Origin: Bradyrhizobium sp. WBOS07
GTDB taxonomy: Bacteria; Pseudomonadota; Alphaproteobacteria; Rhizobiales; Xanthobacteraceae
Assembly: GCF_024585165.1 (NCBI RefSeq)
Contig: NZ_CP029008.1
Location: 3,782,001-3,846,000, forward strand
DNA: 64,000 bases
Direction of reading: 5' to 3'
Shown here: positions 1 through 64,000 of the stretch, piece after piece
Position numbering within the stretch: position 1 is the first letter of the stretch
Layout of the letters: the number at the start of each line of letters is the position of its first letter
Position numbers and translations under genes: made by a program
Notes under the pieces: model-generated
Told to the model about the DNA's origin: nothing
The model's database searches: none
What the model saw: the letters and a program-made list of their open reading frames with translations, nothing else

Positions 1-380
1 CGCCACAGTGTCGGGACATTCCACAGATGGCTCATGGTGCAGACCACCACCGAAATGTTGTGCTCGCGCACATAGCGCCAAAATCGACGCCGAACGATCG
101 GCACGCGAAGCAGCGCGAGGATACCCGACGAAACGCCAGTGTAGGTATCGACGTAATGACTCGGCAATCCAAGGGCGTCGAAATCTGCAATGATGTCCCC
201 TTGCCGCGACAGCGACATATGCAACTCAAGCTCCGGACGCTTCCTTAGCTCGCGCACCAACTCGTAAGTGTACCTTACCCCACCGCCCCGTCGTCCCCAA
301 TGCCAGATCAGCACCTTGCGGGGCGTTGCCGCAGAGTTGGCGTCGACCAAGCCCGTTTTTTCTGAAGTCGCCTTATTCAC
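1..380 (-). CDS. glycosyltransferase (GT4-like), N-terminal part, runs off the window
   Basis: The reading frame opens at a GTG on the minus strand and stays open for 126 codons to the window edge. The first beta-strand and loop read KVLIWHWGRRGGGVRYTYEL, the usual start of a GT-B, GT4-type sugar transferase. This is followed by an alternating helix/strand pattern with VVVCTMSHLWN near the edge. The GTG is the first possible start after an in-frame stop, and no good ribosome site precedes it. It is the most distal visible gene of the polysaccharide locus and is separated from the preceding methyltransferase by about 180 bp without a gene. The family is inferred from the N-terminus only; donor and acceptor sugars cannot be told. 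Confidence 0.7.
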   Translation of the reverse strand, partial: MNKATSEKTGLVDANSAATPRKVLIWHWGRRGGGVRYTYELVRELRKRPELELHMSLSRQGDIIADFDALGLPSHYVDTYTGVSSGILALLRVPIVRRRFWRYVREHNISVVVCTMSHLWNVPTLW

Positions 381-558
381 TGTGACATACCGCCAAGCGG
401 CGGGCCCCGAAAGACCGACATTTAGGAATACCCCTACCCGTGCTTGTAGGATCCGCCCTCAACCGGCCAGCATCCCCGCCAAGTCTCAATATTTGACCTT
501 CGGCCTCCTGTCGATGAAGACGTGGGCGATGATTGGCCGGCCCGCAGCCCCCTAGGAT

Positions 559-1170
559 TCAGACGGGTATCGCCTTGCAATCAAACATTGCTGTCGTACC
601 AAACAGTTTTCCCCGTCCAAAAAGGAATTCAATCGACACGACCTCAAAGCCCGCCAGCTTGAGAAAATACTGAACCAGCTCGTGATTTGGCACAAATATG
701 TGCTGATCATATAGAGGGTGATTATCGTTCCAGTTTGGCCCAAAAAATCCACTAAACCGCCCCGCTACCGCATAACCAACAATACTGCGCCAGTTATGAA
801 CGTTTGGGAAGGTCATAATTAAATGGCCACCGGGAACTGTAAGGCGTCGAGCTTGAACTAGAAATTCGTAAGGATTTACGAGATGTTCCAGTACTTCCGT
901 GGCAGTCAGTACGTCAAAAGTCGCTCCGCCAAACATATCGGCCCAGCCGTTACGACTGAGATCAACACATTCCACTTTTGTTGCAGTGGGGGGCACAGTC
1001 ACCTTCCAACCCACCCCAGTCAACTGCGTGAAGCCGAGATCACGCAGACGAGCCAGCAACTCCCCGTCTCCGCAAGCTAGGTCGGCCACACGCACTCGTC
1101 TGTTCGATGAAATTTCCGCCACCCTGGCGCTAACGCCGGCCCGGATAGCGAGGCTGTTTGGATCATTCAT
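559..1170 (-). CDS. class I SAM-dependent methyltransferase
   Basis: This is a 203-residue Rossmann-type methyltransferase. The SAM-binding motif I is seen as VRVADLACGDGELLARL near residue 30, and the motif around VLEHLVNPYEFL is typical of the UbiE/Methyltransf_11 group. The chosen ATG overlaps the stop of the upstream GT2 gene as ATGA and has GGAAGG ten bases ahead; an ATG seven codons earlier has no such site. Position in the polysaccharide cluster suggests it methylates a sugar or lipid-linked glycan, but the substrate is unknown. Its coding is AT-richer than genes in the right half of the window. Confidence 0.85.
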   Translation of the reverse strand: MNDPNSLAIRAGVSARVAEISSNRRVRVADLACGDGELLARLRDLGFTQLTGVGWKVTVPPTATKVECVDLSRNGWADMFGGATFDVLTATEVLEHLVNPYEFLVQARRLTVPGGHLIMTFPNVHNWRSIVGYAVAGRFSGFFGPNWNDNHPLYDQHIFVPNHELVQYFLKLAGFEVVSIEFLFGRGKLFGTTAMFDCKAIPV

Positions 1171-1985
1171 AAGGATCGCGCCTTCCACCATATATGTCTA
1201 ACTGCCATAATCATTCCGATCAGCGCCCGCGGTACTTCATGTTTGTGCAAGACCTCTCCAAACTCTCGCATGCTGATGCCGAGGTTGGTTGCGGAGATAC
1301 CCGTCTGGCACATGACCGTCATTTCAAGCGGGATGTGATTGGCAGGGTATCTGCGAACCAGTCTTAAGATCATGTCGTGATCCGCCGCCACGCGAAAATT
1401 GGCATCGTAAAGACCGAGTTCTTTGTACTGCGCGGCCGATACGATCAAAGCCGGATGCGGCAGAAAGGCCGAAAAATATAGCGGCCATCTTCTAAAAGAA
1501 AATCTCTGAGAAATGCGGCTGCCGTCGGGATTAGAACGGATAATGTCGCAGTAATTGATTGCGTCTCCGCGTAGACGCGGAACAATGCGAGCCAAGACGT
1601 CATCAGCCGCGTAATGATCGTCGGAGTTCAGCAAATGTATCCAACGTCCACGCGACATCGCTATTCCCTTATTCATCGCATCGTAGATGCCGCGGTCAGG
1701 CTCAGAAATCCATCGGACGCTTCCACCGTACTCCCTTAGAATATCGATCGTACCGTCGGTGGAACCGCCATCGACAACGATGTGTTCGAAACTGCGAAAG
1801 CTCTGTCGTCGGACGCTCTCAAGGGTGGTCCGCACAGTAGCAGCACTATTGAAGGTCGCAGTTACAATCGACAGAAATGGAACGCCAGGACCTTCGGCCG
1901 ATGCGTTCGTTTCGTCAGCTCGGCTGCCGCCTGGCATCATCTCATCCTCGACCGGAATCCAGCCACCCCCATTTGTCAGACGCAT
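1167..1985 (-). CDS. family 2 glycosyltransferase
   Basis: The product has about 272 residues and a GT-A fold. FLSIVTATFNSA opens the nucleotide-sugar domain, VVDGGSTDGT and EPDRGIYDAMNKGI follow, and LLNSDD carries the acidic metal-binding motif. The PDRGIYDAMNKG block is characteristic of WcaE-like GT2 enzymes. Longer starts exist, but this ATG has GAGGA eight bases ahead and lies 32 bases past the stop of the polymerase gene upstream. The 3' end overlaps the next methyltransferase by four bases, implying coupled translation. It most likely adds one residue of the repeat unit on the cytoplasmic face of the membrane. Confidence 0.87.
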   Translation of the reverse strand: MRLTNGGGWIPVEDEMMPGGSRADETNASAEGPGVPFLSIVTATFNSAATVRTTLESVRRQSFRSFEHIVVDGGSTDGTIDILREYGGSVRWISEPDRGIYDAMNKGIAMSRGRWIHLLNSDDHYAADDVLARIVPRLRGDAINYCDIIRSNPDGSRISQRFSFRRWPLYFSAFLPHPALIVSAAQYKELGLYDANFRVAADHDMILRLVRRYPANHIPLEMTVMCQTGISATNLGISMREFGEVLHKHEVPRALIGMIMAVRHIWWKARSL

Positions 1986-2017
1986 TAAGAACGTCCTCGC
2001 GCTCAGGCCGATGGGAT

Positions 2018-3682
2018 CTACACATCTCGCGACTGTCTTTCGGCAGAGCCCTCCGTCAGCGAGTTCGCGGCTGCCGCGGCAGCAAGGACTAAAATAACAG
2101 AGTAATATCCCCACCATTGCGGAACATAGGTTCCATTAGCCACCGAGGCGGCCCCGTAGCAGAGTAGACAAAGCCAGATCGTTATAGCGTGTGGGTGTGC
2201 CCTGGAGAAGGATCGCACAAAGAGCCGCAGCGCGAGCCAAACAAAAAAGGTGACGCAAGAGATGAGCCCAAAGACACCAGTATCGATCAGCAAATTCAGG
2301 ATCGTAGTGTGAGGCGATGGATATCCGCTCCGCACGTATCCTCCGACACCCGCCCCGTAACCAAAGAATAGATTCAGAGCTTCTAGAACTGAGGCGGGAA
2401 GCATCGGCGCGAGCGGCGGGATGTAGAAAGAGGCTCCGGCTTCTGACGAATGCAGCGATTTTGCTAGGCTCAACGCATTACGTCCAAACACTGGCAAGGC
2501 CTCCACAGCGGCCTCGATCAGGCCGGAGCGGTCACTCATATAGAAAAAGTTGCCTTTTAGACTTAGCGTAGCGGCACTTGCATCTCCAAGAGCGGAGCGA
2601 ACAGCGGCAGGAAACGATTCGAAATAGAACGAAAGGTAAAAGGAGATAGCGATCGACGGCAAAATAATGAGGGCGCTCAATCGAGTCTTGGGCTTCAAAA
2701 GGAAGGCTAAGACCAGACCGATCAGGACAATTCGAGCCGTGCGGCTACCAGTCATACCGACCAGCCACGGTGCCATTTGCAGGTAAACCCAGCCGAGACA
2801 CGCTCTGATCTTACTATTGCCCCAGCTCATCCATAGCAGAACCAGCGGCATCGCTGCGACGAAGAACATTCCGAGATTGACGGGGCCTGGCATCGTCGAC
2901 TTGTATCGGTCATAAAACGCAAGTCCGAACACAGTGTCGGCCCCATCCTCGAATGGCAAAATGAAAAGTAGCGGCAATGATACGATAGCTATCGCGCATT
3001 GACCAATGGCGCCCCAGGAGAGTCCTTCGACTAACCCTTCGACGGTACTCCAACGTGAATTTCCCGCACGACTGACGCCAGAAATCATTACTGCAAGAGC
3101 CGTGAAAAAGATCAAAAATGAGATGCCGACCTTCAATTGCCAGACATTCTGATAGAGGAGGAAGTTGATTATCGTCGAAGCCGCGCAGACAGTAACGTAC
3201 AAAGCATAGGTGCGCGCAAAACCTGGGGCCTTTTCTAAAGGGAACATCATCCCGTAAAGTAGAGCGGCTATTGCACTCAGGATGACTAACAGATGACCGT
3301 TGTCACGAATATAGGGAATCAAAGGAAGTTCAGGCATGAGCCCGACGACAGAGCCCAGCCCAAGCAGCCAAAAGCGATCTTTTCGGAAAGCAAAGAAAAA
3401 GATAGATGGAATTGCAAAGGCAGCGAAGAAAGCTACTCTGATCCACAGCGGGATAGTCTGATCGAGTGTTTCTCCCGAAACGGACTTCACAATGAAGCTT
3501 GACCGAACCACGGCCCAAAACACGCTTGTGAGGAAGAGCCAGGCGGAAAGAGACAATTTTTCGACGCATTTGGCAGACGATGCTGGCTGCAGAAAGGCGA
3601 TAGCCGCAGATATGAGCTGCCTTGGCACAACGGCGACAACAGACTCACGAGGAACCACGGTTTCGAAATTTCGGCCCATCAT
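2018..3682 (-). CDS. O-antigen polymerase/ligase family membrane protein
   Basis: The protein has 554 residues with roughly a dozen hydrophobic segments. A large periplasmic-type loop near residues 350-430 precedes the motif YPSPHTTILNLLIDTGVFG, which fits the Wzy_C (O-antigen ligase/polymerase) domain, where a conserved His in the loop is expected. It would polymerise or transfer undecaprenyl-linked glycan in the periplasm. Its ATG overlaps the asparagine-synthase stop (ATGA), so the two are translated together. Polymerase and ligase cannot be told apart from sequence alone. A second, unrelated copy of this family lies in the foreign segment near 27 kb. Confidence 0.85.
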   Translation of the reverse strand: MMGRNFETVVPRESVVAVVPRQLISAAIAFLQPASSAKCVEKLSLSAWLFLTSVFWAVVRSSFIVKSVSGETLDQTIPLWIRVAFFAAFAIPSIFFFAFRKDRFWLLGLGSVVGLMPELPLIPYIRDNGHLLVILSAIAALLYGMMFPLEKAPGFARTYALYVTVCAASTIINFLLYQNVWQLKVGISFLIFFTALAVMISGVSRAGNSRWSTVEGLVEGLSWGAIGQCAIAIVSLPLLFILPFEDGADTVFGLAFYDRYKSTMPGPVNLGMFFVAAMPLVLLWMSWGNSKIRACLGWVYLQMAPWLVGMTGSRTARIVLIGLVLAFLLKPKTRLSALIILPSIAISFYLSFYFESFPAAVRSALGDASAATLSLKGNFFYMSDRSGLIEAAVEALPVFGRNALSLAKSLHSSEAGASFYIPPLAPMLPASVLEALNLFFGYGAGVGGYVRSGYPSPHTTILNLLIDTGVFGLISCVTFFVWLALRLFVRSFSRAHPHAITIWLCLLCYGAASVANGTYVPQWWGYYSVILVLAAAAAANSLTEGSAERQSRDV

Positions 3683-5568
3683 GTTTCCGACTCGCCCAAT
3701 GCTAGGTCACGAACGGGTCTCTTGATTGCCCGGTGCTGCCATTTCAAGTAAACGTAGCAAGACCAAAGCAACGGCGACAAATCTTCGAGGCCCGACCGAT
3801 GCCGGTCGGCAAATCGTCGAATTGCGGCACCGTCAAGCAGATTCTGGGCTGCGGATAATTCCACCAATTCGTCTCGCATACGCCCGTTCTTCATCCACTT
3901 GCGAATGGGTAATAAAAAACCTCGCTTTCGGCGCTCCAGAATTTCAAGTGGAAGGAGATCTCGAAAGCTCTCGCGCAGCAGATGTTTACGACGGCCGCCC
4001 ATTATCAGAAAGTTTGCTGGCAGATTCAGCGCGAATTCGACCAAGCTGGAGTCAAGGTATGGAAGGCGAACCTCCAAGCCATGCTGCATGCTTGCAAGGT
4101 CGACCTTCTTGAGCATGTCTGCAGGTAGATTAAATTCGATATCTAGGGCGAGGAGATCATGCAGTGAGCGTATCGGACGCTCCTTTATCGGCAAATCATG
4201 GGCGCTCTCATTCGCTAGGCCGAGCGCGGTCAGTTGGTCCGCGCGCGCATAAGAGCGCCAGGAGAGATACTCTTCCATCGGCGAGCGACGAAGATTCTTA
4301 TGAAACAGTGCAGCTCCTCGAAGCACTGGGTTGTTGATCGCAACGGGATTGCCGATAGAAGGAAGCTGAGTAGCTAACGCCTTGAGCCAAGGCGGCATGC
4401 GTGCGCTCCACTGCATGGCAGAGTACGTTCCATAACCGGCAAATATTTCATCGGCGCCATCCCCGCCGAGAATGACCTTCTCAGTAACGTGAGAACAGAG
4501 AAACGCTGTCGGAATAAGCGACGCGTCAGCGTACGGTTCGCCAAGATGCGCTAGCGTCCTATCAGTGAAATCCGCGAGCTTCTCCTCGTTGAGATCAATC
4601 ACATGGTGTTCGAGTTGGGGGTAGCGGGACGCGAGTAGCTTCGCATATGGCGATTCATCGAACTCAGGCTCGTTGGGAAAGCCAATCGAGTAAGCTGCGA
4701 TTCTTTGGCCAGTGGTTTGCGCTGCGATACTCGATACAATCGATGAATCCAGCCCCCCACTAAGGAAAGTTGCGACCGGAACGTCCGATGCCGCAAACCG
4801 CTGGCGGACAGACGATGTAAGACGACGACGCAATTCGGATTTTGCGTCCTCAAACGACATCTCTCTATTGCGTCCAAGACGGTGGCTACCGAAAGGCAAG
4901 TGGTAATAGCATCCCTCGCGATGCTCCCAGCTGTCGAGATCAAGCTGCAGCCAATGGCCCGGGCGGAGCTGTCGCATTCCCTTGAAAGGAGTATAAGGCG
5001 CAGGCAGGTAGGAGAAACGGAAAAACAGCGGAAGACTTGCCTGATCGATGTCGAGGCCGGATCCCGACAGAACCTGAATAGCTGGAATTTCCGAAGCAAA
5101 CAAGAGTCTGTGGTCGTCATGAAGATAGACCATCGGCTTTTCGCCGAACCGGTCACGGACAAGCGTCAATCGGCGTTCTTCTCGATCCCAGACGGCAAAG
5201 GAAAACATTCCTTCAAGCGAGTTCAAACAATCGAGGCCGTCTAATGCAAACGCCGTAAGAAGCACCTCGGTGTCTGAGTCAGTCCGAAAAATGCATCCCC
5301 GACCTTCAAGATCGGCGCGCAATTCCCGATAGTTGTATATCTCTCCGTTGAATACAACACTGAACGGCCCAGCGTGCATGGGTTGGGTCGAACGAGGGTC
5401 CAGGTCGATGATACTTAAGCGTCGATGGCCTAGAAATAGTCCGGCCTCGAAATGTTCGCCAGATGCGTCGGGCCCCCGATGCGCAATAGCCGCGAGAGAT
5501 GAAGCGCAACGCACGGCAGGGGCTTGTGCTCTTGGATCCTTCCAAAGACCTCCTACTAACCCGCACAT
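3679..5568 (-). CDS. asnB: asparagine synthase (glutamine-hydrolysing) family amidotransferase
   Basis: The protein has 629 residues. Cys2 follows the start (MCGLVGG) and is the class II glutaminase nucleophile; RGPDASG and VFNGEIYNY complete that domain. From about residue 255 the synthetase domain has the PP-loop FLSGGLDSSIVSS and later LGGDGADEIFAGY. Length and layout match AsnB enzymes common in exopolysaccharide loci, where they are thought to amidate a carboxyl group such as that of a uronic acid. The start lies two bases past the glycosyltransferase stop upstream, and the end overlaps the polymerase start. A role in sugar amidation rather than asparagine supply is inferred from context. 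Confidence 0.9.
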   Translation of the reverse strand: MCGLVGGLWKDPRAQAPAVRCASSLAAIAHRGPDASGEHFEAGLFLGHRRLSIIDLDPRSTQPMHAGPFSVVFNGEIYNYRELRADLEGRGCIFRTDSDTEVLLTAFALDGLDCLNSLEGMFSFAVWDREERRLTLVRDRFGEKPMVYLHDDHRLLFASEIPAIQVLSGSGLDIDQASLPLFFRFSYLPAPYTPFKGMRQLRPGHWLQLDLDSWEHREGCYYHLPFGSHRLGRNREMSFEDAKSELRRRLTSSVRQRFAASDVPVATFLSGGLDSSIVSSIAAQTTGQRIAAYSIGFPNEPEFDESPYAKLLASRYPQLEHHVIDLNEEKLADFTDRTLAHLGEPYADASLIPTAFLCSHVTEKVILGGDGADEIFAGYGTYSAMQWSARMPPWLKALATQLPSIGNPVAINNPVLRGAALFHKNLRRSPMEEYLSWRSYARADQLTALGLANESAHDLPIKERPIRSLHDLLALDIEFNLPADMLKKVDLASMQHGLEVRLPYLDSSLVEFALNLPANFLIMGGRRKHLLRESFRDLLPLEILERRKRGFLLPIRKWMKNGRMRDELVELSAAQNLLDGAAIRRFADRHRSGLEDLSPLLWSCYVYLKWQHRAIKRPVRDLALGESET

Positions 5569-5570
5569 CC

Positions 5571-6701
5571 CTATCCCGCCAGCAAACTTGCGTAGAGCGC
5601 GTGATATCGAGCAACATTGGCCTTTGTCGAGTACTGCTCTTGAACGCGTATCCTCGCCTGATTACCCATCCATTCCCGCAGCTCGACATCATCGATGAGC
5701 GAGATGATCCTGTTAGCCATATCCGACGGGCTTCGCTGCACGACAAATCCGGTTTCCCCATCGATATGACATTCGCTTACACCGGGAGCATCCACCACTA
5801 CACTCGGCAAACCAAGCGCCATAGCCTCCAGCACCGCGTTGCTCATCCCCTCCACCTCGGATGCGTGAACGAAGATATCGCTGTTCACCATGCGACACTG
5901 GATATCGGAGACATGACCGAGAAACCGGACTCGGCTGCTGATACCTAGCGCCTCAGCCTGGCCCATCAAATTGCTCAGCTCTGGACCATCTCCTGCGACG
6001 ATCAACTCGACATTCGGCCGTTCGCGAACAAGAATTGCGAAAGTATCCAGCAAGAATGCCTGCGCCTTGTGCGGCAGCAAGCGAGCCGACGAAACAAGGG
6101 TTGTGGTATCTCGACGAAACTCCTTCTCACAGCGGGCGGTTGCATCGACAAACGCCTCCCAGTCGATGCCGTTTTCAAGGGTCACCGCTCTACCATCAGG
6201 AACGAGTGTCTTCAGCGAAGCCACGGTTGCGACCGAGACGCCAGCGACTACTTGGAAAGGTCTATATAGAAGCTTGAAAATCGGATGCGATCCAGCTTTC
6301 GATTTGGTGCCTCTGTGAACATAAACAAAGCGTATACCAGGCAAGAACCAAGCTGCGAGCCAACAGGCTGCTGCACCCTGTATTCCGTGCGCCACGCAGA
6401 TCCGATAGTCGCCTACCGCCAACAGATATAACATTCTTAGCTGAAGAATAGGCAGCAGCAACAACAGCAACAGCATTTCGTTGCGAAGCTTAGGGAAAGC
6501 CTTCGCCTTGAGTCCTATGACCCTTTTCTGACGCAAATTTGGAATCTGGGCGAAATAGTCGGCGCAATGCGGATTGCAGTAGATCGAGAAAAACGTGTTC
6601 TCGTATAGGGAGGGATCCTCCTCCCTAAACAATCGCGCTAGTTGGCGCTCGCCTCCATGGACACCGTAGGTTCGTAAGACATGGGCAATCGAAACTGGCA
6701 T
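5571..6701 (-). CDS. GT4-family glycosyltransferase
   Basis: The product has about 376 residues and a GT-B fold. The N-terminus SIAHVLRTYGVHGGERQLARL has the glycine-rich acceptor-side loop. VSSARLLPHKAQAFLLDTFA and the donor-site stretch HASEVEGMSNAVLEAMALGL carry the E-x7-E type motif of GT4 enzymes, and SVVVDAPGVSE follows. A TTG 31 codons upstream also opens the frame, but the ATG fits the family N-terminus better; neither has a strong ribosome site. The stop is two bases ahead of asnB. It probably adds a sugar to the lipid-linked repeat unit in the cytoplasm. Confidence 0.85.
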   Translation of the reverse strand: MPVSIAHVLRTYGVHGGERQLARLFREEDPSLYENTFFSIYCNPHCADYFAQIPNLRQKRVIGLKAKAFPKLRNEMLLLLLLLPILQLRMLYLLAVGDYRICVAHGIQGAAACWLAAWFLPGIRFVYVHRGTKSKAGSHPIFKLLYRPFQVVAGVSVATVASLKTLVPDGRAVTLENGIDWEAFVDATARCEKEFRRDTTTLVSSARLLPHKAQAFLLDTFAILVRERPNVELIVAGDGPELSNLMGQAEALGISSRVRFLGHVSDIQCRMVNSDIFVHASEVEGMSNAVLEAMALGLPSVVVDAPGVSECHIDGETGFVVQRSPSDMANRIISLIDDVELREWMGNQARIRVQEQYSTKANVARYHALYASLLAG

Positions 6702-6824
6702 AGCACGTCTTACACCAGCTCTAACAGCGGTTGAAGTATGATCGGCGGAAGGCAGATAACTGTGGAACCCACCGCCCCTCCTCGCTGGATTCAAGTGAAA
6801 AATAGCCTCTGTTGGGTAATTTTG

Positions 6825-8102
6825 TCAATTTCGAGCGTGCCGATTTGCAACAATCTCCTCAAACAGGCTTCCGTACCGACGCGCGCAAACCAGAATGTCA
6901 AACCGCTCAATAGCACGAGCGTGCGCGGCCCGACGCATCTGGCCATCACCAGCACGATCGAGAAGGAAAGCTATACCCCGCGCCAACCCATCGGTATCGC
7001 CGATCGGCGATAGATGGCCGTTGATTTCATGGTCAATGGCGTCTGGAATGCCTCCCGTAGCAAACGCCGCAACTGGAGTTCCACACGCAATGGCCTCCAA
7101 TACTACGTTGGGCAGATTGTCTTCAAGAAATGGGGCAGCAAGCAGATCGGCAGCGGAATAAACGCTAGCTAAAGCATTCTGGCCATCAATGCGTCCCAAA
7201 TGGCAGACGGGAAACCTCGCTATTTGTTCCTGCCCCGCGAACTCGTTGCCGCCAAATGTTACCAGAGTAAATTGATGATCGCTAAATGCTGCCAGCTTCT
7301 CCAGTGCGGTTCGAAGCTCAGCATAGCCCTTTCGAGGGTCAGACGTTGCTCCGAGCGCACCGAATACGACTATGTGCCCATCAGCCGGCAGATTGAGCCG
7401 GGCACGCGCAGCAATGCGATCTTCGGGACGAAATACCTCAAGATCCACTCCGGTGGGAATGTGTTCAATGCGCAGTCGACCGAAAAGGTGAGAGCGCCGA
7501 GCAAGGTCGGCAATCCATCGACTTGGGGCGACAATAGTCAGATCAAGATTGCGATATCCGGCCTCACGCAATCGCATTCCGGATCGCGATAGATCTTGAT
7601 CCGACGCGCTCCCTAGTTGAGGGCAGGAGCCACAAATGCCCTCAAACTTCGTGCAGCTTCCGGGATAGTGGCATCCGCCACTAAACGGCCAGATATCCGA
7701 TAACCGCCAAACTAGCGGCTTGTTTATCGCCTGAAGCTGCGGCGCCCTGAGGAAGGCCCCGGCAATCCAATGAAGACACACGACATCGGCACGAGACAGC
7801 AAACACGAATCTAGGCGACCGTAGCTGATGCGCATCGGAGAAAAAGGCATGCCGTTTCGGTTCCGGTATTGCCTCAAGCAGCGTGCGTTGAAGTACGCCA
7901 CGATGTCGCTGACGAAATCACCCACGCCTGGCAAATGTGCCGGCACAATGGAAGGATCATTTAGGTGGCTGCGGCCGCAATGGAAGACCGAATCAACGCC
8001 CGCGCTCCGCAGATGATTGTGAAGGCGAAATGCAGCCTTATTCGCTCCGCCTTCGCTGTCGGATTGGGCGACGTGGACGACGCAGAGCCGATCGACCGCC
8101 AT
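6825..8102 (-). CDS. GT4-family glycosyltransferase, WcaC-like
   Basis: The product has about 425 residues. The N-terminus has VAQSDSEGGANKAAFRLH, and a Cys-rich stretch near residues 145-170 (SGGCHYPGSCTKFEGICGSC) is characteristic of WcaC-like and related colanic-acid-type GT4 enzymes. The C-terminal domain has VVFGALGATSDPRKG and FLEDNLPNVVLEAIACGTPV, the usual donor-binding region. The ATG lies one base after the upstream methyltransferase stop; an in-frame TTG inside that gene is less likely. Acceptor and donor are unknown. Confidence 0.86.
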   Translation of the reverse strand: MAVDRLCVVHVAQSDSEGGANKAAFRLHNHLRSAGVDSVFHCGRSHLNDPSIVPAHLPGVGDFVSDIVAYFNARCLRQYRNRNGMPFSPMRISYGRLDSCLLSRADVVCLHWIAGAFLRAPQLQAINKPLVWRLSDIWPFSGGCHYPGSCTKFEGICGSCPQLGSASDQDLSRSGMRLREAGYRNLDLTIVAPSRWIADLARRSHLFGRLRIEHIPTGVDLEVFRPEDRIAARARLNLPADGHIVVFGALGATSDPRKGYAELRTALEKLAAFSDHQFTLVTFGGNEFAGQEQIARFPVCHLGRIDGQNALASVYSAADLLAAPFLEDNLPNVVLEAIACGTPVAAFATGGIPDAIDHEINGHLSPIGDTDGLARGIAFLLDRAGDGQMRRAAHARAIERFDILVCARRYGSLFEEIVANRHARN

Positions 8103-8103
8103 A

Positions 8104-8820
8104 TCAGGCGCGCGCAACGGCGATCAGAGACTGAGGCTTTCGGAGGCGAATCAGAATCTTAGAAGCGAAATATCGCAGGAGGGACATACCATCTGGTTTG
8201 TCCCCATCAAAGGTTCGCGTCTCGGTCCTGATATCCCGAAAAGCGTGTGCAGCCAAAGCCGCTCGCAGCGTCCCTTGAGACCAGCTTCGCACATGCTGCC
8301 AGCGATGGAGAATCGTATTCGAAACCGGACAATAGACCATATTCTCTTCCAGATTCTCTTCGTTGGGTGTCGTGACGATTAGAATGCCTCCCTTCTTCAG
8401 AAGCGCGTGCACCTGATCGAGCGTCTTGGCCAGCCAGCAATCATCCAGGTGTTCAACCACCTCAATCAGAAAAACGGCGTCGAACTTTCTATCCTCCGCC
8501 AAAAGCTCGTCGATCGTGGCAAATCCCAGGAAACGCTTTCGATCCTTGATAGTGACCGCAGACCCAATGGTGTCAGGCGTTATGTCCGCCCCTTGCACCT
8601 CGAATCCTGCATCGAGTAGATGCGGGAGCAAATGACCCGGACCACAACCGTAGTCGAGCACCGTTGCTCCGATAGGCAGCAAACGCTTCGCATACGCGGC
8701 AAGGCTCCTACCCTTCTGGTGGCTGAAATAGCTTTCGGTGAACTGCGAATGATACGCCCAAAAGTGAGATAACGTGGCGTCATCCCAGACCAGATTTGTC
8801 GGTCGAGATGGAGAGGTCAT
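8104..8820 (-). CDS. class I SAM-dependent methyltransferase
   Basis: This 238-residue methyltransferase has the motif I stretch ATVLDYGCGPGHLLPHLL near residue 50, then VQGADITPD and FDAVFLIEVVEHLDD, as in the Methyltransf_23/UbiG-like group. It overlaps the preceding capsule-type gene as ATGA, and its stop is one base from the next glycosyltransferase start, so it sits inside a tightly coupled operon. A glycan substrate is inferred only from the neighbours. Confidence 0.86.
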   Translation of the reverse strand: MTSPSRPTNLVWDDATLSHFWAYHSQFTESYFSHQKGRSLAAYAKRLLPIGATVLDYGCGPGHLLPHLLDAGFEVQGADITPDTIGSAVTIKDRKRFLGFATIDELLAEDRKFDAVFLIEVVEHLDDCWLAKTLDQVHALLKKGGILIVTTPNEENLEENMVYCPVSNTILHRWQHVRSWSQGTLRAALAAHAFRDIRTETRTFDGDKPDGMSLLRYFASKILIRLRKPQSLIAVARA

Positions 8821-10523
8821 CGCGGCACACTAATTCCGTGAGCTCTAACGGCATTGCACTGAGGAGCCAAGTAGTCGATTTCCTCAGATCGCTCCGCCCA
8901 GCGCGCAAATTCGTCAAGATCGCCGTTACGCCGGATATCTGCGTCGCTCGCAACGACAGGCACTAGATTCTGAAACAGCGGGTCACAAACATCCGTTCCG
9001 ATCTCCGTCTTAAAACTTTTATAGACCCACGGGCGCCTGACGAACAGCGCGTGAGCGTGGACCCTCGCAAGGTGGACCTTCGCAGGATCGAGGCGCGGCA
9101 CCCGCTCAAGCTTGTTAAGCGTATCCAAATAGCTTTCGCGAGACGAATGATCTTCAGTGAAACCGAAGCCCGAATAGCGCCCCGTTCCCGCGGTTATGAC
9201 CGGCACGCCAAAACAAGGCAGCTCGTATCCAATGCTGCCACGGACTGTAATCCCGACATCGGCCATTCGGAACACGGAAAGCGTACTGAAGCGCGTGTCG
9301 GGCGGAAGCAATTTCACGTGGGCTGGCAGGTCGCCGATACTCTCGCGGATGAGGCGCAGCTCTCCATATTCGCCCGACACGCCTGAAAGCTGCCGCTTCC
9401 ATATGTTGGCGGGGTGTAACTTGATGAGCCAGTTCATTCGGGGGTTAGCGGCCGCGGCCCTCACCGTTTGGGTAAACCAGTCGCCATAGTTCTCGAAAAT
9501 ATCCTTGCCGTAGAACAAATTCGCATCCCACAGGACGTGCGAGAATAAAACCGCTACTGACCTTTCGTCGAGGCCCAACTCCTGCCGAATCTCAGCCTCT
9601 GTCACATCGACCGTTGCCGGCTGGTTGCGGGCCTGAACTTTCCACACCCCCCCATAACGCTTCTGGAACTCATCATCGAGTTCGGCCTCCTGCTGTGCCC
9701 CCCAAGGCTCTCTCAAAATCCGCTCCAGCGTTTCGCGGGTGATCGAATTGGGATGGATGCGGCGCGTTTCTCGCGTGAGCTTCTTGTGAATCAGGGCATC
9801 TTCGCGAGAAGGCTGATTGAACTGGATCGTGGAAATGCCTCTCTTGATCGCGACATCAACAAACGGCCCGAGCGTGTGGAAGTTCGGTTCATTGACGAGA
9901 ATGAGAGCGGGCTGAAGTTCCGACAAGCATTTCTCTGCGGCGTGCACGAAACCGACGGATTCCTTCAGCTGCTCGAGGATGGCGTGACGCACTTCAGGCT
10001 TTCGTGGATCGGGGGCACCATCGAAACCCCGCCGGGACACGGACGAAAGCAATTGCGGCCCGATCCATGCGTCTCTGTACCGCCATTCCATGACCGACTG
10101 GAAATCCAGCGGCATCTCGCTGCGGCGCCGCACCTCCGCAATCGCCGCCGCCCGCGCACCTCTAACGTTGACCAGCTTTTCGAACGCAAGAAAATCGACG
10201 ACACCGAAGGCTTCGTACAGACGCTTCGCGTGAGTGTAGATGCTCGACGTCAACACTTTCGCGCGCCAGCCCCTTCGGCGCAACGCCAACACCTGCATGC
10301 ACTCCAGTTTTGCCGCGTAAGTATTGTTCGTCATGCTGAGTATCAGAACAGTCCTGGCATCGGCCTGAGGCAACGGCAGCTCACGCGCAAAAGCCATATC
10401 GACAAACGTACGGCTTTCCTCGTTCTTCAATCGGCGATAGTCGCCATTTGTCATCCGCTCGCGCAAGTCCGCGAGTCTTTCCGCGACGGGACTTCGACGC
10501 AGATATCGAACAAGCGCATTCAT
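8817..10523 (-). CDS. capsule polysaccharide biosynthesis-type protein, possible glycosyltransferase
   Basis: The protein has 568 residues and no obvious membrane segments. The C-terminal half resembles the KpsC/KpsS-like capsule-synthesis fold: WLIKLHPANIWKRQL, then HVKLLPPDTRFSTLSVFRMAD and TVRGSIGYELPCFGVPVITA, a pattern shared with CMP-sugar-dependent transferases. It starts within the stop of neuA (ATGA), so it is translationally linked to CMP-nonulosonate synthesis, which makes a nonulosonate transferase role attractive. Family assignment rests on motif pattern only. Confidence 0.65.
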   Translation of the reverse strand: MNALVRYLRRSPVAERLADLRERMTNGDYRRLKNEESRTFVDMAFARELPLPQADARTVLILSMTNNTYAAKLECMQVLALRRRGWRAKVLTSSIYTHAKRLYEAFGVVDFLAFEKLVNVRGARAAAIAEVRRRSEMPLDFQSVMEWRYRDAWIGPQLLSSVSRRGFDGAPDPRKPEVRHAILEQLKESVGFVHAAEKCLSELQPALILVNEPNFHTLGPFVDVAIKRGISTIQFNQPSREDALIHKKLTRETRRIHPNSITRETLERILREPWGAQQEAELDDEFQKRYGGVWKVQARNQPATVDVTEAEIRQELGLDERSVAVLFSHVLWDANLFYGKDIFENYGDWFTQTVRAAAANPRMNWLIKLHPANIWKRQLSGVSGEYGELRLIRESIGDLPAHVKLLPPDTRFSTLSVFRMADVGITVRGSIGYELPCFGVPVITAGTGRYSGFGFTEDHSSRESYLDTLNKLERVPRLDPAKVHLARVHAHALFVRRPWVYKSFKTEIGTDVCDPLFQNLVPVVASDADIRRNGDLDEFARWAERSEEIDYLAPQCNAVRAHGISVPR

Positions 10524-11218
10524 CGGACGAAATCCGTGCGTAATAGATGATCTGCCAACCGGAGGTCTTCCGGCGTATCAATGTCGAGCGAGGAAAGCTC
10601 GTCCATCTCGTAGCCGACAATTGTCTCTCCGTAGAGCTGCCCGGCGTCGAGCACTGAACTGCGAACGATCAGTACGGCTGGCCCATTCCGCGCATAAAGA
10701 CGTTCTTTTTCCTGCCGCGACGTCTTTCCGATGCCTCCACCGAAATACGGCGTGAGAAGCCCATCCTTCTCCCGCATTTGTCCTTCGGGAACGAAGCGAT
10801 GCGGCACGTTCACCACGCTCACCAGCGTATGCGCCTGGGTCTCGCGGAATCTTGCGACGCTCTCGCGAACATGGTGCGCACGACGAAACGGCGAGGTAGG
10901 CTGCAAGAGCACAATCGCCTCGATCGCCTCTCCCGCCCGGCGCATTTCGGCAAGACAATGCTGCATAACACCAAGCATCAATGCGGCGTCTCCCGCGAGG
11001 TCCGCAGGCCTAAGAAAAGGCACGTCGAGCCCCAGCGCCCGTCCCGCCTCAGCGATCTCGTTGTTATCCGTCGATAGTACCGCGTGATCAATGACGCCCG
11101 AGAGCAACGCGGCCTCTGCAGTCCAATCCAGCAAGGAGCGTCCCCCGCAGAGCGCAAGATTCTTACGAGGAATGCCCTTTGAACCACCACGGGCGGGTAT
11201 GAGGGCCACAAGGCTCAT
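10520..11218 (-). CDS. neuA: CMP-nonulosonate (acylneuraminate) cytidylyltransferase
   Basis: The protein has 232 residues and activates a nonulosonic acid with CTP. The signature IPARGGSKGIPRKNLALCGG at the N-terminus binds CTP; LSTDNNEIAEAG and VLLQPTSPFRRAHHVRES follow in the order seen in NeuA, PseF and LegF. The length matches a single-domain enzyme without the esterase extension of E. coli NeuA. It lies 37 bases after neuC and overlaps the capsule-type transferase. The genes cannot tell whether the sugar is neuraminic, legionaminic or another nonulosonic acid. Confidence 0.9.
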   Translation of the reverse strand: MSLVALIPARGGSKGIPRKNLALCGGRSLLDWTAEAALLSGVIDHAVLSTDNNEIAEAGRALGLDVPFLRPADLAGDAALMLGVMQHCLAEMRRAGEAIEAIVLLQPTSPFRRAHHVRESVARFRETQAHTLVSVVNVPHRFVPEGQMREKDGLLTPYFGGGIGKTSRQEKERLYARNGPAVLIVRSSVLDAGQLYGETIVGYEMDELSSLDIDTPEDLRLADHLLRTDFVR

Positions 11219-11255
11219 TCGATATCAGCCTCGCGATTGCCAAGACGTTTCACGC

Positions 11256-12413
11256 TCAGTACGTGATGCATTTCTGGATTTCCACCTTCTCGACGGCCAA
11301 AACGCTAGCGATCCTGGGGCCAGCCGATCCATCACCGTAGATCGGATTCATCGCGTACCGGCCGTGCTCAAGCTGCTTCGCAATAGCATTTGAGATCTGC
11401 TTCTTGTCATAACTGACTTCGATGACGTTATCGCCTCGGTCACGCATGTTCTGGCGGGAACCGATGTTCACGACTGGGGTACCGATGTAAGCTCCCTCTC
11501 TTATCCCGCTGCTCGAATTTCCGATGAGACAAGCTGTCGAGTTCATGAGGTTGACGTAAATGTCGATGGGCAAGTTCTTGAAGAAGTGCATACGGTCGTC
11601 GAGCTTCCGCTCGCGCCACTTTCGGATGCCGCGCGAGATATCATCCGAGCCTGCGTCTGCATTTGGCCACAGTACGACCGCCGCGAGCCCCCGCTCGCGC
11701 ACCGCCTCCAAGGTCATCGTGATTTGCGCCTCGCCGTCACCATATTCCGTCGTCACAGGATGCTGGGAAACGAGTGCAAACGGCTCGTCGATCGAAAAGC
11801 GCTGCCCTACACCATCATCAAACAGATGATCGAATATATTCTCGATTGGATTTTTCAGAATGTCGGCTACCAGGTCGATGCGCGGACAGCCAACCATGTG
11901 GACGTGTTCCGGTCGCTCGCCAAGCCTTACAATGCGCTCCCGCGCCCCCTCACTCGCCGGAAAGTGGATATGCGCGAATTTTGTCACTGCATGACGAATG
12001 CTTTCGTCGATCGTGCCACTCACCTCGCCACCCATGGTGTGAGCCACGGGTATATTCATGTAGGCAGCGGCCAGGGTCGTCGCCATCGTCTCGAAGCGGT
12101 CCCCGACGGTTAGTACCACATCGGGGGCGAGTTGCTCGAACAAGGTTGGTAGTTCGAGCAGACCGAGCCCCGTCGACTTGGCCATAGTCGAAGGCGTCTC
12201 TCCTTCGATCAGCATGGTCACCCGGGCATGCGGGGTAAAACCATCCTTCTCGATTAAATTGACGACAGAACCATAGCGATCGAGCACAGCAGATGCAGCC
12301 ACGATCAATTGCAACTCAAGAGCCGGATGCTGCTTGATGGCACGCATCGCCGATTTTATTGAACTATAGTTTGCGCGGGACCCGACAACTACGCAGATCT
12401 TCTTCTTGCTCAC
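11256..12413 (-). CDS. neuC: UDP-GlcNAc 2-epimerase (hydrolysing), NeuC/LegG type
   Basis: The protein has 385 residues and would release ManNAc (or a diacetamido analogue) from a UDP-sugar. The N-terminus KKICVVVGSRANYSSIKSAM is the NeuC-type UDP-binding start. VVLTVGDRFETMATTLAA and HTMGGEVSGTIDESIRHA carry the active-site residues of the epimerase-2 fold, and IGNSSSGIREGAYIGTP is the uridine-binding end. The start is a GTG that overlaps the neuB stop (GTGA). LegG enzymes share these motifs, so the substrate remains open. Confidence 0.9.
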   Translation of the reverse strand: MSKKKICVVVGSRANYSSIKSAMRAIKQHPALELQLIVAASAVLDRYGSVVNLIEKDGFTPHARVTMLIEGETPSTMAKSTGLGLLELPTLFEQLAPDVVLTVGDRFETMATTLAAAYMNIPVAHTMGGEVSGTIDESIRHAVTKFAHIHFPASEGARERIVRLGERPEHVHMVGCPRIDLVADILKNPIENIFDHLFDDGVGQRFSIDEPFALVSQHPVTTEYGDGEAQITMTLEAVRERGLAAVVLWPNADAGSDDISRGIRKWRERKLDDRMHFFKNLPIDIYVNLMNSTACLIGNSSSGIREGAYIGTPVVNIGSRQNMRDRGDNVIEVSYDKKQISNAIAKQLEHGRYAMNPIYGDGSAGPRIASVLAVEKVEIQKCITY

Positions 12414-13414
12414 GCAAAGTCCTCCTCGCCGAACTTGTGATCCCGCGGCAGGGACCGCGCCAAGCGCCGGCCAATAAACTCCCGGTACCGGGCGGCGGGA
12501 ATTCCGTCTCCCGGCTTCTTGAACGCGAAGTGCTGTTGTTGAATTTCGGTCCCCTCGGCGAGGTCCGCGGCAGCCACAATGCTCTTCTCGAAGATCCGCT
12601 TCATCTCCAGCACAGAAGACAAATCGTCCTTCTCCACCGGAGAAGCCATCATTCGCGCCGTGAATTTCAACTCGCTACAGAGCAGCTGGAATTGATCCGG
12701 CTCCATGCTATGCTTGGCATCACTCCCATACATCAGCTTCGAGAAAGTGAAATGCTTCTCGACCACGGTGGCGCCGAGCGCAACCGCGGCGATCGCAGCG
12801 GCAAAGCCCAGGGTATGATCCGAAAACCCGACAGGAACGTCATAACGTTCGCGCATTTTCAGCATGACATTAAGGCCGACCTGCTCTGGTTGACACGGGT
12901 AGATCGATGTGCATTGGAGCAAGGTCAGCGCGCAGGCCGAACGAAGTATCGCAACCGCGGAGTCCAGTTCGTGCCAGTTGCTCATACCAGATGAGAGGAA
13001 CACCGACTTCTTGGTCTGCGCAATGCATTCCATCAATGGCAAATTGCTCACCTCCCCAGACGGAATCTTGTATGCACTGACCCCGACACGCTCCAGTAAG
13101 TCAACTGCTTCGAGAGAAAACGGTGAAGACATGAAATCGACTTTGCGTTTCTTGGCCAGCTCCGCAAGTCGTCCCCATTGATCAACGGAGAAGCCCGTTC
13201 GCCGGAAATACTCCGCGCGCGGCTCCGCGGAGAAATACGACGGCGAAGGCGCATCCACTAGTGTCTCGGCGTCGGCAATGTGAGTCTGAAACTTGACCGC
13301 ATCCGCGCCACAGTCGGCCGCCGCCTCTATTAGACGACATGCATTTCCGAACGATCCATCGTGAACGGATCCGATCTCTGCAATCACGTAAGGCATTTGG
13401 CGGCCGATGGTCAT
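12410..13414 (-). CDS. neuB: N-acetylneuraminate synthase family protein
   Basis: The product has about 334 residues. It condenses a hexosamine with phosphoenolpyruvate to form a nonulosonic acid. The TIM-barrel begins at VIAEIGSVHDGSFGNA, with AVKFQTH, SSPFSLEAVDLL, YKIPSGEVSNLPL, CTSIYPC and GFSDHTLG, and VVEKHFT is near residue 225. A C-terminal SAF/antifreeze-like domain ends the protein (about residues 270-334). The frame stays open for 108 codons upstream, but that stretch has no protein-like features. An ATG six codons further in is an alternative start. Confidence 0.9.
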   Translation of the reverse strand: MTIGRQMPYVIAEIGSVHDGSFGNACRLIEAAADCGADAVKFQTHIADAETLVDAPSPSYFSAEPRAEYFRRTGFSVDQWGRLAELAKKRKVDFMSSPFSLEAVDLLERVGVSAYKIPSGEVSNLPLMECIAQTKKSVFLSSGMSNWHELDSAVAILRSACALTLLQCTSIYPCQPEQVGLNVMLKMRERYDVPVGFSDHTLGFAAAIAAVALGATVVEKHFTFSKLMYGSDAKHSMEPDQFQLLCSELKFTARMMASPVEKDDLSSVLEMKRIFEKSIVAAADLAEGTEIQQQHFAFKKPGDGIPAARYREFIGRRLARSLPRDHKFGEEDFA

Positions 13415-13773
13415 GGCGCGAGCTTTCGAAACAAAAGATGAACACGGGGGCGGCCTCCGCTTACCGAACTTTTGGGCCACAATCAAGCGAAGTACGGTAT
13501 TGACCCATGCGGAGTTCCTCTTTTGGAGGAGAAATGGTGTTTTGGAGGTCACGCCTGCACTCGCCGAGGGCAGATCAAGTAACGAGGTCGCTGCTACCGC
13601 GCCGCGGGCCTCTATTTGGATCCGCCAACCGGCTTCAGCTCCAATTCTGGAATTAAAAGGAGGAGGCCGATCCAGAAAGCAAGGCCAGATTGCCGGCGCC
13701 GCAAGTTCGCCAAAATTTGTATAGGTGGCGCGCAGCATGGCATTGCGTGCCGACGGCGGATCTGGCGAGCCAT
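13415..13773. other. 359-bp region upstream of neuB without a supported gene
   Basis: This is the largest gap within the minus-strand polysaccharide cluster. The neuB frame is open through most of it, but the translation is low-complexity, proline/alanine-rich and resembles no family I know. It may hold a promoter for neuBCA and the genes after it, or a decayed gene. I saw no clear promoter elements, hairpin or repeat. Confidence 0.5.
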
Positions 13774-14712
13774 CTAGTCAACAAAATATCGACTACGGGC
13801 AGGAAGTTCTGCAACCGCGGCGATATCGGCGGCATCGATCCGCGCAAGCAGCAAAGAATCAGAGAGGCTGCGATTGACCGCGCGTTCCATTGTCATTCCG
13901 GCGACATAGCCGGCCTCTGCGGCCAAATCAGCAATGGTGCGGTTGACCGCGCCGGGATTGCCAAGCGGGTAGCTGACCGCACTGACATTCGTCCCCGTGA
14001 CCTCTTCGAGAAGCTTCCGCGTTCTTTGCAATTCAGCGCCGGCCTCTGCGAGTGCCATTCTGGCCAGGGGGGCATGGCTCCAAGCATGTGCACCGATCAT
14101 GCCGGGCCCGGCGAGAGTTCGTATCATTGACGGATCGAGATAGAAGTCAGTAACAAATCTGGATTCGGGAATGCCCGCCTCTGCCAGCAGAGTATCAGTC
14201 AACCGTGAGGTAAACTCGGGCGGCATCTGGTAGTTCAGGAAATACTTGAGGCGCGCGGTTTGAACGCCGTCATACCGATAGCTTTCCTGCGCTTTTTTGA
14301 GGTCTACCGCCAGAAAATCCGCATGTTCGGGAAGACGTTCGATGTGGGCGATGATCGTAGGGTCGCCGAAACTGGCCCGGAGATAGTGAAGCTTGTGAAC
14401 TGTGGCCGCGCGCGCCTCGCCGATTGGGCTCCCCAGCACGAAAAAGGCCGCCGGTATCCGCTCCTCTTCGAGAACCGGAAGCGCGTGCTCAAACTGACAG
14501 CGGAGTCCATCGTCAAAGGTAACTAGACATGCTCGTTCGGGCAGGTGCTGATTGCCGCGAGCGGCGCGAACAAGATCCGGAAGCCCGATCATATCAAAAT
14601 CTCGAGCGAGCCCACGGAGCCTTTCTCGAAACTCGGCCGGCGTCAGTCCATGAATGCCGTCGAACGGGTATTTAGGCATGCCGACGTAGTGGAAGTTGAC
14701 CGCCAGAAACAT
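13774..14712 (-). CDS. polysaccharide deacetylase (NodB-homology) family protein
   Basis: The product has about 312 residues. The NodB motif 1 is clear (CLVTFDDGLRCQFEHALPVL), with the metal/catalytic aspartates in TFDDG, and AAFFVLGSPI follows. A later block, GMIGAHAWSHAPLARM, supplies the H-x(3-4)-H type metal ligands, and AVSYPLGNP is motif 3. The ATG has TGAGG six bases ahead and lies eight bases after the formyltransferase stop. It likely removes an N- or O-acetyl group from a sugar intermediate or polymer. No signal peptide is evident, which favours action on a cytoplasmic substrate. Confidence 0.85.
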   Translation of the reverse strand: MFLAVNFHYVGMPKYPFDGIHGLTPAEFRERLRGLARDFDMIGLPDLVRAARGNQHLPERACLVTFDDGLRCQFEHALPVLEEERIPAAFFVLGSPIGEARAATVHKLHYLRASFGDPTIIAHIERLPEHADFLAVDLKKAQESYRYDGVQTARLKYFLNYQMPPEFTSRLTDTLLAEAGIPESRFVTDFYLDPSMIRTLAGPGMIGAHAWSHAPLARMALAEAGAELQRTRKLLEEVTGTNVSAVSYPLGNPGAVNRTIADLAAEAGYVAGMTMERAVNRSLSDSLLLARIDAADIAAVAELPARSRYFVD

Positions 14713-14720
14713 TGAGGGCC

Positions 14721-15518
14721 TCACCGCTCGATCCGAATTAGTCGGACCGCTGCAGTTTCGTGGCGCTCCCTCCGGTGCAGCCACTCGGCGATAAATCCGG
14801 CTGCTTCAAGCGCCCGAACCCTTTTGATCGCCTCGCCATTGAAGTCCCTTCGCCGATAGAGCGTGCCGCCGGCCCATTGTGGAATGGGAGTTAGCTCCTC
14901 GCCGCCGGCGAGCGCGTCGAGGGCGTCAAGCATGAGCTCTGCGGAAACCACCACGGACTTGAGGCCGAGCGTATGCAAGCCATCCGTAGGGTCGATGGAA
15001 GGGCGACCGTGCGCGATGATTCCGCCCGTGTCAGTCCCTGCATCGATCGTGTGCAGGGTCACGCCGACCAGTTCCGGGCGTTGATCGTGAAACGGCCAGA
15101 AGTTGGTGCCGCTCCCGCGGTAATAGGGCGACAAGCCTTGGTGGATGTTCAGCAGTCGGTTGGCTGGGAGCATCCCGAGAACCGGCGCTTTGATCAACCC
15201 GCAACCGAACACGGCTATTGCCTCGGGTTGGGCGCGACGCAGTTCCGTAAAGACCGCGTCTGTATTTAGGCCCCCCCGATCAACCGTGATCGTTTCGGAT
15301 CGCACACCACACCAGGCATGGTCCGGAAAAAAGGCATCCTCGGCCCCGGCGAGGCGACGAAAGTGATCCGCAATCAGGTCCGCGTCCTCTCGGCCCGCAT
15401 AGGCGTCATCAAGGCCCTTCTGTTCCCTGACGATCACTGCGAGATCGTGCCGTTCCTGGAGGCGCCGTGCGAGATAGGCATGCCGGCGACTGGTGCTGGT
15501 GAGGAGGGCTATGCGCAT
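14721..15518 (-). CDS. formyltransferase-fold enzyme (sugar or methionyl-tRNA formyltransferase-like)
   Basis: The protein has 265 residues. The formyltransferase catalytic core is seen as LNIHQGLSPYYRGSGTNFWP, containing the His of the N-H-D triad, and GVTLHTIDAGTDTGGIIAHG supplies the Asp. VFGCGLIKAPVL before it fits the GART fold. Length and location argue against a housekeeping Fmt. Sugar N-formyltransferases that use N10-formyl-THF on dTDP- or UDP-aminosugars sit in similar clusters, so N-formylation of an aminosugar is the leading inference. It is closely coupled with the deacetylase that follows. Confidence 0.78.
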   Translation of the reverse strand: MRIALLTSTSRRHAYLARRLQERHDLAVIVREQKGLDDAYAGREDADLIADHFRRLAGAEDAFFPDHAWCGVRSETITVDRGGLNTDAVFTELRRAQPEAIAVFGCGLIKAPVLGMLPANRLLNIHQGLSPYYRGSGTNFWPFHDQRPELVGVTLHTIDAGTDTGGIIAHGRPSIDPTDGLHTLGLKSVVVSAELMLDALDALAGGEELTPIPQWAGGTLYRRRDFNGEAIKRVRALEAAGFIAEWLHRRERHETAAVRLIRIER

Positions 15519-15795
15519 TGGATAATGGGGGATTCTAGCAGACCGGCGGGCGTTACCGATATAGCAAACTCGGTTCTGGGACAGGAAGTGGCGTATCGAT
15601 CATTTTAGAGCCACGGGGCGGGCAATCCGAGGAACTTTAGTCGCACGTCCCCGAAACCCTATTGGGACTTTACGATGTCGCCAACCAGCTTGCCAGATGT
15701 GTCAGACACCTCGTTCGGCCCATCCGATAGGCAAGCGTCGCCTCGCCGGTGCTGGCGAGTTCTCCGATCGCCTCGAACTTGTCGTATGGGCCTGC

Positions 15796-16599
15796 TTACC
15801 GTCCCAAGAGCCTGTAGGATAAACCATAGAGCTTCGTCGCCGCACGGTAGGCTCCAAGCGACCAGAGGGCCCTGACAACTCTCGGCTGATGGAGGCCGAA
15901 CTCTCCACGGAGAGTGCAACGAACGCGGCGGCGACGTTCCGGGTCGAGCACGAGAACGCCAAGTGAAGACACTTCCAACGATCGAGCCGCACCGGCGCGC
16001 GTCGCTACATTTACCTCACGCTCGCGCAGCTCACGCCAGCGGGGACCAGGCTTCGCAAGTGCGACCTCGTAAAAAACCTCTGCACTCCCGAACTGCTCGA
16101 AGAACGCCCGCTCTGGGCTCCCGACCGTCAGGTTATGAATGGCCATCAGGCGAACATTGTCCGCCAGCCCCGCGGCCATCATCGAAATAGCCGGCCATCC
16201 CTTGGGGCCGTCAACGAGAAAGCCAACTCGTGCTCCGCGCAGCTTATTTGACCAGCGGCCAAACTCCTCATAGGCGCTGCCTTTGACAAGCTCGATGGGC
16301 AAATGCGCAAGACGTTGCCGACACGCCGCGGCCCGCGCCGTATCTTGCTCAAGGTCGATCGAAACGAGCCTGCGACCATTTCGCCTGGCCCAGTCACCCA
16401 GAATTTCAGTCGAGTAGCCATCCTGGCGGCCGGATTCGACGACGACCGAAACGTCCTCGACCATACAGCGTGCCAGGAAGAATGCCATTTCGCAGGGAAA
16501 AATTGCCCCTTCCACCCATCGGTCGACATATCCTTCGAGAACAAGTGCCGCCGCAATCTCTGCAGCGGCTTGAAGCGCTTCCAAGTCTTGTTTCGCCAT
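15796..16599 (-). CDS. Rossmann-fold methyltransferase-like protein of unknown substrate
   Basis: The product has about 267 residues. VVVESGRQDGYSTEILGDWA, VSIDLEQDTARAAACRQRL and ELVKGSAYEEF are in the order of SAM-binding motifs I to III, and FLVDGPKG resembles the acidic motif of cephalosporin-hydroxylase/TylF-like proteins. I do not recognise the exact family. The ATG has GGGA eight bases upstream and lies 14 bases after the flippase stop; a TTG six codons earlier is a weaker start. About 280 bp without a gene separate it from the formyltransferase. Confidence 0.65.
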   Translation of the reverse strand: MAKQDLEALQAAAEIAAALVLEGYVDRWVEGAIFPCEMAFFLARCMVEDVSVVVESGRQDGYSTEILGDWARRNGRRLVSIDLEQDTARAAACRQRLAHLPIELVKGSAYEEFGRWSNKLRGARVGFLVDGPKGWPAISMMAAGLADNVRLMAIHNLTVGSPERAFFEQFGSAEVFYEVALAKPGPRWRELREREVNVATRAGAARSLEVSSLGVLVLDPERRRRVRCTLRGEFGLHQPRVVRALWSLGAYRAATKLYGLSYRLLGR

Positions 16600-16613
16600 G
16601 AGTTTGATCCCGT

Positions 16614-18095
16614 TCAAATATTCTGAACCTTTGCATGAGATCGATCCTGCAAAACGCGCAGCAAATCAACGATGCGCTCTCGTTCGACGATAGCTGCCGC
16701 AGCGGAAACCGCTAAGCACAAACCGATTCTTGTTATCAGTGCGGGAGCCATGTATGCGTTGAACAACCAGCTCAGGATAATGGCAGCGCAGCCATACACG
16801 ACCCGACTGTCATCAAAGCCTTCAAGGCGCTGGAACGAAATCGATTTCCAATAGATATAGGCTCGGAATAGGATCGCTTCAGCAAGAAGAACTACGACCA
16901 CCCCCGCGAGGCCTCCGTTCCAGCCAACGTCTCGCACCCGACCTACGGCAAATGGTAAGGCAGCCAAGCAACAAATCGAAATCAGTGAACCCGCATGGGT
17001 GAGGCTTTTCGCGCCGCCATTTGCATAGATGGTCGCATTTTGCGTTCTGCCAGAAACGTGGAGCAGCAGAAGCAATGCGAACCAGGGCACGAGTGGCGCT
17101 GCGGGCGTTAGGCGGTCATGAGTCAGAATGACAACAAACTCCTCGCCGAAACAGGAGAATGCGACACCAAAAAGGGCAATCAGAACATGGATTGGCATCC
17201 ACACGCGTTTGGTCAATGAAAATAGCCGCTGCCCATCTCGCGCCTCGGCCAGCGACGTCGACCAGACATTGACTGCAACGGCATTGGTTCCGGCGAGCAA
17301 GGTTCCGTAGTACAGCCGGGCGTGACTGAGATATCCGACCGCTGAGAGGTTGAGATTCGCGGCGAGAATCGAATTCTCCCCGATACTGCGCAAGCCACCC
17401 GTGAGCCCCGATGCAATGGACGTTAGGCTGTGGGACCGAAGAACCAAAAACCATCGACGGCTAGGTACGTGCCATGGCTCGGCACCAAGCGCTACCATGG
17501 CGACCACCACAGAGCACGCTTGCCCGAGAACGGCCCCAACGAATAGCGATGCCACGCCCAGATGAAAGGTAAAGAGTGAGACTAGCGTGCCGGCAAAAGA
17601 CCCAACTGCTTGCATAGCGATCTGGGCAGCAACGGCATTGCCACGACCGGAAACGGCAAAGACATTGGTCGCGAGGATCGTCGCAGACTTTAAGGGAATG
17701 AGGAGGGCCGTCAGAAGAAGGGTTGCGCGGGAATCTTCAACTGGAACCGACATAATATGCTGAAGCCAGGGCCAAGCCACCAAGAACACGACAGCGAGGC
17801 TCACACTGAAAAGGAGTGCGACCGTAAAGAAGCTTGACAACATTCGCCGCCGCTCTGGAATCGAAGCAACCGAATAATTTGCCGGCAGCGCCAGAGAGCC
17901 ACCTGCATCGCCGAAAGCGCCAGCGAGCGCAGCCCACGACATCATTAGGGCAAAATATCCGAAGTCGGCCGCAGTCAATACAACGGTAGTCAATGGAAGG
18001 ATAGCGACGGACAAGACTGCTTGAAAGACTGTCGCGCTCACAAAGAGCAGAACGCGCCCCGCGAAACGGCCGCGAAGCGATAGAAACCTGCTCAC
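16614..18095 (-). CDS. polysaccharide flippase (Wzx/MOP superfamily)
   Basis: The protein has 493 residues with about 12 to 14 hydrophobic segments spread over its whole length, e.g. VLLFVSATVFQAVLSVAILP near residue 20 and VAVNVWSTSLAEARDGQ mid-protein. This is the layout of Wzx/RfbX flippases that move lipid-linked repeat units across the inner membrane. The start is a GTG overlapping the TylF-type gene's stop (GTGA), with GGGAG nine bases ahead. With a Wzy-type polymerase in the same locus this indicates a Wzx/Wzy-dependent pathway. Confidence 0.83.
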   Translation of the reverse strand: MSRFLSLRGRFAGRVLLFVSATVFQAVLSVAILPLTTVVLTAADFGYFALMMSWAALAGAFGDAGGSLALPANYSVASIPERRRMLSSFFTVALLFSVSLAVVFLVAWPWLQHIMSVPVEDSRATLLLTALLIPLKSATILATNVFAVSGRGNAVAAQIAMQAVGSFAGTLVSLFTFHLGVASLFVGAVLGQACSVVVAMVALGAEPWHVPSRRWFLVLRSHSLTSIASGLTGGLRSIGENSILAANLNLSAVGYLSHARLYYGTLLAGTNAVAVNVWSTSLAEARDGQRLFSLTKRVWMPIHVLIALFGVAFSCFGEEFVVILTHDRLTPAAPLVPWFALLLLLHVSGRTQNATIYANGGAKSLTHAGSLISICCLAALPFAVGRVRDVGWNGGLAGVVVVLLAEAILFRAYIYWKSISFQRLEGFDDSRVVYGCAAIILSWLFNAYMAPALITRIGLCLAVSAAAAIVERERIVDLLRVLQDRSHAKVQNI

Positions 18096-18886
18096 GTGGG
18101 GGAACTCCCGTTACCCCTGAGGGACGTGCCGACGCAGACAAAGGACATCTGCATTCCCGTCTGGACGAACGGCTCAAAACGAAGGTGCGGATGCGTTTCG
18201 CGGAATTGGTGCCATGCTAGCCGTTCACCACGATCAGGGTCGGCCCAGAAACAATTCCAATCGTCGAACACGATGATTGTGCCGACTTGTAGGAAATCAA
18301 TGATGAACGAAAGGATGGGGACAGTTGAATCGTAAAGATCACAATCGATATAGACCACAGCGGCTTTGGTTGGAAGAAGTTCACGAGCCAGATCTGACGT
18401 CAGACTGACATCGTAGAATCCTTTCACCGTTCGCAATCGATTGGCTGGAATGCCATGACGTCGGCATATTCGCTTGAAGTCCTCCTCGCTCGTCTTCAGT
18501 TTGCCCTGCTCCCAAGCATCCTGACGATCAATTTCTGATATCGCAGGCAATCCTTCGAATGAGTCGAAAGCCAGATACCGCCAGTCGAACAGATGATGGA
18601 AGCTGTCATATGCCAGCCTCATGGTGTTGCCGCCGAAGCAGCCAAACTCCATGTAGTAGCCTTTGATAGGCCGATTGACGTTCGCAAACCGAGCCATGCA
18701 AAGGAACAGATATTTCCGCTCCCGAGCAATGTGACGCAAATAGGTCGAGCGGACCCATCGCGTACGAGCTGAGAAGAGCGGCCCCTGCAACAAGGCGAAT
18801 ATCCGCCGCGCGAGCCGCTTGGTGCCGCTCGGTAAGCTCTGATAAGTCGGCAGCAAAGAGGCGCGTAGACGATCTTGCCAATTCAT
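18092..18886 (-). CDS. TylF/MycF-family O-methyltransferase
   Basis: The protein has 264 residues. The TylF/MycF signature is clear: GYYMEFGCFGGNTMRLAYD (SAM loop), LAFDSFEGLPAI, AVVYIDCDLYDSTVPIL (metal-binding acidic residues) and TIIVFDDWNCFWAD. Family members O-methylate sugars of macrolides or glycans in a Mg-dependent reaction. It is followed directly by the flippase with an overlapping stop/start, so it belongs to the same transcript. The methylated sugar is unknown. Confidence 0.88.
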   Translation of the reverse strand: MNWQDRLRASLLPTYQSLPSGTKRLARRIFALLQGPLFSARTRWVRSTYLRHIARERKYLFLCMARFANVNRPIKGYYMEFGCFGGNTMRLAYDSFHHLFDWRYLAFDSFEGLPAISEIDRQDAWEQGKLKTSEEDFKRICRRHGIPANRLRTVKGFYDVSLTSDLARELLPTKAAVVYIDCDLYDSTVPILSFIIDFLQVGTIIVFDDWNCFWADPDRGERLAWHQFRETHPHLRFEPFVQTGMQMSFVCVGTSLRGNGSSPT

Positions 18887-18910
18887 AGTCTCACGGACCC
18901 TTTACAGCGC

Positions 18911-19921
18911 CTATCTATGACTGAGAATTCGATCCAAATCCGAAGTCCACGCGTCAAGCAGGGGGAGCTCGGCAGCGCCAACCAGCTCGCGGTCGACCAG
19001 AGCCTGATAGCAACGACGCACGTTCAGACTGATGTAATCAAGGCCCCCGGCGATCGGCAGATCTTCGAGCATCCCTCGAATACGATCGTTATTCAGATAA
19101 CCCGGAATTTCGTCCTCAAAGTCTTTCATCAGGTCATGCTCGTTGCGATCTTGCCAAACAGTCGGCCCATGGAAGAGGATGTGCCAACCGTTTGCCCATG
19201 CGATGCGCTGAGCAATTAGGCTCCGCCAGATGTCGGTTACTCGAAAATTGCAATAGGAAGGAAGATACATGAGCGGAAAAGCACTTTGCCACCAGCTCGT
19301 GTTTTGGCTGTTGAACGGAACCCAAGCGCCCACGCCGAATGCAACCATCCTGTCCGTCCTGAAGTGGTGAGGCAACGGCAGCACCAGCCTGTAGAGAGCA
19401 TCCACATCGGGGTCTCCGTCCGCGAGTCCCTGCTGGATCGGACAATCAACTTCAGCCAGCGCCAAGTTCGCGAAGTCAGGAACGGGCTTCAGAACGTGAT
19501 TCAAAGGCAGCCCGCGCGGCCAGATATTGCCATCAGAAAAGTACCGATAAGCATTAACCCATCCATGCCCCGATAGAACTGGAGCGGTTAACTTGCGTCT
19601 CCGGCACTCGAAGAACTGCGGCCGTGCGAAATTGTCATCATCCGTTTCGACAATGACCTGCGCACCGCTTGCGATCGCAGACAGGTAGCCTATGTTCTTG
19701 CGCGCATAATTTTTCACTGGCGCAAGATTTGCGTATGCAAAGCCGGAATTCACCTGATCCGCAATCCCAAGGAAGCGACATCCTTCAATCGAAAAGTCTG
19801 CGGGACTCGCAGTGTCCCCGACAACGAAGAAGTCGAAACCAGACTGAAGAGCACTGGCCGCGATGGTCTTCATGACGTCATTAGGAGGATTGATTGACGT
19901 AATAATAATCGCTTGATTCAT
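18911..19921 (-). CDS. STELLO-like (DUF288) glycosyltransferase
   Basis: The product has about 336 residues and begins IIITSINPPNDVMKTIA, with FFVVGDTASP after it, a short GT-A-like nucleotide domain. VIVETDDDNFARPQF is a probable DxD metal site, and DGNIWPRGLPLNHV is the typical tryptophan/proline block of the STELLO/DUF288 group, best known from plants and scattered in bacteria. A frame 12 codons longer is possible. It is the first minus-strand gene of the locus and faces a divergent glycosyltransferase across about 150 bp that should hold both promoters. The assignment is from motif pattern. Confidence 0.7.
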   Translation of the reverse strand: MNQAIIITSINPPNDVMKTIAASALQSGFDFFVVGDTASPADFSIEGCRFLGIADQVNSGFAYANLAPVKNYARKNIGYLSAIASGAQVIVETDDDNFARPQFFECRRRKLTAPVLSGHGWVNAYRYFSDGNIWPRGLPLNHVLKPVPDFANLALAEVDCPIQQGLADGDPDVDALYRLVLPLPHHFRTDRMVAFGVGAWVPFNSQNTSWWQSAFPLMYLPSYCNFRVTDIWRSLIAQRIAWANGWHILFHGPTVWQDRNEHDLMKDFEDEIPGYLNNDRIRGMLEDLPIAGGLDYISLNVRRCYQALVDRELVGAAELPLLDAWTSDLDRILSHR

Positions 19922-20073
19922 TCGTCTCGGACCGCGTAATTTGCCTTGTGGGGGCATGGCTAGCTAGGGCACATTGGGCCTCCTCGCAAACAAATTCGGC
20001 ATTATCAAGCGAAAAATGACCTTTCGTCCAAGGAAAACCGCCAAGAAGCCGGTCTCTACGTGGGAGCCGCAAC

Positions 20074-21297
20074 TTGCAGCGACGTAGGCGGATTGTTCTT
20101 TGTACCAAAGGAGTTCCGGACGAACGCGAGGGCGCTAGCCTCGTCATCATCTACAGCTTCCTTCAGGGGATCCGCGCTCAATATTTTGATGTTCTTCATC
20201 TTGTCCTGCTTGATGACGATCCGAAAGATCAAGAGCGGTTAGAGAATTATCGCGCGTCTGTCTCGACGGATTATTTTGAGGTCTTGGCGGCGACCGCCCG
20301 CACGCTTGTCGTTCAGGGCGCGAGGGAACATCGCATCGATCTGCTGCCCGTCGCGGAGCTCATCAAGCGGGGGAGAGAATTTTCCGCCGACCTATTTGTC
20401 GCCTTCGACATATTGCCTGCATGGCTTGGAGTCGAGATTCTTGCCAAACGAAAGCTTGCCTGGCTGGGCGATCTCAATTTCCAGACGACCTACTATCACG
20501 GTCTTTACGGCCTTCAGGAACGTCCGTGGCGAATCTTCGCTTTCGCTAAATACTGGCTAGCCGCACGCAATTGGAAGCGCGTCTATGCACGTGTCCTCTC
20601 ATCCTACGATGAAGTCATCACGTCCGCAGCATCGTCGGTAGAACAGCTCAGACGCCTCGGACTGCGGAATCACCAATATTGTCCCTATCCTTGGCCTGTG
20701 ATCGACCCACCCGTCCCATACCGTGCGAAGCCGGATATCCCTACCTTCATGTTCTTCGGCAATCTAGTCGGCCTAGGTTCCCGCTCGGCCCTGCATTTTA
20801 TGATCACGCAGGTCTATGGCCGATTGGTCAAGCTCTGGGGACACAACGGCTTCAAGATTCTGTTGGCTGGGCGAGGAAACCTGCCCGAATGGTTTGCCGA
20901 ATCGATCAAAGACAAGCCGGAATTTGTTCGCGTCGGCTTTGTCGACAACCTTCCATCTACTTTGGCCGATTGTCACGCAGCTCTTGTGCCTATCGACGTT
21001 CCGGTTGGCAACAGAACGCGCATCCTTTACGCGCTCAGCCAGTCGACCCTGGTCATCGCCCATGAAAATGTGGCACTCGGAAATGTAGCACTTGTCGACG
21101 GTCAGACCTGCGCGCTCGCCTCTTCCGGTGAAGAATTCGTGGCGCGTATGAAGCGCGCAGTCGATGATCCCCTTTGGGCGCGCAAAGTAGCTGAAGCCGG
21201 ACGCAAAGTGTACAAAGATCTCTTTAGCCCGGAAAAAGCAACGGCGGAGTTCATTGCGCGGACCAACAGGTTGCTCACCCTCCCTCCGCAGGACTAG
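20074..21297 (+). CDS. glycosyltransferase (GT-B fold)
   Basis: The protein has 407 residues. The start is a TTG with GGGAG seven bases ahead; no ATG or GTG is available in frame before a stop. The N-terminus RIVLCTKGVPDEREGAS is a GT-B start, and the second half has FMFFGNLVGLGSRSALHF, KILLAGRGNLPEW, VRVGFVDNLPSTLADCHAAL and a donor-site region VPIDVPVGNRTRILYALSQ. GT4-like overall, though the usual E-x7-E motif is not obvious. It is transcribed away from the rest of the locus and converges on the fucose synthase gene. Confidence 0.75.
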   Translation: MQRRRRIVLCTKGVPDEREGASLVIIYSFLQGIRAQYFDVLHLVLLDDDPKDQERLENYRASVSTDYFEVLAATARTLVVQGAREHRIDLLPVAELIKRGREFSADLFVAFDILPAWLGVEILAKRKLAWLGDLNFQTTYYHGLYGLQERPWRIFAFAKYWLAARNWKRVYARVLSSYDEVITSAASSVEQLRRLGLRNHQYCPYPWPVIDPPVPYRAKPDIPTFMFFGNLVGLGSRSALHFMITQVYGRLVKLWGHNGFKILLAGRGNLPEWFAESIKDKPEFVRVGFVDNLPSTLADCHAALVPIDVPVGNRTRILYALSQSTLVIAHENVALGNVALVDGQTCALASSGEEFVARMKRAVDDPLWARKVAEAGRKVYKDLFSPEKATAEFIARTNRLLTLPPQD

Positions 21298-22314
21298 TTA
21301 ATTGCCGCTCATTTTTGGGGCAACTTCGCGGCTATCGTCATCAGAGGCAAAGCCACGCGGTATGTGTCCAGCTGCACGGCTGTCTAGAAACCATCGATAG
21401 GTTGATTCCAATCCTTGAGGCAGCGGCATTCTCGATCGCCAGCCGAGCTGCGTAAGCCGTTCAGTGTTCAGCAGCCGACGAGGAGCCCCTTCGGGTTTCG
21501 ATGCATCGAATGTGATGCGCCCGGCGAACCCCGCAACAGCAGCAACCAAAGTCGCAAGTTCGCGGATAGAAACGTCAACCCCGCTGCCGATATTGATAAT
21601 GTCTCCTGAAGAGTAATTCTTGAGAAGAAATACGAGGGCGTCGGCGCACTCCTCGACGTGAACGAATTCACGGCGCGCAGAGCCCCCGCCCCAGACTACG
21701 ACCTCGTCAAGCCGATTGATGACGGCATCATGAAAGCGGCGGATAAACGCCGGAATAACGTGCGAGTTCTCATTGTCGAAATAGTCACCCGGACCGTAAA
21801 GATTTCCAGGAACAGCGGCGATGAAATCAAGGCCATATTGCTGACGATATGCAGCACATTGCATCATGCCAGCAATCTTTGCGACCCCATACCACACGTT
21901 GGTCGGCTCCAACGGTCCTGTCATCAGAGCGTCTTCGTGAATAGGTTGCTCGGCTAGGCGGGGATACACGCACGAAGAACTGACAAACAACAACTTCTTG
22001 ACGCCTCGAGCCGCAGCCGCTTGAATCACATTATCCTGAATAGCGAGGTTGTCCGAGAGAAAGCTCGCAGGATACCGACTGTTCGCGAGCACCCCGCCTA
22101 CTCGAGCCGCGGCCAAGACAACAACTTCCGGCTGCATATCATCGAACCAGCTCCTTACGGCAGCTTGATTGCGGAGGTCAAGTTCTTCGCGCGCGGCGGT
22201 GAGGATTTCACAATTTTCACTCGCTAGTCTGCGAACGACCGCTGAGCCCAACATACCTCGATGGCCTGCGACCCAGATACGGCGTCCCGCTAGGTCAAAC
22301 CTGAAATCCGACAT
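21298..22314 (-). CDS. fcl: GDP-L-fucose synthase
   Basis: The product has about 338 residues. It converts GDP-4-keto-6-deoxymannose to GDP-L-fucose with NADPH. The Rossmann glycine motif is VAGHRGMLGSAVVRRL; the catalytic Ser and the Tyr/Lys pair appear in LLFVSSSCVYP and VWYGVAKIAGM. NLYGPGDYFDNENSHVIPA and WGGGSARREFVHVEE are WcaG/Fcl signatures. The partner GDP-mannose 4,6-dehydratase gene is not in the window. Two ATGs five codons apart compete for the start. L-fucose is therefore a likely sugar of the locus's glycan. Confidence 0.92.
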   Translation of the reverse strand: MSDFRFDLAGRRIWVAGHRGMLGSAVVRRLASENCEILTAAREELDLRNQAAVRSWFDDMQPEVVVLAAARVGGVLANSRYPASFLSDNLAIQDNVIQAAAARGVKKLLFVSSSCVYPRLAEQPIHEDALMTGPLEPTNVWYGVAKIAGMMQCAAYRQQYGLDFIAAVPGNLYGPGDYFDNENSHVIPAFIRRFHDAVINRLDEVVVWGGGSARREFVHVEECADALVFLLKNYSSGDIINIGSGVDVSIRELATLVAAVAGFAGRITFDASKPEGAPRRLLNTERLTQLGWRSRMPLPQGLESTYRWFLDSRAAGHIPRGFASDDDSREVAPKMSGN

Positions 22315-22514
22315 CGCAGCACCCGCCATCTGCCAAAACTTGGCGCATATATCCTGTTCTCCCGAGCTTATAGCTCCGCATTGGCGCATGGGCAACCATC
22401 GCTTCACGATGGCCCGTCATGGGCTCAACGAAGGATCGTCCGAGAGCCTTGCCAAAAATGACAGCTCAACCCGACCAATAGCTGCGTGCCACTCTCAGGC
22501 ATTTCGTGCAAATG

Positions 22515-24839
22515 TCAGATCAACATGAAATCGGATGAGTGAGCCAGGAGGTTAAAGGTGTCGTGATCCTGCTGAAGTGAACCGGCTGTAGGATTTTGAG
22601 GTGCTCCGCTTGAGTCAGCCACCAGAGAGGGACCGCTTGCGTCAGCTTGCCACGCCACGCTGGTCGATGCAGACTGCGATGCTAATGACGTGGCGATCCC
22701 CTGGACCGCACTAGAAATTGCAGTCGTGATGCCGATCGCTGCGTTCTGCATCAAGATCGTCGGCCCGTCGGCGGCATGCAGATCCAACACCCCTGACACT
22801 TTCCAGCTGGACCCAGGGGTCCCTAGGTCTTTCCAATCAAACGCAAGCCCCTGATCATTAACAAACCACTCGATCAGACGACCGCTGACTTCATTCTGCC
22901 AGAGCAGGTCCACACGGCCATCGAAGTTAAAATCGGCAGTCGCGACGACATCCCAGCCTGCACCCATTGTCCCAACTCTCTGCCAGGCCACTGCGTAGCC
23001 GCTTTGACAGAACCACTCGATCCCCTCGCCCGTCTTGGTGTTTTGCCAAAGAACGTCTGTTGTTCCATCGTGATTGAGGTCGATTGTTGATGCCACTTTC
23101 CAATCCGGCGTCATGACGCCGACTTTCATCCAGGACGTCGCGTAGCCGTTTTGCAGGAACCACTCAATTCCCTCGCCAGTAGCTTTATTTCGCCAGAGCA
23201 TGTCGTCCGTTTGATCGCCATTGAAATCACCGGACGATATGAGCTGCCAGTCCGAGCTCATGACACCGACATCGAATGTATTGGAGATTTGCCCTGCCGA
23301 AAGAAGGCTCTCCTTGGCTTGCCCAGTCGCTTGATTCTGCCAAAGAATATCGATATTCCCGTCATGGTTGTAGTCCCCATGGCCGATAGCGGTCCACCCC
23401 TTACCAATCGTGGTGAACGAGTCAAAGCTGGTCAGGGCGCCATTGGAAAGATAGGCGACCTTCCCAGCTCCGGTTGACGGTTGCAGCCAAAGAATGTCGT
23501 CAAAGCCGTCGCTGTTGAAGTCCTGCTCGATCGTGGCAATCCATCCCGCTCCCGCAGGCTGCAGATTGTTCATCAACGTCGTGCCAGCAACCGTGCCATC
23601 GCCGAAGCGAAAATTCTCAACACCCGCCACCGTATCAGTCCCATCGGGTGAACCGGAACGTTGGTCAACAATGGTGAAAGTCTGCGTCGTTGAATTGTAG
23701 GCGATGACGTAATTGGCCTCGTTCCCCGAATACACCGCGGTGTCGGTGCCGGCGCCGCCGGCGATGGTGTCGTTGCCAGCCCCGCCGGTGATCGTGTCGT
23801 TACCGCCGCCGCCGGTCAGCGTATTGGCGATGGCGTTGCCGATGATGGTGTCGTTGCCGGATCCGCCGATGGCGTTGTCGATGTAGGAGCGTGCGTCGCT
23901 ATTGTAGAGATGGGCGTTGTAGACGTTGCCAGAGGCGTAATGGCCGTCACCGAGATACGCCAGTTGCACGGAGGAGAACACCGACGAAGCGCCGGGATTG
24001 AGGTTGAGGCTCAGGTTCGTCGTGTAGTTCGACAGGTCGTAGGTATCGACGCCGCCGCCGTCCCAGACCGTCTCGTAGATGCGGTTGGCCGAGCCGCCGA
24101 CCCCGCCGCCCGGCGCGAGCTGCCCGACGCCGTTGATGGATTGCTGCCCGGTGGTCGGATTCCAGGTGTAAACGGTGCTGCTGCTCTGGGTCGTGAAGTC
24201 CGCCCCGTACATCGTCTGGAGCGCGAGGATATCGTTCGCCATGTAGGTCTGCGAATATCCGTACGCTTCATTGGTGTAGCCCCCCGTGGTCGAAGCGCCG
24301 ACATAGCTGCGATAGCTCATGACGGTGTATTCGCTGCTGTCATGCGCGCTCGGCACCGCGACGTTGGCGGGGCCGCCGGCCTCCTGGCTGTGCTTAAGGC
24401 CGATGGCGTGGCCGAGCTCGTGCAGCGCGGTCGTGAAGTAGTAATTGCCGAGCTTGGCCAGCGAGAAATTGTATTGGGTGCCGAACCAGATGTCGCCGCC
24501 GGGCGCGTAATTGAAGGGATAGTAGGCGTAAGCAGTCGGATTGGCCGCCGGCGATTGCGCGACCATGATGTCGGCACCGTTCGTGCCCGCGTACTGGATG
24601 TTGGCGTTGGTGTAACCGAGGATCAGCCCGATCGCGTAGTTGATCGCCGCCTGGATCTGGGTGGGTGCCGAGGAAAAGCCCGACGTGGTTGGCTCGCTGT
24701 CGCCGCCGTAATAAGGGTTAGAATAGTCGCTCGACGCGTCGGGAAAGCTATAGGTGATCGTGCCGGTCCATTTGTAACCGGACAGCAGGCCGTCGACCTC
24801 GGCGTTGTTGGTGGCACTGACACTGACAGCGGTGGCCAA
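22515..24839 (-). CDS. serralysin-like M10 metalloprotease with RTX and FG-GAP repeats
   Basis: The product has about 774 residues. The zinc motif HELGHAIGLKH lies near residue 140 and a Met-turn VMSYRSY near 174, the layout of M10/serralysin proteases. RTX nonapeptides (GGSGNDTII, GGGGNDTIT, GGAGNDTIA) follow near 330-370, then five FG-GAP-like repeats with calcium loops such as DFNSDGFDD, DYNHDGNID and DFNGDQTDD. No signal peptide is seen, as expected for type I secretion with a C-terminal signal. A GTG 13 codons upstream lacks a ribosome site, whereas this TTG has GGAG six bases ahead. No secretion genes are adjacent. Confidence 0.85.
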   Translation of the reverse strand: MATAVSVSATNNAEVDGLLSGYKWTGTITYSFPDASSDYSNPYYGGDSEPTTSGFSSAPTQIQAAINYAIGLILGYTNANIQYAGTNGADIMVAQSPAANPTAYAYYPFNYAPGGDIWFGTQYNFSLAKLGNYYFTTALHELGHAIGLKHSQEAGGPANVAVPSAHDSSEYTVMSYRSYVGASTTGGYTNEAYGYSQTYMANDILALQTMYGADFTTQSSSTVYTWNPTTGQQSINGVGQLAPGGGVGGSANRIYETVWDGGGVDTYDLSNYTTNLSLNLNPGASSVFSSVQLAYLGDGHYASGNVYNAHLYNSDARSYIDNAIGGSGNDTIIGNAIANTLTGGGGNDTITGGAGNDTIAGGAGTDTAVYSGNEANYVIAYNSTTQTFTIVDQRSGSPDGTDTVAGVENFRFGDGTVAGTTLMNNLQPAGAGWIATIEQDFNSDGFDDILWLQPSTGAGKVAYLSNGALTSFDSFTTIGKGWTAIGHGDYNHDGNIDILWQNQATGQAKESLLSAGQISNTFDVGVMSSDWQLISSGDFNGDQTDDMLWRNKATGEGIEWFLQNGYATSWMKVGVMTPDWKVASTIDLNHDGTTDVLWQNTKTGEGIEWFCQSGYAVAWQRVGTMGAGWDVVATADFNFDGRVDLLWQNEVSGRLIEWFVNDQGLAFDWKDLGTPGSSWKVSGVLDLHAADGPTILMQNAAIGITTAISSAVQGIATSLASQSASTSVAWQADASGPSLVADSSGAPQNPTAGSLQQDHDTFNLLAHSSDFMLI

Positions 24840-25040
24840 TTTACTCTCCAGAGCAACGCATTGGGCGTGATTCGCCACTAAGGCACATGATTCTAGCTTG
24901 AGAGTTAAACGTTTGGTTTAAATGGGGCAGTGGCGTGCGTCTGCCTTCGATAAGACGATGTTAGCCATCAAAACCCGTAGTCATACGGACCGCGAACAAG
25001 GGTCTCGTTTCCCGGAACACCCGTGATTTGCAGGGTCTTC

Positions 25041-25343
25041 ATGACACGACCTCGATTTCCAGCTCGCCTGTTTGGCGCCCTGCTCGCGCTCGCCGGATTG
25101 AGCCATCACCCCCTCGGAGGACTGCCTGTCATGGTGGAAAAGGCCAAGGCCGACGACAAGGGCAAGGCGGTGCGCGCGCCCGTGATGCCGATGGCCCGCG
25201 ACCCTGCTGTTGCGGTGGCGGAGGAATACGAAGCCGCACACCGCAAGGGAACGCGGGAAGCCCTCGAGCTCTTCATCGCACGCCACCCCGACGATCCCCT
25301 GGCCGAGCAGGCGCGCGTCGAACTGAAGCGCCTGTCGCGCTGA
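25041..25343 (+). CDS. small exported protein of unknown function
   Basis: A 100-residue protein. The N-terminus (RFPARLFGALLALAGLS) is a basic-then-hydrophobic signal-like segment. The C-terminus has a helical stretch EEYEAAHRKGTREALELFIA followed by RHPDDPLAEQARVELKRL, a half-TPR-like pattern seen in short rhizobial proteins and near caspase-like domains. The ATG has AGGG at a short distance; a GTG six codons earlier is possible. The function is unknown. Confidence 0.6.
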   Translation: MTRPRFPARLFGALLALAGLSHHPLGGLPVMVEKAKADDKGKAVRAPVMPMARDPAVAVAEEYEAAHRKGTREALELFIARHPDDPLAEQARVELKRLSR

Positions 25344-25462
25344 TCTCGCAGGCAGCGCATCAGGCATGGCATTTCGGCAGGCGGGATCGGCGTCGGCGCG
25401 GACTTGTGGCGTGATCTTTCGGCACTATGGTAGGCCCGCAATCTGTCCCGGAGCCTTTCAAG

Positions 25463-26656
25463 ATGCCCTTTCCGCATGCCTCGGAAGCCCTGTCGCGCTT
25501 CACCGTGCTCGATCTGACCCGCGTCCGTTCCGGGCCGACCTGCGTGCGGCAACTGGCGGACTGGGGCGCGAATGTCGTCAAGATCGACGCGTTGACCGAG
25601 GACGCCGGCGGTGAGCAGCCGGGCGGCCCCCGGCAAGGTTCCGACTTCCAGAATCTGCATCGCAACAAGCGGGCCATGACGCTGAACCTGAAGGACGAGC
25701 GCGGGCTCGCATTGTTCAAGCGCCTCGCCGCCAAGGCCGATGTCGTGGTCGAGAATTTCCGGCCCGACGTGAAGAAGAAGCTCGGCATCGACTATGACAG
25801 CCTCGCCGCGATCAACCCGCGCATCGTCTATGGCAGCATCTCCGGCTTCGGCCAGGACGGCCCTTATCACAAGCGGCCCGGCTTCGATCAGATCGCGCAA
25901 GGCATGGGCGGGCTGATGTCGATCACTGGGGCACCGGGCCAAGGCCCGATGCGGGTCGGCATTCCCGTCGCCGACCTGACCGCCGGCCTGTTTTGCGCCA
26001 TGGGCATCCTCACCGCGCTGCTCGAGCGCGAGGTGTCCGGCAAGGGCCAGTGGGTGCAGACGTCGCTGCTGCAGGCCCAGATCTTCATGCTCGACTTCCA
26101 GGCCGCACGCTGGCTGATGGAGAAGGAGGTCGCCAAGCAGGCCGGCAACAATCATCCGACCAGCATCCCGACCGGCGTGTTCAAGACCTCGGACGGGTAC
26201 ATCAACATCGCCACGACCGGTGGACGGATCTGGGAGCGCTGCGCGCAGGCGATCGGCGCGCCGGAGCTCTATGCCCATCCCGACTATGCGACGGCCCCTG
26301 CCCGTTCCAAGAACCGCGATGCGCTCAACGCCGAGATCGAGAAGCGCACCGTGACGAAGTCGACCGAGACCTGGGTCCGCGAGCTCAACGAGGCCGGCGT
26401 GCCCTGCGGGCCGATCTATGCCATCGACCAGATGTTCGAGGACGCCCAGGTCAAGCATCTCGGCATCGCCCAGGACGTGCCGAACCAGGAGGGCCGCCGG
26501 ATCCGCCTGGTCGGCCAGCCGGTGACGCTGTCACGCACGCCGAGCAGGATGGTGGCGCGGCCGCCGGAATTCGGCGAGCAGACCGAGGAGGTCTTGAAGG
26601 AATTCGGCCTCGGTGCGGACGAGATCGCAACTTTGAGAGAAGCCGGCGTCGTCTGA
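25463..26656 (+). CDS. CaiB/BaiF (class III) CoA-transferase
   Basis: The product has about 397 residues. FTVLDLTRVRSGPTCVRQLA, ADVVVENFRP and GSISGFGQDGPYHKRPGFDQ are class III CoA-transferase signatures, with the catalytic Asp expected in the last block. Length fits formyl-CoA/succinyl-CoA transferases. An ATG 12 codons upstream has no ribosome site, whereas this one has GGAG nine bases ahead. The 3' end is unusual: its last part is repeated downstream, followed by an alternative C-terminus, so the present last residues (IATLREAGVV) may have been supplied by an inserted segment. The substrate is unknown. Confidence 0.9.
   Translation: MPFPHASEALSRFTVLDLTRVRSGPTCVRQLADWGANVVKIDALTEDAGGEQPGGPRQGSDFQNLHRNKRAMTLNLKDERGLALFKRLAAKADVVVENFRPDVKKKLGIDYDSLAAINPRIVYGSISGFGQDGPYHKRPGFDQIAQGMGGLMSITGAPGQGPMRVGIPVADLTAGLFCAMGILTALLEREVSGKGQWVQTSLLQAQIFMLDFQAARWLMEKEVAKQAGNNHPTSIPTGVFKTSDGYINIATTGGRIWERCAQAIGAPELYAHPDYATAPARSKNRDALNAEIEKRTVTKSTETWVRELNEAGVPCGPIYAIDQMFEDAQVKHLGIAQDVPNQEGRRIRLVGQPVTLSRTPSRMVARPPEFGEQTEEVLKEFGLGADEIATLREAGVV
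26571..26628 (+). repeat. 58-bp direct repeat, left copy (att-like)
   Basis: An exact 58-bp sequence inside the 3' end of the CoA-transferase gene. It starts at TCGGCGAGCAGACC and ends at GACGAGATCGC. The same 58 bases occur once more at the right end of the 3.46-kb segment, and similarity on the upstream side stops sharply at the repeat edge. It could be an integration core site. Confidence 0.9.
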
Positions 26657-26730
26657 TTTGCTCAACTCATTGAGCTGCGATCACCGTACCCGCCCGAAAA
26701 GGCGCCGCGCAAGCATACCGACGAGGAACT

Positions 26731-28023
26731 ATGGAAAACCAGTTTAGCTCATCTACTGTACAAGGGAAGCAGTGTAGCTGGACTCAACATCTTCGGCGCT
26801 GTCTGACCCTATCGAGCTCGACAGCCATGGGCGATCTCCTCGCTGTGATCACAGTCGCGTCGCTGCCGTGGTCCACAACCATCACCTCGATCTTCAGCGC
26901 CCTTCTGGTTCTCAATGTGTGTACGAGGATACGTCTTGCAGAACTTGTAGATTTGGTACGCTGCTCCAGAAGCGGCTTTGCCGTCGGATTGTTTGCGCTC
27001 GCGTTATTAGGCACTTTGTGGGCGACGGATGTCTCCTTGGGCGCGCGCCTGCGGGGTGTAAATCCCACACTAAAGTTTTTTATGATGCCGTTCTTCCTGT
27101 ATCACTTCTATAAATCGTCGCGTACGGTTTGGATATTATGGGCTTTCCTCGGATCTTGTGTTGTTCTACTGGCCCTGTCCTGGGCCACAGTTTTTGTGCC
27201 AAATCTCACCCCCACTGCGAGTTTGCAGCCTGGCGTTCCTGTCAAGAATTACATTGATCAAAGCCAATCATTTGCCCTGTGCGCCGTGGTTCTCGCTTGG
27301 CCGATCTTAGAGCTATTTAAGGCCCGCAAACTTCACTTAGCTCTGCCTCTACTTGCGCTATCAATCGCGTTTCTAGCCGACCTGTCCTTCGTGGTACTCG
27401 CTCGGACAGCGCTAATATATACGCCGGTGATGCTGCTCTTTTTTGGCGCATTTTATTTGCCACGCTCACTCTTTTATGGAGGGATCGGACTTTTCATATT
27501 GGCTGCCGGGTCCGCGTGGCTTGCTTCACCCAACTTACAAAACCGCACGAATAGTATCTTACTTGAGTCTTCAAAATACGGCGCCAGCAACGAGATAACG
27601 TCAACTGGATTGCGGCTGGAGTATTGGCGCAAGTCTCTCGGGTTCATTCGCGAAGCGCCATTGCTCGGACACGGCACAGGCTCCGTGCAGATGCTATTCG
27701 ATCGTGCCGCCCTAGGTCAAACAGGACTAGCGGCGGAGACAATCAGCAACCCACATAACCAAACGCTTAGTGCCGCCGTGCAATGGGGCTTGATCGGTTG
27801 CGTCGTCCTCTACGCAATGTGGATTTGTCATGTCAGTTTTTTTCGAGGGCCTGGCTTTTATCCGTGGCTTGGCTTCATCGTCGTTGTACAGAATTTTGTC
27901 AGCTCGCTTTTCAATTCGCATCTGTTCGATTTTGTGCCCGGTTGGATCTACGTGATAGGCGTCAGTCTCGCAGCAGGGCGGATTCTCCAACACCGCAACA
28001 AGCTTACGGGGGCCTCACGATAG
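26731..28023 (+). CDS. O-antigen polymerase/ligase family membrane protein (orphan)
   Basis: The protein has 430 residues with about ten to twelve membrane segments, e.g. SGFAVGLFALALLGTLWA and LPLLALSIAFLADLSFVVLA. The Wzy_C-type loop region contains EYWRKSLGFIREAPLLGHGT and the His-bearing motif SNPHNQTLSAAVQWGLIG, as in RfaL/O-antigen ligases. GAGGA precedes the ATG at a short distance. Codon use (many TTT, ATA and TTA codons) differs from the neighbouring CoA-transferase. It is alone, without glycosyltransferases beside it, inside the repeat-flanked segment; it could alter polymerisation or ligation of the glycan made by the nearby locus. Confidence 0.85.
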   Translation: MENQFSSSTVQGKQCSWTQHLRRCLTLSSSTAMGDLLAVITVASLPWSTTITSIFSALLVLNVCTRIRLAELVDLVRCSRSGFAVGLFALALLGTLWATDVSLGARLRGVNPTLKFFMMPFFLYHFYKSSRTVWILWAFLGSCVVLLALSWATVFVPNLTPTASLQPGVPVKNYIDQSQSFALCAVVLAWPILELFKARKLHLALPLLALSIAFLADLSFVVLARTALIYTPVMLLFFGAFYLPRSLFYGGIGLFILAAGSAWLASPNLQNRTNSILLESSKYGASNEITSTGLRLEYWRKSLGFIREAPLLGHGTGSVQMLFDRAALGQTGLAAETISNPHNQTLSAAVQWGLIGCVVLYAMWICHVSFFRGPGFYPWLGFIVVVQNFVSSLFNSHLFDFVPGWIYVIGVSLAAGRILQHRNKLTGASR

Positions 28024-28068
28024 AACAGCGGCCTCGACAAGTGCCACCTGGAAAAGATTACCTGACCG

Positions 28069-28119
28069 ACTGTCCAGATATGGACGACAACAGAATAGAA
28101 CTTTCAGTTGTCGGACAGT
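28069..28119. terminator. imperfect inverted repeat between convergent genes
   Basis: ACTGTCC and GACAAC on the left pair with GTTGTC and GGACAGT on the right around a 15-nt loop, with a ten-base bulge in the left arm. It sits just past the polymerase gene and touches the end of the convergent zinc-ribbon ORF, so a bidirectional terminator is possible. No T-run follows. It could also be an element end. Confidence 0.4.
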
Positions 28120-28364
28120 GACGGCAACCTCGCCCCGCTCTTTTTGTAATCTGCCGCTAATCGCCATCCAGCAACATCGCTCGTTGCACCACATGCGTCG
28201 CAATGCAAGTCCTTACGAACCGCGCATCGTCCCTGCGCGTAGGTGGCCGGCGATGCTTGCTCAGAACAGTTTGGACAAACAAGCGGCATGCGCCTGACTC
28301 TCCAACGATCCAGGAGATAGAATAAACCGCCGAAGGCTAAATGGCGAAGACGATCTTCTCTCAT
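28104..28364 (-). CDS. small zinc-ribbon-like protein, hypothetical
   Basis: The product has about 86 residues. The middle has CPNC, then a single Cys in GRCAVRKD and CDACGA, a four-to-five-cysteine zinc-ribbon pattern, preceded by a basic helix (LFYLLDRWRVRR). A TTG 11 codons upstream also opens the frame. The ribosome site is poor and I do not recognise a family. It lies in the putative island and may be a real small gene or a remnant. Confidence 0.4.
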   Translation of the reverse strand: MREDRLRHLAFGGLFYLLDRWRVRRMPLVCPNCSEQASPATYAQGRCAVRKDLHCDACGATSDVAGWRLAADYKKSGARLPSLSDN

Positions 28365-28397
28365 TATCTGCTCAATCGACACGTACTCTATCGCCAA

Positions 28398-28947
28398 CTG
28401 GTCTGGCTGGGGCGGGGCGGGGCGGCTTTCGTTCCCCAGATCACAAGCCTATAGCCGATGCTCATCTACGGATAAGGAGCGCTTCAAACCTGGACACTTG
28501 CTTTCTATTGCAGCGACCCGTGGCATCACTCGAAACAGCGAAGAGGCAGAATCGGCCCCTTTGGAAGCCGATGCCCTGTGGTCGCGACAGAGTCAATGAC
28601 AAATTGCGTTTGACGGCATGCCCTGCGGACGGTTCAGGCAGGCCGTCGCTCATTCAGTCTGATCTAAGCAATAACAGTCTTGGTGACTGGACGCCGAAAC
28701 TCGCGCCCGTGAGGGTGATCGGCCCTAAGCGCAAGCCCTCGTTCCATGAAACAGTATAGCACGAAACCACAACCCGGGTGAGATGGAATGATATCTGGAA
28801 TGGGACAGCCTCACCGCGTTACAAGCGGGCCGCCAAGCCGATAGGCCCGGAGAGAGTAATAGTGATGCCAATCGGGACTAAACTATTTTCAAGTACTAAC
28901 CGCTTCGAGCGAAATTCCCGAAAAGGGAAGAGCTGAGGGGTGATGAC
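28398..28947. other. 550-bp stretch without a supported gene
   Basis: Short open frames occur on both strands, but their translations lack protein-like features and ribosome sites. I saw no tRNA, transposase remnant or clear repeat. This may be decayed island DNA. Confidence 0.5.
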
Positions 28948-29304
28948 GTGATGCCGCGCCTGCTCTACATCAACGAAAGGTTTGGCCACGACGCGACCAT
29001 CATACTGGAGAGCGGAGACGCCTGTTGGATCTCCGTGGGCAAGAAGGGTGTCCTCGTACGTACTCACAAGCACAGCTTTTGGGGTGGATTGCTGGGAAGC
29101 CTCCTTGGTCCAAAGCTCTATCAGGAACGGGATGTCTACCAGGCGCTCAGCGTTGCTCAAGCTATTCTGGCAACCTTCCGACCGGTTCCACAAATTCGGT
29201 GTAGGGATGTGATGCTGAAAGCCTTCTGCACCGCCGTCTGGCACTGCCCCTCCCCCGCGCGCGTCAAGGCCGTCTTAAATGATCCGGCTTTACTCACGGC
29301 GTGA
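28948..29304 (+). CDS. hypothetical protein of the putative island
   Basis: A 118-residue protein. The GTG start has AGGGG seven bases ahead; the next codon is an ATG that could also serve. The translation MMPRLLYINERFGHDATIIL followed by WISVGKKGVLVRTHKHSFWG looks like a compact beta-rich fold, and ERDVYQALSVAQAILATF is a helix. The family is not recognised and no membrane segment is apparent. It is transcribed toward the P63C-like gene. Confidence 0.5.
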   Translation: MMPRLLYINERFGHDATIILESGDACWISVGKKGVLVRTHKHSFWGGLLGSLLGPKLYQERDVYQALSVAQAILATFRPVPQIRCRDVMLKAFCTAVWHCPSPARVKAVLNDPALLTA

Positions 29305-29389
29305 CATTGGCGCGGACGATCACTTAACATGGTCCCTCTTTGCCTGTATGTCGTACTGCAATTGTCCGATCCGACCATAGTCCTGAAGA

Positions 29390-30061
29390 ATGAATACGCG
29401 TCGAAAAGTGAGTTTGGACCACGACCGGCGGAGAACGCGCTGGAAGGTGCAGTGGGGAGTTCCCGCCCGAGCCGCTGGCGGCACTGCAAGAGCAGCCGCG
29501 CTGTCGGGTGACGAGCGGAGGGAGATCGCTCGGAAGGCTGCCAAGGCTCGTTGGGCGCGACACTTGCCACAGGCAACACATCAAGGCGTTCTTCGACTTG
29601 GCGACATCGAGATCGAGGTCGCCATCCTCGATAACGGCCAGCGCGTGATGACTCAGGTTGGCTTCATGTGGGGCCTGGGTCGCATTCGGCCCCCCAAAGG
29701 GCGCCCGTATCGCAGGAGCAGCAATCTGCCCGCTTTCTTAGCAACGCGAAATCTTAAGCCATTTATCGGCGAAGGTTTGGTCGTGCTGGCCAATCAAATT
29801 GAATTCCGCACCGAGCAAGGCTTAAAGACGGTCGGCTACGTAGCGAGTTTCCTCCCTGAGGTTTGCGCCGTCTTTGCCCGCGCCAAACAGGCCGGAGTGT
29901 TAAATGTCACTCAGCGCAACATTGCTCGCCGCGCCGAAATTATCGCCGAGCAGCTCCAACGCTCGAGCATGACGTGCCTCATTGCTAGAGCTACAGGTTA
30001 CCGAGAAAGTCGTGAGATGCGAGACGCGCCAGACGGTTTCTGTCAGGAGGACCAAATCTAA
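29390..30061 (+). pseudogene. P63C-domain (phage/plasmid-type) protein, C-terminally truncated
   Basis: A 223-residue translation. A basic N-terminal segment with SGDERREIARKAAKARWARH precedes LRLGDIEIEVAILDNGQRVM, LPAFLATRNLKPFIGEGL and VGYVASFLPEVCAVFARAKQ, which fit the P63C domain found in phage-derived and mobile-element proteins. That domain normally continues for many residues after the ATGY(Q/R)xxR motif; here the frame ends soon after ATGYRESREM, 27 bases before the right repeat. The gene therefore appears cut by the recombination event or a frameshift. The function of P63C proteins is not established. Confidence 0.6.
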
Positions 30062-30088
30062 GCGCCCTACAATCCGGGTTCCGCGATA

Positions 30089-30146
30089 TCGGCGAGCAGA
30101 CCGAGGAGGTCTTGAAGGAATTCGGCCTCGGTGCGGACGAGATCGC
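30089..30146 (+). repeat. 58-bp direct repeat, right copy (att-like)
   Basis: Base-for-base copy of the 58 bp in the CoA-transferase 3' end. Sequence immediately to its left has no similarity to the CoA-transferase gene. Sequence to its right still encodes a CoA-transferase-like C-terminus but has diverged. This is the pattern expected at the distal junction of an element that integrated in a gene's 3' end. Confidence 0.9.
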
Positions 30147-30174
30147 CAAGCTCAGAGATGCGAAGGTGGTGTGA
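30089..30174 (+). pseudogene. displaced 3' end of a CoA-transferase gene
   Basis: Reads in frame as 27 residues plus stop: the first 19 residues match the intact gene, and then IAKLRDAKVV stands in place of IATLREAGVV. The stop is at the same distance. It has no start codon or upstream coding part. It is probably the original end of the CoA-transferase gene, left behind when the segment inserted. Confidence 0.8.
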
Positions 30175-30240
30175 ATTGGGCCGGAAACGACGATGCCCGG
30201 CAGGATTGCCGGGCATCGAAGGCGCCTCGCTCTGGACAGC

Positions 30241-31113
30241 TCAGTATTTCGCGACGACGGGGGTCGGGGTGAACGAATAGTTGAAGCCGGCACGCAGCAC
30301 GTGATCGTGGAAACTGACGTCCGCCTGGTTGGCGGTTCCCGCGAAGTAAGTCTTGGTGCCGAAATCCATGTAGAGATATTCGAGCTTGGCCGACCAGTTC
30401 CGGGTGAACTTGCGTTCGACGCCGGCGCCCAATGTCCAGCCGAGCCGGGTATCGCTGCTGGACACCGCCGCCCCGATCGGAAAGCTGAACGCGCCCACCG
30501 GCGTGGTGCCGCCGAGGCCCGGCCCGAAGACCTGGATTCCAAGATTGGTCGCGGAGGAATACTTGAACTCGCCGACAGCGAGACCACCGGTCGCGTACCA
30601 GAGGGTCTGCGGATCCGACAGGATGCCGACGCGCCCGCGGAACGTCGCGAACCACTGCAGGTCGTAGGAAAGATTTGCGGTGAGCGTTGCAATGGAATTG
30701 AAGTCGGAGCCGATTGGAAGACCGATGATATTCGAACCGTAGCGCGCGCTTGTCGTGGTCACCGTCCGCGACGAACGTTCGCCGGTCGCCTGAATGTCGC
30801 CCTCGAGGCCGACGACCCATTTCGGATCGACCTGCCAGTTGTAGCCCAGCTGACCGCCGGCCAGCCAACCATCGACGTTCTGGCCAAACGCACCGAATTG
30901 CGTGGCCGGGAATGGCAGTGCGATCGGCGCGATGGTCGTGTCCGCGCGGCCCCAGCTGTATCCGGCGTTCAATCCGGCATAGAGGCCCGTCCAGCTCCAG
31001 ACCGGATCGACCACCGGCGGGGCCTTCACGTAGGGTTTCGATGCCAGGTCGGCGGCCAATGCACTGCTCGCGACCAGCGATGCCGCCACAATGCCTATCA
31101 CAACCTGCTTCAT
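30241..31113 (-). CDS. outer-membrane beta-barrel protein (Omp25/31- or RopB-like)
   Basis: The product has about 290 residues. KQVVIGIVAASLVASSALAA is a classic signal peptide ending at an Ala-x-Ala site. WTGLYAGLNAGYSWGRAD and later alternating strands (GGQLGYNWQVDPKWVVGLEG, WSAKLEYLYMDFG) match the porin-like OmpA-type barrels abundant in rhizobia, and the chain ends in Tyr, near-typical for a barrel C-terminus. GGAGGG lies seven bases before the ATG. It probably resided next to the CoA-transferase before the segment inserted. Confidence 0.9.
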   Translation of the reverse strand: MKQVVIGIVAASLVASSALAADLASKPYVKAPPVVDPVWSWTGLYAGLNAGYSWGRADTTIAPIALPFPATQFGAFGQNVDGWLAGGQLGYNWQVDPKWVVGLEGDIQATGERSSRTVTTTSARYGSNIIGLPIGSDFNSIATLTANLSYDLQWFATFRGRVGILSDPQTLWYATGGLAVGEFKYSSATNLGIQVFGPGLGGTTPVGAFSFPIGAAVSSSDTRLGWTLGAGVERKFTRNWSAKLEYLYMDFGTKTYFAGTANQADVSFHDHVLRAGFNYSFTPTPVVAKY

Positions 31114-31268
31114 TGCAATGCCCTCCGAAAGACTGGAAATCCAGGGGAGCATAGGCGCCAAGGACGGCCGAGGCTGTCGCCCGGCAGCAACATTTGGGGA
31201 GAAGCACTAGGCTTGAGCAACCGGCCTATTGCGACACGACAAGCTAAGATACTGAAAAAACTCGCTTG

Positions 31269-32786
31269 TCATGACCTCGCCAGTTTGTCCCGCTGGCTCC
31301 AGCCGACCCGGCCGAGCAAGCGCTCGATCAGGGGCCAGAACAGCAGGACGATCGCGAGTGTCGTGATCGAGCCGACCAGCCCGTTCGACCAGAACACTTT
31401 CAGCGTGCCGCCGGAGCCGATCATCGAGAGGCGGAAGGCATCCTCGGCGCGGTTGCCGAGCACGAGCGCGAGGGTGAACGGCGCCAGCGGAATGCCGATC
31501 TTCTTGAAGACGTAGCCGACCACGCCGAAGCCGAGCATCAGCCAGATGTCGAACATCGCGTTCTGGATCGCGTAGGCGCCGATCGCGCAGGACACCACGA
31601 TCATCGGCGCCACCGCGGCAAAAGGCACGCGCAGGATCGAGGCGAAGATAGGCACCGTCGTCAGCACCAGCACGAGGCCGACGACATTGCCGAGATACAT
31701 CGAAGCGATCAGGCCCCAGACGAAGTCCTTGTGCTCGACGAACAGCAGCGGTCCCGGATTGAGCCCCCACACCATCAGCCCGCCGAGCAGGATCGCCGCC
31801 GTGCCCGACCCGGGAATGCCGAGCGCCAGCATCGGCAGCAGCGCCGAGGTGCCGGAGGCATGCGCCGCCGTCTCGGGCGCGAACACGCCCTCGATGCGGC
31901 CCTTGCCGAAGCTCTCCGGCTCCTTGGCGAAACGCTTGGCAAGATTGTAACCCATGAAGGAGGCCGCGATCGCGCCGCCCGGGGTGATGCCGAGCCAGCA
32001 GCCGATGAAGGAGGAGCGCAGCAGCGTCATCCAGTATTTCGGCAGGTCCCTCCAGACGCCGAGCACGACGCGCAGGGAAATGCTCGCCGCATGTCCCCGC
32101 AGCGCCAGCCGCTCCTCCATCGTCAGCAGGATCTCGCTGATGCCGAACAGGCCGATGACGGCGACCAGGAAGTTGATGCCGCGGAGCAATTCCGGCGAGC
32201 CGAAGGTCATGCGCAGATTGCCCGACACGGTATCCATGCCGATGCCGGCCAGCAGCAGCCCCAGCGACATCGAGATGACCGTCTTGTGCTTGGCCTCGCG
32301 TCCCAGTCCGACGAAGGAGCAGAAGGTGAGCAGATACACCGCGAAGAACTCGGGCGGACCAAATTTCAGCGCGAAGGACGAGATCATCGGCGCAAGGAAG
32401 GTGATCAGCAGCACCGCGACCAGCGAGCCGATGAACGAGGAGGTGAACGCCGCGGTCAGCGCCTCCGCGGCCCGGCCCTGCTGCGCCATCGGATAACCGT
32501 CGAAGGTGGTCGCGACCGACCAGGCTTCGCCGGGAATGTTGAACAGGATCGAGGTGATCGCGCCGCCGAACAGCGCGCCCCAATAGATGCAGGACAGCAT
32601 CACGATCGCCGAGGTCGGATCCATCGTGAAGGTGAGCGGCAACAGGATCGCGACCCCGTTGGGACCGCCGAGGCCCGGCAGCACGCCGACGAAGATGCCG
32701 AGCACCAGCCCGACCATCATCAGGACGAGCGTCTTCCACGTCAGCAGGACGGCAAAACCGTGGAGCAGGAGACCGAAAGCTTCCAT
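31269..32786 (-). CDS. tctA: tripartite tricarboxylate transporter permease TctA
   Basis: The product has about 505 residues with some 11 to 12 membrane segments. LGIFVGVLPGLGGPNGVAIL near the N-terminus and GITPGGAIAASFMGYNLAK and LGIPGSGTAAILLGGLMVWG in the middle are the repeated PG-rich TctA motifs. The frame is open far upstream, through tctB, but this ATG starts the family-typical N-terminus. It is the last gene of tctC-tctB-tctA and forms the main channel of a proton- or sodium-coupled carboxylate uptake system. Confidence 0.93.
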   Translation of the reverse strand: MEAFGLLLHGFAVLLTWKTLVLMMVGLVLGIFVGVLPGLGGPNGVAILLPLTFTMDPTSAIVMLSCIYWGALFGGAITSILFNIPGEAWSVATTFDGYPMAQQGRAAEALTAAFTSSFIGSLVAVLLITFLAPMISSFALKFGPPEFFAVYLLTFCSFVGLGREAKHKTVISMSLGLLLAGIGMDTVSGNLRMTFGSPELLRGINFLVAVIGLFGISEILLTMEERLALRGHAASISLRVVLGVWRDLPKYWMTLLRSSFIGCWLGITPGGAIAASFMGYNLAKRFAKEPESFGKGRIEGVFAPETAAHASGTSALLPMLALGIPGSGTAAILLGGLMVWGLNPGPLLFVEHKDFVWGLIASMYLGNVVGLVLVLTTVPIFASILRVPFAAVAPMIVVSCAIGAYAIQNAMFDIWLMLGFGVVGYVFKKIGIPLAPFTLALVLGNRAEDAFRLSMIGSGGTLKVFWSNGLVGSITTLAIVLLFWPLIERLLGRVGWSQRDKLARS

Positions 32787-32797
32787 GGCAGGCCCGC

Positions 32798-33340
32798 CTA
32801 GCGGCCGAAGGCCGCTTCGAGCGGCCCTTTCGGCATGATGACGTCGAAGGCGACGTCGAAAGTGACGAACATGATCGCCGTGAACACGAAGGCCGTGAGC
32901 AGCGACTTCCACAGCGCGATCTTGCCGACCAAGCGCATGAAGCCTGCGATCAGGAGGAAGCTCGCGACATAGAGGCCGAGGAACTGCATCGCCAGGCAGA
33001 ACAGCAGCGTCGGCACGAACACCGCCAGCACGCGGCGCGCCTGCGCCTGCGTGACGAAGGCCTCTGCCGCCTTGCGATGCGCGACCAGCGCCGCGATCAG
33101 GCCGTAGAGGCTGCCGCCGCCGAGGATGACCGAGAGATAGAATGGGAAATATCCGGGCTCGGGCCCGGTCGAATCCCAGGACGCGCCGGTGCGCCAATTG
33201 TCGTAGCCGAGCGTGACGGCCAGCGCGAGCAGCAGCAGGCAGACGACGATCTCGATCGTGCCGGAGGACACGACGGAGGGCGAATCGTCTTCGGGCGCGG
33301 TCGGATCGTCGACGACGATTTCGATATCGGTTTGGGACAT
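32798..33340 (-). CDS. tctB: tripartite tricarboxylate transporter small membrane subunit TctB
   Basis: The product has about 180 residues. After an acidic N-terminal tail there are four hydrophobic segments, with the typical TctB loop GPEPGYFPFYLSVILGGGSL between the first two. It partners TctA in the inner membrane; the gene ends 11 bases before tctA. The distance from tctC is larger (about 130 bp) and carries a pair of strong hairpins. Confidence 0.9.
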   Translation of the reverse strand: MSQTDIEIVVDDPTAPEDDSPSVVSSGTIEIVVCLLLLALAVTLGYDNWRTGASWDSTGPEPGYFPFYLSVILGGGSLYGLIAALVAHRKAAEAFVTQAQARRVLAVFVPTLLFCLAMQFLGLYVASFLLIAGFMRLVGKIALWKSLLTAFVFTAIMFVTFDVAFDVIMPKGPLEAAFGR

Positions 33341-33366
33341 GAGCTGCCAAATCAAATTGCGCTGTC

Positions 33367-33458
33367 ATCATCCGCGAAAGCGGATGATCCAGTACTCCGT
33401 CCAGAAGCCGTAACGTTGAGCTCTGTGCGATACTGGATGCCCCGCCTTCGCGGGGCAT
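33367..33458. repeat. REP/BIME-like double hairpin between tctC and tctB
   Basis: Two perfect hairpins face each other: ATCATCCGC-GAAA-GCGGATGAT (33367-33388) and ATGCCCCGC-CTTC-GCGGGGCAT (33437-33458). Just inside them TCCAGTA pairs with TACTGGA, so the whole 92 bp can fold into one structure. Such mosaics are frequent intergenic repeats in rhizobial genomes. Here it may limit read-through from tctC into tctBA, giving more binding protein than permease. Confidence 0.75.
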
Positions 33459-33472
33459 GACGCCAGAGGTGG

Positions 33473-34459
33473 CTACTTCGCGACGAAACCGGCTTCGGTC
33501 ATCAGCGACTTGTTGAGCGCGTCATCCTCCTCGAGGAACTGCACCATGTCCTTGCCGGTGAGGAAGATCGGCTTCAAGGCCTGCTTCTCCATGTACTCCT
33601 TGTACTCCGAGGTCTGCGTTACCTTGTGGAAGAGATCGACATAGAACGCCTGCTGCTCGGCCGTCACCTTGCCGGGCAGGAACATCGCGCGCAGCATCAG
33701 ATATTGCACGTCGACGCCCTCCTCCTTGCAGGTCGGAATGTCGGCCCAGGACTGGGTGTCCGTCACCTTGCTGGTGTAGGAGATGCGCTCCTTATCGAAC
33801 ACACAGAGCGGACGCACCTGGCCGGCGCGCCAGACTTCGAGATTTTCACTGGGGTTGTTGACGTTGGCTTCGGTGTGGTTGCCGACCAGCTGGGTCGCGG
33901 CCTCGCCGCCGGACTTGTAGGGCAGATAGGAGAACTTCGCGCCGGTCTTCTGCTCGAGGAAGACGGTCAGCACGTGGTCCTCGCGCTTGGAGCCGGTGCC
34001 GCCCATCTTGAACGGCGCACTCGCGGCCTTCGCGGCCGCGACGAATTCCTTCACCGTCTTGGGACCTGCGCTGTTGTCCCACAGCACGAACTGGTCGAGC
34101 GCGACCACCGAAACCGGGGTCAGCTCACGCCAATTGAAGGGGATCTTCGCCGACAGCGGCAGCATGTAGATCAACGAATAGGCGATCAGCACCTTGTTCG
34201 GATCGCCCTCGCTGGACTTCATGTACATCAGCGCTTCCGCACCCGAGGCGCCGCCCTTGAGCGAGACGACGATCGGCTGCTTCATCAGATTGTTCTTCTG
34301 GATCGCGGCCTGCATCATCCGCGCCATCTGGTCGGAGGCACCGCCCGCGCCTGCCGCCACCACGATCTCGACCGGCTTGGCCGGCTCCCAGCCGGCAAAT
34401 GCCGGCGTGCTCAACAACAGCGCCATTGCAGCGCCGACGGCTTTCCCTGGAATTCGCAC
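33473..34459 (-). CDS. tctC: tripartite tricarboxylate transporter substrate-binding protein TctC
   Basis: The product has about 328 residues. It starts at a GTG with GGGGA eight bases ahead and has a signal peptide (KAVGAAMALLLSTPAFAG). The mature N-terminus EIVVAAGAGGASDQMARMM is the Bug/TctC ligand-binding signature, and FKMGGTGSKREDHVLTVFL fits the second domain. The track of basic residues before the GTG makes longer starts unlikely. It captures a carboxylate in the periplasm for TctAB. The ligand is not known; the catabolic neighbours suggest a hydroxy- or dicarboxylate. Confidence 0.9.
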   Translation of the reverse strand: MRIPGKAVGAAMALLLSTPAFAGWEPAKPVEIVVAAGAGGASDQMARMMQAAIQKNNLMKQPIVVSLKGGASGAEALMYMKSSEGDPNKVLIAYSLIYMLPLSAKIPFNWRELTPVSVVALDQFVLWDNSAGPKTVKEFVAAAKAASAPFKMGGTGSKREDHVLTVFLEQKTGAKFSYLPYKSGGEAATQLVGNHTEANVNNPSENLEVWRAGQVRPLCVFDKERISYTSKVTDTQSWADIPTCKEEGVDVQYLMLRAMFLPGKVTAEQQAFYVDLFHKVTQTSEYKEYMEKQALKPIFLTGKDMVQFLEEDDALNKSLMTEAGFVAK

Positions 34460-34600
34460 GAGTTTCGTCCCCTGATGTTTATTGAGTTGTAGTGCGGAAA
34501 CTTTTATCCCTGCATTGTGCGGACTATCACCGACGAGTTCAAGCAAGCGAGCCGGTCGAACCCTATGACTTTCGGCTGACGAAGCCGAAAGCGCGTGGAC

Positions 34601-35398
34601 TTACCTGCCCTTCCAGACCGGCGCGCGCTTGTTGAGGAAGGCGTCCATGCCCTCGCGGAAATCTTCGCTCATATAGGCCTTCAGGATCAGGTCCTCGCCC
34701 TCTTCGCGCGACAGCGTACGGCGGATGCGGCGCACGGCTTCCTTGGTCGCCTCCAGCGTGAGCGGGGCGTGGCTGGCCACGAGCTTTGCGGTCTCGTCGG
34801 CGCGGCGCTGCAGCGTCTCGACGTCGGGCACGACCTCGTTGAGCAGGCCGAGCGCAAGGGCTTCCTGCGCCTCGACGAGGCGCGCCTTGAAGATCATATC
34901 CTTGGTGCGGGCGGGTCCGACCAAGGCGACCACGCGGCTGATGTTGGACATCGACAGGCAGTTGCCGAGCGTGCGCGCAATCGGAAAGCCGATCCGCGTC
35001 GTCTCGGTGCCGATGCGTAAGTCGCAGCAGGCGGCAATGCCCGCGCCGCCGCCGGTGCAGGCGCCGGCGATGGCCGCGATCACGGGCACGCGGCATTGCT
35101 CGAGCGTGCCGAGCACGCGGTCGATGCGCGCCTCGTAATCGAGCGCGTCCTGCGCGGTCTTGAATGCACGAAACTGGGAAATGTCGGTGCCGGAGGCGAA
35201 CGCCTTGTCGCCGGCGCCGGTCAGGATCAACGCCTTGATCGAGCGGTCGGCGTTGATCTCCAGGCAGATCTCCGCCATGCGGTCATACATGGCGAAGGTC
35301 ATGGCGTTGCGCGCCTGGGGGCGGTTGAAAGTGATCCGCGCGATGCCGTCCTGGACGGAGTAGAGCAGGTCTTGGTTGGTCGTCGCAGGTGCGTTCAT
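34601..35398 (-). CDS. enoyl-CoA hydratase/isomerase family protein
   Basis: The product has about 265 residues. The crotonase core is visible: RITFNRPQARNAMTF, the oxyanion-hole stretch KAFASGTDISQF and AAIAGACTGGGAGIAACCDL. The second catalytic-region glutamate typical of hydratases is not plain, as the DIRIG/RTLGNCLS block differs, so another crotonase reaction is possible. It lies between tctC and an aminotransferase gene on the same strand, 24 bases after the latter, and is probably co-transcribed with it. Confidence 0.88.
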   Translation of the reverse strand: MNAPATTNQDLLYSVQDGIARITFNRPQARNAMTFAMYDRMAEICLEINADRSIKALILTGAGDKAFASGTDISQFRAFKTAQDALDYEARIDRVLGTLEQCRVPVIAAIAGACTGGGAGIAACCDLRIGTETTRIGFPIARTLGNCLSMSNISRVVALVGPARTKDMIFKARLVEAQEALALGLLNEVVPDVETLQRRADETAKLVASHAPLTLEATKEAVRRIRRTLSREEGEDLILKAYMSEDFREGMDAFLNKRAPVWKGR

Positions 35399-35422
35399 CA
35401 CGCGCTCACTTTCCAAGTTCGT

Positions 35423-36622
35423 TCAGGCCACCTGAGCCTTGGTCATCTGCACCGCCTCGCGCCCCTTCAGGACGTCCATGGCCGCCAACACGCCGCCGCT
35501 GCGGTGCGGAATTTTTGCGAGATCGAGGCCCATCTCGACGCCGGCGAGCGTGCCCATCAGCATCAGATCGTTGAAATGGCCGATATGGCCGATGCGGAAG
35601 ACCTTGCCCTTGACCTTGTTCAGGCCGGTGCCGAGCGACATGTCGAAGTTCTCCAGCACCACCTTGCGGAAGGCGTCGGCATCAAAGCCCTCAGGCACGC
35701 GCACGCCGGTCAGTGCCGGCGAGTGCGCGGCCGGGTCGGAGCACTGCGTCTCCAGGCCCCAGACCTTGACCGCAGCACGCGTGGCGGCGCTGTGGCGCTT
35801 GTGGCGGGCCCAGACGTTTTCCAGCCCTTCCTCCTCCAGCATCTTGACCGCTTCGCGCAGGCCGTAGAGCAAATTGGTGGCGGGCGTATAAGGGAAGGTG
35901 CCGAGCTTGTTGAAGTTGATGACTTCCTGCCAGTCCCAGTAGGAGCGCATGCCGGGGTTGGCCTTGGCGACCGCGAGCGCTTTTTCCGAGACGGCGTTGA
36001 AGCCGAGGCCGGGCGGCAGCATCAGTCCCTTCTGAGAGCCGGCAACCGAAACGTCGATACCCCAGGCATCGTGCTCGTATTCCATCGAGCCGAGCCCGGA
36101 AATGGTGTCGACCATCAACAGCGCCGGATGCTTGACCCGATCGAGCAGCTTGCGCACCTCCAGCGGCGGCGTCACGCAGCCGGTCGAGGTCTCGTTGTGG
36201 ACGACGCAGACGGCCTTGATCGCATGCTGCTTGTCGGCCGACAGGCGCTTCTCGATCTCGGCGAGGTCGGCACCATGGCGCCAGTCGCTCGGGATGAAGT
36301 CGACCTCGAGCTTGAACTTGTCGGCGATGCCGCGCCACAGCACGGCGAACTGGCCGGTCTCGCACATCAGCACCTTGTCGCCCGGCGAGAACACGTTGAC
36401 CATCGCCGCTTCCCAGGCGCCGGTCCCGGACGACGGGAAGATGATCACCGGCTGCTTGGTGCGGAACACCCGCTGCATCGCAGCAAGGACGGCAAAACCC
36501 AGCTCGGCGAACTCCGGACCGCGATGGTCCAACGTCGGCATGTCCATCGCCCGCAGCACGCGATCGGGCACGTTGGTCGGTCCTGGAATCTGTAAGAAAT
36601 GCCTTCCAGTATGCACGGTCAT
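35423..36622 (-). CDS. class V aminotransferase, serine/alanine-glyoxylate aminotransferase type
   Basis: The product has about 399 residues. HFLQIPGPTNVPDRVLRAMD opens the fold, FPSSGTGAWEAAMVN binds the PLP phosphate, and SQKGLMLPPGLGF holds the Schiff-base Lys. FPYTPATNLLYGLREAV is typical of serine-glyoxylate aminotransferases, which make glycine from glyoxylate. The ATG has AAGGA five bases ahead. A close paralogue lies directly upstream; the two share nearly the same motifs throughout. Confidence 0.92.
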   Translation of the reverse strand: MTVHTGRHFLQIPGPTNVPDRVLRAMDMPTLDHRGPEFAELGFAVLAAMQRVFRTKQPVIIFPSSGTGAWEAAMVNVFSPGDKVLMCETGQFAVLWRGIADKFKLEVDFIPSDWRHGADLAEIEKRLSADKQHAIKAVCVVHNETSTGCVTPPLEVRKLLDRVKHPALLMVDTISGLGSMEYEHDAWGIDVSVAGSQKGLMLPPGLGFNAVSEKALAVAKANPGMRSYWDWQEVINFNKLGTFPYTPATNLLYGLREAVKMLEEEGLENVWARHKRHSAATRAAVKVWGLETQCSDPAAHSPALTGVRVPEGFDADAFRKVVLENFDMSLGTGLNKVKGKVFRIGHIGHFNDLMLMGTLAGVEMGLDLAKIPHRSGGVLAAMDVLKGREAVQMTKAQVA

Positions 36623-36761
36623 CGGCGTCCTTCCCGGTCTAGCCTTGGTTTGGTGGGCGCCGAATAGCACCATTTGACCGGCTTGTCCTCTTTCGAAAGG
36701 GTTGGTCCGCCCATGGCGGACCGGCCTGCCCTCGTCTGCCGTCCCTGCCATAGTCGCCCCC

Positions 36762-37964
36762 TTACGCGCCGACGATCTTCAGATGCGGCGAGGCATTGCC
36801 CTGCGGGCGCTGCTCCAGGAGCTTCATCGCGACGTCGACGCCACCGGCGCGGTGCGGCACGCCGGCGACCGAGAGGCCCATTTCGACGCCGGTGAGCGCA
36901 CCGAGCAGCGTCAGCGCGTTGCATTCGCCGAGATGGCCGATGCGGAAGACCTTGCCTGCGACCTTCGACAGGCCCGAGCCGAGCGACATGTTGTAATTGT
37001 CGAGCACAACTTTGCGGAACTGGTCGGCATCGTGCCCCGGCGGCATCAGCACCGCGGTGAGCACCGGCGAGTAGTCGGCCGGCTCCTGGCAAAGGATCTC
37101 GAGGCCCCAATGATTGACGGCAGCCCGGGTCGCAGCCGCCAACCGCTGATGACGCACGAATACGTTGTCGAGCCCCTCTTCCAGCAGCATCGCGATCGCT
37201 TCGCGCAGGCCGTAGAGCAGATTGGTCGCGGGCGTGTAGGGGAAGAAGCCTTTTGCATTCGGCTTGAGCATCTCCTCCCAGTCGAAATAGGAGCGCGGCA
37301 TCCGGTTGGCTTTGGACGCAGCCAGCGCCTTCTCCGAGATCGCGTTGAAGCCGAGGCCGGGCGGCAGCATGAAACCCTTCTGCGAGCAGCTGACGCTGAC
37401 ATCGACCTTCCACTCGTCGTGGCGATAGTCGACCGAGCCGAGCGAGGAGATGGTGTCGACCATCAGCAGCGCGGGATGCGAGGCGCGATCGATCGCAGCG
37501 CGGATCTCGGCGATGCGACTGGTGGCGCCGGTCGAGGTCTCGTTGTGCACGACCATGACGGCCTTGATCGCGTGCGCGGTGTCATCAGTGAGCTTTGCCT
37601 CGATCACCGCCGGGTCGGCGCCCCGCCGCCAATCGCCTGGGACGAAATCGACCTCGATGCCGAAGCGGCCGGCCATCTGCCGCCACATCGTGGCGAAATG
37701 GCCGGTCTCGACCATCAGCACCTTGTCGCCCGGCGACAGCGTGTTGACGATCGCAGCCTCCCAGGCCCCCGTGCCCGAGGAGGGGAAGATCACGACCGGA
37801 CCCCTGGTCTGGAAGATCTGCTGGCTGCCTTCGAGCACGGCGCGGCCGAGCTCGCCGAACTCGGAGCTGCGGTGATCGATGACGGGCATGTCCATGGCGC
37901 GCAGGACGCGCTCAGGGACCGGGCTCGGGCCCGGAATCTGAAGGAAATGACGTCCCTGATGCAT
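36762..37964 (-). CDS. class V aminotransferase, serine/alanine-glyoxylate aminotransferase type (paralogue)
   Basis: The product has about 400 residues, clearly homologous along its length to the next gene downstream. HFLQIPGPSPVPERVLRAMD, FPSSGTGAWEAAIVN and the PLP-lysine block SQKGFMLPPGLGF are present. The ATG has GGGAGG five bases ahead; an earlier start would run through the operator dyad. It is first of a likely operon with the second aminotransferase, an enoyl-CoA hydratase and perhaps tctCBA, and is divergent from a GntR gene that probably controls it. Confidence 0.92.
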   Translation of the reverse strand: MHQGRHFLQIPGPSPVPERVLRAMDMPVIDHRSSEFGELGRAVLEGSQQIFQTRGPVVIFPSSGTGAWEAAIVNTLSPGDKVLMVETGHFATMWRQMAGRFGIEVDFVPGDWRRGADPAVIEAKLTDDTAHAIKAVMVVHNETSTGATSRIAEIRAAIDRASHPALLMVDTISSLGSVDYRHDEWKVDVSVSCSQKGFMLPPGLGFNAISEKALAASKANRMPRSYFDWEEMLKPNAKGFFPYTPATNLLYGLREAIAMLLEEGLDNVFVRHQRLAAATRAAVNHWGLEILCQEPADYSPVLTAVLMPPGHDADQFRKVVLDNYNMSLGSGLSKVAGKVFRIGHLGECNALTLLGALTGVEMGLSVAGVPHRAGGVDVAMKLLEQRPQGNASPHLKIVGA

Positions 37965-38031
37965 GAAAACCTCCCAGTCGGCGACTCTGACCGGTTTGCC
38001 TCGTCCAATTTTGCATTCATTTTTTGTCATT

Positions 38032-38057
38032 ACAATCGAATTTTGGTATTCGATTGT
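38032..38057. promoter_or_regulatory. 26-bp perfect dyad, candidate GntR operator
   Basis: ACAATCGAAT and ATTCGATTGT form a perfect ten-base inverted repeat around a six-base AT-rich spacer. It sits between the divergent aminotransferase and gntR genes, 68 bp from the aminotransferase ATG and 42 bp from the gntR ATG. The position and symmetry fit a dimeric repressor acting on both promoters. Confidence 0.75.
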
Positions 38058-38098
38058 GGACGTCGACGCGACCAGACGGGCAAACTATTGTGCTGCAA

Positions 38099-38836
38099 AT
38101 GAAATCCACGATTCCCGACAATGGGGTTCCGATCACCCCCGCCGCAGGCAGTGACGGCGAGCGCCCCGAGCCCTCGCTTCACGGCGAGATCCTGCTGCGG
38201 CTGCGCGACTACGTGGTGGAAGGCAACATCCCGGAAGGAGGCCGCATTCCCGAGCGGCAACTCTGCGAGATGCTCGGCATCTCCCGCACGCCCCTGCGCG
38301 AGGCCCTGAAGGTGCTTGCCGCCGAGGGCCTGATCGAGCTTTTGCCCAACCGCGGCGCACGAGTGCGCCAGCTCAGCCAACGCGACCTCGAGGAGCTGTT
38401 CGACGTCATGGCAGGGCTGGAGAGCCTGGCCGGGCGCCTTGCCTGCGAGGCGATCAGCGACGCGGAAATCACCGCGATCGAGCAGCTGCATTACGAGATG
38501 TACGGCCATTACCTGCACCGCGACATGCACGGCTATTTCCAGGCCAACCAGCGCATCCACGAGAGCATCGTCGCGGCCGCGCGCAACGAGACGCTGAAGA
38601 CGGCCTATGCCAATTTCGCGGGCCGAATCCGCCGCGTCCGCTACTCCGCCAATTTCGCCCGCAAGCGGCAACGCTGGGCGGAAGCGATGCGCGAGCACGA
38701 GGCGATCCTCGATGCACTGCGCCGGAGAGCCGGCAGCGAGCTCAGCGACATCCTGTTCCAGCACCTGCGCAACAAGCGGACGGCGGCGATCGAGCACCTG
38801 ACCGAGCCCCAAGAGCCCGCGCCGGCCGCGCTTTGA
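38099..38836 (+). CDS. GntR-family transcriptional regulator (FadR/FCD subgroup)
   Basis: The product has about 245 residues. The winged helix is ERQLCEMLGISRTPLREALK with VLAAEGLIELLPNRGARV after it, the standard GntR DNA-binding domain (about residues 30-95). The C-terminal FCD-type all-helical domain has EELFDVMAGLESLAGRLACE and the His residues of IHESIVAA and REHEAILDAL that usually bind metal and a carboxylate effector. The start ATG has a weak ribosome site; a TTG further up would run through the dyad. It likely senses a substrate of the adjacent catabolic genes. Confidence 0.9.
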   Translation: MKSTIPDNGVPITPAAGSDGERPEPSLHGEILLRLRDYVVEGNIPEGGRIPERQLCEMLGISRTPLREALKVLAAEGLIELLPNRGARVRQLSQRDLEELFDVMAGLESLAGRLACEAISDAEITAIEQLHYEMYGHYLHRDMHGYFQANQRIHESIVAAARNETLKTAYANFAGRIRRVRYSANFARKRQRWAEAMREHEAILDALRRRAGSELSDILFQHLRNKRTAAIEHLTEPQEPAPAAL

Positions 38837-38938
38837 AGGCGGCCAGCTGCTCATTTTTGAATTCATAATGCGTCGGTCGGGAATGATAATGAATAACTCA
38901 GCAAGGCTGAGCCTTACTGGATCAGTCCGGGATCAGGG

Positions 38939-41914
38939 ATGACAAACGCCTCCTCGCTCGAACGGCGCCTGCGGTCGGAGCTGACCGGCGACGTCCTGTT
39001 CGACCCCTTCAGCCGCGGCCGCTACGCCACCGACGCCTCGTTCTATCAGATCGTGCCAGCTGGCGTGGTGGCGCCCAAGACCATGGACGAGGCCCTGCGG
39101 GCGCTGGCGATTGCCCGCGACGAGGGGCTAAAGGTCACCCCGCGCGGCGGCGGCACCTCGCAATGCGGCCAGACCGTCAACGACGGGCTCGTGGTCGATC
39201 TCTCCAAGCATCTGAACCGGATCCTGTCGCACGACGTCGAGGGCCGGACCTGCGTGGTCGAGCCCGGCATCGTGCTCGACGACCTCAACCGGCAGCTCAA
39301 AAAGCACGGGCTGTGGTTTCCGGTCGACGTCTCCACCGCCTCGCGCGCCACCATCGGCGGCATGGCCGGCAACAATTCCTGCGGCGGCCGCTCCTTGCGC
39401 TACGGCACCATGCGCGACAACACGCTCTCGATGGAAGCTGCCCTCGCCGACGGCACGCTGAGCCGCTTCGGCGAAGTCTCGCGCGATCTCTCCGATGTCG
39501 ATGCGGGCGACGAAGTCCGGGCGCTGTTTCGCGACATGCTCGATCTCGGCTCCCGCGAGGCCGAGGAGATCGCTGCGCGGTTTCCCAAAGTGCAACGTCG
39601 CGTCGGCGGCTACAATCTCGATGCGCTGGTGCCGCGCAACGCGCCGAACAACATGGCGCATCTCCTGGTCGGCTCGGAAGGTACCCTGGCCTTCACCACC
39701 AAGGTCGAGCTGAAGCTGTGGCCGGTGATCCGCAACAAAGCCCTCGGCGTCTGCCATTTCGGCAGCTTCTACGAGGCGATGGATGCGGCCCAGCATCTGG
39801 TCAAGCTCAAGCCGATCGCGGTCGAGCTGGTCGACCGCACCATGATCGCGCTCGGCCGCGACATCGCGATGTTCAAGCCGATCATCTCCGCGGCCATCAA
39901 GGGCGATCCGGATGCCGTGCTGGTGGTCGAGTTCGCCGAGGAGGACCAGGCGGATAACCTGATCCGCCTGAAGCAGCTCGGCGAGCTGATGGGCGATCTC
40001 GGCTTCGGCTGGAATAACGATACGCGCAAATGGGGCGGCGTGGTCGAGATCACCGAGCCGGCGCTGCAGAGCGGCATCGCCGATTTTCGCGCCGCCGGCC
40101 TCAACGTCATGATGTCGATGAAGCAGGAAGGCAAGCCGGTCTCCTTCGTCGAGGACTGCGCCGTGCCGCTGCCGCACCTCGCCGACTACACCGCGCGGCT
40201 CAACCAGGTGTTTGCCAGGCACGGTACCAGCGGCACGATGTATGCGCACGCCTCAGAGGGCTGCCTGCACGTGCGTCCCGTGCTGAACCTGAAGCTGGAG
40301 AAGGACGTGAAGGCGATGCGCGCCATCGCCGAGGAGGCGTTCGCGCTGGTGCGAGAATACAAGGGCTCGCATTCCGGCGAGCACGGCGACGGCCTGGTCC
40401 GCTCGGAATTCCACGAGACCATGTTCGGCGCGCGCCTCGTCGCCGACTTCAGGGAGGTGAAGCAGCGCTTCGATCCCGGCGGCGTCCTCAATCCGGGCAA
40501 GATCGTCGATGCGCCCAAAATGGATGACCGCTCGCTGTTTCGCTTCAAGCCCGACTATCGCGTCAGCGAGCTGAAAACAAAGCTCGACTGGTCCGCCTAT
40601 CCCGGCGCCGGCGGCGGTTTCCAGGGCGCGGTCGAGATGTGCAACAACAACGGCGCCTGCCGCAAGCTGGAGGGCGGGGTGATGTGCCCGTCCTATAGGG
40701 CCACGCGCAACGAGAAGGACGTCACCCGCGGACGCGCCAACACACTGCGGCTCGCGATCTCCGGCCAGCTCGGCCCTGATGCGCTATCGTCCGACGAGAT
40801 GATGGAGACGCTGAAACTCTGCGTCTCCTGCAAGGCCTGCCGCCACGAATGCCCTGTTGGTGTCGACATGGCCAAGATGAAGATCGAGGTGCTGGCGGCA
40901 CGGGCAGCGAGCCACGGCCTGACGCTGCGGGATCGTCTCGTCGCGTATCTGCCGCGCTATGCCGGCCTCGCCTCGCGCTTCGCGGCGCTGGCGAACTTGC
41001 GTAATCGCAGCCCGTGGCTGCGACGAGTGTTCGAGCGCTTTGCCGGCATCAGCGCGCGCCGGGCGCTGCCCGCCTTCCGCAGCGACGTGTTCGTGCCGCC
41101 GGCCGAAAGCGTTGGCCCGCAAGCCGGCCGCGAGGTCGTGCTGTTCGCCGACACCTTCAATCGCACCTACGAGCGGGAAAACCTCGACGCCGCGCTACGC
41201 GTGCTCGTGGCCGGTGGCTATCGCGTACATCTGCCCAGGCCGGCAAGCGGCGGCCGCCCGCTCTGCTGCGGCCGCACCTTCCTCTCCGCCGGTCTCGTCG
41301 ATGAAGCGAGGGCCGAGCTCGACCGGCTCGTCACCGCCTTCGCGCCCTTTGCAGCGCGCGGCGTGCCGATCGTCGGTCTCGAGCCGAGCTGCCTGTTGAC
41401 GTTGCGCGACGAGCTCGCTTCGCTGCGCAAGGACAACGACGCCAAGGCGGTCGGCGCGCATGCGCTGACCTTCGAGGAATTCCTGGTGCGCGAGGCCGAA
41501 GCCGGCCGGCTGCAACTGCCGCTCGGCAGCGTCGCCGACAAGGCCGTTGTGCACGGCCATTGTCACCAAAAATCCTTTGGCGCCTTCAAGCCGGTCGAGC
41601 AGGTGCTCCGGCTCGTTCCGGGCCTCAAGGTCGAGACCATCGAGTCCAGTTGCTGCGGCATGGCCGGCGCCTTCGGTTATGGTGCCGACACCTATGATGC
41701 CTCGATCGAGATGGCCGAGCTGTCACTGCTGCCCGCCGTGCGGCGCGCCGGTGAAACGACGCTCGTCGTTGCCGACGGCACGTCCTGCCGTCATCAGATC
41801 CACGACGGCACGCAGCGCGAGGCGCTCCACGTCGCACGGGTGCTGGCGCTGAGCCTCGATCGTGCTGAGCCCAATTCTACTTCCACCACTGCAAAGGAAC
41901 CCAGCCATGGCTGA
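38939..41914 (+). CDS. FAD-linked oxidase with Fe-S and CCG domains (GlcD/D-2-hydroxyacid dehydrogenase type)
   Basis: The protein has 991 residues. The N-terminal half is an FAD-binding PCMH fold (TPRGGGTSQCGQTVNDGL near residue 65, GNNSCGGRSLRYG near 145) and a FAD-oxidase C-terminal domain ending near SHSGEHGDGLVRSE. A ferredoxin-like part follows with CVSCKACRHECPVG near residue 625 and another Cys group at NNGACRKLEGGVMCPS. The last quarter has two CCG-type motifs (LCCGRTFLSAG and SSCCGMAGAFGYG). This is the layout of D-lactate/2-hydroxyglutarate dehydrogenase fusions. It is probably a respiratory oxidase for a D-2-hydroxyacid. Confidence 0.9.
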   Translation: MTNASSLERRLRSELTGDVLFDPFSRGRYATDASFYQIVPAGVVAPKTMDEALRALAIARDEGLKVTPRGGGTSQCGQTVNDGLVVDLSKHLNRILSHDVEGRTCVVEPGIVLDDLNRQLKKHGLWFPVDVSTASRATIGGMAGNNSCGGRSLRYGTMRDNTLSMEAALADGTLSRFGEVSRDLSDVDAGDEVRALFRDMLDLGSREAEEIAARFPKVQRRVGGYNLDALVPRNAPNNMAHLLVGSEGTLAFTTKVELKLWPVIRNKALGVCHFGSFYEAMDAAQHLVKLKPIAVELVDRTMIALGRDIAMFKPIISAAIKGDPDAVLVVEFAEEDQADNLIRLKQLGELMGDLGFGWNNDTRKWGGVVEITEPALQSGIADFRAAGLNVMMSMKQEGKPVSFVEDCAVPLPHLADYTARLNQVFARHGTSGTMYAHASEGCLHVRPVLNLKLEKDVKAMRAIAEEAFALVREYKGSHSGEHGDGLVRSEFHETMFGARLVADFREVKQRFDPGGVLNPGKIVDAPKMDDRSLFRFKPDYRVSELKTKLDWSAYPGAGGGFQGAVEMCNNNGACRKLEGGVMCPSYRATRNEKDVTRGRANTLRLAISGQLGPDALSSDEMMETLKLCVSCKACRHECPVGVDMAKMKIEVLAARAASHGLTLRDRLVAYLPRYAGLASRFAALANLRNRSPWLRRVFERFAGISARRALPAFRSDVFVPPAESVGPQAGREVVLFADTFNRTYERENLDAALRVLVAGGYRVHLPRPASGGRPLCCGRTFLSAGLVDEARAELDRLVTAFAPFAARGVPIVGLEPSCLLTLRDELASLRKDNDAKAVGAHALTFEEFLVREAEAGRLQLPLGSVADKAVVHGHCHQKSFGAFKPVEQVLRLVPGLKVETIESSCCGMAGAFGYGADTYDASIEMAELSLLPAVRRAGETTLVVADGTSCRHQIHDGTQREALHVARVLALSLDRAEPNSTSTTAKEPSHG

Positions 41915-42335
41915 CCTCACGCTCGAAGTTGCACGCAAGATCCTCGACGCCGCCCTCGCGAAGGCCGGCGAGCTCAAGCTGAAGCCGCTGGTCGTGACCA
42001 TCCTGGACGCGCGCGGCGTGCTCAAGCTTGCTGCCGCGCAGGACGGCACCAGCCTGATGCGCGCCGAGATCGCGCACGGCAAGGCCTATGGCGCGCTCGC
42101 CATGGGCATGGGCTCGCGTGCGCTGTTCCAACGCGCCCAGGAGCAGGCCTATTTCATCGATGCCGTGAACACAATCGCCAAGGGCGCGCTGGTGCCCGTG
42201 CCCGGCGGCGTGCTGATCATGGACGGCACGACCCTGCTCGGCGCGGTCGGCGTCTCCGGCGACACCTCGGACAACGACGAGGCCTGCGCGGTGGCGGGTA
42301 TTCAAGCCGCGGGGTTGAAGGCAAATGCGGGGTAA
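41907..42335 (+). CDS. GlcG/HbpS-type heme-degrading-family protein
   Basis: A 142-residue protein of the Haem_degrading (GlcG/HbpS) fold. LTLEVARKILDAALAKAGEL opens it, and VPVPGGVLIMDGTTLLGAVG and VSGDTSDNDEACAVAGI are the typical glycine-rich end. The ATG has AAGGA eight bases ahead and overlaps the oxidase stop by eight bases, so it is coupled to that gene. GlcG proteins accompany glycolate-oxidase operons, where their role is not defined. Confidence 0.88.
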   Translation: MADLTLEVARKILDAALAKAGELKLKPLVVTILDARGVLKLAAAQDGTSLMRAEIAHGKAYGALAMGMGSRALFQRAQEQAYFIDAVNTIAKGALVPVPGGVLIMDGTTLLGAVGVSGDTSDNDEACAVAGIQAAGLKANAG

Positions 42336-42340
42336 CTTGC

Positions 42341-42377
42341 CATTCCGGGCGCGCCACTTGGCGCGAGCCCCGGAATG
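42341..42377. terminator. long inverted repeat between convergent genes
   Basis: CATTCCGGGCGCGCCA pairs imperfectly with TGGCGCGAGCCCCGGAATG around a short loop. It lies in the 79-bp gap between the GlcG-type gene and a convergent enoyl-CoA hydratase, where a bidirectional terminator is expected. It may also belong to a dispersed rhizobial REP family. No T-run is present. Confidence 0.6.
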
Positions 42378-42414
42378 ACGGCGGGCTCGTCCCCCGGACG
42401 CGAGAGCGCAGGCT

Positions 42415-43197
42415 TCACCGCCCCGTCCAGACCGGCTTCCTTTTCTCGCTGAACGCCTTGAGGCCCTCCTTGGCGTCCTCGGTCATCGCGAGCAGCGCGA
42501 TCTGGCTTTCGGTATAGGCGATGCTCTCGTCGAACGACATCGCGGCGATGGCCCGCATGGCGTACTTGCCGCGGCGGATCGCGGTCGGGGACTTGTCGAC
42601 GATGCGGCCGATCAGCCAGTCGACCTTCGCATCCAGCTCGGCCGTGGGCACGACGTAGTTGAGCAGACCCGCAGCCTGCGCGGCCTTGGCATCGAACGGC
42701 TCGCCCGTGAGCGCCCATTCGTTGACGAGGCGCGGCGGCGCGATGCGCTGGAGCAGGCTCAGCACCTGCATCGGGAACACGCCGACCTTGACCTCCGGCA
42801 GGCCGAACACGACGTGATCGGCCGCGACCGCCATGTCGGTCATGCAGAGCAAGCCCATGCCGCCGGCCATGCAGACGCCGCCCACCCGCGCAATCGCCGG
42901 CTTGGTGGCGTTCTGTGACAAACGTAGCAGGTCGGCATAGTCGACATTTGGCTTGGAATGGTCCATCGCAAAAGCCGCGCCGGAATTCTGCAAATCGGCG
43001 CCGGCGCAGAACGCCTTGTCGCCCGCGCCCGTCAGCACGATGACGCGGACGTCCTTGTCGTCATGCGCGTCGCGATAGCCTTTGGTGATGCCGGCGATGA
43101 CCTCACCGTTCAGCGCGTTGCGCTTCTCCGGCCGGTTGATGGTGATCCAGAATGCCTGCCCGCGCTTCTCGGTAATGATTGCTGTGGTCTCGGTCAT
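42415..43197 (-). CDS. enoyl-CoA hydratase/isomerase family protein
   Basis: A 260-residue crotonase. ITINRPEKRNALNGEVI, the oxyanion block DKAFCAGADLQNSG and VGGVCMAGGMGLLCMTDMAV are present. PEVKVGVFPMQVLSLLQRIA fits the second half of the active site, with Glu in the usual place. It has its own gap of about 130 bp from the oxidoreductase upstream on the same strand. The substrate is unknown. Confidence 0.9.
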   Translation of the reverse strand: MTETTAIITEKRGQAFWITINRPEKRNALNGEVIAGITKGYRDAHDDKDVRVIVLTGAGDKAFCAGADLQNSGAAFAMDHSKPNVDYADLLRLSQNATKPAIARVGGVCMAGGMGLLCMTDMAVAADHVVFGLPEVKVGVFPMQVLSLLQRIAPPRLVNEWALTGEPFDAKAAQAAGLLNYVVPTAELDAKVDWLIGRIVDKSPTAIRRGKYAMRAIAAMSFDESIAYTESQIALLAMTEDAKEGLKAFSEKRKPVWTGR

Positions 43198-43327
43198 GGT
43201 AGCTCGCTTCCGCCGCTTCGTGCCGCCATTTGCGGCAGCTCCGACGCAAGGTGCAAGCGCAAACTACGGCGCGGCCGCGCTTTAGCGCCTCGACGCAAAT
43301 TTGCTCGAGATTAACGCGGAGCGCCCC

Positions 43328-45430
43328 TCAGGCCACGACCGCTTTCCTGATCCAGACCTTGTTGTCATGGAACGCGGCCCCGCCGATCGGCGCGACGGCC
43401 TCGGCGCCCGTCAGCATGTTGATGCCACGGCCGCCGATATGATTCTTGTTGGGATGAACGGATTCCGCAATCAGGACGCCGCGCCGCACGCCGTCGAACA
43501 AGGTTGCGATCAGCGTGGTCTCGCCGCGCGTATTGCCGAGCGTCACCGCATCGCCGTCGGCGATGTCGAGGGCGGCGGCATCCAGCGGGTGGATCATCAC
43601 GCTCGCCTTGCCCTCGCGCGCCTGCGAGGACGGCGTCTCGTTGAAGGTAGTGTTGAGGAAGCTGCGCGAGGGGCTGGTCGCGAGCCGGAACGGATGGGCC
43701 TGATCGGTTTGCTCGATCACGGCCCAATGATCCGGCAATGACGGCATCTTGTCGACATCGCCCATGGTCACGCCGAATGGCGGGTGGACCCAATCGGCCT
43801 TGAAGTGGAATTTGCCGTCGGCATGGGCGAAGCCGTCGAGATAGTGCGACGTGCGGAAATCCGGTTGCAGGTCGCGCCAGAGATCGGCCTCGAGGCCGCC
43901 GATGTCGCCGTGGCCACTCAGCTTCAGCGTCGCGTCGATCAACTCGCGCGGCGTCATTTCGAAGCCTCGATGCCTGGCACCGAGCCGCGGCGCCAGCGCC
44001 TGCAGAACCCAGTGGTTGGAGCGGCATTCTCCGGGCGGATCGATCAACTTCGGCCCGACCGAGATGTGCTGGTGGCCGCCGCCGTAATAGAGGTCGTCAT
44101 GCTCCATAAACATGGTCGCGGGCAGCACGATGTCGGCCATCTGGGCCGTCTCGGTCATGAACTGCTCGTGCACCACGACGAACAGATCCTCGCGCGCAAA
44201 GCCCTGCCGTACCAGCGCCTGCTCCGGCGCCACCGTCATGGGATTGGTATTCTGGATCAGCATCGCCTTGACCGGCCCCTTGCCGCGCAGGGCTTCGCCG
44301 TCGCCGGTGAGGATGCGGCCGATCTTGGACTGGTCGAGTGCGCGGATGCCAGGATCGATGGCATCGTGGCCCTCGATCATGGATTCGTTGAAGTGCCACA
44401 GCGCGTAATTGTTGAAGAAGGCACCGCCGCCTTCGTATTGCCAGGCGCCGGTCACCGCGGGAATGCAATTTGCCGCGTGCATCTGCGTGGCGCCATTGCG
44501 GCTGCGCGTGAAGCCGTAGCCGAAGCGGAAGAAGGTCCGTTTGGTCTCGCCGACTGCCTTGGCAAAGGCCTCGATCTCCGCCACCGGCACGCCTGTGATC
44601 GCGGACGCCCATTCCGGCGTGCGCGTTTTCAGATGCGCCTCGAGCTCGGCAGGGCAGTCCGTGTACTTGTCCATATAGGCGCGGTCGGCATAGCCGTCGC
44701 GGAACAGGACATGCATGACGCCGCAGGCAAAGGCGCCGTCGGTACCGGGCCGCAGGATGATCTTGATGTCGGCCTGCTTCATGGTGTCGTTGTCGTAGAT
44801 GTCGACCGCCGCGATCCTCGCGCCGCGCTCTTTCCGCGCACGGGCGGCGTGCGTCATCACGTTGACCTGGGTGTTGACGGGATTGGTGCCCCAGATCACG
44901 ACGAGGTCGGACAGCGCCATCTCGCGCGGATCGGCGCCGGCGATCTTGCCCGTCCCGATGGCAAAGCCGATGCGGGCAACGTTGGCGCAGATGGTCTGAT
45001 AGAAGCGCGAATATTTCTTCACATGCGCGAGGCGGTTGAGACCGTCGCGCATCACCAGCCCCATCGTGCCGGCGTAGTAATAGGGCCAGATCGATTCCGC
45101 GCCGAACTCGCGCTCGGCGGCGTTGAAGCGGTGCCCGATCTCGTCCAGCGCCTCGTCCCAGGAAATCCGCGCGAATTGCCCGGAGCCCTTCGGTCCAGTG
45201 CGGCGCAGCGGGTGGATCAGCCGCTCAGGATGATGGATGCGCTCGGCGTAGCGGGCGACCTTGGCGCAGACGACGCCGGCCGTGTAAGTCTGCCGCTTCG
45301 AGCCGCGGACGCGGCCGATGCTGCGGCCCTCGACCACCTCGACATCGAGGGCGCAGGCGGAGGGGCAATCATGCGGACAGGTCGAATGGCGGATTTCGAT
45401 CTTGGCGTCAATCTTGGCGTGCTGGTTCAT
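43328..45430 (-). CDS. molybdopterin-dependent oxidoreductase (DMSO reductase family)
   Basis: The product has about 700 residues. The N-terminal 4Fe-4S motif reads STCPHDCPSACALDVEV with a fourth Cys in GVVCAKVARYAER. ALSDLVVIWGTNPVNTQVNV, LIQNTNPMTVAPEQ and MTETAQMADIVLPATMFMEH are molybdopterin-guanine-dinucleotide contacts, and a C-terminal MGD domain ends the protein. It resembles biotin-sulfoxide/formate-dehydrogenase-like cytoplasmic enzymes; no Tat signal is seen. A longer start 20 codons upstream is possible. The substrate is unknown; context suggests oxidation in carboxylate catabolism. Confidence 0.9.
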   Translation of the reverse strand: MNQHAKIDAKIEIRHSTCPHDCPSACALDVEVVEGRSIGRVRGSKRQTYTAGVVCAKVARYAERIHHPERLIHPLRRTGPKGSGQFARISWDEALDEIGHRFNAAEREFGAESIWPYYYAGTMGLVMRDGLNRLAHVKKYSRFYQTICANVARIGFAIGTGKIAGADPREMALSDLVVIWGTNPVNTQVNVMTHAARARKERGARIAAVDIYDNDTMKQADIKIILRPGTDGAFACGVMHVLFRDGYADRAYMDKYTDCPAELEAHLKTRTPEWASAITGVPVAEIEAFAKAVGETKRTFFRFGYGFTRSRNGATQMHAANCIPAVTGAWQYEGGGAFFNNYALWHFNESMIEGHDAIDPGIRALDQSKIGRILTGDGEALRGKGPVKAMLIQNTNPMTVAPEQALVRQGFAREDLFVVVHEQFMTETAQMADIVLPATMFMEHDDLYYGGGHQHISVGPKLIDPPGECRSNHWVLQALAPRLGARHRGFEMTPRELIDATLKLSGHGDIGGLEADLWRDLQPDFRTSHYLDGFAHADGKFHFKADWVHPPFGVTMGDVDKMPSLPDHWAVIEQTDQAHPFRLATSPSRSFLNTTFNETPSSQAREGKASVMIHPLDAAALDIADGDAVTLGNTRGETTLIATLFDGVRRGVLIAESVHPNKNHIGGRGINMLTGAEAVAPIGGAAFHDNKVWIRKAVVA

Positions 45431-45605
45431 GTCCCAGTTCGTAACACCAAAATACCGTCCAGCCGAGGGGCATTTATCCGGCAGCGCCATGCGAATTGCT
45501 CAAACCGTGTGCGCCGGCGGTTCCTGCTGCAACAGCGAAGGCGGCACGGTTGCGCCACACGGCGGCCGTGACGCGCAGGCGCAATGCCGAAACGGCCTGC
45601 GTTAC

Positions 45606-46409
45606 TTAATGCAGCTGGGTGAGACCGGTCGGCGGACCGTCGACGGCGGTCCAGCCGCCATCGACGAACAGCGTGCTGCCGCTGACATAGCTTGCGGCAT
45701 CCGAAGCGAGATAGGCAACGGCGGTCGCGACCTCGTCCGCACTGCTCCAGCGGTTGAACACGGTATGGCCGGCATAGAGATTGTAGATGTCGGGCCGCTG
45801 CTTGAACGGACCGGTGAGCGCCGTCTCGGCGATGCTGGGCGCAATGGCGTTGACGCGCACGCCGGCATGGCCGACCTCGGAGGCAAAGCCCTTCACCAGC
45901 AGACCGATCGCCGCCTTGGTCGAGCCGTAGACGCCGAGCCCCGGCTCGATGGTCACCGCGCGCACCGAGGAGCAGGCGATGATGCTGCCGCCCCTCTGCG
46001 CGACCATGATGCGGCCAAAGGCCTGGAAGAAGAAGACGGTGCCCTTGACGTTGAGGCTGAGGACGCGGTCGAGATCCTCCTCGGTGTAGTCGAGGATGGT
46101 CTTGCGGATGTTGAGGCCGGGCGTCGTCACGGCGATGTCGAGCCGCGGGAATTTCTGCATCACGACCTTGGCAAGCGCATCGACGTCCGCAGCGCTCGCG
46201 GCGTCGCAGCTGGCTGCCTCGGCCCAGCCACCCTTGTCGCGAATGCCGCCGGCGGTCGCTTCCGCCCCGTCAAGCGTGCGATCGGCACAGACAACGCGGG
46301 CCCCCAGCCCGGCCAGCGCCTCGGCCGACGATTTGCCGATACCCGAGGCGGCGCCGAGCACCACGGCCGTCTTGCCGGTGAGATCGAAAAGCTTGCGATA
46401 GTCCGTCAC
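45606..46409 (-). CDS. SDR-family NAD(P)-dependent oxidoreductase
   Basis: A 267-residue short-chain dehydrogenase. TAVVLGAASGIGKSSAEALA binds the cofactor and VVCADRT the ribose, the latter favouring NAD. SSVRAV supplies the catalytic Ser, and VYGSTKAAIG the Tyr-x3-Lys pair. The start is a GTG with GGAGAGG six bases ahead; the frame is open further into dctM but that part is not SDR-like. It is 23 bases after dctM and so probably acts on the TRAP transporter's substrate or a product of it. Confidence 0.92.
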   Translation of the reverse strand: MTDYRKLFDLTGKTAVVLGAASGIGKSSAEALAGLGARVVCADRTLDGAEATAGGIRDKGGWAEAASCDAASAADVDALAKVVMQKFPRLDIAVTTPGLNIRKTILDYTEEDLDRVLSLNVKGTVFFFQAFGRIMVAQRGGSIIACSSVRAVTIEPGLGVYGSTKAAIGLLVKGFASEVGHAGVRVNAIAPSIAETALTGPFKQRPDIYNLYAGHTVFNRWSSADEVATAVAYLASDAASYVSGSTLFVDGGWTAVDGPPTGLTQLH

Positions 46410-46432
46410 TGATAGCCTCTCCTGTACTGCTG

Positions 46433-47725
46433 CTATCCCTTGTAGCCCATCAAGAGGCGCGGCAGCCACAGCGAGAATGCGGGGACGTAGGTCACGAACA
46501 TCAGAGCTGCGATCAGCGCCGCGTAGAACGGCAGGATGGTGCGCATCACCGCGCCCACCGAGATGCCGCCGATGGCGCAGCCGACGAACTGCGTCGTTCC
46601 GACCGGCGGCGTGTTCAGCCCCAGCGCGCAATTGATCAGCATCAGCATGCCGAACTGCACCGGATCCATGCCCGCCTTCATCGCGATCGGCAGGAAGATC
46701 GGGGTGCAGATCAGGATGGTCGCGGCCATGTCCATGAAGGTGCCGAGCACGAACAGAATGACGTTGATGAGCAGGAAGATCATCCAGGGCTGCGACGAGA
46801 TCTTGCTCATCATTTCGCCGGCGAGGTCGGCCACCTCGTAAAGCCCCATCAGATATTGGAACATGGTGGAGACGCCGATCAAGAGCAGCACCACGCCCGT
46901 CGTCTTCACGGCCTTGGCGGCCGCGCGCAGGAAATTGCCCCAGGTCATGGTGCGGTAGATGAAGAACGTCAGCAGCATCGTGTATGTGACCGCGATGGCC
47001 GCGGATTCCGTTGCCGTGAAGACGCCGGACAGGATGCCCGCCAGGATGATGCCGACGATCAGAAGGCCCGGCAGCGCGGCTGCCAACGAGCGGAACACCT
47101 CGGCCCAACCCGGAAACTTGCCGGCCGGATAACCGCGCTTCACCGCAACCGCGTAGGCAGCGACCAGCATGCAGACCATCAGCACGAGCGCCGGCAGCAG
47201 GCCGGCCGCGATCAGCGCACCGATCGAGACCTTGCCGCCGGCGGCGAGCGCATAGATGATCATGTTGTGGCTGGTCGGCATCAAGGCGCCGACCAGCGAA
47301 GCGTGCGTGGTGACGTTGACGGCGTAGTCGGTGTCGAACCCCTCCTTCTTCATCATCGGGATCATCACCGCGCCCATCGCCGAGACGTCGGCCACGGGCG
47401 AGCCGGAGACGCCGCCGAACAGGGTGCAGGCGACCACGTTCGACATGCCGAGGCCGCCGCGGATGTGTCCGACCAGATTCTTGGCGAGTTGGACGATCTT
47501 GTCGGCGACGCCACCGTGCAGCATCAGCTCACCGCTGAACACGAAGAAGGGAATCGCGAGGAACGAGAAGATGTTCATCCCCGACATCATCTGCTGGAAG
47601 ATGACGGCGACGGGCAGGCCTTCGTATAGGATGGTGCAGATCGCGGAGAGGCCGATCGCGAAGGCAACCGGCACGCCGAGGATCAGGAAGCCGAAAAAGG
47701 TGGCGCCGAGGATGATCAGTTCCAT
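46433..47725 (-). CDS. dctM: TRAP transporter large permease subunit
   Basis: A 430-residue DctM protein with about 12 membrane segments. MELIILGATFFGFLILGVPV is the characteristic first helix, and FGGVSGSPVADVSAMG and MPTSHNMIIYALAAGGKVSI are conserved loops. The ATG overlaps the dctQ end by ten bases. It would form the sodium-driven channel for a carboxylate or related acid delivered by DctP. Confidence 0.94.
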   Translation of the reverse strand: MELIILGATFFGFLILGVPVAFAIGLSAICTILYEGLPVAVIFQQMMSGMNIFSFLAIPFFVFSGELMLHGGVADKIVQLAKNLVGHIRGGLGMSNVVACTLFGGVSGSPVADVSAMGAVMIPMMKKEGFDTDYAVNVTTHASLVGALMPTSHNMIIYALAAGGKVSIGALIAAGLLPALVLMVCMLVAAYAVAVKRGYPAGKFPGWAEVFRSLAAALPGLLIVGIILAGILSGVFTATESAAIAVTYTMLLTFFIYRTMTWGNFLRAAAKAVKTTGVVLLLIGVSTMFQYLMGLYEVADLAGEMMSKISSQPWMIFLLINVILFVLGTFMDMAATILICTPIFLPIAMKAGMDPVQFGMLMLINCALGLNTPPVGTTQFVGCAIGGISVGAVMRTILPFYAALIAALMFVTYVPAFSLWLPRLLMGYKG

Positions 47726-48267
47726 GAGGGGACGACCTCTTCGCGGCGCAGGAGAGCAATGATGTGCTCGATGGAAAAGGAGACGATCAGGAGACCGGAG
47801 GCGATCAGCGGCACGTAGCGGATCACCTCGGGAAGGCCGAGATTGGGGATCTTCACGGTGCCGACGGACGCCCCGAGGATCCAACCATTATAGGCCATGG
47901 CGACGCCGAACGCGGCGACCAGCACGTGGATCACGATCTCGATCTTCTCTCGCGCGTGGTCGGGCAGCATCACCAGCAGGCTGTCCATGCCGATATGTCC
48001 GGCATCGCGCACGCCGACGGCGGCGCCGATCAGCGTGACATAGAGGATCAGCACGAGCGCGAGGTTCTCTGTCCAGGTCGGACTGGAGTTGAGCACGTAA
48101 CGTCCGAATACCTGGTAGAAGACGATGGCGACGATGACGAGCAGTCCGGTCACCGACAGATACATGCCCGCGCGCGCAATGGGTGCGTTGATCCGCGACA
48201 GCACGCCGTTGGACCGGCGCCCGGAGACCGCGTCATGCTCGTGATCTGCGACGTGTGGGTCTGTCAT
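47716..48267 (-). CDS. dctQ: TRAP transporter small permease subunit
   Basis: The product has about 183 residues with four hydrophobic segments. FYQVFGRYVLNSSPTWTENL and the GAAVGVRDAGHIGMDSL loop are DctQ hallmarks. GGGAG is seven bases before this ATG; a GTG ten codons up has nothing comparable. It lies between dctP and dctM in a standard P-Q-M order. Confidence 0.92.
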   Translation of the reverse strand: MTDPHVADHEHDAVSGRRSNGVLSRINAPIARAGMYLSVTGLLVIVAIVFYQVFGRYVLNSSPTWTENLALVLILYVTLIGAAVGVRDAGHIGMDSLLVMLPDHAREKIEIVIHVLVAAFGVAMAYNGWILGASVGTVKIPNLGLPEVIRYVPLIASGLLIVSFSIEHIIALLRREEVVPSWN

Positions 48268-48329
48268 CCCGCGTCTCCCTGCGAGGGCCCGGGTCACCTC
48301 GCGGCGACGCCGGGCCCGCGCCGCTGGTT

Positions 48330-49301
48330 CTACTTCGTGCCCTGGATGCGCTTGACGAGGCTCTGCAGCTTCTCGTCGCCGGCGAACTTCTGATAGACCG
48401 GCTTCATCGCATCGACGAATTCCGTCTTGTTGGCGATCGTGACGACCTGAACGCCAGCCGCCTCGACCGTCTTGCGGGACGCCTGCTCACGCTCGTCCCA
48501 CAGCTTGCGCATCACGGGCACCGATTCCTTGGCCGCCTTGCGGATCGTCGCCTGATCCTCCTTGCTCAGCGTGTCCCAGACCTTTTTCGACATCACGAGG
48601 ACTTCGGGCGCGAGGGAGTGCTCGGTGATGTTGTAGAATTTGGCCGCCTCGAAATGGCGCGAGGACTCGTAGGACGGCCAGTTGTTCTCGGCCGCATCCA
48701 CCAGGCCGGTCTTCAGCGCGGTGTAGACCTCGCCATACGGCATTGGCGTCGGGTTGGCGCCGAGGCTCTGGATCATGCCGACCCAGAGATCGGACTGCTG
48801 GACGCGGATCTTCAGGCCCTTGAGGTCGGCGAGCGACTTGACGGGTGCCTTGACGGTGTAGATGGACCGGGCGCCGCTGTCGTAATAGGCGAGACCGATC
48901 AGGCCCGCAGGCTCCATGGCGGCCAGGATCTCGTCGCCGATCGGCCCATCGAGCACGGTGCGCATGTGCTGCGTGTCGCGGAATACGAAGGGCAGGCACA
49001 GGGCGATGGTCTCGGGCACGAAGTTGTTGAGCGGCGATGCGTTGATGCGCATCATGTCGAGTGCGCCGATCTTGAGCTGCTCGATGGTGTCCTTCTCGGA
49101 GCCCAGGGCTCCATTGGGAAACACCTTCACACCAAGCTTGCCGCCGCTCGCCGCCGCGAGCTGCTTGCCCATGAACTTGACCGCCTCGACGGTCGGATAA
49201 TCGGCGGGGTGGACGTCGGCCGAACGGAAATCGCGTGCGGACGCCAGGGGCGCTGAGACCGCCAGTGCAACGGCTGTGATGATACCGGTGAGTGTCTTCA
49301 T
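48330..49301 (-). CDS. dctP: TRAP transporter substrate-binding protein
   Basis: The product has about 323 residues. LTGIITAVALAVSAPLASA is a signal peptide. DFRSADVHPADYPTVEAVKF, FPNGALGSEKDTIEQLKIG and AENNWPSYESSRHFEAAKFY fit the DctP fold; an Arg near the middle (LKGLKIRVQQSD) would bind the ligand carboxylate. AGGAGG lies nine bases before the ATG. It is first in the dctPQM-SDR operon, divergent from the cyclase-family gene with a strong dyad between them. Confidence 0.93.
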   Translation of the reverse strand: MKTLTGIITAVALAVSAPLASARDFRSADVHPADYPTVEAVKFMGKQLAAASGGKLGVKVFPNGALGSEKDTIEQLKIGALDMMRINASPLNNFVPETIALCLPFVFRDTQHMRTVLDGPIGDEILAAMEPAGLIGLAYYDSGARSIYTVKAPVKSLADLKGLKIRVQQSDLWVGMIQSLGANPTPMPYGEVYTALKTGLVDAAENNWPSYESSRHFEAAKFYNITEHSLAPEVLVMSKKVWDTLSKEDQATIRKAAKESVPVMRKLWDEREQASRKTVEAAGVQVVTIANKTEFVDAMKPVYQKFAGDEKLQSLVKRIQGTK

Positions 49302-49442
49302 CTGGGCTTTCCTCCTGGTTTGATTATGTCGTGGTCCGGCGGATGCTGCGGGCCGCCTTGGGTCGCTCCACCTCAAGCATGAAGTCAAGCGCCAATGTCG
49401 TCCGTAGGGCGGGCGGCATTCCCTGTCCAAGCCAAATCCGGC

Positions 49443-49473
49443 ATCGATCGATGCAACACTTGCATCGATCGAT
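49443..49473. promoter_or_regulatory. 31-bp perfect dyad, candidate operator of the TRAP/cyclase promoters
   Basis: ATCGATCGATGCAA and TTGCATCGATCGAT form a perfect 14-base inverted repeat around CAC. Each arm contains the self-symmetric core ATCGATCGAT, so it is also two direct half-sites 21 bp apart, one face of the helix. It lies 142 bp from dctP and 126 bp from the cyclase-family gene. No regulator gene is adjacent, so the binding protein is unknown. Confidence 0.75.
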
Positions 49474-49598
49474 TTCTGGCGCAATTCGCATTGCGGTGGG
49501 GTCGGGCGGGCGGCCAGCCGCCCGGCACGCGACTTGACGCCAGCAATCGAGGCCCCTCAAGATGACCGGCACAGCGGACCATCTCGAAGGAATGCCCA

Positions 49599-50375
49599 AT
49601 GCCGCGGAAGCTGATCGATATCTCGGTGCCGCTCAGAAACGACGTGACGGCCGATCCGCCGGGCAACCATCCGGCCATTCAGTATATCGACCACCAGCAG
49701 GGCCTGCCGCGGATGCTGCAATTCTTCGACGGCCTCAAGGCCCAGGATCTGCCTGACGGACAGGGCTGGGCCGTCGAGCAGATCTCGTTGTCGACCCACA
49801 ACGGCACGCATCTCGACGCGCCCTGGCACTTCCATCCGACCATGAACCGCGGCGAACGGTCATGGACAATCGACGAGGTCCCACTGGAATGGTGCTTTCA
49901 GCCGGGCGTGAAGCTCGACTTCCGGCATCTGCCCGACGGCTACGTGGCGAGCGCCGACGACGTCGAGAAGGAGCTGAAACGCATCGGGCACACCTTGTCT
50001 CCGCTGGAGATCGTGGTGGTCAACACCAGCGCCGGCCCAAAGTTCGGCACGGCCGAATACGTCAATTCCGGCTGCGGCATGGGCTATGAAGCCACCATGT
50101 ACCTGCTCGAGCGCGGCGTGCGGCTGACCGGCACCGACGGCTGGAGCTGGGACGCGCCGTTCGTCTATACCGCGAAGAAATATGCCGAGACGCGCGACGC
50201 CGGCCTGATCTGGGAGGGCCACAAGGCGGGACGGCATATCGGCTATTGCCATCTCGAGAAGCTGCACAACCTCGAGCAATTGCCTTCGACCGGATTCACG
50301 GTCTCATGCTTTCCGGTCAAGATCGAACGCGCCTCGGCGGGGTGGACCCGCGCCGTCGCCATCATCGACACTTAG
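49599..50375 (+). CDS. cyclase-family metal-dependent hydrolase (kynurenine-formamidase-like)
   Basis: The protein has 258 residues. LIDISVPLRNDVTADPPGNH begins the fold and HNGTHLDAPWHFHP is the metal-binding HxGTHxDxPxH signature of the Cyclase family. LTGTDGWSWDAPF and EGHKAGRHIGYCHLEKL follow as in related bacterial amidohydrolases. AAGGA lies seven bases before the ATG. It is divergent from the TRAP operon and likely hydrolyses an amide, lactone or ester derived from the transported compound. Confidence 0.9.
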   Translation: MPRKLIDISVPLRNDVTADPPGNHPAIQYIDHQQGLPRMLQFFDGLKAQDLPDGQGWAVEQISLSTHNGTHLDAPWHFHPTMNRGERSWTIDEVPLEWCFQPGVKLDFRHLPDGYVASADDVEKELKRIGHTLSPLEIVVVNTSAGPKFGTAEYVNSGCGMGYEATMYLLERGVRLTGTDGWSWDAPFVYTAKKYAETRDAGLIWEGHKAGRHIGYCHLEKLHNLEQLPSTGFTVSCFPVKIERASAGWTRAVAIIDT

Positions 50376-50385
50376 GCGGACGCCA

Positions 50386-51114
50386 TCACTCGCCGTCGAG
50401 GCCGCTCTCGGCGAGTTCGCGCAGCGCATCCGTATCCAGCACGACGATGGCGCCGTGCTCGAGGCGAACCCAGTTGCGGCCGGCCCAGGCGCGCAACTGC
50501 TTGTTGATGCTCTCGCGCGTCATCCCCACCATCTCGCTGATCTCCTGCTGCGTGATGGCGAGCGTGCCGCTGCCGGAGTCGAACTTGCGCTCCTCGGTGA
50601 GACCGAGCAGCGCGCTCGCGAGCCGGCCCGGCAGATTCTGCAGGATCACCTGCTCGACCTGCTGGCTGGTCCAGCGCAGGCGTGCGCAGAGCAGCTCGAT
50701 GAATTTCATCGCCAGCGCCGGCTGGCTCTTCACGAACGGCAAGAAGTCCCGGCGGTCGATGATGTAGAGCTCGCAATTGGTGTTGGCGGTCGCATCGGCC
50801 GATCTCGGCGCGCCGTCGAGCACCGCGATCTCGCCGAAGATTTCCCCGGGACCAATCAGGTTGAGAATCGCATTACGGCCGTCCGGCGAGGAGGAGGAGA
50901 TCTTCACCGTCCCCGAGATCACCGCGAACAGATTGTTGCCGGGATCGCCCTTGGCGGCGATCGTCGCGCCGCGCTTCACGGTGGTGTGCTTGGCGTAGCG
51001 ACAGAGCTGATCGAGCGCTTCCGGCTCCAGATCCGCGAAGATCGGGTGCTTGCGCAGGACCGATAGCTTGTTGCCCGCCGACTGTCGGGGATCGCCGGTC
51101 TTGTCCTGAGGCAC
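50386..51114 (-). CDS. Crp/Fnr-family transcriptional regulator without Fe-S cysteines
   Basis: The product has about 242 residues. The cNMP-type jelly roll has FADLEPEALDQLCRYAKHTT, GNNLFAVISGTVKISSSS and GEIFGEIAVLDGAPRSA. The C-terminal helix-turn-helix is ITQQEISEMVGMTRESINKQ. It lacks an N-terminal Cys cluster, so it is closer to CRP-like regulators than to FNR. The start is a GTG with AGGAG seven bases ahead; a longer frame has no such site. The gene ends 10 bases past the convergent cyclase-family stop. Effector unknown. Confidence 0.87.
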   Translation of the reverse strand: MPQDKTGDPRQSAGNKLSVLRKHPIFADLEPEALDQLCRYAKHTTVKRGATIAAKGDPGNNLFAVISGTVKISSSSPDGRNAILNLIGPGEIFGEIAVLDGAPRSADATANTNCELYIIDRRDFLPFVKSQPALAMKFIELLCARLRWTSQQVEQVILQNLPGRLASALLGLTEERKFDSGSGTLAITQQEISEMVGMTRESINKQLRAWAGRNWVRLEHGAIVVLDTDALRELAESGLDGE

Positions 51115-51393
51115 GCCGCGGCTCCTAAGACTGCGAGGCACTGAGGTTCCTGCGTAGTCAACGTTATCAGGCTTTTCAACCGGAAAGCACACGCGAGGTT
51201 TGAGACAAATGAGGCGAAAAGGCCGCGATCGACGCGAAAGCCCGCATCCGAAGGCTGCACCAGGGCATTCGAATCGATGCAGAGTTGCGGGCGACGCAAG
51301 GCCGCGATGCGTCGAGAGGCCGGCGAACAGCCAAGCCGGCCGGACGAGCGTCAGCCTGTTGGCAGGTCTGAGCGGACTACGATCTCGGGAGCT

Positions 51394-51519
51394 TCAGCGC
51401 TTGGAATCCGGGTCGAGCCGGATGGAATGGGTTTGCCGATCGGCCCAAGCCAGGACAGCGGCAAATACGACGAAGATGGCGACGACGACAACGGTCACCA
51501 GCAACGCGTCAGCGGGCAT
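51394..51519 (-). CDS. 41-residue single-span membrane protein under a FixK-type box
   Basis: A short gene with a near-perfect ribosome site (GGGGGGAGGG just ahead of the ATG). The product begins PADALLVTVVVVAIFVVFAA, continues VLAWADRQ and ends in a charged tail of about 15 residues, so one transmembrane helix with a short polar end is predicted. A perfect TTGAT-N4-ATCAA box lies 55 bp upstream, which suggests induction when oxygen is low. It lies between the two Crp/Fnr regulator genes. The function is unknown; small proteins of this size often serve respiratory oxidases or transporters. Confidence 0.7.
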   Translation of the reverse strand: MPADALLVTVVVVAIFVVFAAVLAWADRQTHSIRLDPDSKR

Positions 51520-51573
51520 TGTTCCCTCCCCCCATGATTTGCCGCATTGTTTTGCTGCAGCGGGACGGCGTCA

Positions 51574-51587
51574 TTGATCGAGATCAA
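51574..51587. promoter_or_regulatory. FNR/FixK-type box (TTGAT-CGAG-ATCAA)
   Basis: Perfect match to TTGA(T/C)-N4-(G/A)TCAA. The centre is about 61 bp upstream of the 41-residue membrane-protein ATG and lies past the end of the fnrN-type gene, so it should drive the small gene. Confidence 0.8.
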
Positions 51588-51610
51588 AAACGTGGGGGGG
51601 CGTCGGAAGG

Positions 51611-52324
51611 TCAGGCCGCGGCCAGTGCCTCGGCGCGCGCGGGATCGAGCAGGCTTATGCCGCCGTGAATAATCTCGATCACGCCGTGACGCTCCAGCTT
51701 GGTGAAGGTGCGACTGACGGTTTCGATGGTCAGGCCGAGATAGTCGGCGATGTCCTGGCGGCTCATCGGCAGTGGAACCGTGTCGGATAGGCCCTTGTTC
51801 GCGACCAGCCGTTCACGCCAGCCGAGCAGGAAGGTCGCTACCTTCTCGTCGGCCGAACGACGGCCCAGCAGCACCATATGATCGCGCGCCTGGCTCAACT
51901 CGCGAATGGCCAGCTCGTTGATCCGCTTGAGCAGAAGCGGCCGGTCTTCGATGAAACGGCTGAACGGAGCTTTGGCGAACTGGCAGACGGTCACGACACC
52001 GATCGCATCGGCCGAAAAATTGTGCCGGCCGGAAAGGTTCATCCCCAGGAAATCGCCAGGCAAGGCGAAACCGACGATCTGCCGCCGTCCGTCGGGCAGC
52101 AGCTTGTACAGCCGCATTACGCCCTCGAGGACGTTGTAGAACGAGGTTGTGATGTCCTCTTCGGAGAAAACGGTCTCGCCCGACTCGAAATGAACGCGGC
52201 GTCCGAGATGCTCGAACTCCCTGAGCTCGATCGCATTCAGCGACGAACAAACAGCCGCACCGCGTACGGCACAATCGTTGCAAAAATGTCCGTTCGGCTC
52301 AATCATGACCACGGAAGGCTTCAT
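51611..52324 (-). CDS. fnrN: FnrN/FixK1-like oxygen-responsive transcriptional regulator
   Basis: The product has about 237 residues. Cysteines at about 15, 18 and 26 (CNDCAVRGAAVC, C-x2-C-x7-C) and one near 114 (VVTVCQF) would bind an oxygen-labile 4Fe-4S cluster. The recognition helix is SRQDIADYLGLTIETVSRTF, with the E-x2-SR contact residues that read TTGAT. The ATG has GGGGAG six bases ahead; a longer frame runs into the FixK box. That box about 90 bp upstream suggests autoregulation, shared with the divergent cytochrome. The symbol reflects the Cys spacing; FixK1 is an equal name for the group. Confidence 0.88.
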   Translation of the reverse strand: MKPSVVMIEPNGHFCNDCAVRGAAVCSSLNAIELREFEHLGRRVHFESGETVFSEEDITTSFYNVLEGVMRLYKLLPDGRRQIVGFALPGDFLGMNLSGRHNFSADAIGVVTVCQFAKAPFSRFIEDRPLLLKRINELAIRELSQARDHMVLLGRRSADEKVATFLLGWRERLVANKGLSDTVPLPMSRQDIADYLGLTIETVSRTFTKLERHGVIEIIHGGISLLDPARAEALAAA

Positions 52325-52408
52325 CCACCGCTCCCCACGCCGACTGCACCCCGCCCCCAGGCCGAGTCCACCGCGCGACTGGATTTTACTGCACTGCGCC
52401 AAAGCCAA

Positions 52409-52422
52409 TTGACTCAGATCAA
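52409..52422. promoter_or_regulatory. FNR/FixK-type box (TTGAC-TCAG-ATCAA)
   Basis: It lies between the divergent fnrN-type and cytochrome c genes. The centre is about 63 bp before the cytochrome ATG and 91 bp before the fnrN ATG, so one site could serve both promoters. Confidence 0.78.
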
Positions 52423-52478
52423 ATTTGAATGGCATCCCCGTTTTATTCTGCTCTAGAGTTCGACGGGATCATTCGTCC

Positions 52479-52796
52479 ATGCTGCAAGGCGCTCTACGTC
52501 ACAGCCTGATTGGGCTGCTTCTGATTACGCCTGCCCTGGCCGCACCGACCGCCGAACAGCGTGGCAAGGCCTTTGCAAGGGCCAATTGCGCGCGCTGCCA
52601 TGCCATTGACCGCGCCTCCCGCAGCCCGCTCGAGGGCGCACCCCCGCTGCGCATCCTGCATCAGCGTTACCCCATCGAGACCCTGGGCGAGGCGCTGGCC
52701 GAGGGAATCAACACCGGTCACGCCGACATGCCGGCCTTCGAGCTCAATCCAGACCAGATCCACGACCTTCTGTCCTACCTGAAAACCCTGGAATAA
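52479..52796 (+). CDS. small periplasmic class I cytochrome c
   Basis: A 105-residue protein with signal peptide ALRHSLIGLLLITPALAA. The heme site is NCARCHAID near residue 37 and the distal Met is in GHADMPAFEL near 84. Length is that of a minimal mono-heme cytochrome. A FixK-type box about 63 bp upstream points to expression at low oxygen. The gene converges with mlaD-like coding six bases away. Electron partners are unknown. Confidence 0.88.
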   Translation: MLQGALRHSLIGLLLITPALAAPTAEQRGKAFARANCARCHAIDRASRSPLEGAPPLRILHQRYPIETLGEALAEGINTGHADMPAFELNPDQIHDLLSYLKTLE

Positions 52797-52802
52797 CGGG
52801 CG

Positions 52803-53906
52803 TCATACCGCCTGCACGGTCCAGCCGATCAGCTCCTTGGCGATGCGGGCAAAGGCCGCGTCGAAGGCGGCGACTGAAGCGGCGGGCTCGACCTTGTCGA
52901 GCTTTTCGCTGGTCTCGACCAGACGCGAGGCAACCACCTTGCCGTTCTTGTCGACGATCCGCGCCGACAGTCCGATCTCCACCCTCGCCTCGCCCTCCGT
53001 GGCGATCCGAAAGCGCCGGATGTCGATCAGGAGCTGGTAATCCGCCTGACCGAGGTCGCTCGTGCGCAATGGGGCATGGGCGATGTCGTAATTCTCGAAG
53101 CTGTCGATCAGGCGTGCCTGCACCAACTTCGGAATGCTGTCGGCCCAGAGGAAGTCGGCAAAGCCCGGCCTGTCGCCGACGGGCGCGAACAGCATGCGCT
53201 GGGTCTGCAGCATTGCGACCGCGCTCGGCTCGGGGATGGCCAGAGACGCCGAGAGCGTCTTGCCGGCAGGCCCGAGGTTCTGCGGAATGTGCAGGTCGTA
53301 GGTGACCTTCTGCGCGGGAGCGCCGCCGCCGGTCATCTTCTCCAGGCCGGCCAGAATGCCATCGACCTTTCCGGTGTTGCGCGCGAGCCCATCGGAGAAC
53401 GTCTTGAAGTTCGCGATGGTATCCTTCAGCGGGCCGGAATTGTCCTGAAGCACCGTATCGACCCGCCGCAACGCATCACGCGCCGCCTGCGTCATGCTCT
53501 GACCAGCACCGGCCTCGGCGATCAGGGTCACGGGCTCGCCGGATTTGGCGACGATCATGCCGCCCTCCAACGTCACCACCGGCACGCCGGTCAGACCCTG
53601 GAATTCGAGACCGACCCTGGTATCGGAGCGGACCGGCGTGGCGGTCGCAACCGAAATCGTGGCATTGACGAAGCGAGGATTGTCCGGCGCGAGCCCGAGT
53701 TGGGTCACCTCGCCAACGCGGATGCCGTTGAACAGCACGCCGGCTCCGACCAGGAGGCCTGGCACCGGCCCCTGGAATTGCACATGGTAGTTCGTGCGCG
53801 GCCCAATGCCGCCGGTGTTGTTCAGCCAATAGACGAAGCCGAACACCGCGAGGATCGCGGCCAGCACGAAACTGCCGATCAGCACGTAGGGAGCGCGGGT
53901 TTCCAT
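52803..53906 (-). CDS. MlaD-type MCE protein fused to an ABC_trans_aux (PqiC-like) domain
   Basis: A 367-residue protein. An N-terminal membrane anchor (VLIGSFVLAAILAVFGFVYW) leads into the MCE domain, seen as VPGLLVGAGVLFNGIRVGEV and GVPVVTLEGGMIV. From about residue 200 the chain changes to a beta-rich domain with SDLGQADYQLLIDIRRFRI and VVASRLVETSEKLDKVE, which fits the ABC_trans_aux lipoprotein-type family, usually a separate gene. It is third in mlaE-mlaF-mlaD order, four bases after the ATPase. It would carry lipid between the membranes. Confidence 0.82.
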   Translation of the reverse strand: METRAPYVLIGSFVLAAILAVFGFVYWLNNTGGIGPRTNYHVQFQGPVPGLLVGAGVLFNGIRVGEVTQLGLAPDNPRFVNATISVATATPVRSDTRVGLEFQGLTGVPVVTLEGGMIVAKSGEPVTLIAEAGAGQSMTQAARDALRRVDTVLQDNSGPLKDTIANFKTFSDGLARNTGKVDGILAGLEKMTGGGAPAQKVTYDLHIPQNLGPAGKTLSASLAIPEPSAVAMLQTQRMLFAPVGDRPGFADFLWADSIPKLVQARLIDSFENYDIAHAPLRTSDLGQADYQLLIDIRRFRIATEGEARVEIGLSARIVDKNGKVVASRLVETSEKLDKVEPAASVAAFDAAFARIAKELIGWTVQAV

Positions 53907-53909
53907 GTC

Positions 53910-54677
53910 TCATCTCATCTCGTGTTGCAGCATCTGCGAGCGCTTGCCGTGGAAATAAGCGCGCACCCAGGGATGCTCGGATTGCAGCAATTCCCGCATC
54001 GGGCCGATCGCCACGATCTTGCCGTCGGCGAGCGCGGCAACGCGGTCGCAGACGGTGGTCAGACTTGCAAGATCGTGGGTCACCATGAACACGGTGAGCC
54101 CAAGCGTCTTTTGCAGCGTCTTGATCAGCGCATCGAAATCGCCGGCGGCGATCGGATCGAGGCCGGAGGTCGGCTCGTCCAGGAACAGGATCGGCGGATC
54201 GAGCGCGAGCGCGCGGGCCAGCGCCACGCGCTTGGTCATGCCGCCGGACAGCTCCGCCGGATATTTGTCGGCGTCCTGGGGACGCAGGCCAACCATTTCG
54301 AGCTTGGCGATCGCGATCTCGTCCATCAGCTCCTGCGACAGGACCAGATTTTCGCGCAAGGGAAACTGGACGTTCTGGCGGACCGTCAGCGAGGAGAACA
54401 GCGCCCCCTGCTGGAACAGGATGCCCCATGTCGTGGCTGCGCCTCGACCGTGCCCCCCGGTCGGTTGTCCCATCACGTCGATGGTCCCGCCGCGGCGCGG
54501 GATCAGGCCGATGATCGTCCGCATCAGGACCGACTTGCCGCCACCGGACGCCCCGACAAGCCCAAGGATCTCGCCGCGGCGGACGTCGAGCGACAGATGG
54601 TCGAGCACCGTCTGGCGGCCGAAGCCGACCACGAGATCACGGACGCGGATCGCGAACTGGTCTTGCGATGCGTCCAT
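53910..54677 (-). CDS. mlaF: Mla-type phospholipid ABC transporter ATP-binding protein
   Basis: The product has about 255 residues. The Walker A is GLVGASGGGKSVLMRTIIGL, the signature AELSGGMTKRVALARALALD and the Walker B ILFLDEPTSGLDP, with the H-loop in FMVTHDLASL. GMTKR in the signature is typical of MlaF/Ttg2A. The ATG lies two bases after the mlaE stop. It energises retrograde or anterograde lipid movement with MlaE and the MCE protein. Confidence 0.92.
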   Translation of the reverse strand: MDASQDQFAIRVRDLVVGFGRQTVLDHLSLDVRRGEILGLVGASGGGKSVLMRTIIGLIPRRGGTIDVMGQPTGGHGRGAATTWGILFQQGALFSSLTVRQNVQFPLRENLVLSQELMDEIAIAKLEMVGLRPQDADKYPAELSGGMTKRVALARALALDPPILFLDEPTSGLDPIAAGDFDALIKTLQKTLGLTVFMVTHDLASLTTVCDRVAALADGKIVAIGPMRELLQSEHPWVRAYFHGKRSQMLQHEMR

Positions 54678-54679
54678 CG

Positions 54680-55816
54680 TCACATTCCGATCGAGGCAAA
54701 GAAGACCGCAAACAGACCGTCGAGCACGATCACCAGGAAGATCGATTTCACCACCGACGTCGTGGTCTGTCGCCCGAGCGACTCGGCGCTGCCCTTGACC
54801 CGCAGTCCCTCGCTGCAGGCCACGATCCCGATCACCAGCGCCATGAACGGCGCCTTCAGGATGCCCACCTCGAAATGCGTGACGGAGATGGCCTCGTGCA
54901 GCCGCGCGATGTAGATCGCCGGTCCCATATCGCCATAGAATTGTGCGACGAGGCCACCGCCATAGAGCGCGGCAATCGATCCAATGAAAGTGAGAATGGG
55001 CAAGGCAATGACCAGGGCCGCAACGCGCGGCAGGATCAGGACGTCGACGGGATCGAGCCCCATGGTCGAGAGCGCGTCGATCTCCTCGCGCATCTTCATC
55101 GAGCCGAGCTCGGCGGTGTAGGCGCTTCCCGACCGGCCGGCGACCATGATGGCGACGATCAGCACGCCGAGCTCGCGCAGCACCAGGATGCCGACCATGT
55201 CGACGGTGTAGGACTCCGCGCCGAACCGGCGGAAATGGAAGAAACCCTGCTGCGCGATGATGGCACCGATCAGGAAGGTGATCAGCGCGACGATGGGAAT
55301 CGCCTGCCACCCGATGCGGTAGAGCTGATAGACCAGCGAGGTCAGCCGCAGCGAGCCCGGCCGGCGCAGCACGCCGACTATAGCCATGAACAAGGCACCG
55401 AGCATCTGGAGGAAGATCGTGATGTCCTCGCGCGATCCGACCGTCGACTTGCCGAGATCGCCAAGCCTCGACAGCACCGGGTTGGGCGCAGCCGTGGGTG
55501 CCGGTGTGTGCCGGTTGACCTGGCGCACCTCATCCATCAGCCCGCTGAAATGATCGGCGACGCCGACGAACTGGGCCGACCTTCCGGATGATGCGGCCCT
55601 GCGCGACAGCTTCTCCAAGACCCAGGCGCCGAGCGTGTCGAGCGCACTGACGCCCGACATGTCCAGGGTGACGGCGCGCGAGCGATCGACGTCGGCTCCG
55701 ACCGACCGGGACAATGTCTCGAGCGTTACCACATTCGCGGCGGTCCAGGGCCCTTCGGGGCGCAGGTTCAGCACGTCGCCGGACGGCGTCGCGAGCAACA
55801 GCGGTTCGTGGTTCAC
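54680..55816 (-). CDS. mlaE: Mla-type ABC transporter permease with N-terminal STAS-like domain
   Basis: The product has about 378 residues. The first 100 residues form a STAS-like domain (RAVTLDMSGVSALDTLGAWV), followed by a MlaE permease with five to six membrane segments and the conserved LRELGVLIVAIMVAGRSGSA and EIDALSTMGLDPVDVLILPR. The GTG start has GAGG seven bases ahead; a TTG seven codons earlier is less likely. It faces the DUF883-type gene with a FixK-type box between, so either side or both could be induced under low oxygen. Confidence 0.9.
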   Translation of the reverse strand: MNHEPLLLATPSGDVLNLRPEGPWTAANVVTLETLSRSVGADVDRSRAVTLDMSGVSALDTLGAWVLEKLSRRAASSGRSAQFVGVADHFSGLMDEVRQVNRHTPAPTAAPNPVLSRLGDLGKSTVGSREDITIFLQMLGALFMAIVGVLRRPGSLRLTSLVYQLYRIGWQAIPIVALITFLIGAIIAQQGFFHFRRFGAESYTVDMVGILVLRELGVLIVAIMVAGRSGSAYTAELGSMKMREEIDALSTMGLDPVDVLILPRVAALVIALPILTFIGSIAALYGGGLVAQFYGDMGPAIYIARLHEAISVTHFEVGILKAPFMALVIGIVACSEGLRVKGSAESLGRQTTTSVVKSIFLVIVLDGLFAVFFASIGM

Positions 55817-55919
55817 GCTTCCACCTCGTCGGGACAATCGGTCCCCATTCAGACGGCATTTCTAGGCCAGCATATGGCGGCCGGCTTGACCTGTCTCAAG
55901 AGCGAACTGCAGTGCCGAT

Positions 55920-55933
55920 TGACCCAAATCAAG
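55920..55933. promoter_or_regulatory. FNR/FixK-type box (TTGAC-CCAA-ATCAA)
   Basis: The centre is about 63 bp before the DUF883-type ATG and 110 bp before the mlaE start, favouring the plus-strand pair. Confidence 0.75.
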
Positions 55934-55989
55934 CATGATCGGGCACGCGGGCCCTAGGCTTGCGTCCGTTCAATGGGGATATCGGGTTC

Positions 55990-56265
55990 ATGTTCGACCG
56001 TGACAGGATGAGCGAAGAGTTGCACACGCTGAAGGTTGATGTGACGCGCTTGCTGAGCACCGCCGGCGAAGAGATGTTCGAGAGTTCGAAGGATCGCGCC
56101 GAGGCGCTCGCCGATCAGATCAGGGCTGCGCTCACCGAGCTCGGCGAGACCGTCGAGGAAGAGCACGAGCAGCTTCAGGGCCTTATTGCAGACCGTCCTG
56201 TCGCATCGCTCGCCTCAGCCTTCGCGCTCGGCGTGGTTGTCGGCTTCATGCTGAGGAGACACTAG
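55990..56265 (+). CDS. DUF883/ElaB-like membrane-anchored protein
   Basis: A 91-residue protein. The long amphipathic helix (SEELHTLKVDVTRLLSTAG to TVEEEHEQLQGLIA) ends in the short hydrophobic, glycine-bearing anchor SLASAFALGVVVGFMLRR, the pattern of ElaB/YqjD/YgaM proteins that tether to the inner membrane and can bind ribosomes. A TTG 10 codons upstream is a possible longer start. It is followed directly by the holin-X-like gene. Confidence 0.8.
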   Translation: MFDRDRMSEELHTLKVDVTRLLSTAGEEMFESSKDRAEALADQIRAALTELGETVEEEHEQLQGLIADRPVASLASAFALGVVVGFMLRRH

Positions 56266-56766
56266 GTGAATACCGAGAACGTGGTCAAACACCTGCGCGT
56301 GCTGTGGCGCACCGACCGGATCATCGCGGACATCAGGCTGCGTCACCTGCTGATCGGCCTCGGCCTGCGCGCCTTCGCGGCACTGATTGCGGCGTTCGGG
56401 CTCCTGATGCTGGAGCTGGCGGCCTATTTCGCGCTGGTCCAGATCTGGAGCGCGATTGCCGCGGCGGCTATCCTCGGTGCCGTCAATTTCGCCATCGCGG
56501 CTGCCATCTTCGTCATCGCCGGCCGGCCTCCGTCCGGCCGTGACATCGAGCTCGCCGGCGAAATCCACGACGCCTCCATCGAAGCCCTCCAGCTCGAGGC
56601 GCGCGCGCTCCAGGCCCAGGTGTCGGGCGCGGTGCATCATCCGCTCAGCACGATCGTGCCGGTGCTGGTGCCGCTGATGGCGATCATCGTGAAGAATTTG
56701 CGGTCGACCGCCAGAACATCGGCCAAGACATCTACCGCCGCAGGTTCGGCCGAAGCGTCCTCCTGA
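56266..56766 (+). CDS. holin-X/YqjE-like (DUF1469-type) membrane protein
   Basis: A 166-residue protein. Two close hydrophobic segments (LGLRAFAALIAAFGLLMLEL and IAAAAILGAVNFAIAAAIFV) and a polar C-terminal helix with a third hydrophobic piece match the phage-holin-family/YqjE group. The GTG has GAGGAG seven bases ahead and abuts the stop of the ElaB-like gene. The E. coli neighbours elaB/yqjD-yqjE share this order. The function is not defined; membrane stress is the usual context. Confidence 0.78.
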   Translation: MNTENVVKHLRVLWRTDRIIADIRLRHLLIGLGLRAFAALIAAFGLLMLELAAYFALVQIWSAIAAAAILGAVNFAIAAAIFVIAGRPPSGRDIELAGEIHDASIEALQLEARALQAQVSGAVHHPLSTIVPVLVPLMAIIVKNLRSTARTSAKTSTAAGSAEASS

Positions 56767-56774
56767 GCTGGCGT

Positions 56775-59468
56775 TCAGAGCTTCAACTTGACGTCGCAGA
56801 TGTCGGGTTCGGCCGGATCCGGCTTGACCTCGAAACCCAGGTTTCGGCACATTTCGAGCATCACGATGTTCTCCTGGAGCACGTCGCCCGAGATGACTTT
56901 CAGTCCTTCCGACTTGGCGTAGTCGATGATGAGCTGCATGAGGGCCCAGCCGAGCCCCCTGCCCTTCAGGTCGGACCGCAGCAGGATCGCGTACTCACCG
57001 TTCTCGTAGACCGAATCCGAATGGAGCCGGACCACGCCGACCATCTCACCGGTGGCCTCGTCGAATGCAATGAAGGCCATCGCACGCGCATAGTCGAGCT
57101 GGGTCAGGCGCGCGATGAACTCGTGGGTAAACTCCTTCATCGGCGCGAAGAAACGCAGGCGCAGGTCGTGCGGCGTGACGTGGCGCAGGAATTCGTGGAT
57201 GGTCGGCTCGTCCTCCGGGCGCATGGGCCGCACGAAGATGCGCCAATCATCCTTGAGCTTGAGGCGGCGCTCCCATTGCGACGGATAGGCCCGAACGGCG
57301 AAATTGGCCGGGCCGGAGCCGACGAACTTCCGCTGCGGCGGACCGACCGCGACGCGGGCATCCACCGCAGTCACGCCGGTTTCGTCCGCCAGCAACGGGT
57401 TGATGTCGAATTCCCGGATCTCGGGAATGTCGGCGGCCATCTGCGCCAGCTTGACCAGTACCATGGCGACAGCGTCCTGCTTGACCGCCGGCACATCGCG
57501 ATAGGCCTTCAGCAGCCGCGACACGCGCGTGCGGTCGATCAAATCGCGGGCGAGCTGCAAATCGAGCGGTGGCAGCGCAAGCGCCTTGTCGTTGATGATT
57601 TCCACCGCCGTGCCGCCACGGCCGAATACGACGACAGTTCCGAAAGTGGGATCGTCGGCGAGGCCCAGGATCAGCTCGCGTGCCTTTGCCTTGACGACCA
57701 TGGCCTGGACGATGACGCCGCCGATGCGGGCTTCCGGGCGCAGCTTTTTTGCACGGGCCATAATGCCGGTGGCCGCGCCCCGGACTGCTTCGGGCGTGGT
57801 CAGATTGAGCACGACGCCGCCGACATCGGATTTGTGGAGGATGTCTCGCGACATGATCTTCAGCACGACGGTGTCGCCCTGTGCGAAGATATCGTTCGCA
57901 TAGCCCACCGCCTGCTCGACATCGGCTGCCGCATAGGTCGGCACCATCGCGATGTCATAAGCTTCGAGCAGATTCTTGATCTCGACCGGCTCCAGCCATT
58001 GCCGGCCATCCGCGATCGCGGCGGTGACGATCTGCCGGGCCCCTCGAGCGTCCGGAACGAACGTGTCGGGCATCGCGGGGGGAACCTGGCTCAGCTCCTC
58101 CACCACTTCGCGGTGCCGGACCAGATGCATGAAGCCGCGCACGGCGTCGTCCTCGGTCGGATAGTTCGGCACACCCGCGCTTGAAAGCGCCTGAATGATG
58201 TGCTGATCGGCGCCGACCCAGGCCGCCAATACGGGCTTCGCCCAGTTGCGGTGCTCCTTCCGGTATTTGCCGACGAGCTCCGTCACGGTCTGAGCGATCT
58301 CGGCCGCCGAGGCGATCGCAGTTTGCACGTTGAGAACCAGAACGGCGTCATTGTCGCGATCGGCTAGAAGCAGCTCCAACGCCGCCGCATAGCGCGCGGC
58401 ATCGGCGTCGCCCACGATGTCGACGGGATTTGCACCGGACCAGGTCGGCGGCAACGCAGCATCCAGCTTCCTGCGCGTCTCCGCCGAGATGGTCGCCGGA
58501 ATTCCACCGAGTTCGACCAGTCGATCGACGGCGAGCACACCGATGCCGCCGCCATTGGTCAGGATGGCGAGGCGCTTTCCGGCTGGCGATTCGACGCGGC
58601 CGAGTGTCTCGGCACAATCGAACAGCTCACGCAGGTCGGAGACCCGCAGGACGCCCGCGCGGCGGAACGCCGCGTCGTAGACGGCGTCGGCGCCGGCGAG
58701 CGCGCCGGTATGCGTGGCAGCCGCCTTCGCGCCCTGCGCCATGCGGCCGGACTTCACCACGACGACGGGCTTCACGCGCGCGGCGGCGCGCGCAGCCGAC
58801 ATGAACTTGCGCGCGTCCTTGATGGACTCGATGTAGAGCAGGATCGCGCGCGTCTTGTGGTCCATCGCGAAATAGTCAAGCAGATCGGCAATGTCGACAT
58901 CGATCTGATCGCCGATCGAGACGATGCCGGAGAAGCCGACGCCGCGTTGCGCGGCCCAATCGACCATGCCGGCGGCAATCGCGCCCGATTGCGAGATCAG
59001 CGCGAGGCTACCCGCCCCCGGCATATGCGCAGCAAAGCTGGCATTCAGGCTGACTCCGGGCATCATGATGCCGAGACAGTTAGGTCCGATCAGCCGCATA
59101 CCGTACTTGCGGGCTGCGGTGATGGCAGCCTCGTGCAGGGATCCCGGTCCGTGGCCGAGCCCGGCCGAGACGATCAAGGCGCCCGCCGAGCCGCGACGGC
59201 CGGCCTGGTCGATAATGCCGGGAATCTCACGCGCAGGCGCGGTGACGATGACGAGCTCGGGCACGAAATCGAGAGCGTCCAGACTCTTGACCGCGGCGAT
59301 GCCGCTGATTTCGGCATGGCGTGGATTGACGAGGCCAAATCGCCCCTTGAATTCGGCCTTGCGAATGTTCTCGAGAACGGCGCGTCCCACCGAGACCGGA
59401 CGGGCGCTTGCGCCGACGAGCGCAACTGAACGCGGCGCCAAGAGATTATTCAGACGATAAGTTGACAT
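56775..59468 (-). CDS. NDP-forming acyl-CoA ligase fused to a GNAT acetyltransferase (PatZ-type)
   Basis: An 897-residue protein. The CoA-binding domain begins RSVALVGASARPVSVGRAVL; a ligase-CoA region follows (ALISQSGAIAAGMVDWAAQR, the loop with a conserved His in KAAATHTGALAGADA). The ATP-grasp domain is near 480-700 (VVLKIMSRDILHKSDVGGVV). The last 160 residues are a GNAT fold (YAILLRSDLKGRGLGWALMQ). This is the PatZ/Pka layout for protein lysine acetylation, with the ligase part inactive in some relatives. It follows the broken usp gene on the same strand, 64 bp downstream. Confidence 0.9.
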   Translation of the reverse strand: MSTYRLNNLLAPRSVALVGASARPVSVGRAVLENIRKAEFKGRFGLVNPRHAEISGIAAVKSLDALDFVPELVIVTAPAREIPGIIDQAGRRGSAGALIVSAGLGHGPGSLHEAAITAARKYGMRLIGPNCLGIMMPGVSLNASFAAHMPGAGSLALISQSGAIAAGMVDWAAQRGVGFSGIVSIGDQIDVDIADLLDYFAMDHKTRAILLYIESIKDARKFMSAARAAARVKPVVVVKSGRMAQGAKAAATHTGALAGADAVYDAAFRRAGVLRVSDLRELFDCAETLGRVESPAGKRLAILTNGGGIGVLAVDRLVELGGIPATISAETRRKLDAALPPTWSGANPVDIVGDADAARYAAALELLLADRDNDAVLVLNVQTAIASAAEIAQTVTELVGKYRKEHRNWAKPVLAAWVGADQHIIQALSSAGVPNYPTEDDAVRGFMHLVRHREVVEELSQVPPAMPDTFVPDARGARQIVTAAIADGRQWLEPVEIKNLLEAYDIAMVPTYAAADVEQAVGYANDIFAQGDTVVLKIMSRDILHKSDVGGVVLNLTTPEAVRGAATGIMARAKKLRPEARIGGVIVQAMVVKAKARELILGLADDPTFGTVVVFGRGGTAVEIINDKALALPPLDLQLARDLIDRTRVSRLLKAYRDVPAVKQDAVAMVLVKLAQMAADIPEIREFDINPLLADETGVTAVDARVAVGPPQRKFVGSGPANFAVRAYPSQWERRLKLKDDWRIFVRPMRPEDEPTIHEFLRHVTPHDLRLRFFAPMKEFTHEFIARLTQLDYARAMAFIAFDEATGEMVGVVRLHSDSVYENGEYAILLRSDLKGRGLGWALMQLIIDYAKSEGLKVISGDVLQENIVMLEMCRNLGFEVKPDPAEPDICDVKLKL

Positions 59469-59532
59469 GAAAGCAAATGCACCCGCTCGGCGACGGTTCG
59501 ATGTTGAGGATCAGGCTGGACGAATGGCGAGC

Positions 59533-59961
59533 CTAGCGCGAGATCATAACCCAGCATGGTGGCTCGCCAATGACGGTCGTTGTCACACCGCCCCAGACGA
59601 TCTCATTCAAGGGCGAATGATGATAGGCGCCCATCACGATGGCGTCCATGCCGGGGGAATTCGCCCAATTTCGCAAGACCTTGCCGATCGAGCTGCCGCG
59701 GCTCTTCGCCGCCTCGAACGAGACATGGACATCGTGTTCCCTCAGATGATCGACCAGAGCGGTTCCGGCTTGCACGATCGCGTCGGTCTTCTCATCCGCC
59801 ACGGTCACCACGCGAACAGAGGCCGCCGTCTGCAGGACCGGCAACGCGTCGCCGACCGCACCTGCCGCATACGCGGAGTGATCCCAGGCGATCATGACGT
59901 TCTCGAGTTCTGGGCTCGCGCGGCTGGCCGGCAAGCGGCAGAAACACGTCCTTGATGGGCA
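59533..59961 (-). pseudogene. universal stress protein gene with an internal deletion and frameshift
   Basis: The ATG with GGAG seven bases ahead starts MPIKDVFLPLAG, the usual first residues of a two-domain Usp of about 275 residues. After about 13 codons the sequence jumps to what should be the second domain, but in another frame: that frame reads ENVMIAWDHSAYAAGAVGDA, then DAIVMGAYHHSPLNEIVWGG and ends normally. The whole first domain is missing and the parts are out of register. Translation of the second domain alone from a TTG near the joint is possible, but there is no ribosome site. A FixK-type box lies about 55 bp before the ATG. Confidence 0.75.
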
Positions 59962-60008
59962 TCGGGATTCTCCTTGGCGCTACGATAGGCCGGCGCTCGT
60001 TGAGACGC

Positions 60009-60022
60009 TTGATCCTCGTCAA
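60009..60022. promoter_or_regulatory. FNR/FixK-type box (TTGAT-CCTC-GTCAA)
   Basis: The centre is about 55 bp before the usp ATG on the minus strand. One of two boxes in the divergent usp/adh gap. Confidence 0.7.
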
Positions 60023-60050
60023 GCCAAGAAAACTCTGTCCGGAGCCGGCG

Positions 60051-60064
60051 TTGACCGGCGTCAA
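60051..60064. promoter_or_regulatory. FNR/FixK-type box (TTGAC-CGGC-GTCAA)
   Basis: The centre is about 70 bp before the alcohol dehydrogenase ATG on the plus strand. The second box of the divergent gap; the two centres are 42 bp apart, four helical turns. Confidence 0.7.
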
Positions 60065-60126
60065 GGACTGGCCCATCGGCTATTCTATGGATAGTTCAGT
60101 CGGAGCGGTTCGCCCCGGAGAAGCTC

Positions 60127-61110
60127 ATGCGCGCGATGGTATTGCCGGCCCCGCGAACGCGGCTCCAGCTGGAGCAGCGGCCCGACCCGATACCCGGCGA
60201 GGGTCAGCTCCGCGTGAAGATCAGCGCCTGCGGGGTCTGCCGGACCGATCTTCATCTCGTCGATGCCGAACTGCCCGATATTCGCTATCCGATCGTACCC
60301 GGTCACGAGATCGTCGGCCGGGTCGATCTCGTGGGCCCAAATGTCGCAACGCATGCGCCCGGCGACCGCGTCGGCATTCCCTGGCTCGGCTTCACCTGCG
60401 GAAACTGTCGATTCTGCCGGAACGGCATGGAAAACCTGTGTGACGCACCGCTGTTCACCGGCTACACGCGCGATGGCGGCTACGCGACCCACGCCGTCGC
60501 CGACGCCCGCTACGCTTTCCCGCTCGGTGAGGCCGGCAACGACGTAGAGATTGCGCCTCTGCTCTGCGCCGGGCTGATCGGCTGGCGCTCGCTGGTACTG
60601 GCCGGCCCTGCCGAACGGCTCGGCCTCTACGGTTTTGGCGCGGCCGGCCACATCATTGCGCAGGTCGCGCACTGGCAGGGACGATCGGTCCATGCATTCA
60701 CGCGACGCGGCGATGCTGCCGCGCAAGATCTCGCCCGTCGTCTCGGTGCCGTCTGGGCGGGAGCATCAGACGAGCTGCCAGACGAGCCGCTCGACGCCGC
60801 CATCATCTACGCACCGTCAGGCGAGCTTGTGCCGGCTGCGCTGCGTGCGGTCCGCAAAGGCGGGCGCGTCGTATGCGCCGGCATCCACATGACCGACATT
60901 CCAAGTTTCCCCTATGATCTACTCTGGCAGGAGCGGCAGCTGGTCTCCGTCGCCAACCTGACCCGGCAGGATGGCATCGATTTCCTCAAGATCGCTCCGC
61001 AAGCGGGCGTGCGCACCGAAACGACGGCATATCCGCTCGAGCAGGCCAACGAAGTTCTGGCCATGCTGCGGGCCGGTCAGATTCTCGGCGCGGCCGTGCT
61101 GACGCCCTGA
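60127..61110 (+). CDS. zinc-dependent alcohol dehydrogenase family protein
   Basis: A 327-residue medium-chain dehydrogenase. The catalytic zinc residues are in SACGVCRTDLHLVD and VPGHEIVGRVD; the structural zinc Cys group is CGNCRFCRNGMENLC. The cofactor fold is GLYGFGAAGHIIAQVA, and the AdhP-like C-terminus has GRVVCAGIHMTDIPSFPYD. GGAG lies six bases before the ATG. A FixK-type box upstream suggests a fermentative or redox-balancing role at low oxygen. Confidence 0.92.
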   Translation: MRAMVLPAPRTRLQLEQRPDPIPGEGQLRVKISACGVCRTDLHLVDAELPDIRYPIVPGHEIVGRVDLVGPNVATHAPGDRVGIPWLGFTCGNCRFCRNGMENLCDAPLFTGYTRDGGYATHAVADARYAFPLGEAGNDVEIAPLLCAGLIGWRSLVLAGPAERLGLYGFGAAGHIIAQVAHWQGRSVHAFTRRGDAAAQDLARRLGAVWAGASDELPDEPLDAAIIYAPSGELVPAALRAVRKGGRVVCAGIHMTDIPSFPYDLLWQERQLVSVANLTRQDGIDFLKIAPQAGVRTETTAYPLEQANEVLAMLRAGQILGAAVLTP

Positions 61111-61120
61111 TGGTGCTCGG

Positions 61121-62695
61121 ATGTCCATTTCCATGAAAGACGAAATGGCGACCCAGGAGCGGGTCTTCCGGACGCTCACGGGCCATCCCGGCGTGACGCG
61201 GATCGACACGCATGGAGCCTCGGTGTTCCTCGACGGCAAGCGCGCGCTGAAGATCAAGCGCGCCGTCCGATTTCCGTTCCTCGACTACTCGACGCTCGAA
61301 AAACGCAAGGCGGCGTGCGAGGAGGAGATCAGGATCAACCGGCCGTTGGCGCCGCAGGTCTATCATCGCGTCGTGGCGATCACGGAAGAGCCCGATGGGT
61401 CGGTGCAGGTTGGCGGCGCCGGTCGGGCGATCGAGTATGCAGTGGAGATGTCGCGCTTCGACGAAAGCAAAACGGTGGATCATCTGGCGAAGGCCGGGCC
61501 GCTGGATGCAAAGCTCGCCTTGGCCGCCGCAGACGCGATCGTGGCTTCGCATGCAGGGGCGGCCGACCCCGACGGAAAAGCATGGGTCTCATCCATCCCC
61601 GCCCTGATTGACGGCAACAGTCAGGGCCTGCGGGCTGGTGGGCGTTTGGGCCCGGAAGACTTCGAAAAGCTTAGTCAAGCCTCGCACGAGGCCTATTCGC
61701 GTCTCCGCCCCTTGCTCGCGGAGCGCGGCCGGAAGGGTTTTGTCCGCCGTTGCCACGGCGACCTGCATCTCGCAAACATCGTTCTGATCGATGACCGGCC
61801 CGTGCTGTTCGACGCCATCGAGTTCGATGCGCAGATGGCGACCGTCGACGTGCTCTACGATCTCGCATTCACGCTGATGGACCTGTTGCACCACGATCAG
61901 GCGCACGCGGCCAACATCGTCCTGAACCGATATCTCACCGCGACGCCCGCCGATAATTTGGACGCGCTCTCGGCCCTGCCGCTGTTCATGTCCCTCCGGG
62001 CGGCGATCCGCGCCCAGGTGGCTTTGGCACGGCTGAGGCCGCCGCATTCCGAAGACCCCGACATTGTCGAGCAGGCACGGCGCTATTTTGACCTCGCCAC
62101 GATGCTGATCCATCCTGCCGCCCCGCGCCTGATCGCCGTCGGCGGATTATCAGGCACCGGCAAGACAGTGCTGGCGCAAGCGCTGGCGCCCCGCATCGCA
62201 CCGCCGCCCGGAGCCGTCGTGCTGCGCAGCGACATCGTCCGCAAGCAGATGTTCGGGGTCGACGAAACCCATCGCTTGCCGCCCACCGCCTACACGCCGG
62301 AGCATGCAGGCCGCGTCTACGAAACGCTGGCTCAACTTGCCCGGCGGGTGCTGGCGCAAGGCCATTCCGCGATCATTGACGGCGTATTTGCCCGCGAGGA
62401 CGAACGAGACGCGATCGCGGCACTGGCGAGGGAGTGCAACGTGCCGCTGGACGGCCTGTTCCTGGTTGCGGACCTCGCGACCCGGCAAATGCGGATCGGA
62501 AGCCGTCGGGGAGACGCATCCGACGCCACGCAAGAGGTTGCCGCGCTGCAGGAGCGCTATAATATCGGCCGTGTCGGTTGGGCGACCATCGATGCATCCG
62601 GGACGCAAGAGCAGACGCTCCAGAACTGCCGGAACGCGATCGCTGCAGGCAAACAGGGCAATCTGATTGGCGCGGGCAAAGATGGCGCGACCTAG
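61121..62695 (+). CDS. aminoglycoside-phosphotransferase-like/AAA ATPase fusion protein
   Basis: A 524-residue protein. The N-terminal half is kinase-like with FVRRCHGDLHLANIVLIDD (HGDLH loop) and FDAIEFDAQMATVDVLYDLA (metal-binding region). The C-terminal half is a P-loop domain: RLIAVGGLSGTGKTVLAQAL as Walker A and AIIDGVFAREDERDAI. This pairing is annotated in many bacteria as a bifunctional phosphotransferase/ATP-binding protein of unknown substrate. It follows the dehydrogenase by 11 bases and overlaps the CHAD gene, so one transcript is likely. Confidence 0.87.
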   Translation: MSISMKDEMATQERVFRTLTGHPGVTRIDTHGASVFLDGKRALKIKRAVRFPFLDYSTLEKRKAACEEEIRINRPLAPQVYHRVVAITEEPDGSVQVGGAGRAIEYAVEMSRFDESKTVDHLAKAGPLDAKLALAAADAIVASHAGAADPDGKAWVSSIPALIDGNSQGLRAGGRLGPEDFEKLSQASHEAYSRLRPLLAERGRKGFVRRCHGDLHLANIVLIDDRPVLFDAIEFDAQMATVDVLYDLAFTLMDLLHHDQAHAANIVLNRYLTATPADNLDALSALPLFMSLRAAIRAQVALARLRPPHSEDPDIVEQARRYFDLATMLIHPAAPRLIAVGGLSGTGKTVLAQALAPRIAPPPGAVVLRSDIVRKQMFGVDETHRLPPTAYTPEHAGRVYETLAQLARRVLAQGHSAIIDGVFAREDERDAIAALARECNVPLDGLFLVADLATRQMRIGSRRGDASDATQEVAALQERYNIGRVGWATIDASGTQEQTLQNCRNAIAAGKQGNLIGAGKDGAT

Positions 62696-63653
62696 CACGA
62701 TCTCGACGGCCGCTCGCGTCACGCCGGCGGCACGTCGCAATGCCCTGCCTGGCCGCCTCAGTCCCGGTATGGCCTGCGATACCGCGTTCCGGATCATCGC
62801 GCGCCGTCACCTTGCCGCCATCCTCGCCCAGCATGACGGCACCTGCCGCGGCGATCCCGATGCGCTGCACCAGATCCGGATCGCCCTGACGCATCTGCGC
62901 ACCGCCATCCGCTTCTTCTCGCCGATGGTCGACGACGCCCTGCGACCGACGATCTGGGCGGAGCTGAAATGGCTGAACAGCCAGCTCGGCATGGTGCGGG
63001 ACCTCGATGTGGCGATCGAGCGGGTCGTGGCCGAGAGCGGCGACGAGCTCGCCGTGATCGCCGAGCTTCAACACTGGGACGAAAAACGCGCCGAGAGCCA
63101 TCGCGAGCTGGCGCGCGCGCTGCAATCCCCGCGCTATCGCCGCCTTGTCGAGCAGACCTCGGCCTGGATCGAGAGCGGCCCCTGGTCGACCCGGCGCAGC
63201 AAGGAAGCCATCCGGTTGCGCCGCTGCACGCTCGCTGACCATGCAATGGAGCGGCTGGCCGAGTGGGAGACGAAGCTGCTCAAGAAGGCGCGGAAGCTCC
63301 GCAAGCTCGACGTCGAGAAGCGTCACAAGCTGCGGCTTCTCAACAAGCGAATGACCTATTCGATCGAGTCACTCCAGGACCTGTTCGCTGATGAATCGCT
63401 GACGAAACAGAAGTCCATCCTCAAGCGATTGCGCAAGGCGCAACGGTCGCTCGGACAATTGAACGACGACGCGCGCGGCCAGGCGCTGGCCGCGTCATTG
63501 AATGGCGCAGGCCACGAAGCCAGCAAGCGCTTCCTCAACCGCAAGCGGGAAAAGAAGCTGCTGCGGAAGGCGTCGGCCGCCTACCGCAAACTGGACAAGA
63601 CCAAACCCTTCCGCTCCTCGGATCTCGCGCCAGGATCCGAACCGGAGGCTTAG
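62682..63653 (+). CDS. CHAD-domain protein
   Basis: The product has about 323 residues, mostly helical and rich in His, Arg and Lys. DALHQIRIALTHLRTAIRFF is the CHAD signature with conserved His and Arg residues; KRHKLRLLNKRMTYSIESLQ is its second copy. CHAD domains bind polyphosphate. It overlaps the phosphotransferase gene by 14 bases. Its stop overlaps the end of the convergent PHA synthase gene, and CHAD proteins have been reported with PHA granules, which fits. Confidence 0.85.
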   Translation: MARPSTISTAARVTPAARRNALPGRLSPGMACDTAFRIIARRHLAAILAQHDGTCRGDPDALHQIRIALTHLRTAIRFFSPMVDDALRPTIWAELKWLNSQLGMVRDLDVAIERVVAESGDELAVIAELQHWDEKRAESHRELARALQSPRYRRLVEQTSAWIESGPWSTRRSKEAIRLRRCTLADHAMERLAEWETKLLKKARKLRKLDVEKRHKLRLLNKRMTYSIESLQDLFADESLTKQKSILKRLRKAQRSLGQLNDDARGQALAASLNGAGHEASKRFLNRKREKKLLRKASAAYRKLDKTKPFRSSDLAPGSEPEA

Positions 63654-64000
63654 GTGTGGACGTAGTCCCCCGGCGCATCGGGCAGTCCCGGCGCGTCTCC
63701 AACTCCGATCCGCGGCGGATCGCAGGGCGCGCCGGAATGCGCCACTAGCCAATTAGCCCATTCCGGCCACCACGAGCCCTCGACGTGCGGAGCCAGCTTC
63801 AGCCATTCGTCGGCACCGACATAGGGGGCATCGGCAGCCTTGGTCAGCACCTGATAGCTATGGCCGGGCTCCTCTGGAGGTGCAACGACACCGGCATTGT
63901 GACCACCGCTGGTCAACAGGAACGTCACGTCGGCATCGACCTGATAGTTGATCTTGTAGACGGATCGCCACGGCGCCACGTGATCGGCGAGGGTGCCGAC
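63650..64000 (-). CDS. phaC: PHA synthase (class I PhaC), C-terminal part
   Basis: The last 116 codons of a gene that begins beyond the window. TLADHVAPWRSVYKINYQVD contains the conserved catalytic-region HxxPW block, and VTFLLTSGGHNAGVVAPPEE supplies the catalytic His (GGHNAG) of the alpha/beta hydrolase triad. WLKLAPHVEGSWWPEWANWL is the typical C-terminus. It polymerises hydroxyacyl-CoA into storage granules. The stop overlaps the CHAD gene's stop by four bases, tail to tail. Confidence 0.9.
   Translation of the reverse strand, partial: VGTLADHVAPWRSVYKINYQVDADVTFLLTSGGHNAGVVAPPEEPGHSYQVLTKAADAPYVGADEWLKLAPHVEGSWWPEWANWLVAHSGAPCDPPRIGVGDAPGLPDAPGDYVHT

Follow-up and report, generated by a model that had tools for sequence, protein, structure and literature searches.

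A 3.5-kb insert at the 3' end of a CoA-transferase gene in Bradyrhizobium: probably a recombination scar rather than a mobile element

Organization of the locus

The locus lies in a 64-kb window, i.e., the whole stretch of DNA analyzed here, from a Bradyrhizobium genome that forms a 6.73-Mb single contig; all coordinates are positions in this window. A CoA-transferase gene is flanked on the left by a surface-polysaccharide cluster and is separated from its native right neighbors by foreign DNA lying between two exact 58-bp repeats, as follows.

3682..22407, both strands: surface-polysaccharide cluster left of the gene (family matches)
25463..26656, + strand: CoA-transferase family III gene, 397 aa (PF02515, E 1.9e-117)
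26571..26628, + strand: first 58-bp copy, gene bases 1109-1166, recipient type (exact repeat)
26629..26656, + strand: foreign gene tail, ending in TLREAGVV and stop (homologous left joint)
26629..30088, no strand: foreign DNA between the copies, 3460 bp, or 3518 bp net with one 58-bp copy (absent in G093)
26731..28023, + strand: O-antigen-ligase-type membrane protein gene (Wzy_C; PF04932, 58.5 bits, cut-off 31.7)
28104..28397, - strand: small zinc-ribbon-like ORF (PF12760 transposase zinc-ribbon, sub-threshold, 17.5 of 25.4 bits)
28944..30088, + strand: block c, with ORFs 28948-29304 and 29390-30061 (comparison with relatives)
30085..30092, + strand: right joint, block c fused to gene base 1109 (alignment of six relatives)
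30089..30146, + strand: second 58-bp copy (exact repeat)
30147..30174, + strand: native gene tail, ending in KLRDAKVV and stop (same type as the G093 tail)
30241..34546, - strand: native right neighbors (contiguous with the gene end in G093)

Sequence comparison within the window upholds the original prediction of an exact repeat with differing tails: the 58 bp at 26571-26628 recur at 30089-30146 without a single change (58/58 identical), whereas the next 28 bp differ between the copies at 12 positions and encode IATLREAGVV beyond the first copy and IAKLRDAKVV beyond the second. A chance origin of the repeat is ruled out, as 58 exact bp in 64 kb are far beyond expectation. When a 90-bp query (30089-30178) was compared with the whole genome, both window sites were recovered along with a single 29-30-bp match elsewhere, at 1.31 Mb (L003), which shows no CoA-transferase end and was thus dismissed. 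The CoA-transferase gene of the window is composed of a recipient-type body and a foreign last 28 bp. A KVV ending was present in all 11 relatives with a readable tail (29 relatives were examined by script), and LRDAKVV, carried by 42 proteins, is the commonest tail in the 120 homologs listed out of 7539; the LREAGVV tail is absent from these 120 listed proteins and is present in G170. The tail alignments likewise bear out the earlier proposal that a foreign end restored the gene while its native tail was displaced to the far side.

Within the insert, the O-antigen-ligase-type gene has a low third-position GC (0.57), and the zinc-ribbon-like ORF at 28104..28397 is possibly a remnant; DNA related to this ORF lies behind the gene in G221 and G271/L079 and also occurs in G127. 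Neither ORF of block c yielded a Pfam match in the profile scan. Relatives of block c, at 75-79%, are located behind the third tct-like gene in G153, G127, G221, G271, G188, G220, and G216, and in G124 block c lies within an island behind the CoA-transferase gene and is 85% alike to the window up to base 30088. Among the 265 genomes searched, no match to the whole insert (26657-30088) was found elsewhere, the best matches spanning one end each.

The surroundings are rich in polysaccharide functions. Of 10 proteins scanned from the left cluster, nine have assigned families, eight being of sugar or polysaccharide type and one a serralysin-like protease (the cluster families include Asn_synthase, glycosyl transferases, CTP_transf_3, Epimerase_2, NeuB, Polysacc_synt_3, and Epimerase). 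Third-position GC in the cluster is mostly 0.55-0.69, versus 0.87 in the CoA-transferase frame, and parts of the cluster recur in L076, L079, and L093. The island behind the gene in G124 holds sugar-nucleotide enzymes and a glycosyl transferase, and that in G170 an acyltransferase and an epimerase piece. On the right, 30241..34546 presumably comprises an outer-membrane-protein-like gene and tct-type transporter genes; where the CoA-transferase gene and the tct genes are both present in the sequence examined, the spacing between them ranges from 20 bp to about 9.5 kb. Across the genus, surface-polysaccharide genes appear to have landed repeatedly in the stretch behind this gene; a literature search on hypervariable Bradyrhizobium lipopolysaccharide clusters and homologous recombination returned no report.

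The empty site and the two joints

Of the 265 genus genomes searched, the window's own included, G093 is the closest (94%, with the next at 91%, over a yardstick at 57000-59400). Its homologs of 23611-26628 (94.2%) and 30089-33343 (93.8%) overlap by exactly 58 bp, such that a single 58-bp copy is followed directly by the LRDAKVV tail and the insert is absent. The empty site anticipated in a relative is thereby found, and the comparison with G093 substantiates insertion at the 3' end of a class III CoA-transferase gene. Likeness to G093 extends rightward at 94-95% over most of the fetched stretch; in a single comparison, identity was 89-90% at 30180-31260 versus 97% at 31300-33340. Because the G093 flanks overlap by exactly 58 bp, the net gain in the window's lineage is, as judged from this alignment, 3518 bp, with zero recipient DNA lost. 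Secondary loss of an older insert from G093 was considered and rejected, since G005, G274, G282, and G225 likewise carry a tail of the native type without such an insert here.

The relatives also bear on the source of the repeated segment. Over 25463-26500, the gene is 97-98% identical to that of G093 and 89-94% identical to those of G232, G271, and G187. The 58-bp segment is 95% identical to G093 and 93% to G124 and G005, and in the ligase-bearing relatives its identity is 86% (G232), 86% (G271), and 81% (G187). The chance of 58 identical bases is about 1.5% if the source lineages are 93% alike and about 5% if they are 95% alike; the best interpretation is therefore that both 58-bp copies derive from the recipient, whose DNA was doubled here. 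A counterpoint to doubling is that G124, with its 93% in the 58 bp, is itself a carrier of block c, and possibly the donor was identical to the recipient over these 58 bp by happenstance.

On the left side, the tail and the bases past its stop align in register with G232, G271, and G187, in which a ligase gene lies directly behind the same CoA-transferase gene (76-77% over most of the ligase); by alignment, homology carries across the left joint with no shift of register. On the right side, all six aligned borders (G124, G220, G221, G216, G271, and G188) continue with their own related sequence past the window's jump, at which the bases common to block and gene are TC at most (2 bp). Because block c continues in the six relatives aligned, the right end is a donor block broken off, not the terminus of a unit, and the right joint is non-homologous.

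Second copies, recombinases, and rival explanations

Second copies, defined as further CoA-transferase pieces downstream at E < 1e-4, were sought in 77 entries, namely 20 G regions, 56 L loci, and the window, with the same gene standing under two entries in G127/L076, G271/L079, G069/L089, G238/L083, and G170/L082. The G regions are no random sample: most were picked for two matches among the matches listed, for close pairs, or for a longer tail match, the latter two having been sought in 106 genomes chosen for at least two matches among the matches listed. The L070-L125 set was assembled by protein similarity, 56 loci being scanned out of the best 80. Second copies were detected at 14 distinct loci (window, G100, G153, G127, G221, G271, G188, G267, G131, G138, G170, G181, G248, and L090), the second piece in G188 being 30 bp only and G069, whose second copy is inverted, being left out of the count. 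Within the sequence examined, 4 of the 56 L070-L125 loci have a second piece at E < 1e-4 (L076, L079, L082, and L090), and L092 has one when compared with the window's copy; by the same test, 5 of 15 fetched genomes (G187, G218, G223, G178, and G238) have none. G280, tried as a 68-kb element, was rejected and left uncounted, its repeat being identical over all 4835 bp in view.

The most upstream borders at the 14 loci fall at -123, -26, 137, 181, 717, 881, 919, 995, 1006, 1063, 1065, 1073, 1104, and 1109, those of old copies being approximate limits of detectable likeness and not joints; no border is constant across the 14 loci, which span -123 to 1109 of the gene. The copies range from two full-length genes in G248 (98.5% over 1216 bp) to partly decayed copies in G138, G170, G131, G271, and L090, with G271 possessing one intact gene and pieces at two more places. 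Of the 21 second-copy pieces, 8 have their nearest match in the first copy of the same locus. The other 13 are more like the gene of another species than like their own first copy, and many of the other second-copy loci are for this reason probably old or of different history; the G181 piece is 80% alike to its own copy versus 92% to L081. Non-KVV tails (REAGVV, REARVI, RRAFIV, and similar) are common at loci with second copies. Fragments resembling tctA sit between CoA-transferase pieces in G127, G181, G271, and G248, and more such fragments occur elsewhere, outside that order.

The search for recombinases agrees with the earlier claim that no integrase lies inside: a profile search of six insert ORFs gave no integrase family match (0/6), and none of the genome's recombinase matches falls there. 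Genome-wide, five tyrosine-recombinase matches are all more than 1.6 Mb from the site, and one large serine recombinase (resolvase match) is located at genome position 3753522, some 55 kb away, among neighbors that are phage-like by eye. With the five own recombinases as queries, no integrase was detected at E <= 1 in 2834 ORFs (at least 80 aa) of 20 regions, a scan whose sensitivity is moderate, because in a control the five queries recovered each other only in part.

Taken together, the insert is probably a recombination scar and not a mobile element. DNA from the polysaccharide island of another Bradyrhizobium would have paired with the CoA-transferase gene end, while the donor's other end would have been attached non-homologously 58 bp before the point at which the tails switch, whether by end joining, by template switching, by way of a broken sister, or by circle closure followed by a single crossover; as an outcome, 58 bp of the recipient would have been doubled, and the foreign tail would have left the gene open to its normal end. 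That the left joint is homologous and the right joint is not, with recipient DNA doubled, argues for recombination on one side accompanied by end joining or something equivalent, and the genome has three Ku genes. The varying borders of the second copies, the 8 pieces nearest to their own first copy, and the tctA-like fragments between CoA-transferase pieces also speak for the scar reading. Counting against the scar reading is a joint within the insert, at about 28.0-28.9 kb; the ligase and block c stand side by side in none of the 265 genomes searched, and the donor was not found. Also on that side are the 13 pieces closer to another species' gene, the five genomes in which no second copy was seen, and the departures from classical homology-facilitated illegitimate recombination set out below.

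The site-specific integrative unit originally predicted, in which the gene end would have served as attachment core for an element that entered via a trans-acting or since-lost recombinase and supplied the gene with a new tail, is consistent with a clean insertion without loss, exact repeats, a restored gene, and an empty site, as well as with the non-KVV tails at second-copy loci and the large serine recombinase about 55 kb away. Such a unit is nevertheless distinctly unlikely: neither the insert nor the 2834 ORFs of the 20 regions gave an integrase, the tyrosine recombinases are remote, the serine recombinase has its phage-like neighbors, the borders vary in the 14 loci, and the right end breaks inside a block c that continues in six relatives. 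Moreover, G248 has two full-length copies, a finding that the original prediction had itself held to speak against an integrated element. Those copies favor an earlier doubling of the whole gene, by tandem duplication or by single-crossover entry of DNA bearing the full gene, after which the inner copy would have decayed to its last 86 bp, and the partly decayed copies at five loci and the scattered pieces in G271 point the same way. This account is also unlikely, as the window's remnant is perfect over 58 bp with its left edge fused directly to block c, and no other CoA-transferase or tct piece was found in the insert (best E 0.15 with blastn, 0.58 with tblastn). That the repeat is a transposon target duplication is hardly credible, despite an IS110-family transposase beside block c in G124 and the sub-threshold transposase-type match of the zinc-ribbon ORF; target duplications of transposons are typically shorter than 58 bp, the left joint shows in-register homology, and the insert contains no transposase above the cut-off.

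If the scar reading is extended to the genus, it is possible, though somewhat doubtful, that the CoA-transferase gene end is a standing integrase-free docking site, at which polysaccharide sets starting with their own CoA-transferase tail enter by one-sided recombination, rebuild the gene, and leave decaying second copies that record each intake.

Comparison with known systems

Integrative elements and genomic islands enter gene ends via an integrase, with a foreign tail, direct repeats, and an empty site as hallmarks. The window resembles such integrase-driven islands in its gene-end insertion, restored gene, direct repeats, and empty site, but differs from them in that no integrase was found, no core is constant, and one end is non-homologous.

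A study of E. coli describes delivered DNA with one homologous end, for which 56 of 60 recombinants gave a PCR product of a gene-end duplication; the duplications measured 109-950 bp in the 14 that were sequenced and were attributed to a single crossover of a circle missing part of the gene end (PMC3240628). The same paper characterizes homology-facilitated illegitimate recombination as mostly deleting recipient DNA and usually involving 3-10 bp of micro-homology (PMC3240628). The window shares with both processes, as described there, one-sided homology and foreign DNA at a gene end, and with the E. coli cross a partial gene-end duplication, the length of which was variable there (PMC3240628). 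Unlike those crosses, however, it records a natural event, with 58 bp doubled and the gene restored and open; unlike homology-facilitated illegitimate recombination as outlined in that text, it lost no recipient DNA, and 2 bp are shared at its right joint versus the 3-10 bp of micro-homology (PMC3240628). Replacement flexible genomic islands hold variable surface-polysaccharide genes between conserved neighbors, and exchange by homologous recombination has been proposed for them (PMC4033161). The window is similar in that different surface-structure genes occupy the same place between the same neighbors, but it represents an addition with doubled gene pieces and not the clean replacement described for those islands (PMC4033161). 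Such islands exchange the entire cluster, with peaks of synonymous changes at its borders; next to the window's insert, the one comparison with G093 gives the lower identity at 30180-31260 noted above.

The insert is thus best classed as a natural example of an already known type of recombination outcome, at a hotspot where surface-polysaccharide genes recur. Where direct repeats mark a rebuilt gene end and a relative has the empty site, an integrative element is usually taken as proven; here the same pattern seems to arise without one, and it is the relatives that reveal the sequence type on either side of each joint. In this regard, the locus provides a set of such events from nature, through which it may be asked how rhizobia add surface-polysaccharide genes.

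Placement of block c and a neighbouring transposase

The right part of the insert, block c, is located behind the third of the tct-like genes in at least seven relatives; in the window and in genome G124 it is located behind the CoA-transferase gene.

Window 28944-30088: block c, comprising two ORFs that match no Pfam family
L157:16685-17680 (G124): IS110-family transposase, directly behind block c

Insertion sequences may help to move pieces of polysaccharide islands.

Altered CoA-transferase genes in relatives

In Bradyrhizobium sp. AT1 (locus L114), the CoA-transferase frame ends at 298 aa and the remaining gene end is found downstream; the gene is thus disrupted, at the hotspot for surface-polysaccharide genes that the window also shows. 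The G016 copy is without bases 793-897. In G280 (L034-L037, G280:C1:2705001-2778000), about 68 kb separates two stretches that contain the CoA-transferase gene and show no difference across the 4835 bp available for comparison. Either a large segment was duplicated in tandem recently or the assembly is wrong here.

Genes flanking the site

Window 22515-24878, minus strand: serralysin-like protein gene (family matches: matrixin/M10, RTX calcium-binding, FG-GAP repeats)
Window 35459-36550 and 36807-37898: pair of paralogous genes in tandem
L162:8459-10114 (own genome, at about 3.7535 Mb on G000:C1): large serine recombinase, about 551 aa, about 55 kb left of the site

The ORFs around the recombinase appear phage-like by eye. 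To the right of the site, the paralogues lie 1348 bp apart, start to start, with repeat pieces 72-90% alike. The serralysin-like gene adjoins the polysaccharide cluster; because the similarity of many relatives to the window ends within this gene, near 23590, in sequence comparison, it may mark the left border of another exchange.
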